Shown piece by piece: positions 1 to 64,000 of a stretch of 64,000 nucleotides of DNA (the stretch's first letter is position 1; the number at the start of each line of letters is the position of its first letter). Under the pieces are notes generated by a model. It was not told the origin of the DNA, searched no databases, and was given only the letters and a program-made list of their open reading frames with translations. The position numbers were made by a program, and so were the translations under genes. The DNA lies in assembly GCA_947624785.1 (NCBI GenBank), contig CANQLV010000005.1:124001-188000 (forward strand), in the 5' to 3' direction. The DNA comes from Akkermansia muciniphila (GTDB taxonomy: Bacteria > Verrucomicrobiota > Verrucomicrobiia > Verrucomicrobiales > Akkermansiaceae).

Positions 1-1
1 G

Positions 2-1402
2 CCGCATGCAGGATACGAATTGGACGAAGAGAAAAAGTATGAATGGACCGTTACGGAAAAGTTGGAAGTCAAAAATGGAGATCAGGACACTTGTACTGTC
101 CATTCGTCCAACAAGGAACAGTGGGGAAAAGTGATCACGGTAAAATGCAAGATGAGTTTTTATGAGACTAAAAACGGACAGAAAAAACATTTGACTGATC
201 TTGAAGCCGCACACAAATTATTAACTCCAAGCCTCCTGATCCATCAAATAAGTTTCAATCACGTACAGGGTAAGCATGACAAGGATGCTATGGATTTATT
301 AAAAACTTATAAAGGGAAAATCATAGATGTCCCGGAAGCAACTTTTGATAAGAATGGCAAAGCAACGAAATCGGAACCTTTTCTCTATATTGGCGGTAAA
401 AAACCTGATCTAAAAATTAAAGCGGAAGTAAAACCTGGAATCATAAAGAAAGCGAAGATAAAGACAAAGGATGAGGGAAAAGTTCCGAAAAATTTCCTCC
501 CAGAACTGGATGAACAGGAATTTGATAACAACACAGAATTTGAAATTTCTTTCAAAGATAATATTGATTCCAAATTGAATAAAGGAAATCAACAATGGAC
601 TTGGAGATTAACAGAGATTCAAGGAACTGCTCTTACTAACGAGACAATTGTTTTTGAAACAACAGTTAGGAATGGGTATGTTTTGTTCAAGGAACCACTC
701 AAGTCACCATGGGATATGAATGACAACAAGAAGAAACCTTGGATTAAGGCTTTGGATGTAGCAATAGAAGATTCAGGTAACATAGGCTTCGATCAAAACT
801 CCTCCATACTAATAATAGGGAATATTACTAAATACACTTTTAATCAAATGGGGTGGGAATATGATGTAGTAAATGGAGCTCCAAAATATTTTGAAGCAAC
901 ACCAATTTCAATAAGCATTAATCTGGATTCCTATCTTGAACAAAGTAATGGTAAAATAGTTAATTGTTATGATCAAGCCTTTTCTCTATCATCTCTTATC
1001 CGGCTTCTGGGAATCGATGCAAAATGTAATTATCAAGAACAATTTGGAAGAATACATACTGTTGATTTAGTAGGTAAAGGTTTATGTAATAATCCATTTT
1101 ATGAAAACCCAAAATATAGTAATTATTTATCTTTAAGGCAACCTATTGTTTCGAATAAAGATCCTCTTTATGATATTAGATCTGGATTTTTTAATCATAT
1201 GTACGTTAAATCTAATATTAATATTAGTTTAGGTTTTAATGTTATTATTAATGTTGAGTGTATTTGTGATTCTTGTGCTGGTCCTGTGATTGGAGAAAAT
1301 CCTGATTCTTATCGAAATAATACAATACAATCTTTATATCGTGATAATAATGGTATAATCATTCCAACTAAAATTATGTCAATTATCCCAGAATTAAAAT
1401 GA
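2..1402 (+). CDS. Transglutaminase-like cysteine-enzyme candidate, partial at 5' end
   Basis: The reading frame is open to the left edge of the window, so the N terminus is missing; an in-frame TTG at 20 is only a possible start. About 460 residues are visible. The first two thirds are lysine- and glutamate-rich and unrecognised. Near the C terminus, counting from codon 20, the motif NCYDQA (Cys316) is followed by FFNHMYVK (His393) and an Asp near 417. That Cys-His-Asp order is what transglutaminase-like or papain-like folds use, but this is inference from motif spacing. The DNA is strongly AT-rich, especially after 800, unlike the genes after 3000, which suggests acquisition. The stop overlaps the next start (ATGA at 1399), so the two genes are probably co-translated. 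Confidence 0.6.
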   Translation, partial: PHAGYELDEEKKYEWTVTEKLEVKNGDQDTCTVHSSNKEQWGKVITVKCKMSFYETKNGQKKHLTDLEAAHKLLTPSLLIHQISFNHVQGKHDKDAMDLLKTYKGKIIDVPEATFDKNGKATKSEPFLYIGGKKPDLKIKAEVKPGIIKKAKIKTKDEGKVPKNFLPELDEQEFDNNTEFEISFKDNIDSKLNKGNQQWTWRLTEIQGTALTNETIVFETTVRNGYVLFKEPLKSPWDMNDNKKKPWIKALDVAIEDSGNIGFDQNSSILIIGNITKYTFNQMGWEYDVVNGAPKYFEATPISISINLDSYLEQSNGKIVNCYDQAFSLSSLIRLLGIDAKCNYQEQFGRIHTVDLVGKGLCNNPFYENPKYSNYLSLRQPIVSNKDPLYDIRSGFFNHMYVKSNINISLGFNVIINVECICDSCAGPVIGENPDSYRNNTIQSLYRDNNGIIIPTKIMSIIPELK

Positions 1403-2784
1403 AAAACATATTATTGAAACTATTTGTGCTATCATATACTCCTGTTTTATCTTTTGCGCTGGAGCCGATGATAGTAGTCCCAGAAGCAAAGGCATCAACA
1501 AGAGATGCTATTCAGAATATAAGGTTGCAAGGATTACAGAGGTTAGAAAATACTGGATTTCATTTTGGGAGTAAAGAATTTTTGAAAAAGGCTCCAGACC
1601 TCAAAAAAATCCTCCATGGATTAAAAGTAGGGAAAGGTATTTTTTTCGTTACATCCGACAGCTGGAATTCTGTTCTCTATTGTAACCAGAACAGCCGTAT
1701 CGATGGATCAATGGATGTTTGGTACTCCACCAGCATTTTCGGCATACGGACTGATATGATTATTTTTGAAGGGGCTTCATTCAATTATTGGTCCATGCCT
1801 TCCATTTATAAGGAAATAGTGTTAAGCGACGATTGCTGGGTTATGACCAAAGGTGATGATATTCTTTGTTTTACCTTTAAAAACGCTGGATTGGCGTTCA
1901 AGGGATTTACCGATCCGGCTACTTTTGTTACCCCTGAAACGGTAAAGACGAGATATGCCTCTACGCGTGAAATGTTACCCGTACTTAAAGCATTGTCTCT
2001 CGTTCTGGATGGGAAAGCGCCGGCTGTTTATGATTTTGATTTAGCCCAAGAAAAATTAATGGAATTCAACCGATCTATCAAACAGCGGGACCGTAGAGCC
2101 AGGGAAGTATCCAAACTCCGTGAGCAAAAGGAAGAGAAGCAGCGGGAAGAACGAAGAAAACTTGCTCCCGACTATGGCATTCCCGGAAAGTTTCCTTTTA
2201 GCGTTCGTGGGGAATCTGATTTATCGGAAGGTTTAAAGTGGAAAAACTTTGATACATATTTCTCATCTCTTTCGCTTTCTCCCGACAAGAAGGTTATTTT
2301 GCCCAATCCCGATCAGGGTGCTATCAATCAGGCATGGTTGAAGACTGTTTGGAAGAAGGGAGACGTGGATGTGGTGGAGGAACAGGAAAACGGCGTGGTT
2401 GCGCGCCTTCATACGGAAGGGAAAGACGATGACAAGAGCGATATTTGGCTTTTTGTCGGCTATTGCCAGTCTCAGTCTGCAGCCATGAACGAGCTGTATT
2501 CACGGCGTTTTCAGAAAACCCCGGACAGGCCTGAACAATGGTCTTGGGATGACGAAATAGCAACGGTGGTCGTCAATCCGTTCAAACTGGGAGATTACAG
2601 TTTGGGAAGGCAGGGGGTGTTGGGCGATTTTGGCGGAATGATTCCGTCGAGCAACGAGTCGTCCCTCTTTTTCGTGAACGGTAATACGGTAGTAGCTCTT
2701 GTTTCCATGGATCCGTCTTGTTCTGTTCTTTCCCTAGCAGAGCAAATTGATAAGAGGCTTGAAGCAGCCAGGAAAAACAAATAA
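1399..2784 (+). CDS. Exported hypothetical protein with charged coiled-coil segment
   Basis: This is a 461-residue protein with a clear N-terminal signal peptide (MKNILLKLF followed by a hydrophobic stretch ending near Ala20). A highly charged Arg/Lys/Glu segment at about residues 215-255 looks like a coiled coil and separates two globular halves. The family is not recognised. It overlaps the upstream gene by four bases (ATGA), so the two probably act together. Base composition rises from AT-rich at the 5' end to more GC-rich at the 3' end, so the gene may span a junction between acquired and resident DNA. Existence is well supported; function is unknown. Confidence 0.7.
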   Translation: MKNILLKLFVLSYTPVLSFALEPMIVVPEAKASTRDAIQNIRLQGLQRLENTGFHFGSKEFLKKAPDLKKILHGLKVGKGIFFVTSDSWNSVLYCNQNSRIDGSMDVWYSTSIFGIRTDMIIFEGASFNYWSMPSIYKEIVLSDDCWVMTKGDDILCFTFKNAGLAFKGFTDPATFVTPETVKTRYASTREMLPVLKALSLVLDGKAPAVYDFDLAQEKLMEFNRSIKQRDRRAREVSKLREQKEEKQREERRKLAPDYGIPGKFPFSVRGESDLSEGLKWKNFDTYFSSLSLSPDKKVILPNPDQGAINQAWLKTVWKKGDVDVVEEQENGVVARLHTEGKDDDKSDIWLFVGYCQSQSAAMNELYSRRFQKTPDRPEQWSWDDEIATVVVNPFKLGDYSLGRQGVLGDFGGMIPSSNESSLFFVNGNTVVALVSMDPSCSVLSLAEQIDKRLEAARKNK

Positions 2785-2983
2785 ATGTTGAACCGTATAT
2801 GGAACCTGAATAATGTTGTCTTGAGAAGAAGTCCTGTAGGTGCAGCATTCCGGAGTTTTTTTAATTCATAAAACCAGATATGGGAGGTCTTCGCCTCTTT
2901 GTGCCCGGTCTAATTTTCAACGTGCTTTTTTGTTGCTTTTGGGAGGCATTCCCGTATTGAGGGAGATTCTCTTTGTTGATATC

Positions 2984-3043
2984 ATGGAGAAGGCCGATTT
3001 TTTGCTTGAGCTTCGGAAGGAGGCAAGCAGAATGAATATATGA
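2984..3043 (+). CDS. Possible 19-residue upstream peptide
   Basis: A short frame beginning MEKADFLLELRKEAS ends in a TGA that overlaps the next ATG at 3040 in an ATGA arrangement. Such overlap usually means translational coupling, so this could be a leader peptide or the tail of a decayed gene. The longer frame reaching back to 2840 shows no convincing protein character. Weakly supported. Confidence 0.2.
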   Translation: MEKADFLLELRKEASRMNI

Positions 3044-3324
3044 AGCACAGCCAGCAAAAAACAGCATCCTTTTCCTGGCTGGCGGGGTTGAGGTGGTCAT
3101 TTGCCGGGTATGTGGCCGGGACGCTGCTTGCGGCGGGGGCCGGGGCTCTGGATTTACCCATGCTGGCGCGGGTGATGCTTTTGGCGGCGGCGGTTTGTTT
3201 TGTCGTGTCTCTTGTTTGTGCGGGGGCGTGTATCCGGAGCAGCAAAGCGGCCCGCTGGTATTTACTTCTTGTACTCGTGATGATTATGATAGCGCTGCTG
3301 TTCGGGCGAGAAAATATTAATTAG
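3040..3324 (+). CDS. Small integral membrane protein
   Basis: A 94-residue protein with about three hydrophobic segments: residues 17-35, 40-65 (rich in Ala, Val and Leu) and 73-88. It starts with a basic, polar N terminus (MKHSQQK) and ends in a charged tail. No family is recognised. It stands alone between the exported hypothetical gene at 1399 and the outer-membrane protein at 3379, with a predicted promoter for the latter immediately downstream. Hydropathy and codon use support it as real. Confidence 0.6.
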   Translation: MKHSQQKTASFSWLAGLRWSFAGYVAGTLLAAGAGALDLPMLARVMLLAAAVCFVVSLVCAGACIRSSKAARWYLLLVLVMIMIALLFGRENIN

Positions 3325-3343
3325 TCATTTGTATATGTTTTGA

Positions 3344-3370
3344 TTGACCGAGTGTACACTGATATATAAT
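3344..3370 (+). promoter_or_regulatory. Predicted sigma-70-type promoter of the 3379 gene
   Basis: A perfect TATAAT lies at 3365-3370, with TTGACC at 3344-3349 (15-base spacer) or TTGATT at 3340-3345 (19-base spacer) as -35. The ATG at 3379 is only eight bases past the -10, so transcription would begin at or next to the start codon and give an almost leaderless mRNA. No Shine-Dalgarno sequence precedes the ATG. Confidence 0.5.
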
Positions 3371-3378
3371 TTCCGATC

Positions 3379-4359
3379 ATGTTCCTTCGATTATTATCAA
3401 GTTTCTCTCTCATGGCCGGCATGACTCTGGTCGCCCAGGCGAACGCCCAGCCTTATCCGGATTCCGATTCCTCAGACGGTTACGATACCGGCTATTACGC
3501 GGAAGCTTATTCCGGAGGTTACAATAGTTCTCCGGCTCCCACGGGGGAGAACGCCTCCAAGCCCGTTTTTCCCACGCAGTCCTATTTTGAGCTGCTTGGC
3601 CCCATGGATTCCAGAAACGGACATGGGAGCGTGAATATACAGAATTGGATGACGGACCTGAATTTGTGCCGGATGTCCAGCGGCTCCTGGGGCTTTTCCT
3701 CCACGGCCGCCCTTCGTTTGAGCTGGTTCAACGGAGAAGGCGCGCGCGAGATGGATGTGGATGAGCTGTACACGATTTGGCTGAATGTGACCGCGTCTTA
3801 CAAGCTCAGGGGGAAGACGAGCCTGGTTTTCGGCGTAACGCCGCAGATTTCCACGGATTTCGATACATGGACGACCCATAATTTGTTTTTCGGCGGCCAT
3901 GCCCTTCTAGCGGGTCCCTTGAATGACCGGTTCAGCTATGGTATCGGCGTCGGCTGTTATCCGCAGCTGGGAGATTTCCCCCTCCTTCCCCTTATCCAGT
4001 TTGAATGGAAGGCAACGAATAATTGGACCCTTCAATTGGAAGGCGCCCGTCTTTCCTATACCAGCAAGGTGAGCGAGGGGCTGACGTGGGGGCCTTTCGT
4101 TTCCGTGGTGTCCGGCACCTGGACGATTCACCATGACCGCCGCGTCCGCCAGTTCGAGTGGATTTCCGGCGTCGCCGGCGTAGGCGCCGACGTAGGTCTG
4201 GGCCACTGGGGGAGCGTTCGTCCCAGGCTGGTGGCGGACGTCGGCTTTTCCTTCGGGAATTCCGGCACCATCAAGACCAGCAACGGGAGCCATGAGCTGG
4301 AGAAGTACCATTACGATCCCGGTTTTTACCTGCGCGCGGGATTGCAGTTTGAGTTTTGA
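3379..4359 (+). CDS. Outer-membrane beta-barrel protein (DUF6268-like)
   Basis: The protein is 326 residues with a signal peptide (MFLRLLSSFSLMAGMTLVAQANA, cleavage expected after about residue 23), then a Ser/Asp/Tyr-rich linker to about residue 55. The rest has alternating aromatic and polar residues typical of barrel strands. It ends in LRAGLQFEF, a terminal Phe in the position recognised by the Bam machinery. The overall character resembles DUF6268-type outer-membrane proteins, but that family name is tentative. It is probably a monocistronic gene with its own promoter and a shared terminator at 4389-4425. Confidence 0.7.
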   Translation: MFLRLLSSFSLMAGMTLVAQANAQPYPDSDSSDGYDTGYYAEAYSGGYNSSPAPTGENASKPVFPTQSYFELLGPMDSRNGHGSVNIQNWMTDLNLCRMSSGSWGFSSTAALRLSWFNGEGAREMDVDELYTIWLNVTASYKLRGKTSLVFGVTPQISTDFDTWTTHNLFFGGHALLAGPLNDRFSYGIGVGCYPQLGDFPLLPLIQFEWKATNNWTLQLEGARLSYTSKVSEGLTWGPFVSVVSGTWTIHHDRRVRQFEWISGVAGVGADVGLGHWGSVRPRLVADVGFSFGNSGTIKTSNGSHELEKYHYDPGFYLRAGLQFEF

Positions 4360-4388
4360 TCGGCCAACAGGATTAGCGAATACATAAC

Positions 4389-4425
4389 AAAGGCCCCCGG
4401 AGCGCTGAATGCTCCGGGGGCCTTT
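4389..4425. terminator. Bidirectional intrinsic terminator
   Basis: A perfect 15-bp stem (AAAGGCCCCCGGAGC at 4389-4403, its complement at 4411-4425) encloses a seven-base loop. The A/T ends of the stem give U-rich tails in both directions. It lies between the converging genes at 3379 and 4469. Confidence 0.85.
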
Positions 4426-4468
4426 CTGCAAATGGGGTGTTTGGAGCCGGAATTATTCCCGGCGGCGG

Positions 4469-5791
4469 TCAGGCTTCCTCAATGGAGGGCCTGCCCACGG
4501 AATGGTACTCAAATCCAACGGCCCGGATGTTGGCCGGAGAGAGGATGTTCCTTCCGTCAAAGATGATGCGGTTGCGCATGACCTCAGCCAGCTTTTGCAG
4601 GTCCGCGTTCGCGTATTCGCTCCATTCCGTAGCGATGATCAGCACTTCCGCATCCCGGGCGCATTCGTACATGTCTTCCACCAGCGTTACGCCCATAGGT
4701 TCCAGGATGGGGGCGGCTGCATGCATGGCCCTGGGGTCCGTAGCGGTGACGATGGCTCCTTCCCCGCGGAGTTTTTCGCACAGTTTGAGGGCGATGGATT
4801 CCCGGATGTCGTCCGTGTTCTGCTTGAAGGCCAGTCCCCAGACGGCTATTTTTTTATCCTTGAGCACCCAGAGGCGGTCCCTGATCTGGTCCAGGAAGTG
4901 GGTGTGCTGGGTGTCATTGATATGTTCCACTTCCTCCAGCAGGGTGAAGGGGATGCCCAGCGTGCGGCTGATGTTGATGAAGGCTTTGACGTCCTTCGGG
5001 AAGCAGGAACCCCCGTAGCCCAGTCCCGCGTTGAGAAAGTGGCGGGAGATGCGCTTGTCCATGCCGATGCCTTCCGCCACCAGTTCCACGTCCGCTCCCG
5101 TTTTTTCGCAGACCTTGGCAACGGCGTTGATGTAGGAGATTTTCAGGGCCAGGAAGGAGTTGGCGGCGTGCTTGATGAGCTCCGCAGAGTTGACGTCCGT
5201 TTCCAGAATGGGCGCGTGGATGGGCTGGTAAACGCGCTTGATGACGTCCATGGCGCGTTCCGAGTTGGCGCCGATGACGATTCGGTCGGGATGCAGCAAG
5301 TCGTCCACCGCGCATCCCTCCCTCAGGAATTCAGGGTTGGAAACGATGTCGAATTGCACGTCCGCCCCTGCGTAGCGCTTGATGGTCTGGCGGACTTTTT
5401 CACCGGTTTTAACGGGTACGGTGGATTTGTCCACAATGACCTTGTAGCCCATTTCCGGTTGGAGCACCTGGGCGATTTCCCGGGCCACTTTTTCAATGTA
5501 GGTGAGGTCCACGGAGCCGTCCGTATTGGGCGGTGTGGGCACGGCGATGAAGATGACTTCGCTTTCCGCAATGGAGTCCGCAATGGAAGGGGAAAATTCC
5601 AGGCGTCCCACGGCCACGTTTTTTTTCACGAGTTCTTCCAGCTTGGGCTCGTAAATGGGGATGGACCCGGATTGGAGGGTACGTATTTTTTCCGCGTTGT
5701 TATCCACACAGATGACGTGATGGCCCATTTCGGCAAAACAGGTGCCTGTGGTCAGTCCCACGTAGCCACTGCCGATGATTGTTAAATTCAT
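4469..5791 (-). CDS. ugd: UDP-glucose 6-dehydrogenase
   Basis: This 440-residue enzyme oxidises UDP-glucose to UDP-glucuronate with two NAD+. It has the N-terminal Rossmann motif GSGYVGL at residues 7-13, the central helical dimer domain, and the catalytic-cysteine motif GYGGSCFPKD near residue 255-265, all hallmarks of the UDPGDH family. The ATG at 5791 is chosen because the dinucleotide-binding strand (MNLTIIGSG) starts there; an upstream in-frame ATG at 5854 would add 21 unlikely residues and overlap the predicted promoter. It is transcribed alone, divergently from mdh. It could supply UDP-glucuronate for the polysaccharide made by the locus from 25178, although the two are 20 kb apart. 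Confidence 0.95.
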   Translation of the reverse strand: MNLTIIGSGYVGLTTGTCFAEMGHHVICVDNNAEKIRTLQSGSIPIYEPKLEELVKKNVAVGRLEFSPSIADSIAESEVIFIAVPTPPNTDGSVDLTYIEKVAREIAQVLQPEMGYKVIVDKSTVPVKTGEKVRQTIKRYAGADVQFDIVSNPEFLREGCAVDDLLHPDRIVIGANSERAMDVIKRVYQPIHAPILETDVNSAELIKHAANSFLALKISYINAVAKVCEKTGADVELVAEGIGMDKRISRHFLNAGLGYGGSCFPKDVKAFINISRTLGIPFTLLEEVEHINDTQHTHFLDQIRDRLWVLKDKKIAVWGLAFKQNTDDIRESIALKLCEKLRGEGAIVTATDPRAMHAAAPILEPMGVTLVEDMYECARDAEVLIIATEWSEYANADLQKLAEVMRNRIIFDGRNILSPANIRAVGFEYHSVGRPSIEEA

Positions 5792-5832
5792 GGTGTTAGT
5801 GTAAATATATGGTAAAAAATTGGCTGCGTTAG

Positions 5833-5861
5833 AGGATAATGGCGGCTGGACCAATGTTCAA
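5833..5861 (-). promoter_or_regulatory. Predicted ugd promoter
   Basis: Read on the minus strand, TTGAAC (5861-5856), a 17-base spacer and TATCCT (5838-5833) sit about 40 bases upstream of the ugd ATG. The spacing matches the consensus and the hexamers are partial matches. This is prediction only. Confidence 0.4.
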
Positions 5862-5908
5862 GCATAATGGGGGCGGGGATTTTTTCTGTCAAAATAAAAA
5901 GTTCCTGA

Positions 5909-5937
5909 TTGAGCGCCTCTCTTCGCTGTGCTATAAC
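5909..5937 (+). promoter_or_regulatory. Predicted mdh promoter
   Basis: TTGAGC at 5909-5914, a 17-base spacer and TATAAC at 5932-5937 give a near-consensus sigma-70-type promoter. Transcription would start near 5944, giving a leader of about 37 bases before the ATG at 5981. It lies back to back with the predicted ugd promoter. Confidence 0.55.
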
Positions 5938-5980
5938 CGGGACCAGACAGAAAAGATCTGTTTATTTTAATTTGAACGTT

Positions 5981-6970
5981 ATGAAAACACCTATCACCGT
6001 TACCGTTACAGGAGCCGCCGGCCAAATTGCCTATTCCCTGCTGTTCCGTATTGCTTCCGGCAGCATGCTGGGACCGGACCAGCCGATCAACCTGCGCCTG
6101 CTGGAAATTCCCCCGGCCATGAATGCTCTGGAAGGGGTGGTAATGGAATTGCGTGATGCCGCGTTCCCGCTGGTCAATGAAATCGTTCCCACCAGCGATC
6201 CCGACGAAGCGTTCGCCGGCGCCAACTGGTGCCTGCTGGTAGGCTCCGTTCCCCGCAAGGCCGGTATGGAACGCAAGGACCTGCTGGACATCAACGGGAA
6301 GGTGTTCATCGGCCAGGGCCAGGCGATTGCGCGCAGCGCCGCCAAGGACGTGCGCGTGCTGGTCGTCGGCAACCCCTGCAATACGAATGCCCTCATTGCC
6401 ATGCACAACGCGAGCGGCGTTCCCTCCGACCGTTTCTTCGCCATGACCCGCCTGGATGAAAACCGCGCCAAGAGCCAGCTTGCTGAAAAGGCCGGCGTCC
6501 ATGTGACGGAAGTGACCAACATGGCCATCTGGGGCAACCATTCCTCCACCCAGTACCCGGACTTCACGAACGCCAGGATCGGCGGCAAGCCCGTGACGGA
6601 AGTCATCAAGGATACGGAATGGCTCAAGGGTGATTTCATCACCACCGTGCAGCAGCGCGGCGCCGCCATCATCAAGGCCCGCGGCGCTTCTTCCGCCGCC
6701 TCCGCCGCCTCCGCCGCCGTGGATACCGTCCGCAGCCTGGCTACCCAGACGCCGGAAGGCGACTGGTACTCCGTGGCCGTGTGCTCCGACGGTTCCTACG
6801 GCATTGAAAAGGGCCTCATCTGCTCCTTCCCGATCCGCACTACCAAGGACGGCGGCTGGGAAATCGTGCAGGGCCTGCCGATCGACGCGTTCTCCCAGGA
6901 AAAGATTGACGCCACCGTCAATGAACTGAAGGAAGAACGTGACGCCGTTTCCTCTCTGTTGAAGCATTAA
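5981..6970 (+). CDS. mdh: Malate dehydrogenase
   Basis: This 329-residue enzyme interconverts malate and oxaloacetate with NAD+ in the central carbon cycle. It carries the N-terminal glycine-rich motif TGAAGQIAY, the substrate-loop region [15 protein letters not shown], the NPCNTNA segment after the central strand, the [13 protein letters not shown] segment and the catalytic-His motif [12 protein letters not shown], all typical of the cytosolic-type malate dehydrogenase group. The start at 5981 begins directly at the first beta strand ([14 protein letters not shown]); a longer in-frame start at 5909 falls on the predicted -35 and is rejected. A clear terminator follows at 6989. Confidence 0.96.
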
Positions 6971-6988
6971 AGTTGATTTGCTCTTGCG

Positions 6989-7023
6989 CCGGGCTTCCCG
7001 TTTTCGGGGAGCCCGGTTTTTTT
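6989..7023 (+). terminator. Intrinsic terminator after mdh
   Basis: The stem CCGGGCTTCCCG at 6989-7000 pairs with 7005-7016 (one G-T pair) around a TTTT loop and is followed by seven T residues. This is a classic intrinsic terminator 19 bases past the mdh stop. Confidence 0.85.
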
Positions 7024-7114
7024 GTGCCTTGAAAGCTCCGTAAGCCTCATTTTCTGCGGGACAGAAGTTTTCCCCCGTGTTAAAAAGAAAGATGGATGCA
7101 GCATCCGCTTGTTT

Positions 7115-9265
7115 ATGGATCAGGACCGCATATTATACCGGGGGGAAGCCTTTACACTGACCGGAAATTCCGTGCGCCAGGATGCCGCGCATTGGGCGGA
7201 GGTGCAGCCGGACGGCCAGGTGAGGACCATGAAGAACGGCCGTTATTCCGAATGGCGCATTCTGCCGGAGGCCGGGAACGCCCCGCATTACCGGGGAAGC
7301 TTTGAAGTGCTCAATAAGGCCTACAGCCTGGCGCTGAACGAGGCCGCCGCCCTGCTCAACGAAGAAGGGACGTTCCGGACGGGAGCCAACTGGCCCACCG
7401 TGTGGACCCGGGATATTTCCTACGCCACCCACCTGGGGCTGGGGTTGTGGAATGTCCATGCCTGCATGAAGAGCCTGAATGCCCGGGTGCGGAACGGGGA
7501 GGTGGAGCAGGATACCGGCACGGGCGGTTCCTGGCCCATTTCTTCCGACCGCGTGGTGTGGGGAATGGCCGCCTGGGAGGTTTACTGCCTGACGGGGGAC
7601 GCCGACTGGCTGGCCCGTTCCTGCCGCGTGCTGGAAAAGACGTGCATGCGGGATGAACGGGTGCTTGCGGCCACCGGCGGCCTGGTGAAAGGGGAGTCCT
7701 CCTTCCTGGACTGGCGGGAACAGAGTTACCCCGCCTGGATGACTTCCGCGGATATCGGGGATTCATGCAGCCTTTCCACCATGGTTCTGCATGCGGAGGC
7801 CCGCAAGGTTCTGTCACGGATGTTCCGGGAACTGGGGCTGGAGGAGAAGGCGCAGGAGTGGGGGGAAAAAAGCGCTTCCCTGTCCGCTGTCATTGAGCGG
7901 TTTTTCCGGATTCCTGAGCATGCCCTGTACGGGCAGTACCTGTATGGCCGGGGCTATCCCGTGCTGTCGGAGAAGGTGGATTCCCTGGGCAATCTGCTTT
8001 GCGTGCTTCTGGGGCAGGCTCACGGTTCCCATGCCGCCGGGATGGTAGCCGTCCTTCCCCATTGCGTGTACGGCATTCCCTGTTTCCATCCCCAGATGCC
8101 GGACGGCGTGCCGCCTTACCACAACCGTGCCATGTGGCCGTTCCTGGAGGGCTATTACGCGCAGGCCGCCGCCGCGGTGGAGAATGAGTCCGCCCTGGCC
8201 CTGGCGTTCGCCTGCATGGTGCGCGCCGCCCTCCTGTGTGGAACGAACAAGGAGAACGTGCTTCTGGAAACGGGCCTGGATGAAGGGCTGTTGCTCAGTT
8301 CGGACAGCCAGCTCTGGAGCATTGCCGGGATGCTGGGCAGTTTTTACAAGGGGTTGTTCGGCATCCGCCTTCTGCCGGATTCCATGGAGTTCCGCCCCTG
8401 TGTTCCGGAGTCTTTTGAGGGAGTTCATGAACTGGCCGGGCTGGAATACCGCGGCATGACGGTGGATGTGCGCTTGCGCGGCCACGGGCGCCGGATAGAG
8501 CGGTGCCTGGTCAACGGGCAGGAGGCTCCCCCCGTGCTTTCTCCGGACATGAAGGGCCGCGTGTTCGTGGAACTGGAGATGGTTGCCGCAGAAGAAGGGG
8601 CGGGGCAGGTGAATCTGGCCCACATGGGCGGCAGCCTGGAGGCTCCGGAGTGGAAGGCGGCCCGCCATGGAATCGCCTGGGAGGCCGTGGCCGGAGCGGA
8701 TTATTACCGTGTTTACCGGAACGGCATTCCCGTGTCCCAGACGGAGTATTGCCATTACATGCCTGCCCCCAGCCGGGGGGACGTGTCTTTCCAGGTGATG
8801 GCGGTCGCTCTGGATGGCAGGGAGTCTTATCTGAATGAACCCAATGACTATCCTTCCGCGGATGCCCGCATGGAGACGCGCCCCTGCGGGCTGAGCGGGG
8901 ATGAAGTCTGGTTTTCCCGCGTTACGGAGTCTCCGGACGCCCTGTGCTATAATGTCAACATAGACAAGCCCGGCGTGTACCGGGTGGACGCCTTTTTCGC
9001 GAACGGCACTTTTGACGTTTCAGACGGGAACACCTGCGCCCTGCGCAGCCTGTACCTGGACGGGCGGCGCGCGGGCACGCTGGCTTTTCCCCATACGTCA
9101 CGCTCCGGCAACTGGGAGCATTTCATTTATTCCACGGCGGTGGAGGTGGTGATGACGCCCGGTCCCTGCCGCGTGGAAGTGGTGTACGACTCTTTTTCCG
9201 AGAATATGAACCGTCTGGTGAATGATATGGTGATAAAACACCTCCGGTTTACCCGTATATCCTGA
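7115..9265 (+). CDS. Six-hairpin glycosidase-like protein with C-terminal beta domains
   Basis: The protein is about 716 residues from the ATG at 7115 (MDQDRILYRG). An in-frame TTG at 7022 lies in the T tract of the mdh terminator and is not credible. Residues about 60-430 resemble an (alpha/alpha)6 glycosidase of the GH63/GH78/MGH1-like clan: a WPTVWTRDISYATHLGLG segment, a DWREQSYPAWM segment, and aromatic helices. After it come small beta domains, including a fibronectin-III-like stretch (about 520-600) and a C-terminal part that resembles a CBM6/35-type sugar-binding domain. No signal peptide is seen, so it is probably cytoplasmic or exported another way. The substrate cannot be named. 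The next gene starts 9 bases later. Confidence 0.75.
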   Translation: MDQDRILYRGEAFTLTGNSVRQDAAHWAEVQPDGQVRTMKNGRYSEWRILPEAGNAPHYRGSFEVLNKAYSLALNEAAALLNEEGTFRTGANWPTVWTRDISYATHLGLGLWNVHACMKSLNARVRNGEVEQDTGTGGSWPISSDRVVWGMAAWEVYCLTGDADWLARSCRVLEKTCMRDERVLAATGGLVKGESSFLDWREQSYPAWMTSADIGDSCSLSTMVLHAEARKVLSRMFRELGLEEKAQEWGEKSASLSAVIERFFRIPEHALYGQYLYGRGYPVLSEKVDSLGNLLCVLLGQAHGSHAAGMVAVLPHCVYGIPCFHPQMPDGVPPYHNRAMWPFLEGYYAQAAAAVENESALALAFACMVRAALLCGTNKENVLLETGLDEGLLLSSDSQLWSIAGMLGSFYKGLFGIRLLPDSMEFRPCVPESFEGVHELAGLEYRGMTVDVRLRGHGRRIERCLVNGQEAPPVLSPDMKGRVFVELEMVAAEEGAGQVNLAHMGGSLEAPEWKAARHGIAWEAVAGADYYRVYRNGIPVSQTEYCHYMPAPSRGDVSFQVMAVALDGRESYLNEPNDYPSADARMETRPCGLSGDEVWFSRVTESPDALCYNVNIDKPGVYRVDAFFANGTFDVSDGNTCALRSLYLDGRRAGTLAFPHTSRSGNWEHFIYSTAVEVVMTPGPCRVEVVYDSFSENMNRLVNDMVIKHLRFTRIS

Positions 9266-9274
9266 CATCGGTGC

Positions 9275-11188
9275 ATGGATTTTATGTCGAAACGCTTTTT
9301 TGTCTTATTGCTGGCCCTGGGCGCCGGGGCGTGGAACGCCCCCGCCATGGGGAAGGATGCGGAATCAGCTTCCCGGGCTCCGGCTCCCGCGGCCCGGGAA
9401 GGGGCGGAGTTCACCCGCCTGCCCGTGAGCTGGACGGTGAATCCCGGGGATGCCGCCAACGCGCGCGCCGCATGGAAGGCCCTGAGCGCCTATCACCAGG
9501 GGAAGCCCAAGTCTTCCAGAAAGCTGCACGTGGTTTACGTAACGTTCAAGGACAGGCCGGCCCTTGAAGGATACCGGGAACGGTATGACCATATCCTGAA
9601 GAACATCCAGGCCTATTATGCGGACCAGATGCAGGCCAACGGGTTCCCGCCGCTTACGTTCCAATTGGACCTGGACGAACGGGGGAAGCTGGTCATTTAC
9701 GATGCCTATGTGGACAGGCCCATGAGCGAGATGAACGTGCAGAGCTCCGGCCCCGTCTCCCGGGAGGCCGCCAAAAAGGTGCTGGCGTCCAAGGGGATTG
9801 ACATTGAAAAGGAACACGTGCTGATCGTGTGCCAGCTGCCGGACGGCGTGGGGCCTTATTACGGCGGCGGCTTCAGCCACCAGGGAACGGGCTGGACCTG
9901 CGACCAGGAGGGGCTGGATCCCGCCAGCTTCCTGGATACGGAGATGATGCAGGGTGGCCGCTTCAAGGTGACCAAGGGGAAGAACGCCACCATTTACATA
10001 GGCGGCACGGCTCATGAACTGGGGCATTCCTTCGGCCTTCCGCACACGGGCAACGGATGGGACTACCCCAACGCGGGGGATTCCCTGATGGGCCACGGCA
10101 ATTCCTCGTACGGCAATGAACTGCGCAACGAGGGGAAGGGGGCTTTCCTGGCGCCTACGGACGCCCTGAAACTGGCCAGCGTTCCCCTGTTCAACGGCGT
10201 GGAGACGGAGCTTCCCGCGGATGCCTCCTACGGGCGCATGATCGGGAAGTACGTTCCGGGCTCCTTTGAGCGGCTGGAGGCCATTCCCGTCAAGGACGGC
10301 CTGCGGCTGAAAGGCCGGGTGCGCCTGACGCGGCCCGCTTATGGAATCGTAGTCCACCTGGACCCTCCCGGCGGTTCGGATTATGATTCCAATGCCGTGG
10401 GAGCTTCCCTGAATGGAAAGGGAGAGTTTGACCTCACCATCTGCCGGCCCGGCTACAAGGGCGGCTTTATAGAGATGCGGGTGGCCGTGCTGAATTGCGA
10501 CAGCACCCGCAGCATGATTACGCTGCCCGTGTGGATGGACGCCCAGGGGGCCAAGACTCCTTCCCTGGCCCAGACCGTTTACTTCGGCGACGTTCAGAAC
10601 CTGTGGATACGCGGCCGCGCGGAGGAAGCCCGGAAGGCCCTCGCGGAGGTGGAGCGCAAGCATGGTTCCCGTCCGGAGGTGAAGGAATGGCTCCCCATCT
10701 GGAAGCGCGCCCTGGAGCGCCAGGACCCCTCCCTGGAGGCTACCCCTGCACAGATTCCTGCGGAAACCGCCAGCGTCAGCCTGAATGACTGCAAGCCCTC
10801 CGTGGCTCAAGTGGGGTGGGCCGTTCCGTTGTGGGACGTCCTCTTTCCGTCTGACCTGGGGCCCGTGCCTTTCTTCAGGACGATCGGGAAGCCGGAACGC
10901 TTCATCCTGGCGCATGCCCCTGCCGTCTTTTCCTATGACCTGGACGGACGCTGGAAAGAGTTCCGCGCGGATGTGGGGCTTCCCTTCGGTTCCCGCGGCA
11001 GCGTCAAATTCGGCGTGTACCTGGACGGCAAAAAGCTTGTGGAAACCCCCGTGCTCAAGGACGGCTCCTCCGTTCCGGTGAAGGCGGCGGTGGAGGGCGG
11101 CAGGAAGCTGGAAATCCGCGTGGACGACGCCGGGGACGGCAATGCCGCCGATTGGGGCATTATTGCCAACGGCATTCTGACCCGGTAA
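9275..11188 (+). CDS. Secreted metzincin-type zinc metallopeptidase with NPCBM-like domain
   Basis: This is a 637-residue secreted protein with a signal peptide (basic start SKRFF, hydrophobic core, cleavage near residue 25; the ATG at 9284 is an equally good start). The zinc site is HELGHSFGLPH at residues 247-257, the extended HExxHxxxxxH motif of metzincins, followed by a Met-turn-like DSLMGHG at about 269-275. The C-terminal 130 residues match the pattern of the NPCBM sugar-binding domain (W-K-E-F, GSVKFGVYLDGKKL, RVDDAGDGNAADWG). A peptidase carrying a glycan-binding module suits attack on glycoproteins such as mucin, but that substrate is inference. Confidence 0.85.
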   Translation: MDFMSKRFFVLLLALGAGAWNAPAMGKDAESASRAPAPAAREGAEFTRLPVSWTVNPGDAANARAAWKALSAYHQGKPKSSRKLHVVYVTFKDRPALEGYRERYDHILKNIQAYYADQMQANGFPPLTFQLDLDERGKLVIYDAYVDRPMSEMNVQSSGPVSREAAKKVLASKGIDIEKEHVLIVCQLPDGVGPYYGGGFSHQGTGWTCDQEGLDPASFLDTEMMQGGRFKVTKGKNATIYIGGTAHELGHSFGLPHTGNGWDYPNAGDSLMGHGNSSYGNELRNEGKGAFLAPTDALKLASVPLFNGVETELPADASYGRMIGKYVPGSFERLEAIPVKDGLRLKGRVRLTRPAYGIVVHLDPPGGSDYDSNAVGASLNGKGEFDLTICRPGYKGGFIEMRVAVLNCDSTRSMITLPVWMDAQGAKTPSLAQTVYFGDVQNLWIRGRAEEARKALAEVERKHGSRPEVKEWLPIWKRALERQDPSLEATPAQIPAETASVSLNDCKPSVAQVGWAVPLWDVLFPSDLGPVPFFRTIGKPERFILAHAPAVFSYDLDGRWKEFRADVGLPFGSRGSVKFGVYLDGKKLVETPVLKDGSSVPVKAAVEGGRKLEIRVDDAGDGNAADWGIIANGILTR

Positions 11189-11265
11189 ATTTCCGCTCCA
11201 CTGGCGGAGAAATGTGACATTAGGCTTGTCTTTTGTCCTTTCTCATAGTGTTCTGTGGACTAGCC

Positions 11266-13656
11266 ATGATTGGGATGAATGCAAAGCTATGGGGTGCCGC
11301 GGCGCTGATTGCCGGCGCTCCCCTGTTTGCAGAGACGCCCGCGGAACAGCCGCCGTCCTCCCCGTCCTCCGGTTCCGGGCAGGAAGATCCCCAGGGGGAA
11401 ATGGCGGGGAACCTGCTTTCCGGCGCGCTCATGCCGCAGATTCCCTCCAATATCTTCATCACCAATGACGGGCCCATCAGGGTGGAGAAAGCCAGGAAGA
11501 TCATTTTTGAAGGCCCGCGCGTTCACATGGTCACGGATACCGGGGTGGAGGTGTTTGCGGATTACGCCCAGGCGGACATGGACCGGAGCAGGGTTTTTCT
11601 GAAAGGGAACCTGTCTATTTACCAGAGCGACAGCAAGACGCGCACCAACAGCCTGATACGCGCCAGCAGCGCGGAGTTCGACTGGGAGAACGAGGTGCTC
11701 CTCACGGACGCCATCCGGGCGAAGATGGAAGGGCTGATTCTGCGCAGCGGGAAGTTTGAATCCCGGAAGGATGCCGCCGGCAAGACCTATCTGGAAGCCC
11801 GTAACGCCTCCGTTACGGCGGAGGACGTCAGCGAACCCCTCACCTGGATTTCAGCGGACAGGATACGCGTGTATCCGGAAGACAGGTTCTCCTTCAAGAA
11901 CCTGACCCTGTATTACGGGGGCGTTCCCTTCTTTTACTTTCCCTATCTCAGCCATTCCCTGAATCCGGAAGTGGGCTATCTTCCCCTTCCCGGCATGCGG
12001 TCCATCTGGGGGCCTTACCTCCTGAATGAATACGGGTTCCTGCTGGGGGAAAAATGGTCGGACAACGGCATGCCTTCCGCCGACTATCTGGGCACCCTCC
12101 ATGTGGATTACCGCACCAGGCGCGGCTTCGCCTACGGGCTGGACATCCGTGACGTGCTGCTGGAAAAGGACTGTCCGGACATGACGGGCCTGTCCTTTTA
12201 CAAGACCCATGACAAGGGGGTGAAGATCAACGCCGGGGATGATGAATACCGCGAGCACCTGGACCCGGACCGGTGGCGGCTGGCGCTCCAGCAGATGTGG
12301 TCCCACCGGGTAAACGCCCGCACGGACTGGCGGCTGAAGGCCAACGTCAACATGCTGAGCGACGAATACATGCTCCGCGACTTTTATCCGGAAATCTATC
12401 AGCGCAATTCTTCTCCGGATAATACGGTGCTTCTCTCCCGCACGGACGACACGAATGATTTTTCACTGCTGCAGCGTTTTGTTCCCAACAACTTCTACAT
12501 GGCGGACCAGCGGACGGAGTTCAGCTATGAACGCATCAAGTCCCCCATTTTCCGTTCCCCCGTCATGTATGAAAGCCGCACCAGCTTCGCCTTCCTGAAG
12601 CAGTACGTCCCCCCCTTCATGCGGACGGAAATCCGGGATATGCTGGACGAGATGGAGCCCGGAACCACTTCCTATGATTACTGGGCCCGCATGCTGATGA
12701 CGGACAGCTACAGCCGGTTCCATTCCTTCCATGAAATTTCCGCCTCCAAGAAAATCATGGGGTTCCTGAACCTGACGCCCAAACTGGGCGGGGGCTACAC
12801 CGGGTATTACGGCGTGGAGGACTACAAGCCGCTCAACCAGGGGATTTTTTATGCCGGAACGGATGCGGACTTCAAATTTTCCCGCCGTTATTCCTCCGTG
12901 TACAGTGATTCCCTGGGCCTGAACGGCATGAACCACATCGTGCAGCCCCATTTTACGCTGGCGTACGTGAAGACCAACCGCCTGAGCGAGCTTTATCCCC
13001 AGATTGACGGAGACACCCCCACTACCAATCCGCCGTCCCTGAGCCTGGGCAGGTACACGGAGATTGACTCCCTCCCCACGGGGCTGGTATTCCGGTACGG
13101 CCTGCGCAACATGCTGATGACCAGCCGGGACGCCAATTCCCACCGCTGGTTTTCCTGGGATGTGTTCATGGATGCGTACCTGTATGACCCGATCAACCAG
13201 CGGGACTTCTCCAACCTCTTCTCCTTCATGCGCTGGAATCCCGTTCCGTGGATGGAATACCGGTCGGAAATGCAGGCCCCCATCCTGGGGAAGGACAAGA
13301 TTTCCGGCTGCCATGAGTACAACAACTCCCTGCGCTTCATGCCGTGGCGTTCCACGGAATTCGTGGTGGGGCACCGTTACCTGAACCAGCACTCCCTGCT
13401 GGAGGACAGCAGCCAGCTTGACCTGCGCGTGTTGCAGCGTTTTTCGGAAGCCTGGGCATTCAGCGGCAAGTGGCGCTTCTCCCTGCTGGACGGAAAGCTG
13501 GACATTCAGGAATACAACGTGTACCACAACATGGGTTCCTGGTATTTGGGCGTGGGAGCGTTCGTGCGCAAGAACGGGAATAAAAACGAATTCGGCCTGG
13601 GCATCAGCTTCACCATTCAGCAGACCGGGGACTACATGCCGGTCAAGTTCCTCTAA
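11266..13656 (+). CDS. lptD: LPS-assembly outer-membrane protein, LptD/OstA-like
   Basis: The protein is about 796 residues and is expected to place lipopolysaccharide into the outer leaflet of the outer membrane. It has a signal peptide (MNAKLWGAAALIAGAPLFA), a Pro/Ser-rich linker, an OstA/LptA-like beta-jellyroll domain at about residues 55-220 (the GVEVFADYAQADMD and ARNASVTAED repeats), the characteristic YYGGVPFFYFPYLSH segment that opens the barrel, and a long C-terminal barrel. ATGs at 11266 and 11275 both precede the signal sequence; the GTG/ATG choices upstream are less likely. No LptE partner is visible nearby. It confirms a Gram-negative envelope. Confidence 0.85.
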   Translation: MIGMNAKLWGAAALIAGAPLFAETPAEQPPSSPSSGSGQEDPQGEMAGNLLSGALMPQIPSNIFITNDGPIRVEKARKIIFEGPRVHMVTDTGVEVFADYAQADMDRSRVFLKGNLSIYQSDSKTRTNSLIRASSAEFDWENEVLLTDAIRAKMEGLILRSGKFESRKDAAGKTYLEARNASVTAEDVSEPLTWISADRIRVYPEDRFSFKNLTLYYGGVPFFYFPYLSHSLNPEVGYLPLPGMRSIWGPYLLNEYGFLLGEKWSDNGMPSADYLGTLHVDYRTRRGFAYGLDIRDVLLEKDCPDMTGLSFYKTHDKGVKINAGDDEYREHLDPDRWRLALQQMWSHRVNARTDWRLKANVNMLSDEYMLRDFYPEIYQRNSSPDNTVLLSRTDDTNDFSLLQRFVPNNFYMADQRTEFSYERIKSPIFRSPVMYESRTSFAFLKQYVPPFMRTEIRDMLDEMEPGTTSYDYWARMLMTDSYSRFHSFHEISASKKIMGFLNLTPKLGGGYTGYYGVEDYKPLNQGIFYAGTDADFKFSRRYSSVYSDSLGLNGMNHIVQPHFTLAYVKTNRLSELYPQIDGDTPTTNPPSLSLGRYTEIDSLPTGLVFRYGLRNMLMTSRDANSHRWFSWDVFMDAYLYDPINQRDFSNLFSFMRWNPVPWMEYRSEMQAPILGKDKISGCHEYNNSLRFMPWRSTEFVVGHRYLNQHSLLEDSSQLDLRVLQRFSEAWAFSGKWRFSLLDGKLDIQEYNVYHNMGSWYLGVGAFVRKNGNKNEFGLGISFTIQQTGDYMPVKFL

Positions 13657-14190
13657 TGTCCGGGGAAGGGCGCGGTTCTCTTGTAATGGGTGCGCCGGAA
13701 GCGTTTCTCCTTGTTACGGCATCCGTGTTTTTAGGGATGGAAGCTGCCCGGGCTGTGTGACGTTTTTCCGGGGAGGGGGGGCTTTTTCTCCGGGTTTGCG
13801 TGATTTTACAGGGGCCGGGAAACCGGGATTCCCTGGTTGGAGCGGAATGCGAGACAGGCCGCCCTCAAGGTGAGTGAAGCTGGAAGATGAATGAATCAGC
13901 TTTTGTTCATGGATCCCCCCCGGACACGGTCCAAGGCCGCATTTTTACAATTCGTCCGTCCACGTTCATCTTCTTTTCAGGGAGGGCTGGGGCTTCCGGC
14001 GTACCGGGTAGGAAAAGTTTTTCCGCAAGAACCCGCTGCCGCGCTTGTGCCGGAACCTTGGCTTGCATTCCGGGGAGGAAACGGGGAAGATGCCATGACA
14101 TGGGGCAAACCGCGGCGCATGCCATGGCGGCAACGCCGCCCGGCGCGCCGGCTACGCGGAAAGCTCCCGCATCAATCATTTTATACGAAT
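13657..14190. other. Intergenic region with no recognised gene
   Basis: 534 bases separate lptD from the nitroreductase. Frames run through it in phase with the nitroreductase (from 13891), but the translated residues are low-complexity Arg/Pro/Ala and unlike any N-terminal domain. I see no RNA gene, strong terminator or convincing promoter here. Confidence 0.4.
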
Positions 14191-14832
14191 ATGAACGCTC
14201 AGGAATTGATCAAGACGCTGGAATGGCGCTATGCCACCAAGATATTCAACCCGGACCGCCAAATTCCGGCGGAGGACTGGGAGGCCCTTCTGGAATCCCT
14301 GCATTTGAGCCCCTCCTCCCTCGGGCTCCAGATGTGGAAAATCCTCGATGTGCAGGATCCGTCCGTGCGCGCCCGGCTCCGGGAGGTCTCCTGGGGCCAG
14401 CCCCAGGTTACGGACGCCTCCCATCTGGTGGTCTTCTGCGCCCGCAGGGACTTCAAGCCGGAGGACGTGCAGCGCTATCTGGAACGCATCGTGGAAGTGC
14501 GCGGCGTCACCATGGAATCCCTGGACCAGTACCGCGCGCGCATTTTTGAACTGGTGGATTCCAAATCCCCGGAAGTGCTGAAGGCATGGCTGGAACGCCA
14601 GGTGTACATCGCCCTGGGGTTCATGATGAGCTGCGCCGCTGACCTCCGGGTGGATACCTGCGCCCTGGAAGGAATGGACCCTGCGGCCTATGACCGCATT
14701 CTGAACCTGGAAGGTTCTCCGTACTATGCGCTCTGCGCCCTGGCCCTGGGCTACCGTGATGAAGAAGCGGACAAATACGCCCGTCTGGCGAAAGTCCGCT
14801 TTGACCGGGATGACGTCATTCCGGTCGTCTGA
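14191..14832 (+). CDS. Nitroreductase-family NAD(P)H-dependent FMN oxidoreductase
   Basis: This is a 213-residue flavoenzyme of the nitroreductase fold. The opening MNAQELIKTLEWRYATKIFN is the usual N terminus with the FMN-phosphate-binding Arg-Tyr-Ala-x-K pattern, followed by LHLSPSSLGLQMWKIL, the family's (A/S)PSS-x-x-QPW-like segment. Members reduce nitro groups, quinones or dihydropteridines; the physiological substrate is not predictable. The start at 14191 fits the family; the frame extends 100 codons upstream but that part has no protein-like features. It converges on the pseudouridine synthase gene at 14844. Confidence 0.88.
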   Translation: MNAQELIKTLEWRYATKIFNPDRQIPAEDWEALLESLHLSPSSLGLQMWKILDVQDPSVRARLREVSWGQPQVTDASHLVVFCARRDFKPEDVQRYLERIVEVRGVTMESLDQYRARIFELVDSKSPEVLKAWLERQVYIALGFMMSCAADLRVDTCALEGMDPAAYDRILNLEGSPYYALCALALGYRDEEADKYARLAKVRFDRDDVIPVV

Positions 14833-14843
14833 CGGAGTTTTCT

Positions 14844-15620
14844 TTAATCCCCCGCTTCAAGCAGTTGCCGCATGTCTTCCGGCAGCGGGGCTTCCGCGGT
14901 GAAAACTTCTTCATCAAACGGGAACTCCAGCCGGCAGGCATGCAGCGCATGGCGCGGCAGGATCAGCCGTTCTTCCAGCCTCCGGCTCCAGCCGTGCTGG
15001 ATGTATTCCAGATAGCAGGCTTCGGAGGGGCCGTAAATCTTGTCTCCCAGAATAGGGTGGCCCAGATGCGCCAGATGCACGCGTATCTGGTGCATGCGGC
15101 CCGTCTCCGGAATGCACCGGACCAGGGCTAGCGGGCCGCGGGGCGTGTTCCACGTCCGTTCCGCCCGGAAAACGGTGGCGCATGCCTTCCCGGCGGGGTG
15201 AACGGCCTGCTTGACCCAGACGGGGCTTTCCGCGACGTCCCCCTGCCTCAGGATGGGGGCGGCGCAGGTTGTTTCCGTCCATTCCGGCCGGCCTTGCACG
15301 ATTGCCAGGTATTCCTTGTGCATCCGGCGCCGCTGCATGGCCCTCCCCAGCTCGCGCGCCGCCGCCTTGTTCTTGGCGATCAGCGTCAGGCCGCTGGTTT
15401 CCCGGTCCAGCCTGTTGACCAGGGAAAGGGCGGCTCCGTTGGCTATTTCATAGCTCAGCAGGGCTTCCACGCCCTCCAGCAGGTTGGGTTCCTTCTTTCC
15501 GTTGGACGGGTGGACGATGAGAGGCGCGCCCTTGTCCACCACAATCCAGTCCCCGGACTCCGCCGCCACCTCAAAGTGCGGAAAGCAGGCAATAGGAGCG
15601 TCGGAAATGGGAATCCACAT
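14844..15620 (-). CDS. RluA-family pseudouridine synthase
   Basis: This enzyme of about 258 residues isomerises uridine to pseudouridine in rRNA or tRNA. The catalytic motif NRLDRETSGL carries the active-site Asp, and the later motifs (KEYLAIVQG, TGRMHQIRVHLAHLGHPILGD) are those of the RluA group. No separate S4 domain is present. Two starts are possible: ATG at 15620 (MWIPISD), chosen because it leaves a 16-base gap to the upstream gene, or 15647, which would overlap it by 11 bases. It is the second gene of a two-gene unit with an RsuA-type synthase. Confidence 0.9.
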   Translation of the reverse strand: MWIPISDAPIACFPHFEVAAESGDWIVVDKGAPLIVHPSNGKKEPNLLEGVEALLSYEIANGAALSLVNRLDRETSGLTLIAKNKAAARELGRAMQRRRMHKEYLAIVQGRPEWTETTCAAPILRQGDVAESPVWVKQAVHPAGKACATVFRAERTWNTPRGPLALVRCIPETGRMHQIRVHLAHLGHPILGDKIYGPSEACYLEYIQHGWSRRLEERLILPRHALHACRLEFPFDEEVFTAEAPLPEDMRQLLEAGD

Positions 15621-15636
15621 GGCGAACAGGGGGGAA

Positions 15637-16329
15637 TTACAGCGCATCCGGCCGGATGGGCGTCCATTCCCCCGGCTCCAGGTTCAGGCTGTCCAGACGC
15701 AGGGAGCCGATGGAAATGCGGCACAGGGAGGCCACGGGGGCGCCCACGGCGGCCAGCATGCGGCGCACCTGGTGGTACTTTCCCTCCGTCAGCGTCAGCC
15801 GGGCGCGGCGCGGTTCCAGGATTTCCAGCACGGCGGGGGAGCAGGGGCGGTCCTCCCCGTTCAGCGTGAAGGTTCCGGAGGCGAACAGTTCCACGGCCTC
15901 CGCCGGAATGTCCTCTTCTGTGACGGCTTCGTAAACCTTGTTGACGTGATGCCTGGGGGACGTCATGCGGTGGATGAATTTCCCGTCGTCCGTGAGGAGA
16001 AGCAGGCCGGATGTTTCCTTGTCCAGCCGCCCTACGGAAGAAACAGCGGGGTTCCTGTGCCGCCACTGGAAGGGCAGCAGGTCGTAAATCACGTCCCCCT
16101 CCCCGTCGTCATGGCTGCACGTATATCCCGCGGGCTTGTAAAGAGCGGCGTACAGTCCGTCCGGGAACTCCACCGGCTCTCCGTCCAGCAGGATGCCTTC
16201 CGCCTGCACCTTGTCCGTGGGGGCGGAGCAGGGTTCTCCCTTGAACGTGATGGAGTGGCGTTTGATCCAGCCCGGCGCTTCCCGCCTGGAACAGTACCCG
16301 TAGCGGGATAAAAGAGCATCCAGTCTCAT
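15637..16329 (-). CDS. RsuA-family pseudouridine synthase
   Basis: A 230-residue enzyme with an S4-type RNA-binding domain at residues 1-55 (MRLDALLSRYGYCSRREAPGW) and the catalytic motif GRLDKETSGLLLLTDDG, whose Asp attacks the target uridine. The GKYHQVRRMLAAVG segment is also family-typical. It probably modifies 16S or 23S rRNA; the exact position cannot be assigned. The gene lies directly upstream of the RluA-type synthase, so two RNA-modifying enzymes are made together. Confidence 0.93.
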   Translation of the reverse strand: MRLDALLSRYGYCSRREAPGWIKRHSITFKGEPCSAPTDKVQAEGILLDGEPVEFPDGLYAALYKPAGYTCSHDDGEGDVIYDLLPFQWRHRNPAVSSVGRLDKETSGLLLLTDDGKFIHRMTSPRHHVNKVYEAVTEEDIPAEAVELFASGTFTLNGEDRPCSPAVLEILEPRRARLTLTEGKYHQVRRMLAAVGAPVASLCRISIGSLRLDSLNLEPGEWTPIRPDAL

Positions 16330-16466
16330 ACGGCGTATTTTTTCCTAACGGGAACAAAAAACAAGGTTGAAGTATGCCTCCCCGGCTGATAGCATTAAAC
16401 TATTACATGCGGGGCCTCCCTGTTTGGAGCGCTGCCGTTGTTCACCATTTACGCTTATATAGTTCC

Positions 16467-17849
16467 ATGATTGAAACGATTACAGAAGAACAGTTGACCC
16501 CCCAGCAGGCCGAATTTTGGGTGCGCGCCCGCCAGGCGGTGGACATGAACAATTATCCCTATGCCGTCAGCCTGCTCAAGGCCCTGGTGAAGCAGCTCCC
16601 CGGCTTTCTGGAAGGCCGCAGGGCGCTCCGCGCCTGTGAAATCAGGCTGAACCCGGAAGCCAAGAAGGGCGGCTTGTTCAGCGGCATGAAAATCAGCACC
16701 AGCAAGCTCACCTCCTCCAAGAAGGATGCGGCCACCCAGCTTTCCGCGCTGGAAGACGAACTGGAAAATGATCCTTACAGCATTCCGGTCAACGAGGCCC
16801 TGTACACGGCCGCCATGGACGTGGGCTTCCCGGACCTGGCCGCCTTTGCGCTGGAAACCGTCCGCCAGGGCCATCCCGGCAACAAGAAGATGCTCCACAT
16901 GCTGGCCTCCCATTACGTTTCACGGGACATGCCCGCCCAGGCTGCGGAGGTGTACCATGACCTTGTGAAGCTGGACCCCACGGACAGCGTGGCCGTGAAG
17001 AGTGAAAAGGACTGCATGGCCCGCGCCACGATGCAGCAGCAGAAGTGGGAGGAAGCCAAGAGCTTCCGGGACGTGATGAAGAACTCCGCGGAAACAAACT
17101 CCCTGGACAAGAGCGACAAGAAGGGCCTCACCCGTGCGGAGCTGGAAGAACGCCTTGGGCTTCTCTCCGCCCGTTATGCCCAGAACCAGCAGGATCTGGC
17201 TGCCGTGCGCGACATCGCCGGCGTCTATGAACAGATGGAGGACTGGGCGAATGCCTATTCCTTCTACAACTACGCGTTCAGCCTCAGCAACAATGACATT
17301 TCCCTGGAAAACAAGGCCTCTGAAATGAACGAGCGCTACCGCAAGGCCCAGGTGGAGGAAATCCGCCGCCGCGCCGCCGCGGAGCCGGACAACAAGGAGC
17401 TTCAGGAACAACTCGCCCAATTCAGCAAGGAAGCGGCGGAACAGCAGGTGGCCGTGTGCCGCCAGCGCGTGGAAAACAACCCCACGGACCCGCAGACGCG
17501 CTTTGAACTGGGGCAGGCCCTCTTTGACTGCGGCAACTACACGGAAGCCATTCCGGAGCTCCAGCGCGCCCGCAACAACCCCCATATCCGCATCCGCGCC
17601 ATGCTGCTGCTCGGCAAGTGTTATGACGCCAAGAACATGCATGATATGGCCCTGCGCCAGTTGGAGGAAGCCAACAAGGAATTGATTGAAATGAATGACA
17701 CCAAGAAGGAAATCCTTTACATGATCGGCCTGCTTTATGAAAAGCTGGGCAAGAAGGAGGAATCCCTGGCGGCGTTCCAGCAGATTTACGACGCCGAATA
17801 CGGCTACCGCGACGTAGCCAGGCGCGTGGAATCCTCCTACAGCAATTAG
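16467..17849 (+). CDS. Tetratricopeptide-repeat protein
   Basis: This 460-residue soluble protein is built mainly of helical TPR-like repeats, for example around residues 30-65, 115-190, 235-275 and 320-420 (ALFDCGNYTEAIPELQRA and the MHDMALRQLEEANKE segment). A Lys/Ser-rich stretch at about 70-95 links the first repeat to the rest. There is no signal peptide. The ATG at 16467 (MIETITEEQL) is chosen over an in-frame upstream ATG at 16374, which adds non-helical residues. TPR proteins are scaffolds, so no specific role can be given. A hairpin at 17891 follows. Confidence 0.85.
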   Translation: MIETITEEQLTPQQAEFWVRARQAVDMNNYPYAVSLLKALVKQLPGFLEGRRALRACEIRLNPEAKKGGLFSGMKISTSKLTSSKKDAATQLSALEDELENDPYSIPVNEALYTAAMDVGFPDLAAFALETVRQGHPGNKKMLHMLASHYVSRDMPAQAAEVYHDLVKLDPTDSVAVKSEKDCMARATMQQQKWEEAKSFRDVMKNSAETNSLDKSDKKGLTRAELEERLGLLSARYAQNQQDLAAVRDIAGVYEQMEDWANAYSFYNYAFSLSNNDISLENKASEMNERYRKAQVEEIRRRAAAEPDNKELQEQLAQFSKEAAEQQVAVCRQRVENNPTDPQTRFELGQALFDCGNYTEAIPELQRARNNPHIRIRAMLLLGKCYDAKNMHDMALRQLEEANKELIEMNDTKKEILYMIGLLYEKLGKKEESLAAFQQIYDAEYGYRDVARRVESSYSN

Positions 17850-17890
17850 GATTCCAGTCCGTTCCGCGCCCGTAACGGGGTGCCATTCCC

Positions 17891-17920
17891 AAAGCCTTTG
17901 CCGTTTCCGGCAAAGGCTTT
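17891..17920 (+). terminator. Hairpin downstream of the TPR gene
   Basis: A perfect 12-bp inverted repeat (AAAGCCTTTGCC at 17891-17902 with its complement at 17909-17920, six-base loop) lies 41 bases after the TPR stop. The stem ends in TTT but the T run is short, so it may terminate only partly. Confidence 0.6.
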
Positions 17921-18152
17921 GTTGCTGGACGGACAGCATTTCTGCGGATGGGCCGCACCGGGCCTGAAACGGTCGCGGTGGTCCCCGTCCCGGGATGGCT
18001 CCTGTAAAGCGCTTTTACCGGGCACGCTCCCGTCAGGCGTATTACTTGTTCTGCCAGGTTCTGCAAAGGCAACAGCAGCGGCAGGGAGGGGGGGAGTACG
18101 CACTCCTGTAATTTTCCTTGCCCGCCTCTGCAAGAACTGGAAAAATGGCGGG

Positions 18153-18704
18153 ATGGAGAAGCTGATGCAGGCATTACTTATTATTGACGTTCAAAATGAT
18201 TATTTTCCCGGCGGCCGGTGTGAACTGGCGGGCGCCGTTGAAGCGCTTGAACGGACCAAGGCTGTACTGGGCCGGTTCCGGGAAAAGGGGCTTCCCGTTA
18301 TCTTTGTCCAGCACATCAACACCCGTCCGGGCGCTTCATTTTTCCTTCCGGACACCGCCGGCGTGGAAATCCATCCGGACATTGCTCCTGCGGGGGGCGA
18401 GCCGGTTGTCGTGAAACATGCTCCCAACAGCTTTTTCCGGACGAACCTGCTGGAACTCTTGCAAGCCAGGGAAGTGAATGAGCTGGTTGTCTGCGGAATG
18501 ATGACCCAGATGTGCATTGATACCACCGTGCGCGCGGCGAAGGATTACGGCATTCCCGTCACGCTCCTGTATGACGCGTGCGCTGCCAGGGATTTGAAGA
18601 TCATGGAGCATTCCATCCCGGCCCAGGCAGTGCAGGATGCGTATATGGCAGGCTTGAATGGAATGTTTGCGGAAATCAAGCTGGCGGAGCAACTGGAGCT
18701 TTAG
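18153..18704 (+). CDS. Isochorismatase-family cysteine hydrolase
   Basis: This 183-residue hydrolase has the isochorismatase-like fold. The family catalytic triad is visible: Asp in ALLIIDVQNDYF, Lys in VVVKHAPNSFF, and the nucleophilic Cys in GMMTQMCIDTT. Relatives hydrolyse nicotinamide, isochorismate, N-carbamoyl compounds or other amides, and the sequence does not decide among them. The ATG at 18153 (MEKLMQALLIID) or the in-frame ATG at 18165 both place the first strand correctly. The frame runs open further upstream but the extra residues are not family-like. It appears monocistronic. Confidence 0.9.
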   Translation: MEKLMQALLIIDVQNDYFPGGRCELAGAVEALERTKAVLGRFREKGLPVIFVQHINTRPGASFFLPDTAGVEIHPDIAPAGGEPVVVKHAPNSFFRTNLLELLQAREVNELVVCGMMTQMCIDTTVRAAKDYGIPVTLLYDACAARDLKIMEHSIPAQAVQDAYMAGLNGMFAEIKLAEQLEL

Positions 18705-19056
18705 GGGCCTTCTCCGCAGAGCATCCCTCCGGTAAGCAGGGCAAAACGCCCGCAGGGGAGGCGCTCCCTGTTCCTCCCGGCCCGTTTTTTTGCAAAACAC
18801 GCGGCTTGCGGGAAATCCTGTAAAATATATCCACGGTTAATCAACCTGAACCTGGATAACGGAAATGGAACAATGCCGGGCGTTCTCCGCATCGGGCGAA
18901 CCGAGCATGTCTCTCAGGGACGCCGAGGGAGGGATTTCCGGTGATTCTGCTGATTGGCGGCAGCACGCATCCGTACTTTCGCGGAGGGTGAAACGGGGGT
19001 GAATTCCCGGCGTCTCCATTTTGCCCTTGCTCCTTGAAAGGGAAATGTTAGCGTGA
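18705..19056. other. Intergenic region before the exported-protein quartet
   Basis: About 350 bases without a convincing gene. An AT-rich patch (TAAAATATAT near 18820) could hold a promoter -10, but no well-spaced -35 accompanies it. No RNA gene is recognised. Confidence 0.35.
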
Positions 19057-19914
19057 ATGATTATGAAAACTGCCTCCATGAAACTTTTCTCCGCTATTTC
19101 ACTCCTGCACCTGTGTGCGGGTGTTTCCGCTCCGGGTGCCGGGCCTCCTCCGGAAAAGACGGTTTCCGCGGTTCTCCTGTCGGCTGTCGGTGAGGCCTCA
19201 TGGAACCCCGGATTGAAAACACCGGAAAAAAAGTTCAGGATCAGGCTGGGTTTTTCCGTTCCTGTTCCCGGTAAAATCGTAGATTGCAGGAAGGAAGGCT
19301 TCCTGCTGGACATACGTGATTCCACCGGCTCAGGGCGGGCATCTCGCGGTTATGATCATTTTATGGATTCCGGTACGCCGGAGGTCACGCTGGAAATGGA
19401 ACATTGGACTCCCTCCCCGGAAGCCGGCTGGGTGAGTGTGAAGGGGAATGTGCCGCTCATGATCGCGGAAAAGGAGGTGATGTCGGAAGGGGTCCTTTTC
19501 TCCATGGATAAGAAGAAGGAAAAGCAGTCTCTTGTTCTGAAAGGGGGAGCCCTGGCGGATGACGGGCGGCAGGGCGATGTGAAGACTGCGCTGGAAATAA
19601 GAACGTGGTCGCCCAACAGGAATTCCGGGAAAATAAGGCTGGAGGTAAACCTCAAATCTCCTTGCGTCCTGGGCATCAGTGAAGTAACGCTCATAAAACC
19701 GGACGGCGCTCCCGTTCTAGGAAGAAGGGGCTGGGGCCATTCTTCCGCTTCCGACGGTTCCTCCGAATGGCAGTGGCATTACGATCTGGAACCCGGGGAA
19801 AAAGGAAAAGTGCAGGTATTTGTGAGCTACATGAGTGAATTGAAACTGGTGAATGTTCCTGTGGAGATGAAATTCAGCTTGTCCGGAATGGTCCGGGAAA
19901 CTTCAGGGCAATAG
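19057..19914 (+). CDS. Exported protein, quartet member 1 (type A)
   Basis: A 285-residue secreted protein of unknown family. In-frame ATGs at 19057, 19063 and 19078 precede the signal peptide (MKLFSAISLLHLCAGVSA); 19078 gives the most compact signal. The mature part is predicted to be mainly beta strands. It shares with the next three genes a central W-x-x-x-K-G-x-x-x-x-P segment (WVSVKGNVP) and a C-terminal pattern P-V-x-x-x-x-x-x-x-x-G-x-x-R-E. It is closest to the third gene: both carry PDGAP followed by a Gly/Ser-rich turn. It starts an operon-like run of four paralogues. Confidence 0.7.
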   Translation: MIMKTASMKLFSAISLLHLCAGVSAPGAGPPPEKTVSAVLLSAVGEASWNPGLKTPEKKFRIRLGFSVPVPGKIVDCRKEGFLLDIRDSTGSGRASRGYDHFMDSGTPEVTLEMEHWTPSPEAGWVSVKGNVPLMIAEKEVMSEGVLFSMDKKKEKQSLVLKGGALADDGRQGDVKTALEIRTWSPNRNSGKIRLEVNLKSPCVLGISEVTLIKPDGAPVLGRRGWGHSSASDGSSEWQWHYDLEPGEKGKVQVFVSYMSELKLVNVPVEMKFSLSGMVRETSGQ

Positions 19915-19919
19915 GGACG

Positions 19920-20837
19920 ATGAATGCGGTGCATTTTTTATGGTGCGGCCTTGGCCTTTGCCTGCTGGGCTGGCAGCCATGCCAGGGAGCTGGGGGCGGG
20001 AAGACGGAAAAAAAGGTGGCAATGGTTTTTAAGGAGGCGGGGCTGGAGCGCAGCATGGAAAATGACGGGAGGCCGGGAAAACTGCAATGGAAATGCCGCG
20101 CCGTTCTTTTTGTCCGGGAGCCCTGGGGGTTTGGGGAACGTTCTTTTGCGGAAGACCAGTCCCTGGGAATGTGGGATGCGGAGGGCAGGGAACTGTCCCC
20201 TGTAGAATTCCATACGGGGTGGCGGAGTGAAAACCATGAAAAAGGAGTGAGTTCCACGGAACTTGCAGGCGTTGCTGCCAAGCTGCCTCCCGCCGGCTGC
20301 ACATGGTTCCGGCTGAAGGGATGCCTGAGAATTCCGGTGGTGCGCATGCTGAAAAGTCCTGTTTATGAACTGCCTTTAAAACAGGGGGCTTCTTCCCTCA
20401 TTCCATTGCCGGGCTTGGAGGAAGCGGATAGCAGAAATGTGAATGATGTGGTGGAATCAAACGATCTGCCCGTGGGGGAGCTTTACGTGAAGAAATGTGA
20501 ATGGACGGAGGGAGACGAAGGGAAGACCTTCGTTCTGGGCATTTGTCTGGACGCAAATAGCCTCTTTCAGCCGGAAAAATTTCAACTCCTTGATGAGAAG
20601 GGAAAAGTGCTGGATGATGCAAATCCCGACAGTTCCGACATCGATGAAAAATCGAGAAGCTGGACGGCGGATTTTACGTTTTCACTTCCGGAAAAGATGG
20701 GCACGGACAAATGCAGGGTCCGCTTGATTTACAGGACAACGACGGAGTATGTTTCCGTTCCTGTGGACGCCAGGTTCGGCATAGGCGGGGAAATCCGGGA
20801 GGAACCGGAAAAGCGGGGAGGAAAGAAAGCCGGCTAG
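19920..20837 (+). CDS. Exported protein, quartet member 2 (type B)
   Basis: A 305-residue protein with a signal peptide (MNAVHFLWCGLGLCLLGWQPCQGAG) starting five bases after the previous gene. It has the WFRLKGCLRIPV version of the quartet's central motif, then KSPVYELPL and IPLPG, and near the C terminus YVSVPVDARFG and GEIREE. These segments match the fourth gene (ESPVYELPL, VPLPG, VSVPVDVKLG, GEIREE) far better than the two neighbours, so genes 2 and 4 form one subtype. The family is unknown and no catalytic motif is seen. Confidence 0.7.
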   Translation: MNAVHFLWCGLGLCLLGWQPCQGAGGGKTEKKVAMVFKEAGLERSMENDGRPGKLQWKCRAVLFVREPWGFGERSFAEDQSLGMWDAEGRELSPVEFHTGWRSENHEKGVSSTELAGVAAKLPPAGCTWFRLKGCLRIPVVRMLKSPVYELPLKQGASSLIPLPGLEEADSRNVNDVVESNDLPVGELYVKKCEWTEGDEGKTFVLGICLDANSLFQPEKFQLLDEKGKVLDDANPDSSDIDEKSRSWTADFTFSLPEKMGTDKCRVRLIYRTTTEYVSVPVDARFGIGGEIREEPEKRGGKKAG

Positions 20838-20940
20838 TGTTGTGCCGGGAACGGTGCTTCTTCTCTGGCGGCAGTCCCTTTTCATCTTGTGCCGTTCCGC
20901 GGACGTGCTATGCTGGAAAAGTACCCTTAACCTACTGCCC

Positions 20941-21807
20941 ATGTTTCATTACTGCCTGCCCTGGCTGGCCGCGTTCTGGTTCGCGGCCGTTTCCGGCTCC
21001 GCTGCCGGAAAGGAAAGCCCTGAAGAACCTGCCGTAACCGTTTCCCTGGATGGTTGGAGAACGAAGCTCCATGAGTCCTTGCCGTTTTCAAAAGCCAGCC
21101 AGTCGTTTTCCATGGATTTGAAGGTCAGGGAAACGTCTTCTTCATGGAAGGTGGCTTATGGAGGGGAGTCCGGTTCCGAGCTGGCCCTGACGGATTCGGA
21201 AGGAAGTTCTCCCGCCAGGACGAATTGCCGTTACAGTGACTCCCGTTCCTCGGAGCAGAGCAATGTAGCCGGAACAATCTTTATAAGCACGCCTTCCTGG
21301 CTCCCTTCGGAAAAAGCCAGATGGGTGGAAGTCAAGGGAGAGGTTCCCTTGATTATGTACAGCGGTCCCGCCGTTTCGGAGAGGGTGACGCTCAAGATGT
21401 CGGTCAAGGATTTCTCCGTTCCGCTGGTGCTCAAGAACGCCGGATTGGACGGCGGGGACGTAAAGGTCAAACTGAAAGGCCATTATGACGAGGGCGGAGA
21501 TGACACGAAGGGGTATATGCTGCGGGTGGAAGTCCATTCTTCCGCACCGCTTGGCTTTCTGGATTTTGAACTGCATTCCCCGGATGGCGCTCCGCTGGTG
21601 ACGGAAAATTACGGTTCCAGCTCCGGACGCTCCCTGAAGAGTTATGACTGGAGCCGGTATTTCCGGATGCAGGGGAAGAAGGAGGAGGAACTGAAGGTGG
21701 CCGTTCAATATGCGGCGGGATTAAGGAAAATCATGGCGCCCGTCCGTATCCGGTGCGGCCTGTCCGGCGCCGTGGAACAACAGGATACCCTGAACAAGGA
21801 GAACTAG
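20941..21807 (+). CDS. Exported protein, quartet member 3 (type A)
   Basis: A 288-residue protein. The ATG at 20941 begins a good signal peptide (MFHYCLPWLAAFWFAAVSGSAAG); an in-frame start at 20842 would add 33 residues with no signal character. It has the central motif WVEVKGEVPLIM and the later SPDGAPLVTENYGSSSG, which match the first gene (KPDGAPVLGRRGWGHSS). The C terminus shows the shared pattern in diverged form (APVRIRCGLSGAVEQ). The 103-base gap before it is the only sizeable gap in the array. Function is unknown. Confidence 0.7.
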   Translation: MFHYCLPWLAAFWFAAVSGSAAGKESPEEPAVTVSLDGWRTKLHESLPFSKASQSFSMDLKVRETSSSWKVAYGGESGSELALTDSEGSSPARTNCRYSDSRSSEQSNVAGTIFISTPSWLPSEKARWVEVKGEVPLIMYSGPAVSERVTLKMSVKDFSVPLVLKNAGLDGGDVKVKLKGHYDEGGDDTKGYMLRVEVHSSAPLGFLDFELHSPDGAPLVTENYGSSSGRSLKSYDWSRYFRMQGKKEEELKVAVQYAAGLRKIMAPVRIRCGLSGAVEQQDTLNKEN

Positions 21808-21808
21808 G

Positions 21809-22714
21809 ATGAACAGGCAGAGCATTATTGTTGCCCGGTTTTTGCTATGCGCCGCTGCGGCGTTGGGAATGGCGGCGTGGGGCGGCGGCAAGACGGAGGA
21901 AAAAAATCCGGTGAAGGCCGTTTTTGTTTCCGTCGGCATGGAAAAAAACAGCATGTGGATTAACGGAGTGCCCCGGGAATCCCCTCTGCAGCTGAAGTTC
22001 GGAGTAAATTTCAGCGTCCAGGCCCCCTTGGGCTTTGGGACGCAATATAATGACGGTATCCAGTATCTGGAGGCGACCGATTCCACCGGCAGGAAGCTGG
22101 CTCCGGCAGAGTTTAAGATGGGCGGCATGTATCCCCGGAGTGAAGGCGGAATGGTACAGGCAACCGTCAATGGAGTTGCCGGAGAACTGCCTTCTCCGGA
22201 CGCTTCCTGGGTGCGGCTGAAAGGGGTGTTCCGCGTTCCCGTCTCCCGTTCCATGGAGAGCCCTGTTTACGAACTTCCCCTGGCGGAAGAGGCGGAAGAG
22301 CATGTGCCGCTGCCGGGGGCCAATGACCGGGAGGAAGCGGTAGGCGGAGACATCGTCCTGTCTGAAAGCGCGCCTACGGGCAGGCTTTTCCTGAAAGAGT
22401 GCAGCACGTTTGAAAGGAACGGAAAAAAGATGAGGAAAATGATTCTTGGGCTGTGGGTGGAAAGCTCCTTCGACCTGGACCGTTTTGAAATTCTCAATGA
22501 GAAGGATGAAGTCCTGGAAACGGAATCCCGGGGCGGGGGGAGCAGCATGAGCTCCTCCTACCGTGAATGGACGAAGCGCCTGCAGTTTGAAGAGCCGGAG
22601 AATATGCAAAAACTCAGGTTCCGCATGATTTACAAGGTTCCGGTGGAGCCGGTTTCCGTTCCCGTGGACGTCAAGCTGGGCATGAGGGGAGAGATCAGGG
22701 AGGAGAAGAAGTAA
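21809..22714 (+). CDS. Exported protein, quartet member 4 (type B)
   Basis: A 301-residue protein that starts one base after the third gene's stop. Its signal peptide (MNRQSIIVARFLLCAAAALGMAAWG) is followed by GGGKTEEK, like the second gene's GGGKTEKK. It carries WVRLKGVFRVPV, ESPVYELPL, VPLPG and GEIREE, so it is the closest partner of gene 2. Together the array reads A-B-A-B, which suggests that an ancestral pair was duplicated in tandem. Function is unknown. Confidence 0.7.
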   Translation: MNRQSIIVARFLLCAAAALGMAAWGGGKTEEKNPVKAVFVSVGMEKNSMWINGVPRESPLQLKFGVNFSVQAPLGFGTQYNDGIQYLEATDSTGRKLAPAEFKMGGMYPRSEGGMVQATVNGVAGELPSPDASWVRLKGVFRVPVSRSMESPVYELPLAEEAEEHVPLPGANDREEAVGGDIVLSESAPTGRLFLKECSTFERNGKKMRKMILGLWVESSFDLDRFEILNEKDEVLETESRGGGSSMSSSYREWTKRLQFEEPENMQKLRFRMIYKVPVEPVSVPVDVKLGMRGEIREEKK

Positions 22715-22795
22715 GGCGCCCTTCTCTGCCTCCTGCTTCGGCATCAGGACTCCCTGGGGTGTGTCTCCGGCGGGGATTTTCCGGAGCTGGCCGCG

Positions 22796-23545
22796 TTAAA
22801 GCACCTTGGAGAAGAATTCCTTCAGCCTGGGGTTGGCGGGATGGTCGATCATCTGGGCGGGAGGCCCTTCTTCCACGATTTTCCCCTTGTCCATGAACAG
22901 GACGCGGGAGGCTACCTCGCGCGCAAACCCTATTTCATGGGTGACCACCACCATGGTCAGCCCTCCCTGCGCCAGGTCCTTCATCAGGGAGAGCACTTCC
23001 CCCACCATTTCCGGGTCCAGGGCGGACGTCGGTTCGTCAAACAGGATGACGTCCGGATTCATGACCAGGGCGCGCACGATGGCGATGCGCTGCTTCTGCC
23101 CCCCGGAAAGCTGGAGGGGATAGGAGTTCCGCTTGTCGTACAGCCCGATGCGCCGGAGCAGGGTTTCCGCCTGGGCCACGGCCTCCTTCCTGGTGGAGCG
23201 TCCCGTTTTGACCGGGGCGATCGTGATGTTTTCCAGAATGGTCAGGTGCGGGAAAAGGTTGAAGTGCTGGAAGACCATGCCCACGTGCCGGCGGAATTGG
23301 TTGACGTCCGTGCAGGGGGAGGTGACCAGCTCCCCCTTGAAGAGGATTTCCCCGGAGGTGGGTTCCTCCAGCAGGTTCAGGCAGCGCAGGAAGGTGCTTT
23401 TCCCGGAGCCGGACGGGCCCACGATGAAGACCACCTCCCCCCGGTCAATCTGCGTGGTGACGTCATTGACCGCAGGCACGGAGTTGAATTCCTTCACCAG
23501 GCGGCTGATCTGGAACATGGGGGCGTTTCCGGGCTGTTCATTCAT
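22796..23545 (-). CDS. Amino-acid ABC transporter ATP-binding protein
   Basis: A 249-residue ATPase that powers uptake of a polar amino acid. Walker [10 protein letters not shown], the Q-loop [12 protein letters not shown], the ABC signature LSGGQKQR, Walker [13 protein letters not shown] and the switch His in VVTHEIGFA are all present. The sequence is closest in character to GlnQ/GltL-type polar amino-acid importers. It overlaps the upstream binding-protein/permease gene by eight bases, so the two form one operon and one transporter. Confidence 0.95.
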
Positions 23546-25022
23546 TGTTTTTCAGTCTCCTTTCCAGTTTGCCGAGCAGCCAGCTGAACAGCATGACTAC
23601 GGAGAGGTAAATCAGGGCTACGGCCGTCAGGGGCATGAAGGCGGTGTAAGTCTGGCTCCGGATGATGTCCCCGCCCTTGGTCAAATCCTGGAGGGCGATG
23701 TAGCCGGAGACGCTGGTCTCCTTCAGCAGTACAATGAATTCGTTACCCAGCGCGGGCAGCACGTTTTTAAAGGCCTGGGGCAGGATGATGTAAATCATGG
23801 TCTGGGCGTATCCCAGGCCAAGGCTGCGCCCGGCTTCAAACTGCCCCTTGTCAATGGCCATGATGCCGCCGCGGATGATTTCCGCCACGTAGGCGCCGGA
23901 GTTGAAGCCGAAGGCCACCACGGCCACCAGCACCTTGCTGACGTCCACGGCGCCGAAGATCACAAAGTAGATGATGAGCAGTTGCACGACTACGGGCGTG
24001 CCGCGGATGACCGTCAGGTACAGTTTGCAGAGGGCGTTCAGGAAGCGGAGATTGCCCGTTTTATCATGCGTGGCGCGGATGACGGCCACCACAAAGCCCA
24101 TCAGGATGCCCAGCAGAACGGCAAAGAAGGAGACCTCCATCGTGACCAGGAAGCCGTTGGCCAGGTATTTCCAGCGGCCTTCCTGCATGAAGTTGACGTC
24201 AAAGGAGTCCTTCAGGTCCAGCCACATGTTTTCCAGCCAGTTTCCCCCGGCGGCGCGTTTTCCGGCCCCCACGGCGGACCTGACCTGCATGGCCGCATAA
24301 GCGTTACGTATTTCCTCCAGCCTGCCGGAGGCTTTCAGGTCCGCGATGGCGCTGTTGATGTCCTGGAGAAGTTCCGGATTTCCCTTGCGGACGGCAATGG
24401 CATAGGATTCTGAGGTGAGGGGTTCCGGCAGGATTTCCAGCCGGTCGTTGCCCGCCACGTACATCCTGGCCGGGTCCTGATCAATCACGGCTGCGTCCAC
24501 CTTGCCCGCCGCCACGGCGGCTACGGCCAGCGCCCCGTTGGGGAAGCGTTCCGGCTGCTGGATGTTCCGGGTGACGTAGGTGTCTCCCGTGGCTCCGTGC
24601 TGCACGCCGATTCTCCTGCCGCGGATGTCCTCCCGGCCCCGGATGGGGGAGCCTTTGGGGACGATGATGACCTGCGCGGCTTCCACGTAGGGAATGGAGA
24701 AGTCCACCTTTCCCCGGCGTTCCGGAGTGACCGTGATGCCGGAGGCGGCCACGTCCGCCTTTCCGGAGACCACCGCCGTAATCACGGAGTCAAAGCTCAT
24801 GTCTTCAATGACCAGCTCCCTGCCGGAGCGCCGGGCCACCTCCCGCATGATTTCCGGGTCGATGCCCATGATGGCGTTCCCCTCCCGGAATTCGTAGGGA
24901 GGGAAGGTCGCTTCCGTCACCATCAGGATTCTGCCGTTTTCCGCCGCTCCCGCGCCGCAGCATAAGAGGAGCCAGCCCGTCAGCAGGACTCCGAGGTTTT
25001 TCAGGAAGGAAATGGAGGGCAT
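23538..25022 (-). CDS. Amino-acid ABC transporter, fused binding protein and permease
   Basis: A 494-residue fusion. Residues 1-26 are a signal peptide, about 30-255 form a family-3 extracellular solute-binding domain ([43 protein letters not shown]), and about 280-490 a permease with several membrane segments and the EAA loop ([25 protein letters not shown]). The ligand Arg in the [11 protein letters not shown] region is typical of polar amino-acid binders. Such natural fusions tether the receptor to the channel. The partner ATPase is the overlapping next gene. Homodimerisation would provide two permease and two binding domains. Confidence 0.93.
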
Positions 25023-25177
25023 GGAAGGTAGGGAAAAAACGGTGGCGGCTGAACCGCCGGGATATATGATTTACCCGCCCGGAACGCAATAAAAAATTGT
25101 TTCTTCCCGGTTCCGGCTTTTTCCGGCCCTGCGGCGGCTGTGCCGGGGGGCGCGGATTCCCCCGTGCGGGAATGGAT

Positions 25178-26248
25178 TCAGCGGACCAGCCGCAGAAGGA
25201 TCCGGCGCAGCCTGTAGGCGGTTTTTTTCAGGAAGGTATGGCGGCTGAGTTCCGCGTAGGCCGCGGCGGCGTCATTCCGGCGCATGGCGGAAAGGAAGGC
25301 GTCACCACGGGCGGAATGGGCTTCCAGCGCCTGGCTCCAGATGGAGCTGGCGTTCAGTTTTTCAAGCGCCTGCGGCATGCCGTCCGCCGTCAATTTTCCG
25401 GAGACGGCCAGGGTTGCCAGAAAGCTGCGCATGTTGTTGAGGAAGGCCCCCAGTTCGCTTTTTTTCCAGTCTTCCCGGTCCGTCAGGGCCAGCTTGAGGG
25501 AATGAAGGCGGAGCATGTCGTCAAACAGGGAGAGGGACAGGTTCCCGGTCACCCCTCCGAATTTATAGATATACACTTCCTTTGCCAGCACGGCGATCCG
25601 TTCCGCCCTGGGGAAGACCTGGAGGTTGAAGAGCTGGTCTTCCGCATACCTGAGCCCGCTGGGGGCGGGGCGGCTGGACAGAAGGAATTCCCTTCTGTAA
25701 AGCTTGATGCACATTTTCCCGTAGGTGTAGAACAGGCCGTGCCTGTCCATGCCGAAGAAGCCGGAATAGTAGGAGGACAGGAATTCCTCCCTTTCCACCA
25801 CCCGGCTGTGCGGGATATGGCCGTCCTTCCTGCGGAAGAGGCCGAAGCGGTCCAGGTAGCGGACGTAGTCCCCGATGACGACGTCCGCCCGCTCCCGGAC
25901 GGCCATTTGAGCCATGGCTTCCACGCTGTCCGGAAAAATGGCGTCGTCACCGTCCACGAACATCACATACTCTCCCGCGGCCATGTCCATGCCGGCGTAG
26001 CGCGCGGCGTCCACCCCCGCGTTCTGCTGGGTGATGACCCTGATGTTCCGATGCCGCGCCGCATAGGCTTTCAGGATATGCGCCGTGCGGTCCGTGGAAC
26101 CGTCATTGACCAGGATGATTTCCAGCGGTGACCAGGTCTGGCGCAGCAGGCTGTCCAGGCAGGAGGAAACGCACGTTTCCAGATTGTACACGGGAACGAT
26201 GATGCTGACGAGGGGAGCCTCCGGAATGGTTTGAACAGGGTATTGCAT
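25178..26248 (-). CDS. Family 2 glycosyltransferase
   Basis: A 356-residue GT-A transferase that adds a sugar from a nucleotide donor, probably to the polysaccharide made by the adjacent operon. The N-terminal half shows VSIIVPVYN, LVNDGSTDRT and the metal-binding FVDGDD; the C-terminal 150 residues are helical. The ATG at 26248 (MQYPVQTIPEAPLVSIIVPVYN) is chosen; the frame runs 37 codons further upstream with a sequence unlike any GT2 start. It is the only gene of the polysaccharide locus on the minus strand and is divergent from it. Confidence 0.9.
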   Translation of the reverse strand: MQYPVQTIPEAPLVSIIVPVYNLETCVSSCLDSLLRQTWSPLEIILVNDGSTDRTAHILKAYAARHRNIRVITQQNAGVDAARYAGMDMAAGEYVMFVDGDDAIFPDSVEAMAQMAVRERADVVIGDYVRYLDRFGLFRRKDGHIPHSRVVEREEFLSSYYSGFFGMDRHGLFYTYGKMCIKLYRREFLLSSRPAPSGLRYAEDQLFNLQVFPRAERIAVLAKEVYIYKFGGVTGNLSLSLFDDMLRLHSLKLALTDREDWKKSELGAFLNNMRSFLATLAVSGKLTADGMPQALEKLNASSIWSQALEAHSARGDAFLSAMRRNDAAAAYAELSRHTFLKKTAYRLRRILLRLVR

Positions 26249-26402
26249 GGGTGCGGTCGTAAAGGTTCCGCCGCCATGAACAGGATGCCTGCCTGAACGG
26301 AAGCAGGGGACATGGGCCGGACCGGAGGAAACAATAGGGCATCCGGGCACGTCAAACAATGCTGAAAAGCTGGTTTCTACATTGCCGTATAGTTAGAGTC
26401 AT

Positions 26403-26432
26403 TTGCTATTTTCTTCATATTCAATCTATAAT
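26403..26432 (+). promoter_or_regulatory. Predicted promoter of the polysaccharide operon
   Basis: TTGCTA at 26403-26408, an 18-base spacer and a perfect TATAAT at 26427-26432 lie in AT-rich DNA upstream of the operon. Transcription would start near 26439 and give a leader of about 200 bases that contains the inverted repeat at 26478-26637. Confidence 0.45.
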
Positions 26433-26477
26433 GATAAAGGAGAAGAAAAATCGTTTTTTGAGGGCGAAATATTAAAC

Positions 26478-26637
26478 CGGATTACCAGTCCGCTGTCAAT
26501 CGAAGATTCTGACAATATAAACTTTAAGAAGTTTCTGGATTTTTATTCTAACAAAAAAACCGTTTTTCTTACTCTGCCTAAGAGGCTGAAATTGCAAACT
26601 TTTCCGGGCCTCTATTTTTAAACGGACTGGTAATCCG
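26478..26637. repeat. Perfect 15-bp inverted repeat flanking 130 AT-rich bases
   Basis: CGGATTACCAGTCCG at 26478-26492 is the exact reverse complement of CGGACTGGTAATCCG at 26623-26637. The right copy ends three bases before the first operon ATG at 26641. The enclosed 130 bases are much richer in A and T than the flanks, and near the right end hold a seven-pair stem (26581-26587 with 26607-26613, one G-T pair) followed by ATTTTTA, resembling a weak attenuator. The arrangement fits either an invertible DNA switch or a structured leader. No recombinase gene is seen nearby. Confidence 0.7.
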
Positions 26638-26640
26638 CTA

Positions 26641-27801
26641 ATGTCCGGCCGCGCCCGTTTTTGTCTTGGCATGTGTTTCGATTTTATTCCCATTTCCTCA
26701 TACACTGCATTATTTAACTGGACCATTCTTTTTTTAATTCTTGGTGCGGTTTATCAGGCGGGAACAGGAGGAATTTTTTCCGCTTCCACGGCCAGGCTGG
26801 ACAGTCTGGCCGGGTTTTTATTCGTCGTCGCCCTGATCATGTACATGGGCGCGCGTCCCGTCAGCGCGGAGTTTGGGGATACCATCAATTACGCCGCGGA
26901 ATTCCAGACGCTTCAGCAGGGGGAGGCGGGCAACTGGAAAGCCCAGTTGACCGGCATGAAGGGGGAATGGCTGTTTGCCGTCATTCTGCATGCGTGGGTG
27001 CAGCACGGCAATGTGCACGATTATTTCCTGACCTGTTCCGCGGTGTACGTGGGAGCGCTGGCCCTGGCCAGCTACAGGATTTTCGGAACCCGGTGGTTCA
27101 TTCCCTTCCTGATTACGTGCGCCATGTTCACCTTCTGGGTATACGGGGTCAACGGCGTCCGCAACGGCATGGCCGCCTCCGTGATGATTCTGGGCCTCAC
27201 CTTCCGCAGCAACCTTAAAATGCTGCTCCTTTGCACCGTGCTCGCCGTCAGCCTGCACAAGTCCATGATGCTGCTGGCCGCCGCGGGAGCCTGCGCCTGG
27301 TTTATCACGGATACGCGGTATTACGTGGCGGCGTGGGCGGGGAGCATCCTGGCCGTTATTCTGGCGGGACCCGCCCTTGGGGAGATGATTGCCTCCTCCG
27401 GCTTTTTCGATGATCCGCGCCTGACCCTTTACATCAACCAGGCGGATGAATTGAAGGCATCCTCCGCGTTGTTCAGCAGCGTGGGGTTCCGCTGGGATTT
27501 CCTGGTTTACAGCGCGCTCCCCATTGCGACAGGCTGTTACTTCCTGTTCAGGGAGGAATACCGGGACGTAATGTATACGTGGCTGCTGAACATCTACATT
27601 GCGGCCAATGCGTTCTGGATTCTCTGCATGTACGCGGCGTTCAGCAACAGGTTCGCCCAGCTTTCCTGGTTCCTGATGGGCTTCGTCTTCATCTATCCCT
27701 TTTTCAAGCAGCGGTTCTGGGCTGACCAGGAAAAGAAACTCGCCTGCTTTATCCCGGTGGTTTACGCCTTCACCTTTTACATGAATATTTACAACGCATG
27801 A
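26641..27801 (+). CDS. EpsG-family polysaccharide polymerase (Wzy-like)
   Basis: A polytopic membrane protein of up to 386 residues with about ten hydrophobic segments. Wzy-like proteins join lipid-linked repeat units on the periplasmic face. The arrangement and motifs (an FGDTINYAAEFQ segment after the second helix, then VNGVRNGMAASVMILG and LAVSLHKSMMLL) match the EpsG family: a conserved xR-N/G-x-A-x-x segment and the later His in a helix. The ATG at 26641 lies next to the inverted repeat; the in-frame ATG at 26671 (MCFDFIP) is a likely alternative. It is the first gene of the operon and overlaps the next by four bases. Confidence 0.85.
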   Translation: MSGRARFCLGMCFDFIPISSYTALFNWTILFLILGAVYQAGTGGIFSASTARLDSLAGFLFVVALIMYMGARPVSAEFGDTINYAAEFQTLQQGEAGNWKAQLTGMKGEWLFAVILHAWVQHGNVHDYFLTCSAVYVGALALASYRIFGTRWFIPFLITCAMFTFWVYGVNGVRNGMAASVMILGLTFRSNLKMLLLCTVLAVSLHKSMMLLAAAGACAWFITDTRYYVAAWAGSILAVILAGPALGEMIASSGFFDDPRLTLYINQADELKASSALFSSVGFRWDFLVYSALPIATGCYFLFREEYRDVMYTWLLNIYIAANAFWILCMYAAFSNRFAQLSWFLMGFVFIYPFFKQRFWADQEKKLACFIPVVYAFTFYMNIYNA

Positions 27802-28916
27802 AAAGGAAACTCATCCGGGTTGCGGCGTCCCCCATCTCGCTGGACCTGCTGCTCAAGGGGCAGTTGAATTACCTGAACGGGTTTTTTGACGTTCTTGCCG
27901 TGGCTTCCCCCGGCGCGGAGCATGAGCGCATCCGCCGCCGCGAGGGCGTGGAAACCGTGGAGCTTGAGATGGAACGGACCATTTCCCTGTGGAAGGATTT
28001 GAAAAGCCTGTGGCGCCTGTTCCTGCTGTTCCGCAGGGAACGCCCGTGGGGGGTGCATTCCGTGACCCCCAAGGCCGGATTGCTGAGCATGGCGGCGGCG
28101 GCGCTGGCCCGCGTTCCGGTCAGGGTCCATACCTTCACCGGCCTGATTTTCCCCTGCCGGAAGGGAGCCTTCAAGTTCCTGCTCAAGCAGATGGACCGCC
28201 TGACCTGCCTGTTTGCCACCCACGTCATTCCGGAGGGGGAAGGTGTCCGGCAGCTTTTGCTGGCGGAGAAGGTGACGGGCAAGCCCCTGGAAATCCTGGC
28301 CCACGGGAACGTCAACGGCGTTGATCCTGATTATTTCCGCCGCTCCGGCCGCCGGGAGGAAGTGAGGAAGAACCTGGAATTGCCGGAGGATGCCGTGCTG
28401 TTTGTTTTTGTGGGGCGCATTACGGAAGACAAGGGCATCCGTGAACTGCTTGCCGCGTTTTCCGCCCTGCGCGCAGAGGCCGGGAGTGCTCCCGTTTTTC
28501 TGGCTCTGGTGGGGTGGACGGAGAATTACGCCGCGGAAAAGCTGGATGTGCCCGGCGTGTTCCGTCCCGGTTTCCAGGAGGATATCCGGCCCTGGCTGGA
28601 AGCCGCGGACGCGTTCGTGCTGCCCAGCTACCGGGAGGGATTTCCCAATTCCCTGCTGCAGGCGGGTGCCATGGAACTGCCCTCCATTGCCACGGATATA
28701 TGCGGGTGCAATGAAATTGTGAAAGACGGCGTGAACGGCCTGCTGGTTCCGGCACGGGATGAAGAGGCTCTCCGGCAGGCCATGGCGGCCCTGCGGGACG
28801 ACCCGGAACGGCGCAGGAGGATGGGAGTGGAAGCGGCGGAACAGGTGAAGAGCCGTTTCTGCTGCCGGATGGTGTGGGAGGCATTGCTCCATTTTTACGG
28901 AAGGGCGTCGGCATGA
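27798..28916 (+). CDS. Family 4 glycosyltransferase
   Basis: A 372-residue GT-B transferase. The N-terminal Rossmann domain contains [30 protein letters not shown], a pattern seen in GT4 enzymes that act on undecaprenyl-linked acceptors, such as PglA-like proteins. The C-terminal donor domain shows [36 protein letters not shown] and the EEALRQAM region; the EGFPNS segment holds the conserved catalytic Glu pair region. Because it is beside pglC, it could add the second sugar. Start and stop overlap the neighbours (ATGA at both ends). Confidence 0.9.
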
Positions 28917-29524
28917 TTTACGGGAACTGCATCAAGAGGGTGCTGGATTTTTCCGCCGCCCTGATTGTGCTGGCGGCGCTGCTGGTTCCGTTCCTGGCGC
29001 TGGCGGCGCTGCTGGCCGCCGCCAACCGCGGCACGCCGTTTTTCCGCCAGACGCGGCCCGGCCGCCACGGCAAGTTGTTCCGCATCGTCAAATTCAAGAC
29101 GATGACGGATGAGACGGACGAACGGGGGGAACTGCTGCCGGACGAACGGCGGCTGACGCGCGTGGGGCGGCTGGTGCGCTCCCTGTCCCTGGATGAACTG
29201 CCCCAGTTGTTCAATGTGCTGGCGGGGCAGATGAGCTTTATCGGTCCGCGCCCGCTGCTGCCGGAATACCTGCCCCTGTACAGTGCGGAACAGGCGCGCC
29301 GCCATGACGTGAGGCCCGGCATCACGGGCTGGGCCCAGGTCAACGGGCGCAACTCCATCGGATGGGAGCGCAAGTTTGAACTGGATGTCTGGTACGTGGA
29401 CCATCTGAGCTTGTTGCTGGATATGCGCATTATCTTTTTAACGCTGGCGAAGGTGGTCCAACGCCAGGGCATCAGCGCTGAAGGCAGCGCCACCATGGAA
29501 AAATTCACGGGTTCCGGAAAATGA
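28913..29524 (+). CDS. PglC-type undecaprenyl-phosphate phosphoglycosyltransferase
   Basis: A 203-residue monotopic membrane enzyme that transfers a sugar-1-phosphate to undecaprenyl phosphate and so starts the repeat unit. It has a single hydrophobic re-entrant segment at residues 9-35 and the family motifs [49 protein letters not shown] and [14 protein letters not shown]. The small size, with no N-terminal multi-span domain, matches PglC rather than WbaP. The next two genes make a bacillosamine-type sugar, which suggests the donor. The ATG at 28913 overlaps the preceding stop. Confidence 0.93.
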
Positions 29525-31308
29525 AGAAGAATATAGCAATCATCGGCGCCGGGGGATTCGGCAGGGAAACGGCCTGCTGCCTCCGGGCAATCAACGGGGA
29601 ATCCCCCTCCTGGAATTTGATAGGTTTCTTTGATGACGGGGTAGCCGCCGGAACGGAAAACGAGTATGGCCGCGTGCTGGGCGCGGTGGAAGAGCTGAAT
29701 GCCTGGAAGGAGCCTCTTTCCGTCGTGATCGCGATTGCTTCGCCACGGGCTTTGGAACGCATTTCCGGCCTGCTGGATAATCCGCTGCTGGATTTTCCCA
29801 ATATCATCGCCCCGGACGTGAAGTTTTATGACCGCGACCGGGTGGCCATGGGGAAGGGGAATGTCATCAGCTTCGGCCACATCTTCAGTTGCCATGTGGG
29901 CATGGGGGATTTCAACTTGTTCAGCTGCGGTTCCCTGATAGGCCATGACGTGACGCTGGGGAACTGGAACGTCGTGGCCAACGGCTGCAAGGTGTCCGGC
30001 GGCGTGACGCTGGGTAATGCCAATTTCCTGGGGGCCGCGTCCGTAGTGCTCCCGTGCCGCACGGTGAAGGGAAACGTCGTCCTGGGCGCCAATTCCACCC
30101 TGGTGCGGGATGCGCTGGAGGGAGGAACTTATGCGGGCTGTCCCGCCGTGCTGAAAAAGAAGCCTTCCCCCGCTCCGGAAAAGAAATCCACCATCTGGCT
30201 GTCCCTGGCCCAGACGGGGGAGGCGGAGGAGAGGTTCGTGCATGAAGCCTTTAAATCCAAATGGGTGACGACGGTGGGGCCGAATGTGGACGCTTTTGAA
30301 CGGGAACTGGAGGAATACCTGGGGGAAACGCACGTGGTGGCCCTGGCGTCCGGCACCTCCGCCCTTCATCTGGGGCTGGTGATGCTGGGGGTGGGGCCGG
30401 GGGATGAAGTGCTCTGCCAGTCCATGACGTTTGCCGCTTCCGCCAATCCCATCATTTACCAGGGGGCTTCCCCCGTGTTTGTGGACAGTGAGGAAAAGAC
30501 GTGGAACATGTCCCCGGAGATGCTGGAGGAGGCCATCAGGGACCGCATCAGGCGGACGGGCCGCACGCCCAAGGCCATCATTCCAGTGGACCTTTACGGG
30601 ATGCCCGCCAGCATGGAGGAGATCCTGGAGATTGCCGGGAAGTACGGCATTCCCGTGCTGGAGGACGCCGCGGAGGCTCTCGGTTCCGAATACCGGGGCA
30701 GGAAGTGCGGGGTATTCGGCACGTACGGCGCTTTTTCCTTTAACGGAAACAAGATCATCACCACCTCCGGCGGGGGAGCGCTGTGCTGCCCGGACGAGGA
30801 ATCCCGGAACAGGGTCAAGTTTTACGCCACCCAGGCCAGGGACCAGGCGCCGCATTATGAACACACGCACATCGGCTACAATTACCGCCTCAGCAACGTG
30901 TGCGCGGGCATAGGCCGCGGTCAGATGCGCTCCCTCCCCTCCTTCCTGGAAAAAAGGCGCGGCATCCATGAAGAATACCTCCGCCGGCTTTCCGGCGCGC
31001 CGGGGCTGTCCCTGCTGGAAAATCCGGATTCCCGCTACCATTCCAACCACTGGCTGACCTGCGTTCAGGTCAATCCGGAGGAGGCCCGGTTTGACCGGGA
31101 AACGCTGCGGCTGGCGCTTCAGAAGGCCGGGGTGGAAAGCCGCCCCCTCTGGAAGCCCATGCATTTGCAGCCCGTGTTCCGCTCCTGCCCGTTTTACGGA
31201 TCCGGTGTATCGGACCGCCTCTTTGAACAGGGCCTGTGCCTGCCTTCGGGCGCTTCCCTGACCGGGGAGGACATGGACCGCATCATTGACGTTATGGCAA
31301 CCCTTTAA
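29521..31308 (+). CDS. Fused PglD-like acetyltransferase and PglE-like aminotransferase
   Basis: A 595-residue two-domain protein. Residues 1-210 are a PglD-like acetyltransferase: a Rossmann-like head with [10 protein letters not shown] at 5-14, then a left-handed beta helix with the catalytic-His motif IGHDV (His142). Residues 220-595 are a PLP aminotransferase of the DegT/DnrJ/EryC1/StrS family: [23 protein letters not shown], and the PLP-binding Lys in [11 protein letters not shown] (Lys411). In Campylobacter these two steps, amination then N-acetylation of the 4-keto sugar, are separate proteins. The reactions lie in UDP-diacetylbacillosamine synthesis together with the dehydratase that follows. 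The gene overlaps pglC by four bases. Confidence 0.9.
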
Positions 31309-31313
31309 ATTTC

Positions 31314-33305
31314 ATGTTTATGGAACGGACGGATCATAATCCTATCGCGCGTTTCCTCTATCACGCGAGACACTATTTATTGAACTCCAGCGAGAAATTC
31401 GTTTTTGCGCTGGATCTGGCCGTTTCCCTGGCGGCGACATTTCTGGCCTTTTTGTACTGCCGGTTCCTGTACCGGGGAAACTGGCTGATGCCCAATATCC
31501 AGTACATTCTTCTCATTGATTTGGCGGTCACCGGCATTGTCCTTTGGAACTCGGGCTTATATAGAAGCATGATCCGGTTCACGACGCTGAAGGACATTCA
31601 AAGGCTGCTGGGAGCCATCCTGCTGTCGTGCATCCTCATCAGCCTGGTGTACACCTTTTTGTGGCCGGCCTATTACAAGGTGCACTTTGCCGGGGTGGTT
31701 TTCAATTTCATGCTGACCAGCGTGGCGTTGATCGGCGGCCGTCTGGCCTGCATCGGCGGCCGGAGCTGGCTGGACCATTTCCGTGCGGAGGAATCCCTTT
31801 CCTCCATCACCACCTCCGGGCGCAAGAGGGTGGCCTTGGCCGGGAAGCTGGACGCCTGCCTGCTGAAAGCCTCCTTGATCAGGAGCCTGAAGAGCGAGGA
31901 ATATGAAATTGTGGGCATTCTGACGTCTGAACAGCAGGCGGACGGAAGAACGATCAGGGATATTCCCGTTCGTTTTGTGCGTGAAGCTTCCGATGTGGAG
32001 GATGTTTTGGGCATATTCAAGGCCTCGGCCATCATTTTCGTAGGCAAGGATGACCTTCTCGAAGAAAAAAAGCTGGCTGACGTTTGCCTGGAACGGGGAA
32101 TCAGCCTCCTCATTTCCCATGACCTGTTCCAGTCGTTTCATGATTATTCCGGCTTGGCCGTGGACGACGTGCAGATTGAAGATTTGATGGACCGGGAGGA
32201 AATCAACATTGACGAAGGGATGATTTCCGCGGGAATTAAGGGCAGCGTGGTGATGGTGACGGGAGCTGCCGGTTCCATCGGCAGCGAGCTGGTCAGGCAG
32301 TTGTGCCGGTTTGCCCCCCGGAGGATCGTGTTGCTTGACCACGCGGAAACTCCCTTATGGCTGATCAGGAAGGAAATAGAAAAAGACTATCCTCAGGTTT
32401 CCGTCGCCAGCTGCATCACCAGCATCTGCCACCGCCGCCAGATGGAATACTGCATGTGGCAGTGGCGCCCCGATCTGATTTTTCATGCGGCCGCCTACAA
32501 GCATGTTCCCATCATGGAGGAAGACCCCTGCACGGCCGTGATCAATAATGTCAAGGGAACCGTGCACGTGGCTTCCCTGGCCGTCAAATACGGCGTCAAG
32601 CGGTTCGTCATGGTTTCCACGGACAAGGCGGTGAACCCCACCAGCGTGATGGGGGCGACCAAGCGGCTGGCTGAAATGTACGTGCAAAGCCTGGGGGAAT
32701 CCTTGAAAAGGCAGGACGCCGCCGCTCCGACCGTGTTTATTACCACGCGCTTCGGCAACGTGCTGGGAAGCGCCGGTTCCGTCATTCCCCTCTTCAAGGA
32801 TCAGATCAAGAAAGGAGGGCCCGTCACGGTGACTCATCCTGAAATCGTCCGTTATTTCATGACCATTCCGGAAGCCTGCCGCCTGATTCTCCAGGCGAAC
32901 GCCATGGGCTCCGGCGGCGAGATTTTCGTGTTCGACATGGGCGAGCAGGTGAAAATCGTTGAGCTGGCAAAGAAGATGATCCGCCTGGCGGGGCTTTCCC
33001 CGCTGAAGGATATCCGCATTGTGTTCACGGGCCTGCGCCCCGGGGAAAAACTTTATGAGGAGCTGCTGACGGATTACGAGCAGACCCGGGAAACCGCCCA
33101 CAAGCGCATCCGCATTTTCGAGGCCAGGAAGTACGACATGTCCGAGCTGAAAGACGCCTTTGAAGAATTGGTGCAGCATGCGGAATCCCGCCGTCTGGAA
33201 GATACCGTACGCGCCATGAAACAATTGATACCCGAATATAAAAGCAACAATTCCCCTTACCAGAAATACGACTACCTGGACTCAAAAGAACTCCTCACCA
33301 TCTAA
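31314..33305 (+). CDS. Membrane-bound nucleotide-sugar 4,6-dehydratase (PglF/WbpM-like)
   Basis: A 663-residue enzyme that converts UDP-GlcNAc to its 4-keto-6-deoxy derivative, the first step of bacillosamine-type synthesis. Four N-terminal membrane helices (about residues 20-150) are followed by a CoA-binding-like Rossmann domain (about 175-290) and an SDR domain: VTGAAGSIGSELV near 314-326, then HAAAYKHVPIMEE and STDKAVNPTSVMGATKR. In that last motif Met and Lys sit where Tyr and Lys are in other SDRs, the S-M-K signature of the PglF/WbpM group. ATGs at 31314 and 31320 are both possible. It lies five bases after the pglD/E fusion. Confidence 0.95.
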   Translation: MFMERTDHNPIARFLYHARHYLLNSSEKFVFALDLAVSLAATFLAFLYCRFLYRGNWLMPNIQYILLIDLAVTGIVLWNSGLYRSMIRFTTLKDIQRLLGAILLSCILISLVYTFLWPAYYKVHFAGVVFNFMLTSVALIGGRLACIGGRSWLDHFRAEESLSSITTSGRKRVALAGKLDACLLKASLIRSLKSEEYEIVGILTSEQQADGRTIRDIPVRFVREASDVEDVLGIFKASAIIFVGKDDLLEEKKLADVCLERGISLLISHDLFQSFHDYSGLAVDDVQIEDLMDREEINIDEGMISAGIKGSVVMVTGAAGSIGSELVRQLCRFAPRRIVLLDHAETPLWLIRKEIEKDYPQVSVASCITSICHRRQMEYCMWQWRPDLIFHAAAYKHVPIMEEDPCTAVINNVKGTVHVASLAVKYGVKRFVMVSTDKAVNPTSVMGATKRLAEMYVQSLGESLKRQDAAAPTVFITTRFGNVLGSAGSVIPLFKDQIKKGGPVTVTHPEIVRYFMTIPEACRLILQANAMGSGGEIFVFDMGEQVKIVELAKKMIRLAGLSPLKDIRIVFTGLRPGEKLYEELLTDYEQTRETAHKRIRIFEARKYDMSELKDAFEELVQHAESRRLEDTVRAMKQLIPEYKSNNSPYQKYDYLDSKELLTI

Positions 33306-33324
33306 CCTCTGCCTGATCCATCCA

Positions 33325-34110
33325 ATGAAATACCTATATTTGTTCCGCCATCCCGCCCTGTGGAGCCGCCTGCTGGTAGCCGCCGCCCTGGCGTGCACGC
33401 TCCCCGCCTGCGTCAAGCCTGAAGAAGTCAATTACGTCCAGAACCTGGTGCTGGACCAGAAGGCCTCCATCGGGAAGGAGTATAAAATTGTCATCAAGAA
33501 GGATGACCGCCTGTTCATTTCCGTCAGCAGCAAGAATCCCACGCTCGCGCAGATGTTCAACAAGGACAGCGGCAGCGTTTCCAGCCCCAGGGATGACGAG
33601 CGCGGATACTTCGTGAACACGGACGGCGATATCGTGTTCCCCGTTCTGGGGAGAATCAAGGCCGTGGGCAAAACCTGCACCCAGCTGGCGAGCGACATTG
33701 AAAGTGAAATCATCAGGGAAGGATATATCAAGGATCCCGCCGTCAGCGTGCGCCTGATGAACTTTAAATTCTCCGTGCTCGGGGAAGTGTCCAAGCCGGG
33801 CAATTATGAAATCAAGGGGGAACGCCTGACGCTGCTGGAAGCTCTGAGCAAGGCCGGGGACCTGAACATGGACGGCAACCGTGACATTTACATCATCCGG
33901 GAAGCAGGGGGAGAGCGCATTGCGTCCAAGGTGGACCTGCGGAACAGCGACCTGTTCCATTCCCCCTACTACTACATCCAGCAGAATGACGTCATTTACG
34001 TCACTCCGTCGGACAGGAAGGTGAACACTCGGAGCGAACAGCTCCAGATTTATCCCTACCTGATTTCCGGCACCTCCATTGCCATGGTCATTCTGGCCTT
34101 CTGCATTTAA
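33325..34110 (+). CDS. Wza-like polysaccharide export lipoprotein
   Basis: A 261-residue outer-membrane export protein. The signal peptide ends in a possible lipobox at Cys29 (LPAC) or Cys24. The poly-export domain (about residues 48-120, DRLFISVSSKNPTLAQMF then GYFVNTDGDIVFPVLGRIK) precedes one SLBB-like domain (SVLGEVSKPGNYEIKG, then DVIYVTPSD). A hydrophobic C-terminal segment (ISGTSIAMVILAFCI) could be a membrane helix. It should form the outer-membrane pore that works with the Wzc-like protein encoded four bases downstream. Confidence 0.9.
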   Translation: MKYLYLFRHPALWSRLLVAAALACTLPACVKPEEVNYVQNLVLDQKASIGKEYKIVIKKDDRLFISVSSKNPTLAQMFNKDSGSVSSPRDDERGYFVNTDGDIVFPVLGRIKAVGKTCTQLASDIESEIIREGYIKDPAVSVRLMNFKFSVLGEVSKPGNYEIKGERLTLLEALSKAGDLNMDGNRDIYIIREAGGERIASKVDLRNSDLFHSPYYYIQQNDVIYVTPSDRKVNTRSEQLQIYPYLISGTSIAMVILAFCI

Positions 34111-34114
34111 TCCC

Positions 34115-36496
34115 ATGAAAGACCTCTCCCCCAAGAAGGAATTCCCGGATGCCGGCGGCGCGGCGCAGGTTTCCCTGCTTCCCAGCCCCAGGGCCATCAT
34201 GGGCCGGATTGTCCGGAAATGGTACTGGTGCGTGCTTTCCCTGTGCGTTTGTCTGCCCCTGGCCTATTTGTACGCGGCGCGGCAGCCCCAGGTGTACGGA
34301 AAGGCCACCACCATCCTCATCAAGGATGATTACCCCAGGGAATCCGTGGCCGCCACGGTGCTGGCCTCCACCAACGGAATAGTCAACACGGGCGCCACCA
34401 ATCTGGACAATGAGATTTTCCTGCTTTCCTCCCATTCCCTGCTGGAGACGGTGGTGCGGAATTTGAAGCTGGACGTCACCTACTGGAAGAAGAACGGGTT
34501 CCGCAAGGTGGAAATCTACCGGGACTCCCCTGTTGCGGTGCAGTTCACGCAGGAGGGAAAAACGGCTGACGCCAGGTTCCTGGTGATTCCCGTTTCCGGA
34601 ACGGAATTCCGTCTGGAAAAGGATGAGAAGGATCATCACGGGCACGAAACGGGCGCCTTCGGCAAGGAAATCCGGTTTGACTCCCAGACCTTCATCGTGG
34701 AAAAAACGCCCAAGTTTGACGAAGCCAGCCTGAACGTTCCCGTGATTGTCAGAAGAACCTCCGTAAAGAATGCGGCGATGGGGCTGGGAAGCGGCCTGAC
34801 CGTCAGAAAGGCGAGCGGAAAGAATGATTTGATCAACATTTCCATGCGCTGCAATAATCCGGTGAAGGCGGAGGATATTCTGTACAGCATCGTCCATTTT
34901 TACAATGAGGCGTCCCTGGAGGAAAAGAACAAGCGCGGCACGAAGACGAACGAGTTCATCGGAGACCGCCTGGACGTCATCAGTGATGAGATGAAGAAAA
35001 ATGACCTCGCGATTGAAGATCTGAAAAAAGAGACGGACGTTCTGACGGACCTGTCCACGGCCCTCACGGAGGAATATGAGAACAGCCTCAATGACAAAAA
35101 GGATTTGAGAGAGCTGGAGCTTGAAATCAAGTCCATAGAATACCTGAAAAATTACCTGGAACAGGAGGCCGAACATGACGCCAGGCTGGTGCCCATCAAT
35201 TCAAAGATAGCGGACATGGGCATCCGGGACCAGATCAGCGTTTTCAATGACACCCTGCTGAAAAGGACGAGCTTGAAGGTGAATGCCGGGGACAACAATC
35301 CGATTGTCCGCGAACTGGAGGCCAATTTGAACTCCCTGAAGGACGCGTTGAAGCGTTCCGTGAATAACTACTATACGTCCCTGCTGGTCAAGAAGAGGAA
35401 CGTGCAGGACCAGCATGAGCGGACGCGGGAGCATATCAAGAATGTTTCCAGCAGGGAAAGGGCCGTCAACCACATTGAACGGGAGCAGCGCGTCCGGGAA
35501 TCCCTGTACGTTCTCCTGCTGAACAAGAGGGAGGAAAATTCCCTGGCCCTGGCCGCCACGGAAGACAATGCGCGGATGGTGGACGGCGTGCGGGGCGGCA
35601 ACGGTCCGCTGGAGCCGAACGTTCCCAAGATTTTGATGGTGGGTTTTCTGGCGGGGATGGCCATTCCCGTATTCCTGTGCGTGGTCGCGGCCATGCTGGA
35701 TTCCGGCGTGAAGCGCCGGAAGGAAATAGAAACCCTGACCGCCATTCCCGTGTACGGGGAACTGCCGCGCAAGCCGCGGAAGCTGAAAAACCAGGAAATC
35801 GTGGTGAATCTGGAAGAACCTTCCGAGCTGTCCGAATGCTTCCCCCTGCTGGCGGAACGCATGGTGGCCCTTTCCGACGGGAACGGGGGAAATCCCCTCA
35901 GCGTCCTGATTACGTCCACCTGTTCCGGGGAGGGGAAGACCTATCTCTCCGTGAACCTGGCCCTTTCCCTGGCCGTGGCCGGAAAGAAGGTGCTGCTGAT
36001 GGATATGGATTTAAGGAAGGGATCGCTCAGCGCCCTGCTGGGCGGAGCCGGAAAGCCGGGCCTGGGAGACCTGGAACAGGCCGGGGAGGGCGGCTGGCGT
36101 TCCCTGGTGGAACAGTCCCCCGTTTCCGCCCACCTGGATTATTTGTTTGCGGGAACCGTGCCGGACCATCCCTCCCGGCTTTTGCTGCATGACCGCATCA
36201 GGAAGCTGATGGAGGAAGTGAAGGAGCAGTATGACTTCATCTTCATGGACTGCGTTCCCTATTCCTCCCTGGCGGATGCGCGCATCGTCGCCCGGCTGGC
36301 GGACGTCACCCTGTACGTCATGCGGGCCGGCTGCGTGAAGAAGCGTGATTTGGCCGGATTGCAGAAGGTCTGGAAAAACGGAGAGCTGAAGCGCATGGGC
36401 ATCGTCCTTTGCGACGTGGAGCCCCATGGCCGTTCTTCCCGCAGGTATGCCGTGTACAGGAGCCTGGATACCTCCTCCCCGTGCGCGGGAAAATAA
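34115..36496 (+). CDS. Wzc-like polysaccharide co-polymerase with BY-kinase domain
   Basis: A 793-residue inner-membrane protein that controls polymer length and export. The Wzz domain begins near residue 30, with a first membrane helix at about 36-55, a long periplasmic coiled-coil part to about 505, and a second helix near 506-528. The cytoplasmic kinase has Walker A SGEGKTYLSVNLA near 607, Walker A' VLLMDMDLRKG and Walker B FIFMDCVP near 707. The C-terminal tail holds only two tyrosines (RRYAVYRSL), fewer than the usual tyrosine cluster. The ATG at 34115 is four bases after the Wza stop. Confidence 0.93.
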   Translation: MKDLSPKKEFPDAGGAAQVSLLPSPRAIMGRIVRKWYWCVLSLCVCLPLAYLYAARQPQVYGKATTILIKDDYPRESVAATVLASTNGIVNTGATNLDNEIFLLSSHSLLETVVRNLKLDVTYWKKNGFRKVEIYRDSPVAVQFTQEGKTADARFLVIPVSGTEFRLEKDEKDHHGHETGAFGKEIRFDSQTFIVEKTPKFDEASLNVPVIVRRTSVKNAAMGLGSGLTVRKASGKNDLINISMRCNNPVKAEDILYSIVHFYNEASLEEKNKRGTKTNEFIGDRLDVISDEMKKNDLAIEDLKKETDVLTDLSTALTEEYENSLNDKKDLRELELEIKSIEYLKNYLEQEAEHDARLVPINSKIADMGIRDQISVFNDTLLKRTSLKVNAGDNNPIVRELEANLNSLKDALKRSVNNYYTSLLVKKRNVQDQHERTREHIKNVSSRERAVNHIEREQRVRESLYVLLLNKREENSLALAATEDNARMVDGVRGGNGPLEPNVPKILMVGFLAGMAIPVFLCVVAAMLDSGVKRRKEIETLTAIPVYGELPRKPRKLKNQEIVVNLEEPSELSECFPLLAERMVALSDGNGGNPLSVLITSTCSGEGKTYLSVNLALSLAVAGKKVLLMDMDLRKGSLSALLGGAGKPGLGDLEQAGEGGWRSLVEQSPVSAHLDYLFAGTVPDHPSRLLLHDRIRKLMEEVKEQYDFIFMDCVPYSSLADARIVARLADVTLYVMRAGCVKKRDLAGLQKVWKNGELKRMGIVLCDVEPHGRSSRRYAVYRSLDTSSPCAGK

Positions 36497-36517
36497 TTCG
36501 TTTCAGAAGCCCGTCTT

Positions 36518-37651
36518 ATGCCGCGTTCCCGTCTGAAAGTCCTGTTCCTGGTGGAATCCCTGTCCGGGGGAGGAGCGGAGAAAATTCTCTCCGGGCTGGT
36601 GCGCGGCCTGGACCGGGAGCGTTTTGACGTGACAGTGTGCACGGTGGTGGACTGCGGCCCGTACCGGGAGGAAGTAGGGAAATGCGCGCATTACCGCACC
36701 ATCGTGGGCGGCCGGGGCTGGCTTTACCGGCTCAAGTACGCGCTGGTGTACCGTTTTCTGCCCGCGGGCTGGATTTACAAGTGGTGCATTGCCGGGGATT
36801 ACGATGTGGAGGCGGCTTTTACGGAAGGGTTTCCCACGCGCCTTCTTGCGGCCGCTCCGGAGGGGAAGGCCCGGAGAATTGCGTGGGTTCATGTGGACCT
36901 GGAGGCCCGGCCCTGGACGCAGGGGCTGGTGTTCCGGTCGCTGGAGGAGGAAAGGAAGGCTTACGCCCGGTTTCAAACCGTGGCGCATGTGTCGCAAACC
37001 GTCAGGGAGGCGTTTGAACGGCGCTTTGGAGCGCATGCCGGGTCCGTCGTCCTGCACAATCCGGTGGACCGGGATGCCGTACGCTCCGGAGCCGCCGCCG
37101 CGGAGGAAGTGCCGGAAAAAAGGCGTTTCCGCTTTGTTTCCGTGGGGCGTCTGGAGGAACAGAAGGGCTTTGACCGGCTGATTGCCGCGCTGGCCCGCTT
37201 GAAAGAGCGCGGATGGCAGGCGGAACTGGTGATTCTGGGGGAAGGAAGCCGTAGGCGGGAGCTGGAAAGCCAGGCCGCCGCCCTGGGAGTGGCGGACTCC
37301 GTGCTGATGCCCGGCTTCCGCGAGAATCCCTACCCGTGGATGGCCTCCGCCGATTTATTCGTATGCAGCTCCCGCAGCGAGGGAATGAGCACCGTGGTCA
37401 CGGAGGCGCTGGTGCTGGGCCTGCCTGTTCTGGCCGTGGAGTGTTCCGGCGTGCGGGAACAGCTTGGCATGGGAAGGTTCGGGCGCATTGTGGAAAATCA
37501 TGATGAGGCGCTGGCTGGCGGCATGGAGGACTTCCTGTCCGGCAGGGAATCCTGTGAAGAGTGGAGGGAAAGGGCGGCCCGGGGGGGCGAGGCGGTTGCT
37601 TATGAAAGCGCCGTGCGGAAGGTGGAACATTTGCTGGAGGAAATGAAATGA
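36518..37651 (+). CDS. Family 4 glycosyltransferase
   Basis: A 377-residue GT-B transferase. The N-terminal domain starts VLFLVESLSGGGAEKIL, with the Gly-rich loop typical of GT4. The donor domain has SVGRLEEQKGFDRLI, the VILGEGSRRRELE segment and CSSRSEGMSTVVTEALVLGLPVLA, whose Glu binds the nucleotide sugar. It closely resembles the next gene, so the two are tandem duplicates with probably different linkage specificities. The stop overlaps the next start (ATGA). Confidence 0.92.
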   Translation: MPRSRLKVLFLVESLSGGGAEKILSGLVRGLDRERFDVTVCTVVDCGPYREEVGKCAHYRTIVGGRGWLYRLKYALVYRFLPAGWIYKWCIAGDYDVEAAFTEGFPTRLLAAAPEGKARRIAWVHVDLEARPWTQGLVFRSLEEERKAYARFQTVAHVSQTVREAFERRFGAHAGSVVLHNPVDRDAVRSGAAAAEEVPEKRRFRFVSVGRLEEQKGFDRLIAALARLKERGWQAELVILGEGSRRRELESQAAALGVADSVLMPGFRENPYPWMASADLFVCSSRSEGMSTVVTEALVLGLPVLAVECSGVREQLGMGRFGRIVENHDEALAGGMEDFLSGRESCEEWRERAARGGEAVAYESAVRKVEHLLEEMK

Positions 37652-38796
37652 AGAAGGTGGCGTTTTTTGTCAACAGCCTGTCCGGCGGCGGTGCGGAAAA
37701 AATTCTGCAAACTCTGCTGAACCGCTGGAACGGAGACCGGTGGCAGGTGGTCCTTTATTCCGTCAGGAAGGAGGACATTCCGCCCGGCTACCCCCGGAAT
37801 GTATCCGTCCGTTTTCTGTTTGACGCCTTCCGGGAGGAGGACGGCCCCTGGGCGCGCCTGTCCGTCAAAATCAGGAACGGCCTGAAATTGCTGGTTTACA
37901 GGCATTTTCCCCCTTCCGTCTTCTACCGCTTGTTCATCCGCGGAACCTATGACGTGGAGGCGGCCTTCATTGAAGGCTACGCCACGCGGATAGCCGCCGG
38001 CTCCCCCCATGCCGGAAGCCGGAAACTGGCCTGGGTCCATATTGACCTGGCCGCCAACCACTGGACGCTGCCGGCCTACCGGAACGCTGAAGAGGAAAAG
38101 GCCGTTTACCGCCGTTTTGACACGGTGGCCTGCGTCTCCCGGGATGTCCGGGACTCCCTGCTGGCCCTGGCCGGCCCCTTGCAGGGCGCCCGGGTGGTTT
38201 ACAACCCCGTGGACGTTCCGCGCGTCAGGGAAAAGGCTGGGAAATCCGTTCCGGAACGTCCGGAGGGGGATGTCCTGTTCTGCGCTTCCGGCCGTCTCGT
38301 CCGCCAGAAAGGCTTTGACCGGCTGGTGACGGCGTGCCGTTATCTGGCGCAGGAGGGCTTCTCCTTCCATCTCTGGATTCTGGGGGAGGGGCCTGAAAGG
38401 AAGGCGCTGGAGCGCATGATCGCGGAGGGGAACTTGCAGGGCAGGATATCCCTGCTGGGGCAGCTGGAAAATCCGTATCCCTACGTGAAGGCGGCGGACT
38501 GGCTGGTCTGTTCCTCCCGCAGCGAGGGGTATTCCACCGTGATTTCCGAGAGCCTGATTCTCGGCACGCCCGTGGCGGCCACGCTGTGTTCCGGAGTCAG
38601 GGAGCAGCTTGGGGACGGGGAATTCGGGCTGATTGCGGAAAACCACGTGCTGGGGCTTTACCGCGCCCTGGAAGATATTCTGACGGGAAAGGCGGACCGA
38701 CGGGACTACTGCGGGCGGGCGCTCCGCGGGGGAGCCCGGTTTGACCTGGATGGGCAGATGAATGCCGTGAAACGGCTTTTTGAAGAAACGTGCTGA
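37648..38796 (+). CDS. Family 4 glycosyltransferase
   Basis: A 382-residue GT-B transferase and sister of the preceding gene: both share SLSGGGAEKIL, the YDVEAAF segment, AWVH-x-DL, FDRL and the C-terminal SSRSEG motif followed by CSGVREQLG. The donor domain has SGRLVRQKGFDRLV and WILGEGPERKALE. It overlaps the upstream gene by four bases and is six bases from the next. The sugar it adds cannot be deduced. Confidence 0.92.
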   Translation: MKKVAFFVNSLSGGGAEKILQTLLNRWNGDRWQVVLYSVRKEDIPPGYPRNVSVRFLFDAFREEDGPWARLSVKIRNGLKLLVYRHFPPSVFYRLFIRGTYDVEAAFIEGYATRIAAGSPHAGSRKLAWVHIDLAANHWTLPAYRNAEEEKAVYRRFDTVACVSRDVRDSLLALAGPLQGARVVYNPVDVPRVREKAGKSVPERPEGDVLFCASGRLVRQKGFDRLVTACRYLAQEGFSFHLWILGEGPERKALERMIAEGNLQGRISLLGQLENPYPYVKAADWLVCSSRSEGYSTVISESLILGTPVAATLCSGVREQLGDGEFGLIAENHVLGLYRALEDILTGKADRRDYCGRALRGGARFDLDGQMNAVKRLFEETC

Positions 38797-38802
38797 ATTG
38801 CC

Positions 38803-39828
38803 ATGCCCTCCGTATCCGTCATCATTCCCGTGTTCAACGCCGCGCCTTTTCTTGAAAAATGCGTGGGCTCCGTGCTGGAACAGACCTTTACGGATTTTGA
38901 CATCTGCCTGGTGGATGACGGGTCCACGGACGGGAGCGGCCCGCTGTGCGACAGGCTGGCTTCCGGGGACGAGCGCGTGCGGGTCATCCATCTGGACAGG
39001 AACATGGGGGTTTCCGCCGCCAGGAACCGCGGCATGAAGGAAACGGACGGAAGATGGCTGTGCTTCATTGACGGGGATGACTGGGTGACGCCCTCCTACC
39101 TTCAGGAACTGGTCTCCGCCGTGGAGGACGGGGCCTGCGACCTGGTGGTGGAAGGGCTGTGTTCCGTCCGCGCCGGGAAAAAGGATGAAGTGACGGTGCC
39201 GCAGCCCATGGAACTGGACGCCAGGCCCGGAGAGGAGGAAGCTTGGGTACGGCTGTTCCGCTCCTTCCTGCTCTTTGGCCCGGTGGTGAAATTGTACCGC
39301 CGCACCCTGCTGTCCCGGCATTCCATCCGTTTTCCGGAGGACGTTTCCTATGGAGAGGATCTGATGTTCAACATGGCGTACCTGAAATACATCAGGCGTT
39401 TGAGAACGGTGGACAAGGCCGGATACTTCTACCGCCGGGCAGAGGAAGGCACCCTGTCCACACGCTTTGTCCCGGAAAAATTCATCTGGATTGTCAGGCA
39501 GTTCCGCCTGGAGCGGAAATACTTCCATACCAGGGGGCTGGAAGGGGCGGCGGTCGAGGAATACCTGGCCTTCCGCTGGTGGGGGCTGGTGTACAACGCC
39601 CTGTTTGAAATATACCGTTTCCGGGACCGGTACGGCCTGGCGGGGCGCATGAAGGCGGTGAGGACCATTGTGGGAACGCCGGAAAACAACCTGCTGCGCG
39701 CCTATCCCGGGGTGTTCCGCTGTCCCGGGTGGATGAGCATGTGTTTATTCAACCGCTGGCCTTTCTGCCTGTTCCTGCTGATGGAAGGGGCGCGTGCCGG
39801 AAAAAATAAATCGAATGGGCATGCATAA
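38803..39828 (+). CDS. Family 2 glycosyltransferase
   Basis: A 341-residue GT-A transferase with VSVIIPVFN at the start, LVDDGSTDGSG, the FIDGDDWVTPSYL metal-binding segment and a helical C-terminal half with YGEDLMFN, which is common in capsule GT2 enzymes. It ends inside the beginning of the pyruvyltransferase-like gene, a short overlap that suggests coupled translation. No signal peptide is present. The catalytic base region cannot be assigned more exactly. Confidence 0.92.
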   Translation: MPSVSVIIPVFNAAPFLEKCVGSVLEQTFTDFDICLVDDGSTDGSGPLCDRLASGDERVRVIHLDRNMGVSAARNRGMKETDGRWLCFIDGDDWVTPSYLQELVSAVEDGACDLVVEGLCSVRAGKKDEVTVPQPMELDARPGEEEAWVRLFRSFLLFGPVVKLYRRTLLSRHSIRFPEDVSYGEDLMFNMAYLKYIRRLRTVDKAGYFYRRAEEGTLSTRFVPEKFIWIVRQFRLERKYFHTRGLEGAAVEEYLAFRWWGLVYNALFEIYRFRDRYGLAGRMKAVRTIVGTPENNLLRAYPGVFRCPGWMSMCLFNRWPFCLFLLMEGARAGKNKSNGHA

Positions 39829-40984
39829 GATTCTTTTATATCCCCATGGAGGCAGCGGCAATCACGGCTGCGAGGCGATCGTCAGGTCCACGATGCTGCT
39901 GCTCCGTCCCGAACAGGGCGTTCTGTTCTCCTCCGCGTGCGGGGAAGACAGGCGTTACGGGCTGGAACAGGCGGTGAAGGTGCTGCCGGAACAGCGGCCC
40001 ATCCGGAGGTGTTCCTCCGGGTATGCGGGCGCGTGGCTGCGGCGGCGCGTGCTGGGCGTCCGTGACGCCTTTGACCGGCTCGCGTTCGGCGGCATCGTGA
40101 AGGAAAGGGCGGACCTGGCCCTGTGCAGCGGAGGGGACAACTACTGCTACGGGGAGCCCGTGCATATCTATTTGCAGAACGACCTGCTGCGCCGCGCCGG
40201 CGTGCCCACCGTCCTGTGGGGGTGTTCCCTGGAACGGAAGGACATGAAGGGGAGGATGCTGGAAGACCTCCGGGCCTTTGACCTGATTGTGGCGCGGGAA
40301 TCCCTGACCTGCGACGCCCTGCGGGAATGCGGGTGCTCCCGCACGGTGCTGTATCCGGATCCGGCGTTTGCTCTTCCGGTGAAGGAGGCTCCTCTGCCGG
40401 AAGGCTGGAAGGCGGGGAACATGGCCGGCGTCAACGTCAGTCCCATGATTATCGGCCATGAGGGAAGGGCCGGAGCCGTGATGGAAAACTATGCGCGGCT
40501 GGTGGAATACCTGCTGGAAGCTACGGAGATGAATGTGGCCCTCATTCCCCATGTGGTATGGCCCGGCAACGACGACCGGAAGCCGCTGGGCGAGTTGGAG
40601 GAGCGTTTCCGGCACACGGGGCGTGTCGTCATGGTCGGGGACGCGCCCTGTGAGGAACTGAAGGGTTATATCTCCCGGTGCCGTTTCCTGGTGGCCGCCC
40701 GCACCCACGCCTCCATTGCCGCCTATTCCACGGGCGTGCCCGCGCTGGTGGCGGGGTATTCCGTGAAAGCCAGGGGGATTGCCCGCGATTTGTTCGGGAC
40801 GGAAGACGGCCACGTGCTGCCCGTGCAGGTTCTGGATGATCCTGACGAACTGCGGAAGGCGTTTGTCCGGATGATGGAAAGGGAAGATGACCTGAAGGCC
40901 GCCTATGCCGAGAAAATTCCCGCGTACCGGGAACGCTTGGCCCATCTGCCGGGGGAACTTTCAGCCCTGTTGAAACGGTCATGA
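39815..40984 (+). CDS. Polysaccharide pyruvyl transferase family protein
   Basis: A protein of about 389 residues with the PS_pyruv_trans pattern: the N-terminal GGSGNHGCEAIVRSTM loop, a central LALCSGGDNYC segment, WGCSLERKD, and near the C terminus CRFLVAARTHASIAAYSTGVPALV, the conserved (R)xHAx-x-A segment. Such enzymes move a pyruvyl group from phosphoenolpyruvate onto a sugar, adding negative charge to the polymer. ATGs at 39815 and 39821 both overlap the end of the preceding gene. The final ATGA overlaps the next start. Confidence 0.85.
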   Translation: MGMHKILLYPHGGSGNHGCEAIVRSTMLLLRPEQGVLFSSACGEDRRYGLEQAVKVLPEQRPIRRCSSGYAGAWLRRRVLGVRDAFDRLAFGGIVKERADLALCSGGDNYCYGEPVHIYLQNDLLRRAGVPTVLWGCSLERKDMKGRMLEDLRAFDLIVARESLTCDALRECGCSRTVLYPDPAFALPVKEAPLPEGWKAGNMAGVNVSPMIIGHEGRAGAVMENYARLVEYLLEATEMNVALIPHVVWPGNDDRKPLGELEERFRHTGRVVMVGDAPCEELKGYISRCRFLVAARTHASIAAYSTGVPALVAGYSVKARGIARDLFGTEDGHVLPVQVLDDPDELRKAFVRMMEREDDLKAAYAEKIPAYRERLAHLPGELSALLKRS

Positions 40985-42171
40985 TTGCGTATGTTTCCAT
41001 CTTGTCCGTCCTGCTCCTGCTGGTCCTGGCCGTGGTCTGCGTGGACGCCTGGCGCTTCCTGGGGACGCTGGCGGGGCGCTTCCATATCGGGCGCTGGCAG
41101 GACCGGCGCGCGTGGCAGGAGGCCCTGGCCCGGACGGCGGCGGCATGGACGCGGCGCATGCCGGCCGTTCCCAAGAGGGACCAGGGCAGGCGCATCCTGT
41201 GGGAGATGGCGCGGGGAACCTACGCGGACGCCGCCATTCAGGGGTGGCAGGCGGCGGGATTGTTCCTGGGGCTGCATGCCTATGCCGCGGACAGGAAGGA
41301 TGAGGCGTTGAAGGAAAGGCTGTGCCGCAGTCTGGAGGAACATGAACTGGTGAAGAATTGCCTGGCCGTTCCGGAGCCGGAACGGTGGGAGGCGGACCGT
41401 CTGCTGCTGGATTACGCCGTGCTGGAGGCCGGATGCCGCGGAGCGGACCGGGTGGCGGAGGCTTCCGCAGCGCTGCTGGAATCCCTGCGGACGGAGGCGG
41501 GAACGCTGGCCTACAGGCGCAGGCAGCCCGGCGTGCGTTACGTGGATACGATCGGGCTGGCCTGTCCTCTGGCGGCCTCCTGCGCGGCACGTACGGGAAA
41601 AGAGGAATACTGGAACCTGGCGGTGAAGCAGGTGGAGGAATATGACATGGCCCTGCTGCCGGGTTCTTCCTTCCCCGCCCACGGCTTTGAAATGGAGCGC
41701 GGCTACCCGCTGGGGCTGTATGACTGGTCCCGGGGCCTGGGCTGGTATGCGCTGGGGTTGTGTGAGCTTTACCGCCTGATGGCTCGGCACGGGAGGCCGG
41801 AGGCGGATGGAATGGCCCGGCGCATTCTGGAGCTGGCGGAGGAACTGCTGCCCCTGCAAAAGAAAAACGGCGGCTTCGGCTGGATGGTCGCCAGGCCGGA
41901 ATCCGTCTTTGAATCTTCCGGAACGGCCCTGCTGGGCCTTCTGCTGCTGGCCGCTTTCCGCATTTCCGGAGAGAAGCGTTTTCTGAAAGCCGCCTTCCGT
42001 GCGGAAAAGGCGCTGATGGGAGTGACGCGCCGCGACGGCGTGCTGGACATGTGCCAGGGGGATACCAAGGGCATCGGCATGTATTCCGACGTGTGGAACC
42101 TGATGCCGTTCGCCCAGGGAATGGCCCTGCGGCTGGGCGTGGAACTCAACGGGGAGGAGGGGAAGGCGTGA
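40981..42171 (+). CDS. Membrane-anchored GH88/GH105-like protein
   Basis: A 396-residue protein with one N-terminal hydrophobic segment (residues 2-24) that should anchor it in the inner membrane, followed by an (alpha/alpha)6 domain. The YVDTIGLACPLAA segment (Asp near 188) and YDWSRGLGWYALGL near 246-258 match the pattern of unsaturated glycuronyl hydrolases of families GH88 and GH105, in which an Asp drives hydration of the unsaturated sugar. Late segments ESSGTALLGLLLLAAFR and YSDVWNLMPFAQG also fit. Such a domain in a biosynthesis operon suggests trimming or release of the polymer. It overlaps the genes at both ends. Confidence 0.8.
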   Translation: MIAYVSILSVLLLLVLAVVCVDAWRFLGTLAGRFHIGRWQDRRAWQEALARTAAAWTRRMPAVPKRDQGRRILWEMARGTYADAAIQGWQAAGLFLGLHAYAADRKDEALKERLCRSLEEHELVKNCLAVPEPERWEADRLLLDYAVLEAGCRGADRVAEASAALLESLRTEAGTLAYRRRQPGVRYVDTIGLACPLAASCAARTGKEEYWNLAVKQVEEYDMALLPGSSFPAHGFEMERGYPLGLYDWSRGLGWYALGLCELYRLMARHGRPEADGMARRILELAEELLPLQKKNGGFGWMVARPESVFESSGTALLGLLLLAAFRISGEKRFLKAAFRAEKALMGVTRRDGVLDMCQGDTKGIGMYSDVWNLMPFAQGMALRLGVELNGEEGKA

Positions 42172-43682
42172 GAACGCTGAACTCCGGCAAGAACTTTCTG
42201 GTGACCGTCAGCCTGATGGCCACGATGACCCTGCTGGGTTTTGTGACGCGCAAGCTGTTCGTCAATGAAATCGGCGTGGAATACCTGGGCCTCAACGGCC
42301 TGCTGACCAACATCTTGGCGGCGGTGACGCTGCTGGAATCCGGCTTCGGGACCAGCGTGGTCTTCCACCTCTACAAGCCGCTGGCGGAGAACGACCGGCC
42401 GCGCATCCTCTCCCTGCTGCAATTCTACCGCAAGGTGTACCGCATCATTGCCGCCGCCGTCCTTGTGCTGTGCCTGTGCCTGTATCCGTTCCTGGGCTGT
42501 TTCATCAAGGACGAGGGGCATCTGGACTACCTGGCGCTGGTTTATTTCATCTTCGTTTTCAACTCCATCCTGCCGTACCTGACGGCGTACAAGAATTCCC
42601 TCATCAACGCGGACCAGAAAAATTACAGGCTGGGCGCCATCAACTTCGTCTACCAGGTGGGGCTGAACCTGTCCAAGCTGGCCATCCTGTACTACACGGG
42701 CAACTACGTCCTGTACCTGGTGGTGGAATCCCTGTTCCTGGCGGGGTTCAACGTGGCGATGGTGCGCAAGGTGGACGCCCTGTACCCCTACGTCAGGAGC
42801 AAGGTCTCCCATGCGCTGGACGCCGTGACGAAAAGCCAGATCGTCGTCAACGTCAAGGCCCTGTTCCTGCACAGCGTGGGCGGCTACTTCATGCATTCCA
42901 CCAGCAACATCGTCATTTCCAGCTTCGTGGGGCTGGCGGCGGTGGGCTTCTATTCCAACTACATGCTGGTGGTGGGGACCATCTCCACCTTCATCATGCA
43001 GGTGATCAACAGCATGGCGGAAAGCGTGGGCAACCTGATCGCCAGTGAGGACAGGGGGCATGTGTACGAGATTTTCAAGCGGGTTTTCCTGATCAACTTC
43101 CTGATTTCAGGGGTGTCCTCCATCGTTCTGCTGAACACGCTGAATCCCTTCATCGTCTGGTGGCTGGGGCCTGAATACATGCTCTCCGGGGCCTGCTCGT
43201 TCGTCATCATCCTGAACTTCTTCGTGGTGGGCATGCGGCGTTCCGCCATGGTGTTCAAGACCAAGGCGGGCATCTTCCACCAGGACCGGTACTCCCCGCT
43301 TCTCCAGGGCGTGATCAACGTCGTGCTGTCCGTCACGCTGGTGCAGTGGTGGGGGATTACGGGCATGCTGCTGGCCGCGACGCTCAGCCTTCTTTCCATC
43401 GGCGTCTGGCAATTCCCCCGGCTGGTGTACAGGCATGTATTCCACCAGCCCCTGAGGCGGTACTTCGTCACGTACGGATGGTACCTGCTGCTGGCGGCGG
43501 CGGGATACGCGCTGACGTACCCCCTGTGCGCCCGTTCCTATTTTTCCTCCCCCTTGGCGGACCTGTTCATGTGGGGCATCATTTCCGTAGCCATTCCGCT
43601 GGGGCTGGACGTTCTCGTCCTGTTCAGAACTCCCCCCTTCCGCGGGCTGATGGGCCACATGCGCACGCTGGTATGCAGATGA
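42168..43682 (+). CDS. Wzx-type oligosaccharide flippase
   Basis: A 504-residue polytopic protein with about 12-14 hydrophobic segments, the MATE/MOP fold that moves lipid-linked repeat units across the inner membrane. The GTG at 42168 overlaps the preceding TGA and has an excellent ribosome-binding site (GGGGAGGAGG eight bases upstream); an in-frame ATG at 42051 lies within the preceding gene and would add unrelated residues. The N-terminal GFVTRKLFVNEIGVEYLGLNGL and the central QIVVNVKALFLHSVGGYF segments resemble capsule exporters. With EpsG it completes a Wzx/Wzy route. Confidence 0.92.
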   Translation: MRTLNSGKNFLVTVSLMATMTLLGFVTRKLFVNEIGVEYLGLNGLLTNILAAVTLLESGFGTSVVFHLYKPLAENDRPRILSLLQFYRKVYRIIAAAVLVLCLCLYPFLGCFIKDEGHLDYLALVYFIFVFNSILPYLTAYKNSLINADQKNYRLGAINFVYQVGLNLSKLAILYYTGNYVLYLVVESLFLAGFNVAMVRKVDALYPYVRSKVSHALDAVTKSQIVVNVKALFLHSVGGYFMHSTSNIVISSFVGLAAVGFYSNYMLVVGTISTFIMQVINSMAESVGNLIASEDRGHVYEIFKRVFLINFLISGVSSIVLLNTLNPFIVWWLGPEYMLSGACSFVIILNFFVVGMRRSAMVFKTKAGIFHQDRYSPLLQGVINVVLSVTLVQWWGITGMLLAATLSLLSIGVWQFPRLVYRHVFHQPLRRYFVTYGWYLLLAAAGYALTYPLCARSYFSSPLADLFMWGIISVAIPLGLDVLVLFRTPPFRGLMGHMRTLVCR

Positions 43683-44866
43683 AACGTATATTCATAGCCA
43701 TTCAATACATGGAGCTGGGGGGCGCGGAACGCGCTCTGCTGGGGCTGCTGGATGCGCTGGACGCCTCCCGCTTCCGCGTGGACCTGTTCGTTTACCGCCA
43801 TTCCGGGGAGCTGATGCCGCTGATTCCGGACAAAGTCAACCTTCTGCCGGAACTGCCCGCCTACCGCGCGCTGTCCCGTCCGGTAAAGGACATCCTGAAG
43901 GAAGGAAGGCTGGGCATTGCCGCCGCGCGCCTGTGGGCCAAGTGGCGTTCCGCCCGTTTTGGAAAACGGCTGGAAGGCCGGGAAAACTACGCCGTCTTTG
44001 ACGATGCCGCCGCCGCCGTCTCCCCGTTTCTTCCTTCCCTGAAAAAGCTGGGCGTGTATGACTTGGCCATCAGTTTCCTGACGCCCCACCGCATTGTCCG
44101 GGACAAGGTGCTGGCCCGCAGGAAAATAGCGTGGATTCACACGGACTACTCCTCCATAGGAATCAATGTGGAGCGTGAATTGCCGGTTTGGCGCAGCTAT
44201 GACCGCATCATCTCCATTTCCCCCCAGGCCGGGAAGGGATTCCTGTCCCGCTTTCCGGAGCTGGAGGATAAGCTGGTGGAGCTGGAAAACATCGTTTCCC
44301 CGGAAGCGGTGAGGGAACAGGCCGCGCTGGAAGACGTTTCCACCGTGATGGAGGGGGCCCCGTGCCTGTGCACGGTAGGAAGGTTCTCCCGTGCCAAGGG
44401 AATGGACCGCGCCGTCAGGCTGGCCGCGCGCCTGGTGGGAATGGGGATGGAAAATCTGCGCTGGTACCTCATCGGCTACGGGGATGAAATGTCCCTGCGC
44501 CGTGAAATTGCCGCCTGCGGCATGCAGGAACACGTGGTCATTCTGGGTAAAAAGGCCAACCCCTACCCGTACATGGGCGCCTGCGGGCTGTATGTGCAGC
44601 CGTCCCGGTATGAGGGAAAGGCTGTAGCGGTGAGGGAGGCGCAGATATTGGGACGGCCCGTAGCCATTACAAACTTTCCGACCTCCGCCGGGCATCTGGA
44701 AGACGGCGTGGACGGAGTCATCATCCCCAATGACGAGGACGGCGCCGCGCTGGCCCTGTTCCGGCTGCTGAATGATGCCGGAAGGCTGGAACGGCTGTCC
44801 GCGGCATGCCGGAGCCGGGACTACGGCAACCGTGATGAAATCCTGAAACTGGAGGCATTGATCTGA
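43679..44866 (+). CDS. Family 4 glycosyltransferase
   Basis: A 395-residue GT-B transferase starting MKRIFIAIQYMELGGAERALLGLL. The donor domain contains TVGRFSRAKGMDRAV, WYLIGYGDEMSLRREI and QPSRYEGKAVAVREAQILGRPVA, with the Glu of the EGKAVAVREA motif expected to bind the sugar nucleotide. The ATG overlaps the flippase stop; an alternative ATG lies six bases upstream. One base separates it from the next GT4 gene. Substrate unknown. Confidence 0.92.
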   Translation: MKRIFIAIQYMELGGAERALLGLLDALDASRFRVDLFVYRHSGELMPLIPDKVNLLPELPAYRALSRPVKDILKEGRLGIAAARLWAKWRSARFGKRLEGRENYAVFDDAAAAVSPFLPSLKKLGVYDLAISFLTPHRIVRDKVLARRKIAWIHTDYSSIGINVERELPVWRSYDRIISISPQAGKGFLSRFPELEDKLVELENIVSPEAVREQAALEDVSTVMEGAPCLCTVGRFSRAKGMDRAVRLAARLVGMGMENLRWYLIGYGDEMSLRREIAACGMQEHVVILGKKANPYPYMGACGLYVQPSRYEGKAVAVREAQILGRPVAITNFPTSAGHLEDGVDGVIIPNDEDGAALALFRLLNDAGRLERLSAACRSRDYGNRDEILKLEALI

Positions 44867-44867
44867 C

Positions 44868-45983
44868 ATGGGAAGAAGGCTCTTGTACATCACCAATGGC
44901 ATCACCGGGGCGGGAGGGCTGGAACGGGTTCTCTCCGTCCGGACGCGCCTGCTTGCGGAACGGTACGGGGATGAAATTCACATCATGACGCTGAATGAGG
45001 AAGGGAAGGAGCCTTTTTATGATTTCTTCCCCGGCATCCATGTCCATGACGTGCGCATGCAGGGGCGTCCCGCCGCCCGGCTGAAGGCCTGGGTATATGG
45101 CATCCGGAAGACGGTGCGCGCCGTGGAACCGGATGTCATTGCCGTCTGCGACGACGGGTTCAAGGGCTTTTGGATGCCCCTCCTGCTGACGGGCTGCCGC
45201 TGTCCAATAGTGTATGAACGCCATGTTTCCCGGCTGATCCAGGCGGACGGACTGAAATCTTCCGCCGTCAGGAGCGTGGAATTTGCCATGATGCGCTTTC
45301 TGGGAAAACGCTTTTCCCGTTTTGTGGTGCTCACGCCCGGGAACAGGGAGGAATGGCCCATGGACAACGTGGAAGTTATTCCGAATCCCCTGCCGTTTTA
45401 TCCGCCGGTTCCCTCTTCCGGAGAGGCAAGGCGGGTGATTGCAGTCGGCAAGATTTCCCCCCAGAAAAACTACGGCGCCCTGCTGGAAGCCTGGAAAAAG
45501 GTGCATGGAATATTCCCTGACTGGAAGCTGGACTTGTTCGGCGCGGAGGCGGATGGCGGAAAACTGCGGGAAGAAATCCGCAGGGAAGGGCTGGAAGGCA
45601 GCTTTTTGCTGCATCCTCCCACGCGGGAAATCATGCAAGAGTATTTGGGTTCCTCCATCTGCGCGATGTCTTCCCGGTATGAGGGCTTCGGCATGATGCT
45701 GGCGGAGGCCATGGCGTGCGGAGTTCCGTGCGTGGCCTTTGACTGCCCCTGCGGTCCGGGAGACATCATCAGTCATGGGGAGGACGGCCTGCTGGTGCCG
45801 CCGGGGAACGTGGATGAACTGGCGGCCTCTTTGGAACTTCTGATGGGTGATGAAAAATTGTGCGCCTCCATGGCCGCGAAGGCCCGGGAAAACGTGAAGC
45901 GTTACGCGGCTGAAACGGTGACGGCCCGATGGGACGGCCTGTTCCGCCGCATGCTGGAAGAAGGAAAGGAGGGCATGCCATGA
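44868..45983 (+). CDS. Family 4 glycosyltransferase
   Basis: A 371-residue GT-B transferase that starts LLYITNGITGAGGLERVLSVR. The donor domain has AVGKISPQKNYGALLEAW and SSRYEGFGMMLAEAMACGVP followed by VAFDCPCGPGDIIS, a signature of the AmsD-like capsule GT4 subgroup shared with the gene at 49030. The start is one base after the preceding stop, and the end overlaps the next gene by four bases, indicating coupled translation. Confidence 0.92.
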   Translation: MGRRLLYITNGITGAGGLERVLSVRTRLLAERYGDEIHIMTLNEEGKEPFYDFFPGIHVHDVRMQGRPAARLKAWVYGIRKTVRAVEPDVIAVCDDGFKGFWMPLLLTGCRCPIVYERHVSRLIQADGLKSSAVRSVEFAMMRFLGKRFSRFVVLTPGNREEWPMDNVEVIPNPLPFYPPVPSSGEARRVIAVGKISPQKNYGALLEAWKKVHGIFPDWKLDLFGAEADGGKLREEIRREGLEGSFLLHPPTREIMQEYLGSSICAMSSRYEGFGMMLAEAMACGVPCVAFDCPCGPGDIISHGEDGLLVPPGNVDELAASLELLMGDEKLCASMAAKARENVKRYAAETVTARWDGLFRRMLEEGKEGMP

Positions 45984-47020
45984 TTTCCGTCATCGTTCCC
46001 GTTTACAACACGGAGGCCTATCTGCCCCGCTGCATGGAAAGCATCCTGAACCAGACGTACCGGGATCTTCAGGTCGTCTGCGTGAATGACGGTTCTACGG
46101 ACGGCAGCGGTAGGATTCTGGAAGAACTGAGCCGCCGGGACGACCGGGTACAGGTGGTATTCCGGCAGAACTCCGGATTGTCCGCCTCCCGCAATGCCGG
46201 GATGGAACTGGCGCAGGGGGAATACGTCATGTTTGTGGACGCGGACGACTGGCTGGACGAACACGCCTGCGCGGACGCCATGGAGGCCATGATGCGCCAT
46301 GATGCGGACGTCGTCTTCTGGAGCTACTGCCGGGAGTATGAAACGGCGTCCGCCCCGGTGCTGTTCTGGCCGGACGAACGGGTATTTGAAGGGGAATCCC
46401 TGGAATGGCTGAGGAACCGGCTTCTGGGGCCGTCAGGTTCCGAGCTTGGGCGGCCGGAACGGCTGGATTCCTACGGTACCGCTTGGGGAAAGCTCTACAG
46501 GGGCAGCCTCTTCCGGGAAGGGGAAGCCTCTTTTGTGGATACAGCCTTCATCGGTTCCGCGGAAGACGTGCTCTGCAACCTCTCCCTGTTTGGAGCCGCC
46601 CGCAGGGCGGTGTACATCCCCTCCACCTTCTACCATTACAGGAAGACGGCGGCGGGAGCCCTGACCAAGCGGTACAAGCCGGAATTGGTGGCCCAGTGGG
46701 AGGAACTCTTCCGCCGCATGGAACGGCACGTGCGGGAAACCGGAGCTTCCGCGGAGGCGGAACAGGCCCTGCGGAACCGCATGGCTCTTTCCGTCATCTT
46801 CCTGGGCCTGAACATCTGCGACGCTCCGGTTTCCTCCGTCCGGAAATGCCGTGCTCTTCATGAACTGCTGGAAAGGGACTGGTGCAGGGCGGCCGTGAAG
46901 GAACTGCCCGTGGCGTCTCTCCCCCCCCATTGGAAAGTGTTTTTCCTGACCGTGAAGCTGGGGTTTGTTCCCGGCTTGTACCTGCTTCTTCTGACCATTA
47001 AAAGAATTCTGGCAAAATGA
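45980..47020 (+). CDS. Family 2 glycosyltransferase
   Basis: A 346-residue GT-A transferase starting MISVIVPVYNTEAYLPRCME, with VNDGSTDGSGR and the FVDADDWLDEHA metal-binding motif. A good ribosome-binding site (AAGGAAAGGAGG) precedes the ATG at 45980, which overlaps the upstream TGA. A basic, hydrophobic C terminus (FVPGLYLLLLTIKRILAK) probably sits on the membrane near the lipid-linked acceptor. It overlaps the next gene by four bases. Confidence 0.92.
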   Translation: MISVIVPVYNTEAYLPRCMESILNQTYRDLQVVCVNDGSTDGSGRILEELSRRDDRVQVVFRQNSGLSASRNAGMELAQGEYVMFVDADDWLDEHACADAMEAMMRHDADVVFWSYCREYETASAPVLFWPDERVFEGESLEWLRNRLLGPSGSELGRPERLDSYGTAWGKLYRGSLFREGEASFVDTAFIGSAEDVLCNLSLFGAARRAVYIPSTFYHYRKTAAGALTKRYKPELVAQWEELFRRMERHVRETGASAEAEQALRNRMALSVIFLGLNICDAPVSSVRKCRALHELLERDWCRAAVKELPVASLPPHWKVFFLTVKLGFVPGLYLLLLTIKRILAK

Positions 47021-48135
47021 CCCCTCAACGAGTGCTCATGGTATTCACTATCATGAACCGCGGCGGCGCGGAAACGATGGTGATGAATTACTACCGCCAC
47101 ATTGACCGCGGCAGGCTCCAGTTTGATTTTCTGGTGCACCGGGAGACGCCCGGCATTTATGAAGAGGAAATCCGGGAACTGGGAGGGCGGATTTACAGGC
47201 TGCCGCCCATCACCCTGTCCGGGCTGGCGGGATATAGGGAAAAAATAGCGGCGTTCTTTGAGGAGCACCCGGAATACAGGCTGGTTCACGGCCACTGCTC
47301 CGAGCTGGGCTACTGGGTGTACCGGGAGGCGGCGGCGCGGAACATTCCCTTCATTGCGGCGCATGCCCACAGTTCCCCGCTGGGGATTGATAAAAACTCC
47401 CTGTCCCGCTTCGTGCTGAAGCTCCTCATGAGGCCGTACCTGACGCACCGATTTACGTGCAATGAATTGTGCGGACGCTGGCTTTTCGGCCGCAAAGGGG
47501 TGCGTGACGCCATCGTCGTCCGGAACGCCATTGACGCGGACAAATTCCGCTACTCTCCGGAAGTCCGGGAGCAGGTGCGGAAGGAAATGGGCTGGGAAGG
47601 CAAACTGGTGGTGGGCCACATCGGCAACTTTTCCTGGCCCAAGAATCATGAATTCCTGCTGCGCGTGTTTCATGCCCTGCTGGCGGTCAGGCCGGACGCC
47701 CTGCTGGCGCTGGCGGGAAGCGGCGGGGAAGGGGAGGAAAAGATACGGAGAGAAGCGCAGCGCCCGGAATGGGGCGGAAAAATCCGCCTGCTGGGCGGCA
47801 GGGATGACGTGGCCGCTTTGGTGCAGGGCATGGACGTTTTTGTCTTTCCCTCCTGGTTTGAAGGCTTCGGGATAGCGATGCTGGAAGCGCAGGCGGCGGG
47901 GCTGCCCGTGGTGGCGTCCGACCGGGTGCCGGAGGACGGTGCGGTGGTTCCGGGCCATGTGAACTTCCTGTCCCTGAAGGAAGCTCCCTCCGCATGGGCG
48001 CGGAAGATCGCGGAATTGGCGGATGGCTGGCAGCGGACGGATACCTCCGCCGTCATTCGGAGGGCCGGGCTGGACATCGTCCAAAATGCGGAAAAACTTC
48101 AGGAACTGTACCTGTCACAGGGAGGCGAATCATGA
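47017..48135 (+). CDS. Family 4 glycosyltransferase
   Basis: A 372-residue GT-B transferase. It starts VLMVFTIMNRGGAETMVMNYYRHI, with the AHAHSSPLGIDKN segment characteristic of EpsF-like enzymes. The donor domain has GHIGNFSWPKNHEFLLRVF, LLGGRDDVAALVQGMDVFVFPSWFEGFGI and a downstream conserved Glu. EpsF-like enzymes of Gram-positive exopolysaccharide loci are the nearest analogy. Both ends overlap neighbouring genes (ATGA). Confidence 0.92.
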   Translation: MTPQRVLMVFTIMNRGGAETMVMNYYRHIDRGRLQFDFLVHRETPGIYEEEIRELGGRIYRLPPITLSGLAGYREKIAAFFEEHPEYRLVHGHCSELGYWVYREAAARNIPFIAAHAHSSPLGIDKNSLSRFVLKLLMRPYLTHRFTCNELCGRWLFGRKGVRDAIVVRNAIDADKFRYSPEVREQVRKEMGWEGKLVVGHIGNFSWPKNHEFLLRVFHALLAVRPDALLALAGSGGEGEEKIRREAQRPEWGGKIRLLGGRDDVAALVQGMDVFVFPSWFEGFGIAMLEAQAAGLPVVASDRVPEDGAVVPGHVNFLSLKEAPSAWARKIAELADGWQRTDTSAVIRRAGLDIVQNAEKLQELYLSQGGES

Positions 48136-49022
48136 AACCGCTGCTGACCGTTTTTACGCCTGCATTCAACAGGGCGGACTGCCTGCGCCGTTGTTATGAA
48201 AGCCTGCGGCGGCAGACCTGCCGCGAGTTTATCTGGCTGGTGGTGGACGACGGCTCTTCCGACGGCACCGGAGAGCTGGTGCGGGGATGGATGAAGGAGG
48301 GGGAGCTGGAAATACGCTACCACTATCAGGAAAACGGCGGCATGCATACGGCCCACAATGCGGCCTATGAGCTGGTGGAGACGGAATTGAATGTCTGCCT
48401 GGATTCCGACGACCGGATGCCGGAAGACGCCGTGGCCTCCATCCTGGAATTCTGGGAACGCCACGGGAACGACCGTGTGGCCGGGCTGGTAGGGCTGGAT
48501 GCGGACGTGGAGACGGGGGAACTGATCGGCACCGCATTTGAAGCGGATGCACGGGAAACGACATTGACCGGGTTTTACGCGGCGGGAGGCCGGGGGGACA
48601 AGAAACTGGTGTACCGGACGGCCTTGATGAAACAGCTGCCGCCGTATCCCGTCTTTCCCGGTGAAAAATACGTGGGGCTTGGTTATAAGTACATGCTGGC
48701 GGATCGCATCGCTCCGTTGCTGACCATGAACAAGGTGCTTTGCCTGGTGGAATACAGGGAGGACGGTTCCTCCAGAAACATGTTCCGTCAATATGTGCTC
48801 AATCCCAGGGGATTCGCCTTCCTGCGGAAGGAGGGCATGCAATATCAGCCTTCAAGGTTCCGCCGCTTTCTGGAAGCGGCGCATTACGTATCCGCCTCCC
48901 TGCTGGCCCGCAATCCGCGTTTTCTGCAGGAATCCCCTCGGCCGTGGTTGACGCTGGCAGCAGTGCCCTTGGGCGCGGCTTTAATGGTCCTTATCATCGT
49001 CAAAAATAAAAGAAAGGGATAA
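48132..49022 (+). CDS. Family 2 glycosyltransferase
   Basis: A 296-residue GT-A transferase starting MKPLLTVFTPAFNRADCLRR, with VVDDGSSDGTGE and the LDSDDRMPEDAV metal-binding segment. A hydrophobic helix with a basic tail (ALMVLIIVKNKRKG) at the C terminus should hold it at the inner membrane. The ATG at 48132 overlaps the preceding stop; longer frames begin inside the previous gene and are not credible. Seven bases separate it from the next gene. Confidence 0.92.
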   Translation: MKPLLTVFTPAFNRADCLRRCYESLRRQTCREFIWLVVDDGSSDGTGELVRGWMKEGELEIRYHYQENGGMHTAHNAAYELVETELNVCLDSDDRMPEDAVASILEFWERHGNDRVAGLVGLDADVETGELIGTAFEADARETTLTGFYAAGGRGDKKLVYRTALMKQLPPYPVFPGEKYVGLGYKYMLADRIAPLLTMNKVLCLVEYREDGSSRNMFRQYVLNPRGFAFLRKEGMQYQPSRFRRFLEAAHYVSASLLARNPRFLQESPRPWLTLAAVPLGAALMVLIIVKNKRKG

Positions 49023-49029
49023 CCGGAAG

Positions 49030-50190
49030 ATGAAGATTGCCTATGTACTGGATGATCTGGACGCGGCAGGCGGCATTCAGGCCGTGACGCGCGCCAAGGC
49101 CGCCGCTCTGGCCGCCGTTCCCGGCAATGAAGTGACGCTGGTGACGGCCAACGATTCCCGTCAGACCGCTTCCTCCCTGCCTTTCGGCGTGAAGGTGGTC
49201 CATCTGGGGATCAACTACTATGAAGACGATTGGAAGGGCTTCCTGTATGTGCTGAAAGGAATTCTCGTCCGGCGCAGGAGGCATGCGAAAGCTCTGCGGA
49301 AAGTTCTTGACGAACTGCGCCCGGACATCGTCGTGTCCGTAGGGCAGTCGGAAAAATTCATGATTCCGCGCCTGTCACGCGGCAAGCCGTGGAAAACCGT
49401 GCGCGAATTCCATTACTCCGGAACGTACCGGAAGGATTACGCCCGTCTCCAGGGGGGATGGAGGGCGCGCGCGGTGGCCGCCGTCTCCGACTTCTATGAA
49501 TTCGGCCTCGGGAGGGGAACTTATGACGCCACGGTGGTGCTTACTGGGCAGGACCGGGAAGAAAACTGGAAGGGAAGGAAAGGGGTCCATGTCATTCCCA
49601 ATCCATGCGTGTGGAGTCCGGAAAAGGCTTCTTCTCTCGATCAGCCGCGTGTGGTGGCCATAGGGCGACTGGTTCCGGTAAAGGGATTCGACCTTCTGAT
49701 ACGCGCTTGGGAAAAGGTGGCTGCCGTCCATCCGGACTGGGAACTGGAAATCTGGGGAGACGGGCCGGAACGTGAACCGCTGGGGCGCTTGATCCGGGAA
49801 AAAGGGCTGGAAGGAAAGGTTTTGTTGCGCGGAGCTACGGCCGATGTCCGGGAAAAACTGCTGCAATCCTCCATGCTGGTCTTTTCCTCCCTCTTTGAAG
49901 GATTCGGCATGGTGCTGGTGGAGGCTATGGCGTGCGGCGTGCCGTGCGTGGCCTTTGAATGCCCGTGCGGGCCGCGGGATGTCATTTCCCCGGAAAAGGA
50001 CGGCCTGCTGGTGCCCCCCGGAAACACGGAGGAACTGGCGCGCGCCATCATCCGGCTGGTGGAGCATCCGGAAGAGAGAAGCCGCATGGGGGAAGCCGCG
50101 CGGCGGAAAGCGGCTCGTTATGCGCTGGATTCCGTCTGCTCCGCCTGGATGGACCTCTTCCATGAATTAAACACCTCTGCAACACACTAA
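49030..50190 (+). CDS. Family 4 glycosyltransferase
   Basis: A 386-residue GT-B transferase starting MKIAYVLDDLDAAGGIQAVTR. The donor domain shows AIGRLVPVKGFDLLIRAWEKV, EIWGDGPEREPLGRLI and FSSLFEGFGMVLVEAMACGV followed by AFECPCGPRDVIS. The last stretch is nearly the same as in the gene at 44868, so these two belong to one subgroup. A ribosome-binding site (AAGGGATAACCGGAAG) lies just upstream. A 17-base gap precedes the last operon gene. Confidence 0.92.
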   Translation: MKIAYVLDDLDAAGGIQAVTRAKAAALAAVPGNEVTLVTANDSRQTASSLPFGVKVVHLGINYYEDDWKGFLYVLKGILVRRRRHAKALRKVLDELRPDIVVSVGQSEKFMIPRLSRGKPWKTVREFHYSGTYRKDYARLQGGWRARAVAAVSDFYEFGLGRGTYDATVVLTGQDREENWKGRKGVHVIPNPCVWSPEKASSLDQPRVVAIGRLVPVKGFDLLIRAWEKVAAVHPDWELEIWGDGPEREPLGRLIREKGLEGKVLLRGATADVREKLLQSSMLVFSSLFEGFGMVLVEAMACGVPCVAFECPCGPRDVISPEKDGLLVPPGNTEELARAIIRLVEHPEERSRMGEAARRKAARYALDSVCSAWMDLFHELNTSATH

Positions 50191-50207
50191 CCTTTATATT
50201 CAAGACC

Positions 50208-51275
50208 ATGCCTCTCGTTTCCATCATCATTCCCTGCTACAACGTAGCCCCCTTCATGAAAAAATGCCTGGATGCCGTCTGCGCGCAGACGCTCCGGGAC
50301 ATTGAAATCATCTGCATCAATGACGGATCCAGGGACGGAACATTGGACATCTTGCGGGAATACGAAGCCGGAGATGAACGTTTTATCGTCATTGACCAGC
50401 CCAACGCGGGCGTGGCGGCGGCGCGGAATGCCGGGCTGGATGCCGCTTCCGGGGAATACATCGGCTTTGTGGACCCGGACGACTGCATTTCCCCCGTCAT
50501 GTTCCAGCGCCTTCATCTGGCGGCGGAGGAGTACCGGGCGGATATTGTCTGCATGGGCGCCACGATTGTGGGGGACATGCCTCTTTCCGTCCGCTGGAGC
50601 ATGCTCAACGGGCTGCAATGCCCGGAATGGCATTGTGACCATTACGACTTTGCGACGATGGGGCCGTTCAGCGAGCTGTGCTGGGACAAGCTGTACCGGG
50701 CGGAATTTCTGAAGAAAACGGGTCTCCGTTTCCGGGCGGGAATGCGGCAGGGCAGTGACGCCCTCTTCAACAACCTGCTCCAGCCCTATGTGAAGAGGAT
50801 CGTGAAAATACCGGACTGCCTGTACATCTACCGTCCTACGCGGCCGGACTCCCTGGTGAACGTATACAAGGCCCCGGACAAGAAAGGCTCCGGCTTTTAC
50901 CCGGCTCTGGAACGCATTGACCTGATTGCGGAGGCCTACCGGGAACAGGGTGTTCTGGAAAAAGCCAGGATCACGGTGCTGAACTGGCTGAACGGCAGCA
51001 TCCAGCTCTTTTCCTCCAACCTGCTGAACCAGACGGCGCGGGAAAAAAAGGAAGCCCTGGACGCCGTGAGGGCGCTGCTGGACAAGTATGGATGGCGTGA
51101 ATTTGCCCGGTCCCCGGAATCGCCCTTCCGCCTGCTGAAACACATTGCTAAGGGAAACGACCTCCGCGTGCGGTGCGCGCTGTTCGGCATCTACCGCGTC
51201 CTGCATTCCCGCATGGGAACAAAGCTGGTGGACCTGTGCACCCGCATCATCAACCTGCGCGGAAGCGCCCGGTGA
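50208..51275 (+). CDS. Family 2 glycosyltransferase
   Basis: A 355-residue GT-A transferase starting MPLVSIIIPCYNVAPFMKKC, with INDGSRDGTLD and FVDPDDCISP, where the usual second acidic residue of the metal motif is preceded by Pro. The C-terminal half is helical. It is the last gene of the operon and converges on the protease gene 16 bases away; a short stem at about 51282-51297 between them may act as a weak terminator. Confidence 0.92.
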   Translation: MPLVSIIIPCYNVAPFMKKCLDAVCAQTLRDIEIICINDGSRDGTLDILREYEAGDERFIVIDQPNAGVAAARNAGLDAASGEYIGFVDPDDCISPVMFQRLHLAAEEYRADIVCMGATIVGDMPLSVRWSMLNGLQCPEWHCDHYDFATMGPFSELCWDKLYRAEFLKKTGLRFRAGMRQGSDALFNNLLQPYVKRIVKIPDCLYIYRPTRPDSLVNVYKAPDKKGSGFYPALERIDLIAEAYREQGVLEKARITVLNWLNGSIQLFSSNLLNQTAREKKEALDAVRALLDKYGWREFARSPESPFRLLKHIAKGNDLRVRCALFGIYRVLHSRMGTKLVDLCTRIINLRGSAR

Positions 51276-51291
51276 AGAAGCCGGGAGGGGC

Positions 51292-52254
51292 TTATTTACC
51301 GGAGGAAAGGTTTGCTTCCGGTTTGGGCTTGAGCAGGCAGTCGTAAAACGGGGTATAAAGCAGGTTGTTGGGAATCAGGTAGATATATCCTTCCCTGGAA
51401 TCATAGACCATATTGAACCGTTTCAGCAGGTTATTGCCCATAACGCCGTCCATTTCCGCGCTGCTCTGGGTGCCTCCCGTGACGGTGGAAAAAGCGCCGG
51501 GAATGAGGGGAAGCTTGCAGTCGCCGAGTTGAATACTGTCGAAAAGGACGTTTTCCAGAACTCCGGTATTGGGGTCCGAGCTGGAAATGCGGGAAATGGA
51601 AAACGGAGTCTGGCTTCCCAGCAAATGATGTTTTTTCACGAAGGGGGTGTTCAGGTCCAGAACACGGTCGGAGCCGGTATCCACGGATAAGCGGAGCTGG
51701 TGGGTTTTCCCGTTGACCGTCACCTGTCCGGGGACGACGGGAATTCCCATTACGTATTCAATCTTCAGGCGGATGGCGTGGGGAGGGGGAGTATAGGAAC
51801 CGTGCGGGTACAGGTAAATTTTCCGGTCCGTGTAATTCACCTCCGTGACCTGCTGTTGGATAAACCACAGCCCCAGCACGCCGTCCCACTGGTCCGGCGA
51901 GTAGGGAATGGCAATAAAGGGGACATGCTCCATGGATTGCCCGCCGATGGAAAATTTGTTTTCCGTGCTTTTGCGGACTTCTCCGGACCCCGTAGCGCCG
52001 TGGTTGACGACGGTTTCATTGAACTCCATGGGAATTCCCTTCAGGGAATTGGTGCTGATGACCATGGCGGTAGCCCCCGTATCAAAAAGGAAACGCAGGG
52101 GATGGCTGCCGTTGACGCGCCCGTTCACGTAAATGCGGCTGGCAGTGCCCAGTTCAAAGGGAATGCTTGCAGCAGGAGTATTTTCGCCTGACACCGGAAG
52201 AGTGCACGCCATTAAAATGAAAAAAAATGTCAGGATTTTTCCCATGTATTTCAT
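51292..52254 (-). CDS. Exported retropepsin-like aspartic protease with two DTG motifs
   Basis: A protein of about 320 residues from the ATG at 52254 (52287 and 52245 are alternatives). The signal peptide (MGKILTFFFILMACTLPVSG) may end in a lipoprotein cysteine, but the box is not standard. Two retropepsin-type active-site motifs occur in one chain: FLFDTGATAM (Asp58) and LSVDTGSDRV (Asp192), each at the start of a similar beta domain. Most bacterial retropepsins have one motif and dimerise; a single chain with two is closer to a pseudodimer. Substrate unknown. It is transcribed toward the end of the polysaccharide operon but is not part of it. Confidence 0.82.
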   Translation of the reverse strand: MKYMGKILTFFFILMACTLPVSGENTPAASIPFELGTASRIYVNGRVNGSHPLRFLFDTGATAMVISTNSLKGIPMEFNETVVNHGATGSGEVRKSTENKFSIGGQSMEHVPFIAIPYSPDQWDGVLGLWFIQQQVTEVNYTDRKIYLYPHGSYTPPPHAIRLKIEYVMGIPVVPGQVTVNGKTHQLRLSVDTGSDRVLDLNTPFVKKHHLLGSQTPFSISRISSSDPNTGVLENVLFDSIQLGDCKLPLIPGAFSTVTGGTQSSAEMDGVMGNNLLKRFNMVYDSREGYIYLIPNNLLYTPFYDCLLKPKPEANLSSGK

Positions 52255-52462
52255 TTTCCCGAATGGGCAGTTGTTCAATTTTTCCAAGAGGATATGAAGA
52301 ACGGCATTCCGGGATGCCTGTATATCCTCCGGTGCGCGCCGCTTATAGCAAATGCGCTATGAGGCAACAATGTAAAATCATTTTAAATGCTAAAAACTTC
52401 AGAAGGATGTTTCTATTTGGCCGGGATGTCTTGGATAAGGCAGGTTGATCAAAAGAAGCATA

Positions 52463-55400
52463 TCAGCTATTAGAGGAATATAGTTTCTGATGAAGAATCT
52501 TGAACACCCCGCTATTTCTCCATGCCTTTGCATTGCCGATTACATAAATGACTTCTTTAGCACGGGTTGCTGCCACATTTAAAAGGTTGGGGGTTTTTCC
52601 TGCCCAGAAACGCGCTCCGGCTTGTTCCATTTCAGGAGCTCCAAGAACAAAAATGACTGCCTCAGCTTCTCTGCCCTGAACAGTATGAACTGTTCCTATG
52701 TGTTCCTGGGACCACTGATAGGAATCGTGAACCCATCCTTTCAGGACGGAAGAGTTCTCCAATAAAGAGCGTAACCCATTCTGCACATCGACAAAGGGGG
52801 TGATGATATATAAATCCGGTTCGCATCCTCCATTTCTTATGGTTTGCAAAAGGCGGATGACATGTTGTCCTTCCTCTCTGGACCATTTGCCGTCGGCACT
52901 CCCTTCCACATGAATCCAGCGTGAAGGACCTGCTGCTTGAATGATGGAGGAAGGTCCGGGAACTTTGCCTTGTACCATCATATTGTCGTAGGCGACCGCA
53001 TTGGAGATGGAGAACATGGGCTCGGCGCACCTGCGATGGACAAGAAGAGGTACTCCGACTTCTCTCGTTCCATCAGGTGTTTCAAAGCGTCCGATATAAG
53101 TTGTCGTCCGGTCCGCGAGAGTTTGAGCAGAAGCTTCCGGAGCATTGTAAATATTGGCGTTAACGCCAAAATGATTGCATATGGTTCTGGTCAGGTGATC
53201 AGGTAATACGACAATCGGTTCAATTTGCATTGGATCCCCAACGATGACGGCACGTTTGGAACGCAGCAGCGCTCCTACAGCCGCCTGTGGAAGGGCCTGC
53301 CCGGCTTCATCAATGAGAAGCCATCCAAGTTCTTTTTTTGCTACCCCGGCAAACATGGCGCTGAAGGAAGCGAATGTCGTGGAGACCACGGGGACAATGA
53401 GAAATAAAGTCGCCCATAAATCGTTGATGAGAGTATCCTTTTCAGAGGGTCCAAGAGATTTGTTGCCGGAATTGTCAAAAAATGCACAGCAATTGTGGCG
53501 TATTTGTTTTGCGGCTCCGTCAATGAAGGCTTTGTGAAGCATCATGGAGGCTTCATAAAGGTCTCCCCGCAGACGTGTTATCCGGGAGTCTAACCAGGGA
53601 ACACTTGTCTGGCGTTGTTCATGAGACTGGGAGAAGTAGTCTGCATCAATAAAAGTTCCGGTATGTTTCCGGGTATACTCGGAGTAATGTTGAGTCTTAT
53701 CGTTTTTTTGATCGGAAAGATGGTTCAGTGTTTCTTCTTCCTCCAATATCCTTTTTTTCAAAGAAGTTCGTTGTTCCTTCAGATGAAGAAGTTGCTCGTT
53801 CGACTGGCTAAGGTCCTTTTCTGCAGATTGAAATGTCTTTTCCGCGATGGAGGTGGCATGTGACCATTCCCGGTAAATGGAAGGGAAAAATAAACGGCGG
53901 AAAAATCCCGGTTTCCGGGCTCTAAGTTCATTGTATTTCAGCGTTAAATCATGCAAGGAAAGCTGTTTCCGGGTAATATCCTGTTCTTTCCGTTTAAATG
54001 TTTCTTCCAGTTGTTGATGTTCCTCTGTTAATTGAAATAAGTTTTTTTCATGTTCCTTTATTTCCTCAACATGCCAACAAATTTCACTGTACAGGTCGTG
54101 AATAGTTTGCAACCGGGAGAGTTCTTTATCTACTACCTTGAGGATTTCAAGAAAATGCTGTCTGGCCTTATGCCACCGTTTCAGTGCTTCTTCATGATCT
54201 TTGGGGGCGTCTTCTTGCTCAATAATGGGAGCAACACATGTTGTGTCTGTCCCATTGTCATTGGAAAGACTACCTATGTACCTGAGATATGTCTGTAATC
54301 CGTAATTTTTATCCCACCAAAATTGCTCCCGGAAATGAAAGCGATTGGACGATTTTCCAAGTGCAGCGCTAATGATACCCCATGTTTTTCTGGAAAACAG
54401 GGCATCGGATATCGTGGAAAAGTATCCTTTTGGAAAACATTCTTCTGCTACTGCATTGCGTCCCGGCAATTCCTGGCTAATGTTTTCTACCGCCTTGTTA
54501 TTGGAAGAGGCGATGACGATTTCGAAACCCTTCAATTTAGGTGAAAGAGAGTATAGGTAGAGACAAGCACTGCCTCTTTTCACCTTTTCACCAGAATACT
54601 TGAAGGCGTCTTCAGGATCGTTAAAGTCAGCCATCGCCTTGGCTCTTTCAAAGACGATGCCTGCGATGATATCCCGGAGCAAGGTGGTTTTCCCTGTTCC
54701 CGGTGGTCCATTTACGGCGAGGATGCCTCCATTTTGTAATTCAGAGAGGGCGATGTTGACAGCACATTGTTGAAGTGGCGCTAGGGAATGCCGTCCCTGG
54801 CCGGGCCATGCAGCCAATGGGAATAGAAATGGAGAAAGGATTTGCCTGACGGCGGAAGGGTCGTGCAGGAGATCCCAACGCTCAAGGGGCGGCAACATTC
54901 CGAGATAGCGTCTCAGATTATCCGGAAGCCTTTTTTTCTGTGACAACCGTTTGGCCCAGTCGAGGTCCTTAAGAAAAAATGAGTTGAGTAAAGGAGGTTC
55001 CGGGGCTTCTTTGAGCTGGTTCCACTGGTACATGCGCAGGATAAAGGATGGTTCCTTCACTAAAGCCCTGTCCAGGCTGAGGGTGGTGACCAGCCAGCTG
55101 TAAGCGTCCATGATATCGGATGAATGAAGAGGCTGCAAGTTCCCGTCCTCATCCCTTCTGCTTAATCTGGAGGTAAGTTTGTTGATGAGGTTCTCCTCGG
55201 CCAGCGGCCACTGCTCCAGACGGCGTAAATCACCTTTTAACGCGATGGGAACACCCCATCCAAAACTGGAAATGGCGATAGAATTCTGCCCTGCAATTTT
55301 TCCTGTTACGTCTACAATGACGCTGGCTAGTATTGCTTCCCCTGAAGGGGACGGCCGTTGTTCCCGGGAGTCTGAATAAACGTTAAGCAGTTCTTTCACG

Positions 55401-55738
55401 GCTCCCACCATGGAGATGGAGCCGAGAATAATTTGGTAATAAATCCGGTAGCCCGGTCGGAAATTTTTGTCTTTATATTCCCAGGGTAGGAACCGGTCTT
55501 TAAACCGGATAACATTTTTAGAGTTTCCATCACATAAACTCTCCGGTTTACGGAAAGTCATGGGAGATAAGACCTCCATGGCGATCCAGGAGTTGAGTAC
55601 AGCTTCTGAAGGAGAAAATTCGCGATCAGCATCTGTGAGCGGAGTTCTTTCCAACGTCATGGTGTTGACGTGGGGATGGTCGGGACTGGAATTTTTTTCT
55701 TCCACGTGCTCTTCCTTGTTTACTTGTTGAACCTCCAT
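52463..55738 (-). CDS. UPF1-like superfamily 1 helicase with coiled-coil insertion
   Basis: A 1091-residue helicase of the AAA_11/AAA_12 (COG1112, UPF1-like) type. Residues 1-330 form an unrecognised N-terminal domain. Motif I is NGPPGTGKTTLL near 345-356; a long coiled coil at about 500-690 is inserted before motif II, LLIDEAGQALPQ near 806-817, and motif III GDPMQIEPIV. Motifs V and VI follow (GTVHTVQGREAEAVIFVLG and LLNVAATRAKEVIYVIGN). No nuclease or phospholipase-D domain is seen at the C terminus, unlike type II Mokosh. GC is clearly lower than in the polysaccharide locus. It lies just downstream of the STAND nuclease gene on the same strand, which suggests a defence island. Confidence 0.85.
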   Translation of the reverse strand: MEVQQVNKEEHVEEKNSSPDHPHVNTMTLERTPLTDADREFSPSEAVLNSWIAMEVLSPMTFRKPESLCDGNSKNVIRFKDRFLPWEYKDKNFRPGYRIYYQIILGSISMVGAVKELLNVYSDSREQRPSPSGEAILASVIVDVTGKIAGQNSIAISSFGWGVPIALKGDLRRLEQWPLAEENLINKLTSRLSRRDEDGNLQPLHSSDIMDAYSWLVTTLSLDRALVKEPSFILRMYQWNQLKEAPEPPLLNSFFLKDLDWAKRLSQKKRLPDNLRRYLGMLPPLERWDLLHDPSAVRQILSPFLFPLAAWPGQGRHSLAPLQQCAVNIALSELQNGGILAVNGPPGTGKTTLLRDIIAGIVFERAKAMADFNDPEDAFKYSGEKVKRGSACLYLYSLSPKLKGFEIVIASSNNKAVENISQELPGRNAVAEECFPKGYFSTISDALFSRKTWGIISAALGKSSNRFHFREQFWWDKNYGLQTYLRYIGSLSNDNGTDTTCVAPIIEQEDAPKDHEEALKRWHKARQHFLEILKVVDKELSRLQTIHDLYSEICWHVEEIKEHEKNLFQLTEEHQQLEETFKRKEQDITRKQLSLHDLTLKYNELRARKPGFFRRLFFPSIYREWSHATSIAEKTFQSAEKDLSQSNEQLLHLKEQRTSLKKRILEEEETLNHLSDQKNDKTQHYSEYTRKHTGTFIDADYFSQSHEQRQTSVPWLDSRITRLRGDLYEASMMLHKAFIDGAAKQIRHNCCAFFDNSGNKSLGPSEKDTLINDLWATLFLIVPVVSTTFASFSAMFAGVAKKELGWLLIDEAGQALPQAAVGALLRSKRAVIVGDPMQIEPIVVLPDHLTRTICNHFGVNANIYNAPEASAQTLADRTTTYIGRFETPDGTREVGVPLLVHRRCAEPMFSISNAVAYDNMMVQGKVPGPSSIIQAAGPSRWIHVEGSADGKWSREEGQHVIRLLQTIRNGGCEPDLYIITPFVDVQNGLRSLLENSSVLKGWVHDSYQWSQEHIGTVHTVQGREAEAVIFVLGAPEMEQAGARFWAGKTPNLLNVAATRAKEVIYVIGNAKAWRNSGVFKILHQKLYSSNS

Positions 55739-56075
55739 TATTTTTTCCTTTGAAGACGGAGTAGCTTCCTGCTTTGATTCTGTTCCCTGAAAGTTGAAAA
55801 AGAAGTCTGGACCGTGCTTTTCTTTTCCAGTCCGTCGGTAGGTTTGGAGACTGCGTCAATGCACTTGTTCAGTCTTCAGCTCTGGGAGTGGTCCTGTATG
55901 TCAATTCTTCTTCCAGCATGTTGAGAAGATGGGATCGGTGGATTCTGCCTCAAACACCTTTTCCGGTTTTCCTATTTTTTTCTTAAAAATGGTTTGTCTT
56001 TCGTGACTGCACGTGTTGGATATTTGATGATAGGCGATTTATTGTAAATCAAATAACTTTGTTGATGATGTCATC
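55739..56075. other. Spacer between helicase and STAND nuclease genes
   Basis: 337 AT-rich bases without a convincing gene. An AAAGGA stretch just upstream of 55738 may be the helicase ribosome-binding site. No terminator with a good stem is seen, so read-through from the STAND gene into the helicase gene is possible. Confidence 0.35.
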
Positions 56076-59000
56076 TTATGTCCGTTCAAAGGTATTGTAC
56101 CAATCATCCAGATTTACATGCTTTTTCTGCAAGTGTTCAATGATGGCAAGAGACCGGTGTAAAAACTGTCCCTGATCAGATATTTCTCTGTTTTCTCCCT
56201 CCTTGAAAAGTTCCGTAATAACGGTAAGGATTTCAGAACCATAAAAGTACTGCCAATTTTCAGCGACTGTATTTTGGGATAAAATTTCCATTATTTCCAG
56301 GATATCATCTATATGATTGGGCGCCGCCTTTGCCATCCATGAAAAGAAGGAATGGTCCTTGATGCACATGGAAGGTTTTTTCTCCAGGATTATTTTTGCT
56401 AATTGGATGAGAGTGTGATCTTGAATCTCGGATGAACAAAATGTATGGATCAGAGTTGTTTCTCTGATTAACGCCTCTTTCTTTGAATCTAAAATAAATC
56501 TGATTTCTTCCAGACATTTATTGATGATATTTTTGCTTTCAGCGTCATGGCGATCTTCTAAGTTGGAAAGATATACATTTAAAGCGCCTTTCCATGAGGT
56601 GTCTGTCCGGGCAGACTTCAGCTCTTCTTCAAAAATTTCTTTGGTAATTTTATTGGCTAGATAACATAAAGCCTCCAATTGACCCCAGTTTTTCCCGATA
56701 GAGTCACTTTGAGATGCATGCATGGTCCTCAGATGAGGTATTACTAAATCAATTTCTTTGTGATAACAGTAATAGAGGTAACGGTAAACTTCATGTGTCC
56801 CGTATAGTTGTTCATCTGTAACTATTTCATTGAATAATTCCCATGCCATTTCCCGGTTATCATTCAATAACGGAAGCATCCTATCTATGTAGAATGTTTT
56901 GACTGACAGATTTTCCATCACGGTAAAATCTCTGAGCAATTGCATGTGCTCGGAAGAGATTCCTTTCCCTCGTTTTTTTTCAAAAAGAGTGAAGGCTGCC
57001 TGGATTGTCGATCCTATGGGAGAATTCAACACTCTTCCTGTGTCGATTTTTTCTATCTCTTCCACATATTGATCAACGTAATTGATAAATCTTTTTAAGT
57101 AGTTGATGATTTCCTGATACATCTTTTCATCTTCAAAAACGATCAGGGAACTGGCTTCCAACGCTGAAGCGATAGTTCTTTCACTGAAATCCGCCGTTTT
57201 TTTAATTAAAGATAAAATTGTATTCGCTATTCCCTGTGCCTCTGGTTTTTCTTTGGCTTCCCACTTGTCTGCTCTTATATGACCATATAGGTAATGAAGA
57301 TGGTCTGCAAGACCCCCTAAAACAGCGTTATGAATTTGATCATCCAGTTCCGTCCAATGCTTTTTCCATAGGTAGTCAAATTGTGTGGGAGCCATGCTAA
57401 TAGCTTTCTGCAATTGATATTGAATGTGGGGATCTTCATGATCTAAGTGGTATGTTTGATAATTTATGTCATGAAAATGTTTCAGTACTCGTAAAACTTC
57501 GTTTTCAGAAAAACACAGGAAACGTTCAGTAGGGACGGCTGAAGGAACATACCCTCCCGATATTCGGTCTGCATCGGCAGGAAGGCAGAGGTGTAGGGAG
57601 ATACCTCCCCGTTTAGCTATATCGATGAAGGTAATAATTTTTTGTGTTTTCCATGGTTGGGGGATGATGTCGAGAAATGTAAGAACTCTTTCTTTTTGCC
57701 ATGGATCATCACTATTTTGATAAGTGTCGAAAAGTGGATCAATAATGGAAGATAGTTCTGCTTCATCGAGATATGGAGCGATTTGTTTTAATAATTGACT
57801 GGATTCATGAAGGAAGAAAAAATGTTTCTGGGTAATAAAATATCTGATGATTTGCTTGCTTTCCGTCAAATACTTTTCTGGATTAATTAGTAATGAGGAA
57901 ATTACAATAAACATGAGAGCCGGATTTTTATCGACTGCCTGCATGAGATCTGGAAGTTTTTTTATCCACCATTCTCCCCCTTGTGCACTTTGCTCCACGC
58001 ACGCTTTTCTGACCAGTATGATAAAAACGGAAAAGTTTTTTTCGTGGCTCATAAGAGTCAGATCTCCATACTCTGAAAGGCAATAATCAATGAATTCCTT
58101 GTCATCTTTTCCGGAATCATATAAATAATTTACCCATTGAATGATATGGTCCAGGCACTTTCCTAGTAAGCAGGAAGATGATTTGATGGCGTTTTCCAGA
58201 AAATCGTGATTCTTTGAAAAATGCATCCCTGAGCACCTTAAGCTTTTTTGCAGTGTTTCGAGACATTCCGGAAGGTGATGGTCATAGCCGTTTGCTATCC
58301 ATGAGAAAAGTAAATCATCATATTTTTCTGTTTCTTCCTTGGGCATCTTCATCAAGATCCGTTCAACAGGGAAGGATACATATTCGTCTTGATAATGATG
58401 GCTTAAAATATTTTTTAGAAGGGGAAATGTTTCATTAATATTGGCGATATCATGTTTTTCAAGAGAAGAAATAATATCTTTTTTCAAGCTTTCATGATCG
58501 GGCCAGGAGAATTCCAGTACGCTTAACCAAAAATCAGTAATTTCCTTTGGATGAGACTCATAAAATTCACTGGCTTGATGGACCATCCATCCGAGCCAGT
58601 TTTCATTCTCTGACTGGCAAATCGCATCAAACCAGTCTTTTCTCAAAAATAGGAACCATTCGTATTGCTTGATGTTTCTGAAGAACAGCAAAAACAACTC
58701 ATTTTTTGACTGGAACAGGTAACGAACCAGTGCTTGATCATCGGGTTCCGGAATGACCTCTGCAAGAGAAGAAACCATCAGCCTTTTCAAATGGAAGGCG
58801 ACTTGGTTGGAATCCAGAAGTCCTCTTAATTCCTGTCGGAATTGTTCAGGGTTATGACTCCTGAGGTAAAAGAAGTATGTTCTGACAATGGGCCGTACAA
58901 AGGGAACAGGAGGCAGTTCTCCTGCGTATGCAGACAACGTTTTTCCTTGCCGGATGGCGTTCCTTACCAAAATGAGATCCAGATAGGTTTGATGGCCGAA

Positions 59001-60671
59001 TCTTAACTTGGAATATCCCGATTTCTCGAGAATATGGAGGCTTTGCAAAATACGAATATCTTCCCCCTGCAATTTCGTTTCCTCTTCCATGATTTCCATT
59101 CTGTGACGGTCCAGCATTCTCAGCGCAATCTCATGAAGAGATTTTTCGATTTGTTTGCGGGAAGGTTCTCCCATTTTTTCATTCAGGGAAAACTTCAAAT
59201 ATCCGGACAGAAGGTCGATGTCATTCGATTGAGTAGGGACCATTCCCTGCTGACGAAGTTCATGATAGATCCAAAGCATGCAGGGTGATGAAAGGAGACA
59301 TTTCTGTCTGTCACCCACTTGAGAGGCATTCCAGCCCCATTTTTCAAAAAGCGGAACAATCTCCTCCTTCCAGTCCCAGGGTTTTACAGAGATACGTTTT
59401 TCCCAGGGGATAGCCCGTAGACGAGAGTCATAGGCAGCATCAAACGTTCTACAGGAAGCGACGATAAAAATATTGGGGATATTTCTAAGTTGATCAATCA
59501 GGGCGGAAAAGTATCTGAAAGCAACGCCGCCCGTTGAGATGGCGATGACGTCAAGAGAATCCATGGCAACGACGACAGGATGCCATTCAGCAAACCGGGC
59601 TATTTTTCGAAAAAGGTCGTGATCCAGTTCCTGGGATATCCTGCCTGCGTCGTTCCCGATGCCGTCAAATTCCTTGGTTTGAAGGTAGATGACGTTGTAT
59701 GAAGTGTCTGGATCTTGTTCCAGCTGATCGACAAGATTAAGGAGAACGCAACTTTTTCCGGCGCCAGGTCCTCCTTCAAGCAATATGGTCTTGTTTCCGG
59801 CATCAAGATGCTGAAGAATTTCTTTCACTTCCGGCCGAGGAATTCTTTCCCCTCCTATTTCCCTGAGAAAGCTACTTCGGCCGATGGCAGAAATTCTCTG
59901 GATCTCTTCTCTCAGAATTTCTACGGGATACCGGGGTGCTAAACAAATACCGTTCCGTACGAATTTTTCCAGCACATCCTGGCGGGTGATGAAGGAAGAG
60001 TCGGTACATCTTGATTCCAATCCAATTTTTTTCTCCCGGGCGTTGGCCTTTGCAATCAGCTCCAGCACTGCGTCCAGAGCTGCATCCGCATTGGTCGCTA
60101 TGGAAGAAAGGTGTAGGAGGGTACATTTCCTGATAATTTCCTGTTCAATGGTTCTGAAGAAAAGCGTTTTTAAGAATTTCCAAAGTTCGGTGTCTTCTTC
60201 CTGAACATCCAGGACTTCTTTCAATTTTTGATAAATGGCGTTTATTGTTGCATTGTTATCGATGGCGGTGTGGATGAGTGATTGTACATCGGGATAGGAA
60301 CGGGATTCTTCCGCCAGTTTTCCCAAGTCACCGAATCCGTCTTGACAATAAAAATCAATGGATTCGATATCATCAGCTCTTTTGAAGAGGTTCCATGCCT
60401 TCTTCAGTTCTGCCCCCAATCCGTGGATAGTCCAATCCCTGCGGGCTGTCTGGTTTTTTTTACACTGGCAGTAGGTTTTTCTACCTGATTCATAATGAAT
60501 AATAAAGTCTTCTACTTCTATTGGGCCGCCATCCAGGACGCGTGTTGATTCAATTTCCATCCGGACGATTTTTTGTCCGCTCTTTTCATCCATCATCTCG
60601 GCAATATATTGGGCGACCAGCAAATTCTGGTATCTGTCACCCTTATGAGATTCAACTGCGCTTCTACTCAT
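56076..60671 (-). CDS. Avs-like STAND NTPase with Cap4-type nuclease domain
   Basis: A 1531-residue protein. Residues 1-120 look like a Cap4/DUF4297-type DNA endonuclease: ESHKGDRYQ (7-15), Asp55 in IEVEDFIIHY, and Gln69-Cys-Lys71 in YCQCKKN, giving the D...QxK core of PD-(D/E)xK enzymes. A STAND-type ATPase follows, with Walker A LLEGGPGAGKSCVLL near 296-310 and Walker B VVVAMDSLDV near 366-375. The remaining 1000 residues are helical repeats, the usual target-sensing part. This order matches Avs antiphage proteins, which bind a phage protein, oligomerise and cut DNA. Start 60671 is chosen because the longer frame from 60767 begins inside a terminator hairpin. GC is low, suggesting transfer. 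Confidence 0.8.
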   Translation of the reverse strand: MSRSAVESHKGDRYQNLLVAQYIAEMMDEKSGQKIVRMEIESTRVLDGGPIEVEDFIIHYESGRKTYCQCKKNQTARRDWTIHGLGAELKKAWNLFKRADDIESIDFYCQDGFGDLGKLAEESRSYPDVQSLIHTAIDNNATINAIYQKLKEVLDVQEEDTELWKFLKTLFFRTIEQEIIRKCTLLHLSSIATNADAALDAVLELIAKANAREKKIGLESRCTDSSFITRQDVLEKFVRNGICLAPRYPVEILREEIQRISAIGRSSFLREIGGERIPRPEVKEILQHLDAGNKTILLEGGPGAGKSCVLLNLVDQLEQDPDTSYNVIYLQTKEFDGIGNDAGRISQELDHDLFRKIARFAEWHPVVVAMDSLDVIAISTGGVAFRYFSALIDQLRNIPNIFIVASCRTFDAAYDSRLRAIPWEKRISVKPWDWKEEIVPLFEKWGWNASQVGDRQKCLLSSPCMLWIYHELRQQGMVPTQSNDIDLLSGYLKFSLNEKMGEPSRKQIEKSLHEIALRMLDRHRMEIMEEETKLQGEDIRILQSLHILEKSGYSKLRFGHQTYLDLILVRNAIRQGKTLSAYAGELPPVPFVRPIVRTYFFYLRSHNPEQFRQELRGLLDSNQVAFHLKRLMVSSLAEVIPEPDDQALVRYLFQSKNELFLLFFRNIKQYEWFLFLRKDWFDAICQSENENWLGWMVHQASEFYESHPKEITDFWLSVLEFSWPDHESLKKDIISSLEKHDIANINETFPLLKNILSHHYQDEYVSFPVERILMKMPKEETEKYDDLLFSWIANGYDHHLPECLETLQKSLRCSGMHFSKNHDFLENAIKSSSCLLGKCLDHIIQWVNYLYDSGKDDKEFIDYCLSEYGDLTLMSHEKNFSVFIILVRKACVEQSAQGGEWWIKKLPDLMQAVDKNPALMFIVISSLLINPEKYLTESKQIIRYFITQKHFFFLHESSQLLKQIAPYLDEAELSSIIDPLFDTYQNSDDPWQKERVLTFLDIIPQPWKTQKIITFIDIAKRGGISLHLCLPADADRISGGYVPSAVPTERFLCFSENEVLRVLKHFHDINYQTYHLDHEDPHIQYQLQKAISMAPTQFDYLWKKHWTELDDQIHNAVLGGLADHLHYLYGHIRADKWEAKEKPEAQGIANTILSLIKKTADFSERTIASALEASSLIVFEDEKMYQEIINYLKRFINYVDQYVEEIEKIDTGRVLNSPIGSTIQAAFTLFEKKRGKGISSEHMQLLRDFTVMENLSVKTFYIDRMLPLLNDNREMAWELFNEIVTDEQLYGTHEVYRYLYYCYHKEIDLVIPHLRTMHASQSDSIGKNWGQLEALCYLANKITKEIFEEELKSARTDTSWKGALNVYLSNLEDRHDAESKNIINKCLEEIRFILDSKKEALIRETTLIHTFCSSEIQDHTLIQLAKIILEKKPSMCIKDHSFFSWMAKAAPNHIDDILEIMEILSQNTVAENWQYFYGSEILTVITELFKEGENREISDQGQFLHRSLAIIEHLQKKHVNLDDWYNTFERT

Positions 60672-60742
60672 TGTTTTCCAATATTTTCTATACGCAATCT
60701 TCCTGATCAACAAAAAGGAATCAATATAATTCTGTTTTTCCC

Positions 60743-60772
60743 AAAAAAGCCGTGGCTTGTTCGCCACGGCTT
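60743..60772 (-). terminator. Intrinsic terminator upstream of the STAND gene
   Basis: Stem 60747-60756 pairs perfectly with 60763-60772 (AAGCCGTGGC and its complement, six-base loop). On the minus strand it ends in a run of T residues (60748-60743). It faces the STAND gene, so it ends a transcript coming from higher coordinates and isolates that gene from the prophage remnant. Confidence 0.85.
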
Positions 60773-60804
60773 GAAGAACGGATTAGTTATTCCGCATCAC
60801 AGGT

Positions 60805-60861
60805 TTAGACCTTTTCAAATGGTTGTTGCCATTGCCTGTTTTCCGTGTGTTGCTGCTTCAT
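60805..60861 (-). CDS. Possible 18-residue peptide in a small transcript
   Basis: An ATG at 60861 preceded by GAGAGG at a suitable distance begins MKQQHTENRQWQQPFEKV and stops at TAA. An in-frame ATG at 60885 would extend it by eight residues. After the TAA the frame continues T-C-D-A-E and stops again, so it may be a shortened form of a longer peptide. It lies between a predicted extended -10 promoter (61031-61039) and a terminator (60743-60772). Too short to be sure. Confidence 0.3.
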   Translation of the reverse strand: MKQQHTENRQWQQPFEKV

Positions 60862-60947
60862 TTCCGGTTCCTCTCTTGGATCCATGGGATGGGCAATAGC
60901 CAAAGGTATTCTAGTCGTCATCACGGATGCACTGATATGATGGGGGC

Positions 60948-60961
60948 GTCAGCATGCTGAC
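60948..60961. repeat. 14-bp perfect palindrome
   Basis: GTCAGCATGCTGAC is perfectly self-complementary and lies inside the predicted small transcript, about 75 bases past its likely start. It could be an operator or an RNA hairpin element. No regulator is known. Confidence 0.4.
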
Positions 60962-61030
60962 AACTTCAGTATGTTGTTCCATCTTCTCGTGTGAACTGTA
61001 CTTTTATGCGAGACGTTTATGGATGAAACG

Positions 61031-61039
61031 ATTATAGCA
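61031..61039 (-). promoter_or_regulatory. Extended -10 promoter candidate
   Basis: On the minus strand the sequence reads TGCTATAAT, an extended -10 element, directly after a T-rich tract. No good -35 is present, as is usual for extended -10 promoters. A transcript from here would run about 280 bases to the terminator at 60743. Confidence 0.4.
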
Positions 61040-61063
61040 AAAAAAAATCTTATATTTTTTATA

Positions 61064-61822
61064 TTAGTATTTGATAATAGGCATTAAAGCCATGTTGACG
61101 GGGCGGTTTTCGTCAGCCGTCGGAACAGAGTCGGATGCATCAAAAATTAGGTTGCCGGTATATTGGGCGGAGTAGTCCGCATGACCAGTATATCTTTGGT
61201 TGCTCCCTTTCGTTTTTGAAAACACACCAGCTCCTCCTGTCGAATTAGCTTGAATATACGTAAATAAGTTTCCTGTAATATTACGGATAGCATCTCCCTG
61301 AATGCTGCCTATAGTTCTCTCTGTAGAAGTGGAACGGATGAACAATCCGTTGTCTTTTGTCAAGTCGGGAAGGGCAAAGGTCGTGACGCCGTCGCCGCCG
61401 TAGATGATGCTGATCGCCGCGTATAGTTCCGGGTATTGGCTGATTTGGAGAATGGTCCCGTTGCATTCCAGCCATCCGTCCGGCGCTACGCTGCCGCAAA
61501 ACCACATGAAACAGCCCGGGGCCACACTGGAACCGCACGGACCTGCCGGGCCTGCCGGGCCTGTTTCTCCTTTGTCTCCCTTGTCCCCTTTGGGGCCTTG
61601 TGGACCGGGAAGCCCCTGGATGCCGGGTTCTCCTTTGGGGCCTTGGGGGCCTTCCGGTCCCGGGGCTCCCGGGTCACCCTTGTCTCCTTTAGGTCCTTGG
61701 CCGCCTGAGTTCCATTTTTCCTTTTCCTGTGCCGTGACGTGAATGCTTGCGTTTCCTGCGTGAGCGGAAAATTCATTCTGCGTGGCCATCAGGATTCCGT
61801 TAATCGTGATCATCTCATTCAT
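61064..61822 (-). CDS. Phage tail-fibre-like protein with collagen repeats and tail-collar domain
   Basis: A 252-residue protein. After a short N-terminal part (residues 1-38, with [10 protein letters not shown], common in phage tail proteins), about 19 Gly-X-Y triplets occupy residues 40-97, a collagen-like triple-helix stalk. Then comes a phage tail-collar domain with [18 protein letters not shown], the Y-x-x-L-Y-A-A-I pattern and TFALPDL. Such proteins form trimeric receptor-binding fibres. The C terminus ends MALMPIIKY, as in complete tail-collar proteins. Starts at 61822 and 61813 are both possible. Confidence 0.88.
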
Positions 61823-62192
61823 GATTGTTGTCTAATTGGTTCGGGGTAACCCCGGCTGGTGAACATCCTGTTTTTCCTTGGATACATATCTCCTGATTAC
61901 CCGGGAACCTGTTTCAGGGCGGACACCTTGCGGAAGGAATTTGCATGTATTTCAAAAAGAAATCATCCCGCATGCAACGTCAGGAGGAAACCCCACAAGG
62001 ACAGAATACAATGATTCCATGTGCTTTTCTCCTTTTCCTGATTTTTCCACATCCATCCGTTCCTCTGGGCGGATGTCAGGCCGTCCCAAGCAAGGCAGCC
62101 GGAGATTTGCTTTTTACGTAGGCCGTGTACATGCCCTTGGCCATTGTCTCGGTGTGATTGCGTTGATTATTAGTAGTCATATAATTATGTTG
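61823..62192. other. Degenerate prophage spacer
   Basis: 370 bases with no full gene. It contains the short frame at 62076-62180 and at its two ends carries similar sequences (61827-61849 and 62188-62208) derived from the end of one tail gene. This looks like a scar of deletion or duplication inside a decaying prophage. Confidence 0.4.
62076..62180 (-). CDS. Possible 34-residue phage-derived peptide
   Basis: The frame starts MTTNNQRNHTETMAKGMYTA and ends in TGA. It directly follows the end of the broken gene at 62193 and may be the surviving start of a lost tail gene. No family is recognised. Confidence 0.25.
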   Translation of the reverse strand: MTTNNQRNHTETMAKGMYTAYVKSKSPAALLGTA

Positions 62193-62602
62193 TTATTGGT
62201 TAGGGGTAGTGCAGTGTTTGAAGAACGCCACGGCGGCGGGGTCTGTGATGATGAATTCTTGGTATTGAACCGGGGTGAATATCCTGCGTCCGCCTTGTGC
62301 ATTGACTGCCTCGACGCTTAAAGATATGGCCCCAATCATCTCAAACAGCCCTTCTTCCGTGATTGGCCATTTGGAAAGAGCACATGATCCAGCCGCACCC
62401 ACACCTGGGCGGTTTGCCACGGCTCGGACAGTCCGACCAGTGTGGATACCTCGGAAGCCAGAGCCGGGGCCCGGTCGGCGGGAATGTCCATCTGCGTGAA
62501 GCGATCCGTGTGCGTGTAGCCAGCCGCATCCTGGTAAATGGCCGTCAGGCTGAATTATCCCCGCTCGCCGGGCTGGGGGAACTGTATTTGAGCGGTAATC
62601 AT
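62193..62602 (-). pseudogene. Broken prophage tail-associated gene
   Basis: Read on the minus strand from the ATG at 62602, the frame starts MITAQIQFPQPGERG, meets a TAA after 15 codons, and continues in the same frame as a protein-like sequence (FSLTAIYQDAAGYTHTDRF, then VWVRLDHVL). After about 62370 the good sequence switches to another frame (WPITEEGLFEMIGAISLSVE to FFKHCTTPNQ). One nonsense change and one frameshift therefore break a gene of about 130 codons. The small size and position beside the tail fibre suggest a virion gene, but the family is not recognised. Confidence 0.6.
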
Positions 62603-62605
62603 GAA

Positions 62606-62998
62606 TCAAAGACTAGGGGGTTCATATATGCGGCACCAAGCCGCCAGTAAATCACCAGGGTAATATTCCAACGGACGAACAAGAGACTTAATGCCGTCTT
62701 TATCAGTAGCTAGAGATGCTTTGCTCGAAACAAATACCTCGTTGTAGCTATCCAGCGGAAACGTTGCATCCATCAATCGATAAGCAACAAGAGGACGGTC
62801 CATCCCGGATAAATTCACTCCAACCAGCCACACCCCTTGATTGGAGCCACGACACGAAAAGGCGAGATAACGCAAGTTAAAGGATGATGGTATGTTGATA
62901 GTCGCTGACGTGCTTACAACCACAATCGGTTGGCTCAAAATACTGGCGCATGCCCTCTCTTGCCATTCCTGCGGCCCCAACACAACATTTTTCCACAT
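62606..62998 (-). CDS. Hypothetical prophage protein
   Basis: A 130-residue protein starting MWKNVVLGPQEWQERACA, predicted to be largely beta-stranded (IVVVSTSATINIPSSF, YLAFSCRGSNQGVWLVGVNL). It ends four bases before the broken gene's start, as in packed phage modules. No family is recognised. It appears intact, though it may have lost partners. Confidence 0.55.
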   Translation of the reverse strand: MWKNVVLGPQEWQERACASILSQPIVVVSTSATINIPSSFNLRYLAFSCRGSNQGVWLVGVNLSGMDRPLVAYRLMDATFPLDSYNEVFVSSKASLATDKDGIKSLVRPLEYYPGDLLAAWCRIYEPPSL

Positions 62999-63031
62999 TG
63001 ACGTGTGGCTGTTCTAAAAATGGGGCAAAGC

Positions 63032-63066
63032 AAAAACCGCCGTAAGCTTTTCAACTTACGGCGGTT
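63032..63066 (-). terminator. Intrinsic terminator of the tRNA-Pro gene
   Basis: A perfect 12-bp stem (63035-63046 with 63055-63066, eight-base loop) is followed on the minus strand by five T residues (63036-63032). It starts six bases beyond the tRNA CCA end. Confidence 0.88.
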
Positions 63067-63071
63067 AAAAA

Positions 63072-63148
63072 TGGTCGGGTTGACAGGATTCGAACCTGCG
63101 ACCCCCTGCACCCCATGCAGGTGCGCTACCAGACTGCGCTACAACCCG
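63072..63148 (-). tRNA. tRNA-Pro (anticodon GGG)
   Basis: On the minus strand a 77-base tRNA begins CGGGTTG, has the D-arm GCGCAGTCTGGTAGCGC, an anticodon arm CCTGC-ATGGGGT-GCAGG with GGG at positions 34-36, the T-arm with GGTTCGAATCC, the acceptor strand CAACCCG, discriminator A and an encoded CCA (63074-63072). The seven-base loop has T33 and G37 as expected. Confidence 0.95.
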
Positions 63149-63190
63149 ATAAAATCAGACCGACCGGGGCCGTGTCTTGCGACGGCGAGG

Positions 63191-63219
63191 TGTATATAGG
63201 AAAACTTTAGTGTTGGCAA
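63191..63219 (-). promoter_or_regulatory. Predicted tRNA-Pro promoter
   Basis: On the minus strand TTGCCA (63219-63214), a 17-base spacer and TATACA (63196-63191) form a near-consensus promoter about 40 bases before the tRNA. The -35 overlaps a TTGGCA on the + strand that may serve argC. Confidence 0.55.
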
Positions 63220-63250
63220 GAGTCTTTTTTCATAGCATACCTTTTTTGTC

Positions 63251-64000
63251 ATGAAGCAAGTTCAAGTTGCAGTCGTCGGAGCCAGTGGCTACACCGGGCA
63301 GGAGTTGTTGCGCATCCTGTTGAATCACCGCGGGGTGAAGCTGGTGTGCGCCACCTCCCGCCAGTATGCCGGACAGCCGCTGTGGGAGGTGTTTCCGCGT
63401 TTCCGGCAGGTTCCGGGCTCCGACCTGAAGTTTACGGATTCCGATGTGGACGCGATTGCCGCCACGGGCGCGGAGGTGGCTTTCCTGGCGCTCCCGCATG
63501 GCGTGGCCGCTTCCTATGCACGCGGCCTGGTGGACCGCGGCGTGCGCGTGATTGACCTGAGCGCGGATTTCCGTCTGGACAGCCCGGAGGTATACGAGGA
63601 GTATTACGGCAACGCCCATCCGGATACGGCCCTGATGCAGGAGGCCGTGTACGGCCTGCCGGAGTGGCGCCGGGAGGAAATTGCCCGGGCGCGCATCGTA
63701 GCTTCCCCCGGCTGCTATCCCACCAGCATCCTTCTTCCCCTGATTCCCCTGTTCAAGGCCGGCATTCTGGAGCCGGAGGACGTTGTGGTCTGCTCCGGAA
63801 GCGGCGTGAGCGGCGCGGGGCGCAAGTCGTCCATTCCCCTGCTGTTCTGCGAGTGCAATGAGAGTTTCCATGCCTACGGCGTGCCGAAGCACCGCCATTT
63901 GAGCGAGATTGAGCAGGAGCTTTCCCATGCCGCCGGGGAGACGGTGGTGATGTCCTTTACCCCCCATTTGATTCCCGTGAATACGGGAATTTGCTCCACC
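63251..64000 (+). CDS. argC: N-acetyl-gamma-glutamyl-phosphate reductase, partial at 3' end
   Basis: The window ends inside the gene after 250 codons. ArgC reduces N-acetylglutamyl phosphate to the semialdehyde with NADPH in arginine synthesis. The start MKQVQVAVVGASGYTGQELLRIL is the classical NADP-binding GxSGYTGxEL motif, and the catalytic cysteine lies in VASPGCYPTS. Other family segments are FLALPHGVAASYA, VIDLSADFRLD, GSGVSGAGRK and KHRHLSEIEQEL. The ATG at 63251 has weak ribosome-binding context. A possible promoter is TTGGCA at 63213, 17 bases from CATACC at 63236. Confidence 0.97.
   Translation, partial: MKQVQVAVVGASGYTGQELLRILLNHRGVKLVCATSRQYAGQPLWEVFPRFRQVPGSDLKFTDSDVDAIAATGAEVAFLALPHGVAASYARGLVDRGVRVIDLSADFRLDSPEVYEEYYGNAHPDTALMQEAVYGLPEWRREEIARARIVASPGCYPTSILLPLIPLFKAGILEPEDVVVCSGSGVSGAGRKSSIPLLFCECNESFHAYGVPKHRHLSEIEQELSHAAGETVVMSFTPHLIPVNTGICST

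Follow-up and report, generated by a model that had tools for sequence, protein, structure and literature searches.

In Bacteroides fragilis, many capsule promoters of one genome are invertible: the whole promoter lies on the invertible segment, and the serine invertase Mpi acts on these segments in trans. A different way of moving promoter elements is found in the hybrid promoters of insertion sequences, where an outward-facing -35 box in the end of the element is combined with a -10 box in the resident DNA.

Invertons have also been described in Akkermansia. Their inverted-repeat motif, CGGATTNNNAATCCG, is quoted from Jiang et al. (Science 2019) in PMC13343947, and inverton group 138 of PMC11892184 is an Akkermansia group for which a repeat motif and a promoter-like motif within the invertons are reported. 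According to the accessible part of the latter paper, the motif search covered the inverton sequences and their repeats, not the flanks, and the Akkermansia motif missed the promoter cut-off of p<0.001. The cps1 inverton (Gracia et al., mBio 2026, PMC13343947) belongs to the same genus, carries the motif CGGATT..AATCCG and, in the accessible text, precedes a Wzx/Wzy capsule operon; long reads and PCR showed it in both orientations, and orientation tracks the capsule. The same text names no inverton for cps2 or cps3, no recombinase and no promoter layout. In the literature searched, which lacks Jiang et al. 2019 and the majority of subscription journals, neither a recombinase for the Akkermansia invertons, nor a split invertible promoter, nor a switch at the locus treated here was found. 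Already published are the class of invertons and the switch at cps1; the present locus, the proposed split promoter and the recombinase candidate are new.

The locus lies in a window of 64,000 nucleotides (the whole stretch of DNA analysed, G000:C5:124001-188000) from a genome of 3.08 Mb in 24 contigs, referred to as G000. A sequence-only reading of the window had pointed to two perfect 15-bp inverted copies around 130 bp of DNA in front of a polysaccharide operon, and had proposed an invertible switch, with a leader RNA carrying an attenuator as the alternative. The elements concerned are the following.

26478 to 26492, + strand: left inverted repeat CGGATTACCAGTCCG, putative recombination site (repeat scan, family motif)
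26493 to 26622, no strand: putative invertible segment of 130 bp (repeat scan, cross-species comparison)
26623 to 26637, - strand: right inverted repeat, putative second recombination site (repeat scan)

The repeats were confirmed by a scan for inverted pairs over 2 kb, in which these arms (15 nt, 130 nt apart) are 100% complementary and the remaining six pairs around the locus 70-92% complementary. The arm sequence, allowing up to two mismatches, occurs in 33 copies in the genome, as against 0 for the backward pattern; likewise, CGGATTNNNAATCCG at 0 mismatches is found at 70 places, as against 0 in the backward control. The window arm is itself a near-palindrome, CGGATT-ACC-AGTCCG, differing from the published motif in each arm by a single mismatch, with AGTCCG in place of AATCCG. 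With pair calling that required complementary 3-nt cores, 61 of the 63 perfect sites examined (out of the 70) sit in inverted pairs, the remaining two lying at contig ends, and every perfect site inside the contig stretches read has a partner with a complementary core. The 37 pairs of G000 span lengths of 129-492 and 27 distinct cores, their arms being identical in 28 pairs and differing by one base in nine. Judged by its sequence features, that is, motif-matching arms, 15 of 15 identical bases and inverton spacing, the window pair is a member of the Akkermansia CGGATT..AATCCG inverton family.

Some sites of this genome are arranged otherwise. At C10:1 and C20:63 a contig ends at a site with core GCT, the core also carried by pairs on C3 and C6, and assembly breaks of this kind are what recombination between loci would produce. 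The perfect sites C4:110819 and C4:112824, separated by 2005 bp, differ in their cores and are not inverton-like; the same spacing was found again in G005, G006, G007 and G009.

The genes on both sides of the segment were assigned mainly by family matches, as listed here.

25178 to 26359, - strand: divergent GT2 glycosyltransferase, start likely near 26247 (family match)
26671 to 27801, + strand: EpsG-family protein (Wzy-like polymerase), first gene of the operon (family match; conserved start 26671)
27798 to 28916, + strand: GT4 glycosyltransferase (PF13692, PF00534)
28874 to 29524, + strand: initiating sugar transferase (Bac_transf), whose real start may lie further downstream (family match)
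29521 to 31308, + strand: PglD-like acetyltransferase fused to a DegT/DnrJ aminotransferase (family match)
31314 to 33305, + strand: PglF/CapD-like dehydratase (Polysacc_synt_2; family match)
33325 to 34110, + strand: Wza-like export protein (Poly_export, SLBB; family match)
34079 to 36496, + strand: Wzc-like chain-length/tyrosine kinase protein (family match)
36518 to 51275, + strand: remaining operon, with glycosyltransferase-, pyruvyl-transferase- and flippase-like genes (ORF list, translations read by eye)

The family search of the operon ORFs gave no match for 42051-43682. The first operon protein has matches of 90% and 88% identity in the Akkermansia relatives G009 and G044. Its start had originally been placed three bases behind the right repeat; an ATG does stand there, at 26641, but it falls within a putative -10 box and is unconserved, and the conserved in-frame start is at 26671.

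Three Poly_export genes of G000 score above the cut-off, one each on C11, on C9 and in the window, and a fourth match falls below it. The C11 locus adjoins FtsK and holds wza and wzc; this is the published place of cps1, which in the accessible text of PMC13343947 is next to ftsK, with its inverton in the interval from ftsK to the wza-wzc end of the locus. The identification of the window locus with cps1 was considered and rejected, as FtsK and the cps1-type locus sit on C11. Compared with cps1 as described in that text, the window operon is a separate cps locus whose genes follow a different order, the polymerase coming first and wza sixth.

Inversion can be followed by comparing species. A total of 81 invertons were compared, comprising the 37 of G000 and 44 from nine other genomes; the latter consist of the 39 first listed, a non-random draw, and five orthologues of the window inverton, and many of them are mutually orthologous. 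Orthologue rows were kept where flanks and inside both matched, matches inside of less than 40 nt being dropped and one row being kept by a single flank. In 10 of the 39 between-species rows so obtained (a manual row count) the inside is reversed. The cleanest case is that of G009 against G010 (L110/L105), with a left flank 98% identical and an inside 97.9% identical over 145 bases in reverse. Moreover, the cores vary between species in both arms together (TAA/AGA/TGA at one locus, TCG/ATA at another), which is expected if the arms exchange strands. The proposal of an invertible switch is thus supported by the motif family, by the identity of the cores within pairs and by the reversed orthologues.

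The same comparisons bear on two explanations that do without a switch. The repeats could be the terminal inverted repeats of a miniature transposable element that merely happens to lie before the operon, and G045 does hold dozens of homologous segments with one core and 163-166 bp inside (10 of 10 read). The range of lengths (129-492) and the 27 cores in G000 speak against such an element, as does the fact that orthologues keep their place and flanks across species with the inside reversed, so that we consider this explanation highly improbable. The other supposes a leader RNA that is fixed and carries an attenuator; the repeat would then serve as a hairpin, or as a dyad bound by a regulator, and would not recombine. 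The repeats could indeed pair in RNA, and each arm is nearly palindromic on its own; nevertheless, orthologous pairs carrying this motif do occur in reversed form in different species, and the cores change jointly in both arms and differ freely among loci. Furthermore, the RNA folds no better than shuffled sequences (z-scores of -0.77 and -0.30), no stable, conserved terminator stem was seen, and in the alignment the GGC/GCC stem of the window is absent from G001, G008, G010 and G012. The attenuator offered by the earlier reading is accordingly disfavoured and has very little probability left.

The G045 set deserves a description of its own. Its dozens of homologous invertons share one length and the core CAA, have related flanks and carry TTGACAG at one of the inner ends, and its copies (L141, L146, L148, L153, L155, L157, L159, L161 and others) stand in both orientations relative to these flanks. 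The set resembles a very large switched family.

At the window locus itself, the comparison of strains that had been suggested gave a divided answer. The complete orthologues in G004, G001, G008, G010 and G012 all share the orientation of the window, making six assemblies in one orientation, and two contigs of G046 show it as well, with a break inside the segment and not at a repeat. G044, on the other hand, appears as a partial assembly of the flipped form: its left-flank contig crosses the repeat into the opposite end of the segment, and base 1 of the repeat is where its right-flank contig begins. In an ungapped comparison of 40 bases, the G044 end agrees with the opposite end at 24, 25, 25 and 26 positions for G000, G004, G008 and G010, at only 15 and 18 for G001 and G012, and with the present end at no more than 14 in any of the six species; a global gapped alignment of the same end is weak. 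In G009 the assembly is broken at both repeats, the left contig ending just before the left one and the right contig beginning just after the right one. Finally, the core is ACC in G000, G001 and G004 and ATC in G008, G010 and G012, in both arms each time. Since the six complete assemblies agree in orientation, the case for inversion at this locus is built on G044, G009 and the cores; on these comparisons it is well supported, and we infer that the segment also inverts in the window strain itself. The segment before this Akkermansia capsule operon is thus very probably an on/off switch operated by flipping.

How flipping could control the operon depends on the position of the promoter. As the sequence-only reading had stated, no complete promoter lies inside the segment: the consensus scan found none, and the Bacteroides arrangement of both boxes inside is absent, seemingly because the right repeat divides the promoter in two. 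The elements in question are these.

26494 to 26499, - strand: putative -35 hexamer TTGACA at the inner edge of the segment, facing left (inverton survey, alignment)
26639 to 26644, + strand: putative -10 hexamer TAATGT, fixed, outside the segment (inverton survey, six-species alignment)
26403 to 26432, + strand: promoter-like site TTGCTA-18-TATAAT, outside the segment and reading into it (pattern, alignment)

By simple arithmetic, inversion would bring TTGACA to 26616-26621 on the + strand. In the resulting layout TTGAC-N and TANNNT stand on either side of the 15-bp repeat, each set off from it by one base, which corresponds to a -35 box, a 17-bp spacer and a -10 box. TAATGT matches TATAAT at only three of six positions; its T, A and final T are the sole bases invariant in six species from the repeat to the column of 26650.

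The layout recurs in the family. TTGAC, read outward, stands at -7/-8 at exactly one end of 32 of the 37 invertons of G000 and of 38 of the 44 foreign ones, and never at both ends. Outside the repeats, TA occupies +2,+3 at 26 of 74 ends in G000 (background 0.054) and at 39 of 88 foreign ends (background 0.059), counts at other offsets in G000 being 0-8. The two halves face each other at 3 loci of G000 and 11 foreign loci, and are opposed at 18 and 23, respectively. Among 24 loci, a long outward ORF was found on the TA side alone at 14, on the other side alone at 2, on both sides at 6 and on neither at 2, spurious ORFs blurring this count. The split spacing is not universal: in 12 of the 37 invertons of G000 neither side has TA at +2,+3, some having it one or two bases off, and for these 12 the ON/OFF rule is unproven. 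The segment thus seems to carry only half of a promoter, the other half being fixed outside; promoter activity of the split layout is inferred from its arrangement. As TTGACA faces left in the window, towards the divergent GT2 gene (25178..26359), the operon is read as OFF, and should be so by the rule that TTGAC must face TANNNT.

Alternatively, the segment may invert without splitting any promoter, the site at 26403-26432 driving the operon and the segment blocking or passing transcription according to its orientation, as a terminator or leader. A promoter-like site just upstream had been claimed from the start; it is present as a pattern and is largely conserved in six species, and transcription from it would cross the segment whichever way the latter lies. 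Near 26586-26619 there is also a stem with ATTTTT behind it. This stem is, however, lost in G001, G008, G010 and G012, the RNA has the unremarkable folding already mentioned, and the strong enrichment of the -35/spacer/-10 layout among the 81 invertons would be left aside. Such an unsplit arrangement is unlikely, if less so than either explanation without inversion.

Within the segment, conservation is highest over the 25 bases that adjoin the left repeat; TGTCA...TGACA, which lies in this part at 26494-26514, is a possible accessory or regulator site.

With regard to the enzyme, the nine PF00589 matches of G000 fall in eight genes, one gene holding two of them. PF00239, the serine recombinase/resolvase family, is absent from G000 and from seven of the other nine genomes searched, and a serine invertase was rejected as candidate on its absence from G000. 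The candidate proposed is a tyrosine recombinase of 380 aa (G000:C9:123894-125033) with a PF00589 match, in whose alignment R, K, R, H and Y motifs are found, which we take to be the catalytic residues. Together with the PF00589 genes on C10 and C8, whose proteins are 44% and 35% identical to it, it forms a subfamily; four other PF00589 proteins compared are 16-18% identical to the C9 protein.

The distribution of the C9 type, which follows phylogeny, parallels that of the sites: among 65 genus genomes (manual count), orthologues of at least 90% identity occur in 12, and these are, G045 apart, the 12 with at least 36 sites. G045 was discarded as a counter-example, its 88 sites being mostly one repeated element with core CAA, so that this genome does not test the C9-type protein. 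G010, assembled as one contig, has 74 sites and only four PF00589 genes, plus one PF00239 gene. Two of the four are by score XerC-like and XerD-like, the third is the orthologue of the C9 gene, and the last is integrase-like, with a product of 394 aa, for which no counterpart of like size and score was found in G000, G001, G005 and G006. XerC and XerD genes are present in all 10 genomes searched and so are possible invertases as well, but no link between them and the repeat sites was found there.

Seven further loci of the wider subfamily were inspected, and in five of them (one each in G045, G005 and G001, two in G012) the recombinase lies beside a CGGATT pair; two of these five had been chosen for a known nearby site, the unbiased count being 3 of 5. 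The L056-type recombinases, at the other two loci, have no adjoining CGGATT pair. For the C9 type, no site was found nearby in the four genomes read, nor for the C10 and C8 genes in G000. At L163, L164, L166, L167 and L168 the recombinase stands directly beside the pair, in some cases with an autotransporter-like or secreted-protein gene opposite. The assignment, likely as it is, draws on distribution, elimination and neighbourhood only: the C9/C10/C8 subfamily probably supplies the invertases, and the C9 type is rather likely the chief one in G000.

The reading preferred here, to which we give a high probability, is that of a phase-variation inverton with a split promoter, flipped by a tyrosine recombinase, before a capsule-type operon other than cps1. 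A recombinase of the C9 subfamily would pair the two 15-bp repeats and invert the 130-bp segment, the 3-nt cores of both repeats having to match. The -35 box TTGACA would ride on the inner edge of the segment and the -10 box TANNNT would remain fixed outside the right repeat, which, with one base on each side, would form the 17-bp spacer in the ON state. With the -35 box facing right, the operon would be ON, with a transcript that begins near 26651 and is translated from 26671; with the -35 box facing left, the state of the window, it would be OFF. Such a system would be like that of B. fragilis in that one genome holds many invertible promoters before polysaccharide loci, served by an enzyme acting in trans, and unlike it in that no serine recombinase is found in G000 and only the -35 box lies on the segment. 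With the hybrid promoters of insertion sequences it would share the assembly of a promoter across an element boundary, and differ in that the Akkermansia junction is the recombination site, so that assembly would be reversible.

Many of the switched genes of G000 (e.g. at C3:46526, C7:62006 and C8:105132) encode secreted-looking proteins of about 250 residues, which start with MKKTL, have a signal that ends near AAT and seem to form one family that is switched in common.

Applied to the other capsule loci, the TTGAC/TANNNT rule gives ON for the C11 inverton (69578-69760), where TTGACA faces TAATTC, and OFF for both the C9 and the window loci. On a genome-wide scale, we lean towards the view that some 40 reversible split promoters, each with the repeat as its 17-bp spacer, a -35 box that alone flips and a -10 box that stays with the gene, may be served by one trans-acting subfamily of tyrosine recombinases, some members of which lie beside their own switch, three capsule loci and many surface-protein genes being set independently (cps1 ON and the other two OFF in the present assembly). 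A spacer that is also the recombination site would explain why motif searches confined to the segment see a weak promoter, and half a promoter inside would likewise account for the Akkermansia motif missing the cut-off in the accessible part of PMC11892184. A named recombinase candidate makes the flipping enzyme directly testable by gene removal. Moreover, if the rule holds, the ON orientation of each Akkermansia surface locus would be readable from its sequence, and metagenomes and assemblies would become data on expression state.

Follow-up and report, generated by a model that had tools for sequence, protein, structure and literature searches.

A candidate Cap4-NACHT-solenoid immune receptor at a variable site in Akkermansia

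The minus strand of a 64,000-nucleotide stretch of an Akkermansia muciniphila genome (contig CANQLV010000005.1, positions 124,001 to 188,000; hereafter the window) carries a long open reading frame of low GC content that lies among prophage debris. Does this frame encode a working protein, to which family would that protein belong, and what might it do? A reading of the bare sequence (the original prediction) had proposed a large STAND NTPase with a Cap4-like nuclease domain and a long C-terminal sensor resembling nothing known, i.e., an Avs-type candidate for antiphage defense.

An intact gene under purifying selection

The receptor gene (P0001, 1531 aa) is placed at 56079..60671 (minus strand, like all other features given below) on the evidence of its open frame, its match to PDB chain 9n00_A and its homologs. 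The frame is intact from an ATG at 60671 or a GTG at 60767 to a stop at 56076. The GTG would add 32 residues that are absent from relatives, and because the relatives begin at the same position as the ATG (with MSxxxxxSxxGD) we take the ATG, which was also the original choice, to be the start. GC content is 38–46% in the gene versus about 60% over most of the window, as low as had been claimed. A second copy, in another genome of the genus (G064), is 89% identical and intact over 1531 codons. Comparing the two copies gave a dN of 0.051 and a dS of 0.214; the existence of the second copy and a dN/dS of about 0.24 therefore indicate purifying selection and not a chance ORF. The surrounding prophage debris might prompt the view that the gene is what is left of a mobile element, decayed or silent, but this is hardly credible given that both copies are intact and keep their catalytic residues, and given the same dN/dS.

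The part of the receptor that changes fastest between the copies is residues 1151–1531 (dN 0.08–0.10). For residues 901–1150 (about 57222–57971) dS to G064 is just 0.05, versus 0.17–0.43 in the rest of the gene, and this low value suggests recent recombination inside the gene. Just 5' of the start, at about 60740–60775, is a GC-rich hairpin with a run of T after it (AAGCCGTGGC-GAACAA-GCCACGGCTT), which may be the terminator of the upstream gene. The leader of the receptor gene folds better than shuffles (z −2.2); a sigma-70 promoter scan gave no excess over shuffles.

A distant member of the 9n00 family

The receptor matches PDB chain 9n00_A (an 'AAA family ATPase' of 1523 aa; entries 9n00, 9n01 and 9yix) from end to end (E 4e-137). 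When the PDB was searched with profiles of the two halves, 9n00_A was the sole match of the C-terminal one, and the N-terminal one found 9n00 at E 1e-299 and otherwise just weak AAA ATPase matches. The two proteins are about 30% identical or less, but 9n00 has a nuclease motif (VDD...QCKKN), a P-loop and a solenoid like those of the receptor. Homology over about 1520 residues, together with D-QxKKN, GxGK and DSLD motifs that all 43 aligned sequences share, makes the receptor, on sequence grounds, a member of the 9n00 family. The 9n00 protein itself falls in the main proteobacterial clade and is 83% identical to a Brenneria homolog over 577 residues. A literature search found no publication on 9n00, 9n01 or 9yix, and 9n00 was absent from the results of the fold comparisons described below, whose library ends at 2026-04-08. 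No 9n00-series entry was among the matches listed for PDB chains related to the T7 portal, capsid and terminase, which excludes nothing.

A pattern scan of GTDB genomes recovered 75 relatives, most of them full length and mostly encoded by stand-alone genes. They come from at least nine phyla (Pseudomonadota, Cyanobacteriota, Nitrospirota, Chlorobiota, Bacteroidota, Thermodesulfobacteriota, Myxococcota, Ignavibacteriota and, as one bin, Paceibacterota), assignments to be read in the knowledge that bins may include foreign contigs. In the tree, a branch 2.6 changes per site long sets the window protein and its sister apart from every other member; the receptor is thus a distant member, on a deep branch, of a widespread family and not an orphan. 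With it, a bacterial NLR family in which a Cap4 nuclease would be combined with a NACHT switch gains this branch and a new group of hosts. The expectation that its sensor would resemble nothing known did not hold, given the whole-length match to a solved structure and at least 75 homologs.

Cyanobacterial members, found on plasmids and chromosomes, have a caspase (Peptidase_C14) as their N-terminal domain. In L009 and L070 this precedes what is left of the nuclease, the KKN stretch being absent, with the nuclease motif of L009 partly deleted; L084 has the caspase and no evident nuclease domain, and in L052 the caspase lies ahead of a stretch that still aligns to the nuclease. Such arrangements suggest that the receptor has a swappable effector slot, in which a caspase can stand instead of, or ahead of, the nuclease.

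What company do the relatives keep? No gene recurs beside them, the largest neighbor clusters being antisense ORFs or unrelated repeats. Their 95 immediate neighbors include matches to type I restriction-modification, AbiE, Kiwa KwaB, a DRT reverse transcriptase and three integrases; this company, from an uncontrolled count, is no more than suggestive of a defense role. No relatives were found in viral contigs or in phage records, and since no phage record holds one these gave no hint of counter-defense or of a trigger. Megablast of E. coli genomes with an Enterobacter homolog gave no match. Four more distant STAND proteins (L012, L013, L014 and L015), mostly of 1500 aa and from the same phylum, are related mainly through the NTPase; the two of these that were tested both match the PADLOC candidate PDC-M54A.

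Predicted nuclease, switch and sensor

AlphaFold2 models were built from alignments of relatives for two halves, residues 1–655 (pLDDT 87.6, pTM 0.82) and 645–1531 (pLDDT 82.5, pTM 0.56). The predicted fold of residues 1–241 (59949..60671) is that of a Cap4-type nuclease, the presumed effector. In VIA-align comparisons it matched LmuA of Lamassu (9nxx) with Z 15.2, over an aligned range that reaches residue 399, as well as Cap4 (6vm6, Z 14.4) and the E. coli Hachiman entry 8zue (Z 13.5). Its D...QxK core lies exactly where it had been placed, at Asp55 (60507..60509) and Gln69-x-Lys71 (60459..60467), and all three residues are invariant (43/43). Pfam and PADLOC sequence models do not detect the domain in the window protein, so that the nuclease assignment is one of predicted fold plus conserved residues; in one relative, the nuclease domain does match PADLOC LmuA by sequence (E 7.9e-9). 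The model supports the proposed Cap4-like fold of this domain. Cap4 (of CBASS) and LmuA have the fold and the D...QxK residues in common with the receptor but are driven by a SAVED domain or an SMC complex, whereas the receptor's nuclease would be driven by a NACHT switch.

That switch, a STAND NTPase of the NACHT type that includes helical and winged-helix parts, occupies residues 247–655 (58707..59933), as judged from VIA-align scores and from Pfam NACHT hits in relatives. The Walker A motif GGPGAGKS (residues 300–307, 59751..59774) has G303, G305 and K306 in 43/43 sequences, and the Walker B motif VVVAMDSLD (residues 366–374, 59550..59576) has D371-S-L-D374 in 43/43; with an NTPase fold predicted around the P-loop, the ATPase originally proposed here is borne out. 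In the winged-helix motif FGHQT, His560 (58992..58994) and the adjacent Q561 are likewise present in 43/43, and we infer that His560 occupies the position of the ADP-clamping histidine of NLRs and Apaf-1. Pfam NACHT is found in 34 of the 43 family members; the window protein alone falls below the Pfam cut-offs for it. As modeled, the switch has the P-loop, Walker B and winged helix in the NLR arrangement and is of the STAND/NACHT type. Its best structural counterpart (residues about 250–655) is NLRP9, with Z 22.1 over 383 residues at 4.6 Å, and NLRP3, NLRC4, NOD2 and Apaf-1 are also among the VIA-align matches. The vertebrate NLRs (NLRP3, NLRP9, NLRC4, NOD2) thus share the NACHT-helical-winged-helix module with the receptor at Z about 20–22 over 370–385 residues, but have another effector than its nuclease, and the receptor's sensor is not an LRR.

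The remaining residues, 656–1531 (56079..58706), are assigned from the model and the 9n00 homology to a helical HEAT/ARM-like solenoid, the predicted sensor. The long C-terminal helical-repeat region that had been described is all helix in the model, though its pTM makes the long-range shape less certain than the local folds. The solenoid resembles HEAT/ARM proteins generically (Z up to 13.1), the best matches being eukaryotic solenoids; because such resemblance is generic for helical repeats, we do not take it as homology.

Relation to Avs and bNACHT proteins

Is the receptor then an Avs protein? When the N-half model was compared with the PDB by Foldseek, Avs3 ranked first and Avs4 next, and Avs3 (8dgc) and Avs4 (8dgf) have an N-terminal nuclease, a STAND switch and a long helical sensor, as the receptor would. 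VIA-align aligned Avs3 with residues 1 to 639 (473 residues, Z 18.1), at an rmsd of 15.9 that probably reflects different placement of the domains, and scored the switch highest against NACHT proteins and Avs3 somewhat below these. This shared plan and the top Foldseek rank notwithstanding, membership in AVAST (Avs1–Avs5 proper) is very unlikely. The receptor matched 0 NCBIfam families at E<=1 (Avs2 being the one Avs model whose presence there was checked by accession); no Avs was among its PADLOC matches; and the profiles of both halves found 9n00 in the PDB and no solved Avs3, Avs4 or Avs5 chain. Avs3 and Avs4 are thus not linked to the receptor by sequence profile, and its sensor looks HEAT/ARM-like, with eukaryotic solenoids as its best matches. 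No Avs was among the best 50 matches listed for the sensor model, which does not exclude a relation. The label 'Avs-type' is accordingly apt for the tripartite architecture and mode of action but not for family membership, since curated Avs models miss the protein and its switch is closest to NACHT proteins.

Another parallel is with clade 6 bNACHT proteins. In bNACHT25 and bNACHT32, which have an N-terminal nuclease and a NACHT switch, phage proteins trigger DNA degradation, a plan comparable to that of the receptor (PMC12169576). They differ in the descriptions given of the DNase, as PD-(D/E)XK, and of the C-terminus, as NCH1.

A variable site in the genus, and a neighboring helicase

Within the genus the receptor is rare, being present in 2 of 76 genomes, each time next to a Mokosh-like helicase gene. 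The site lies between argC/tRNA-Pro and an aspartyl-protease gene, its conserved edges being the tRNA-Pro (ggg; 63072..63148, ARAGORN) and the protease gene (51292..52287; Pfam Asp_protease_2, E 1.4e-18). Upstream of the receptor is a prophage remnant encoding a phage tail-collar/collagen protein (61064..61822; Pfam Collar, E 2.4e-21), a gene also present at the receptor-free sites of G070, G115 and G067. The site is clearly variable, since in G070, G017 and G115 it is empty, the flanks being separated by 1.6–1.7 kb that hold the tail-collar region and nothing else, and in G067 it holds a 4.9-kb prophage remnant. The prophage debris and tRNA gene reported beside the receptor are therefore real, and low GC, presence in two genomes and empty sites in relatives agree with the proposed transfer of a defense-like gene. 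About 100 bp are duplicated at the tRNA end of the G067 insert, and the tRNA-Pro is likely a prophage attachment site.

The adjacent gene (52463..55738) encodes an Upf1-like SF1 helicase of 1091 aa that resembles Mokosh MkoC, matching positions 245–965 of the 1136 in the PADLOC profile (E 2.7e-73); the protein ends 3 residues later. Mokosh type II has a C-terminal PLD nuclease. The helicase is of the COG1112 type that characterizes this system, and no PLD was among the 25 Pfam families listed for it. Hundreds of plasmids carry relatives of it, up to 48% identical; Klebsiella accounts for 548 of the 728 records that matched. Could receptor and helicase form one two-gene defense system, with the helicase supplying or processing the signal? 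They co-occur in both genomes, adjacent and on the same strand, and both are 89–93% identical between these genomes (93% for the helicase). Two genomes that share one island are, however, a single observation, the genes are separated by a gap of 190–340 bp with a 145-bp indel, none of the 75 other receptors has a helicase relative beside it, and the four plasmid records examined have helicase relatives without a receptor alongside. We consider such a system improbable; the helicase is probably a separate defense gene on the same island and not a receptor subunit.

Proposed mechanism and nature of the trigger

The architecture originally read from the sequence, nuclease – STAND switch – helical sensor, is supported by predicted folds and conserved motifs. 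The protein is most probably a single-protein, NLR-like anti-phage receptor that acts by abortive infection with a Cap4 nuclease as effector. By analogy with NLR, Avs and bNACHT proteins, the solenoid would keep the receptor inactive until it binds a trigger that arises in the course of infection. The NACHT switch would then exchange ADP for ATP and oligomerize, and oligomerization would gather the N-terminal nuclease domains; these would then cut cellular DNA without much sequence preference, and the infected cell would die before releasing phage progeny. The trigger is presumably a phage protein.

The receptor might instead be a general cell-suicide switch that responds to plasmid entry or to some conserved signal, from the host or from DNA damage, and not to a phage structural protein. 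Solenoid blocks are 52–77% identical among 20 other members from several phyla, which is high for a sensor of variable phage proteins, and bNACHT25 requires the host chaperone DnaJ (PMC12169576). Avs receptors, however, also recognize deeply conserved phage folds, and recent horizontal spread would by itself yield high identity. Moreover, the solenoid blocks of the window protein are just 13–34% identical to those of other members, and divergence of its solenoid to about 20% identity fits a changed partner. We judge the suicide-switch reading unlikely and favor the phage-sensing receptor. It is possible, and we propose it tentatively, that the main family recognizes one target, conserved enough to account for such sensor identity across phyla, and that the solenoid of the window lineage has been retuned to a different trigger. 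Here two sensors about 20% identical share one scaffold, and the structure of one is solved, which makes it directly testable what such solenoids bind.
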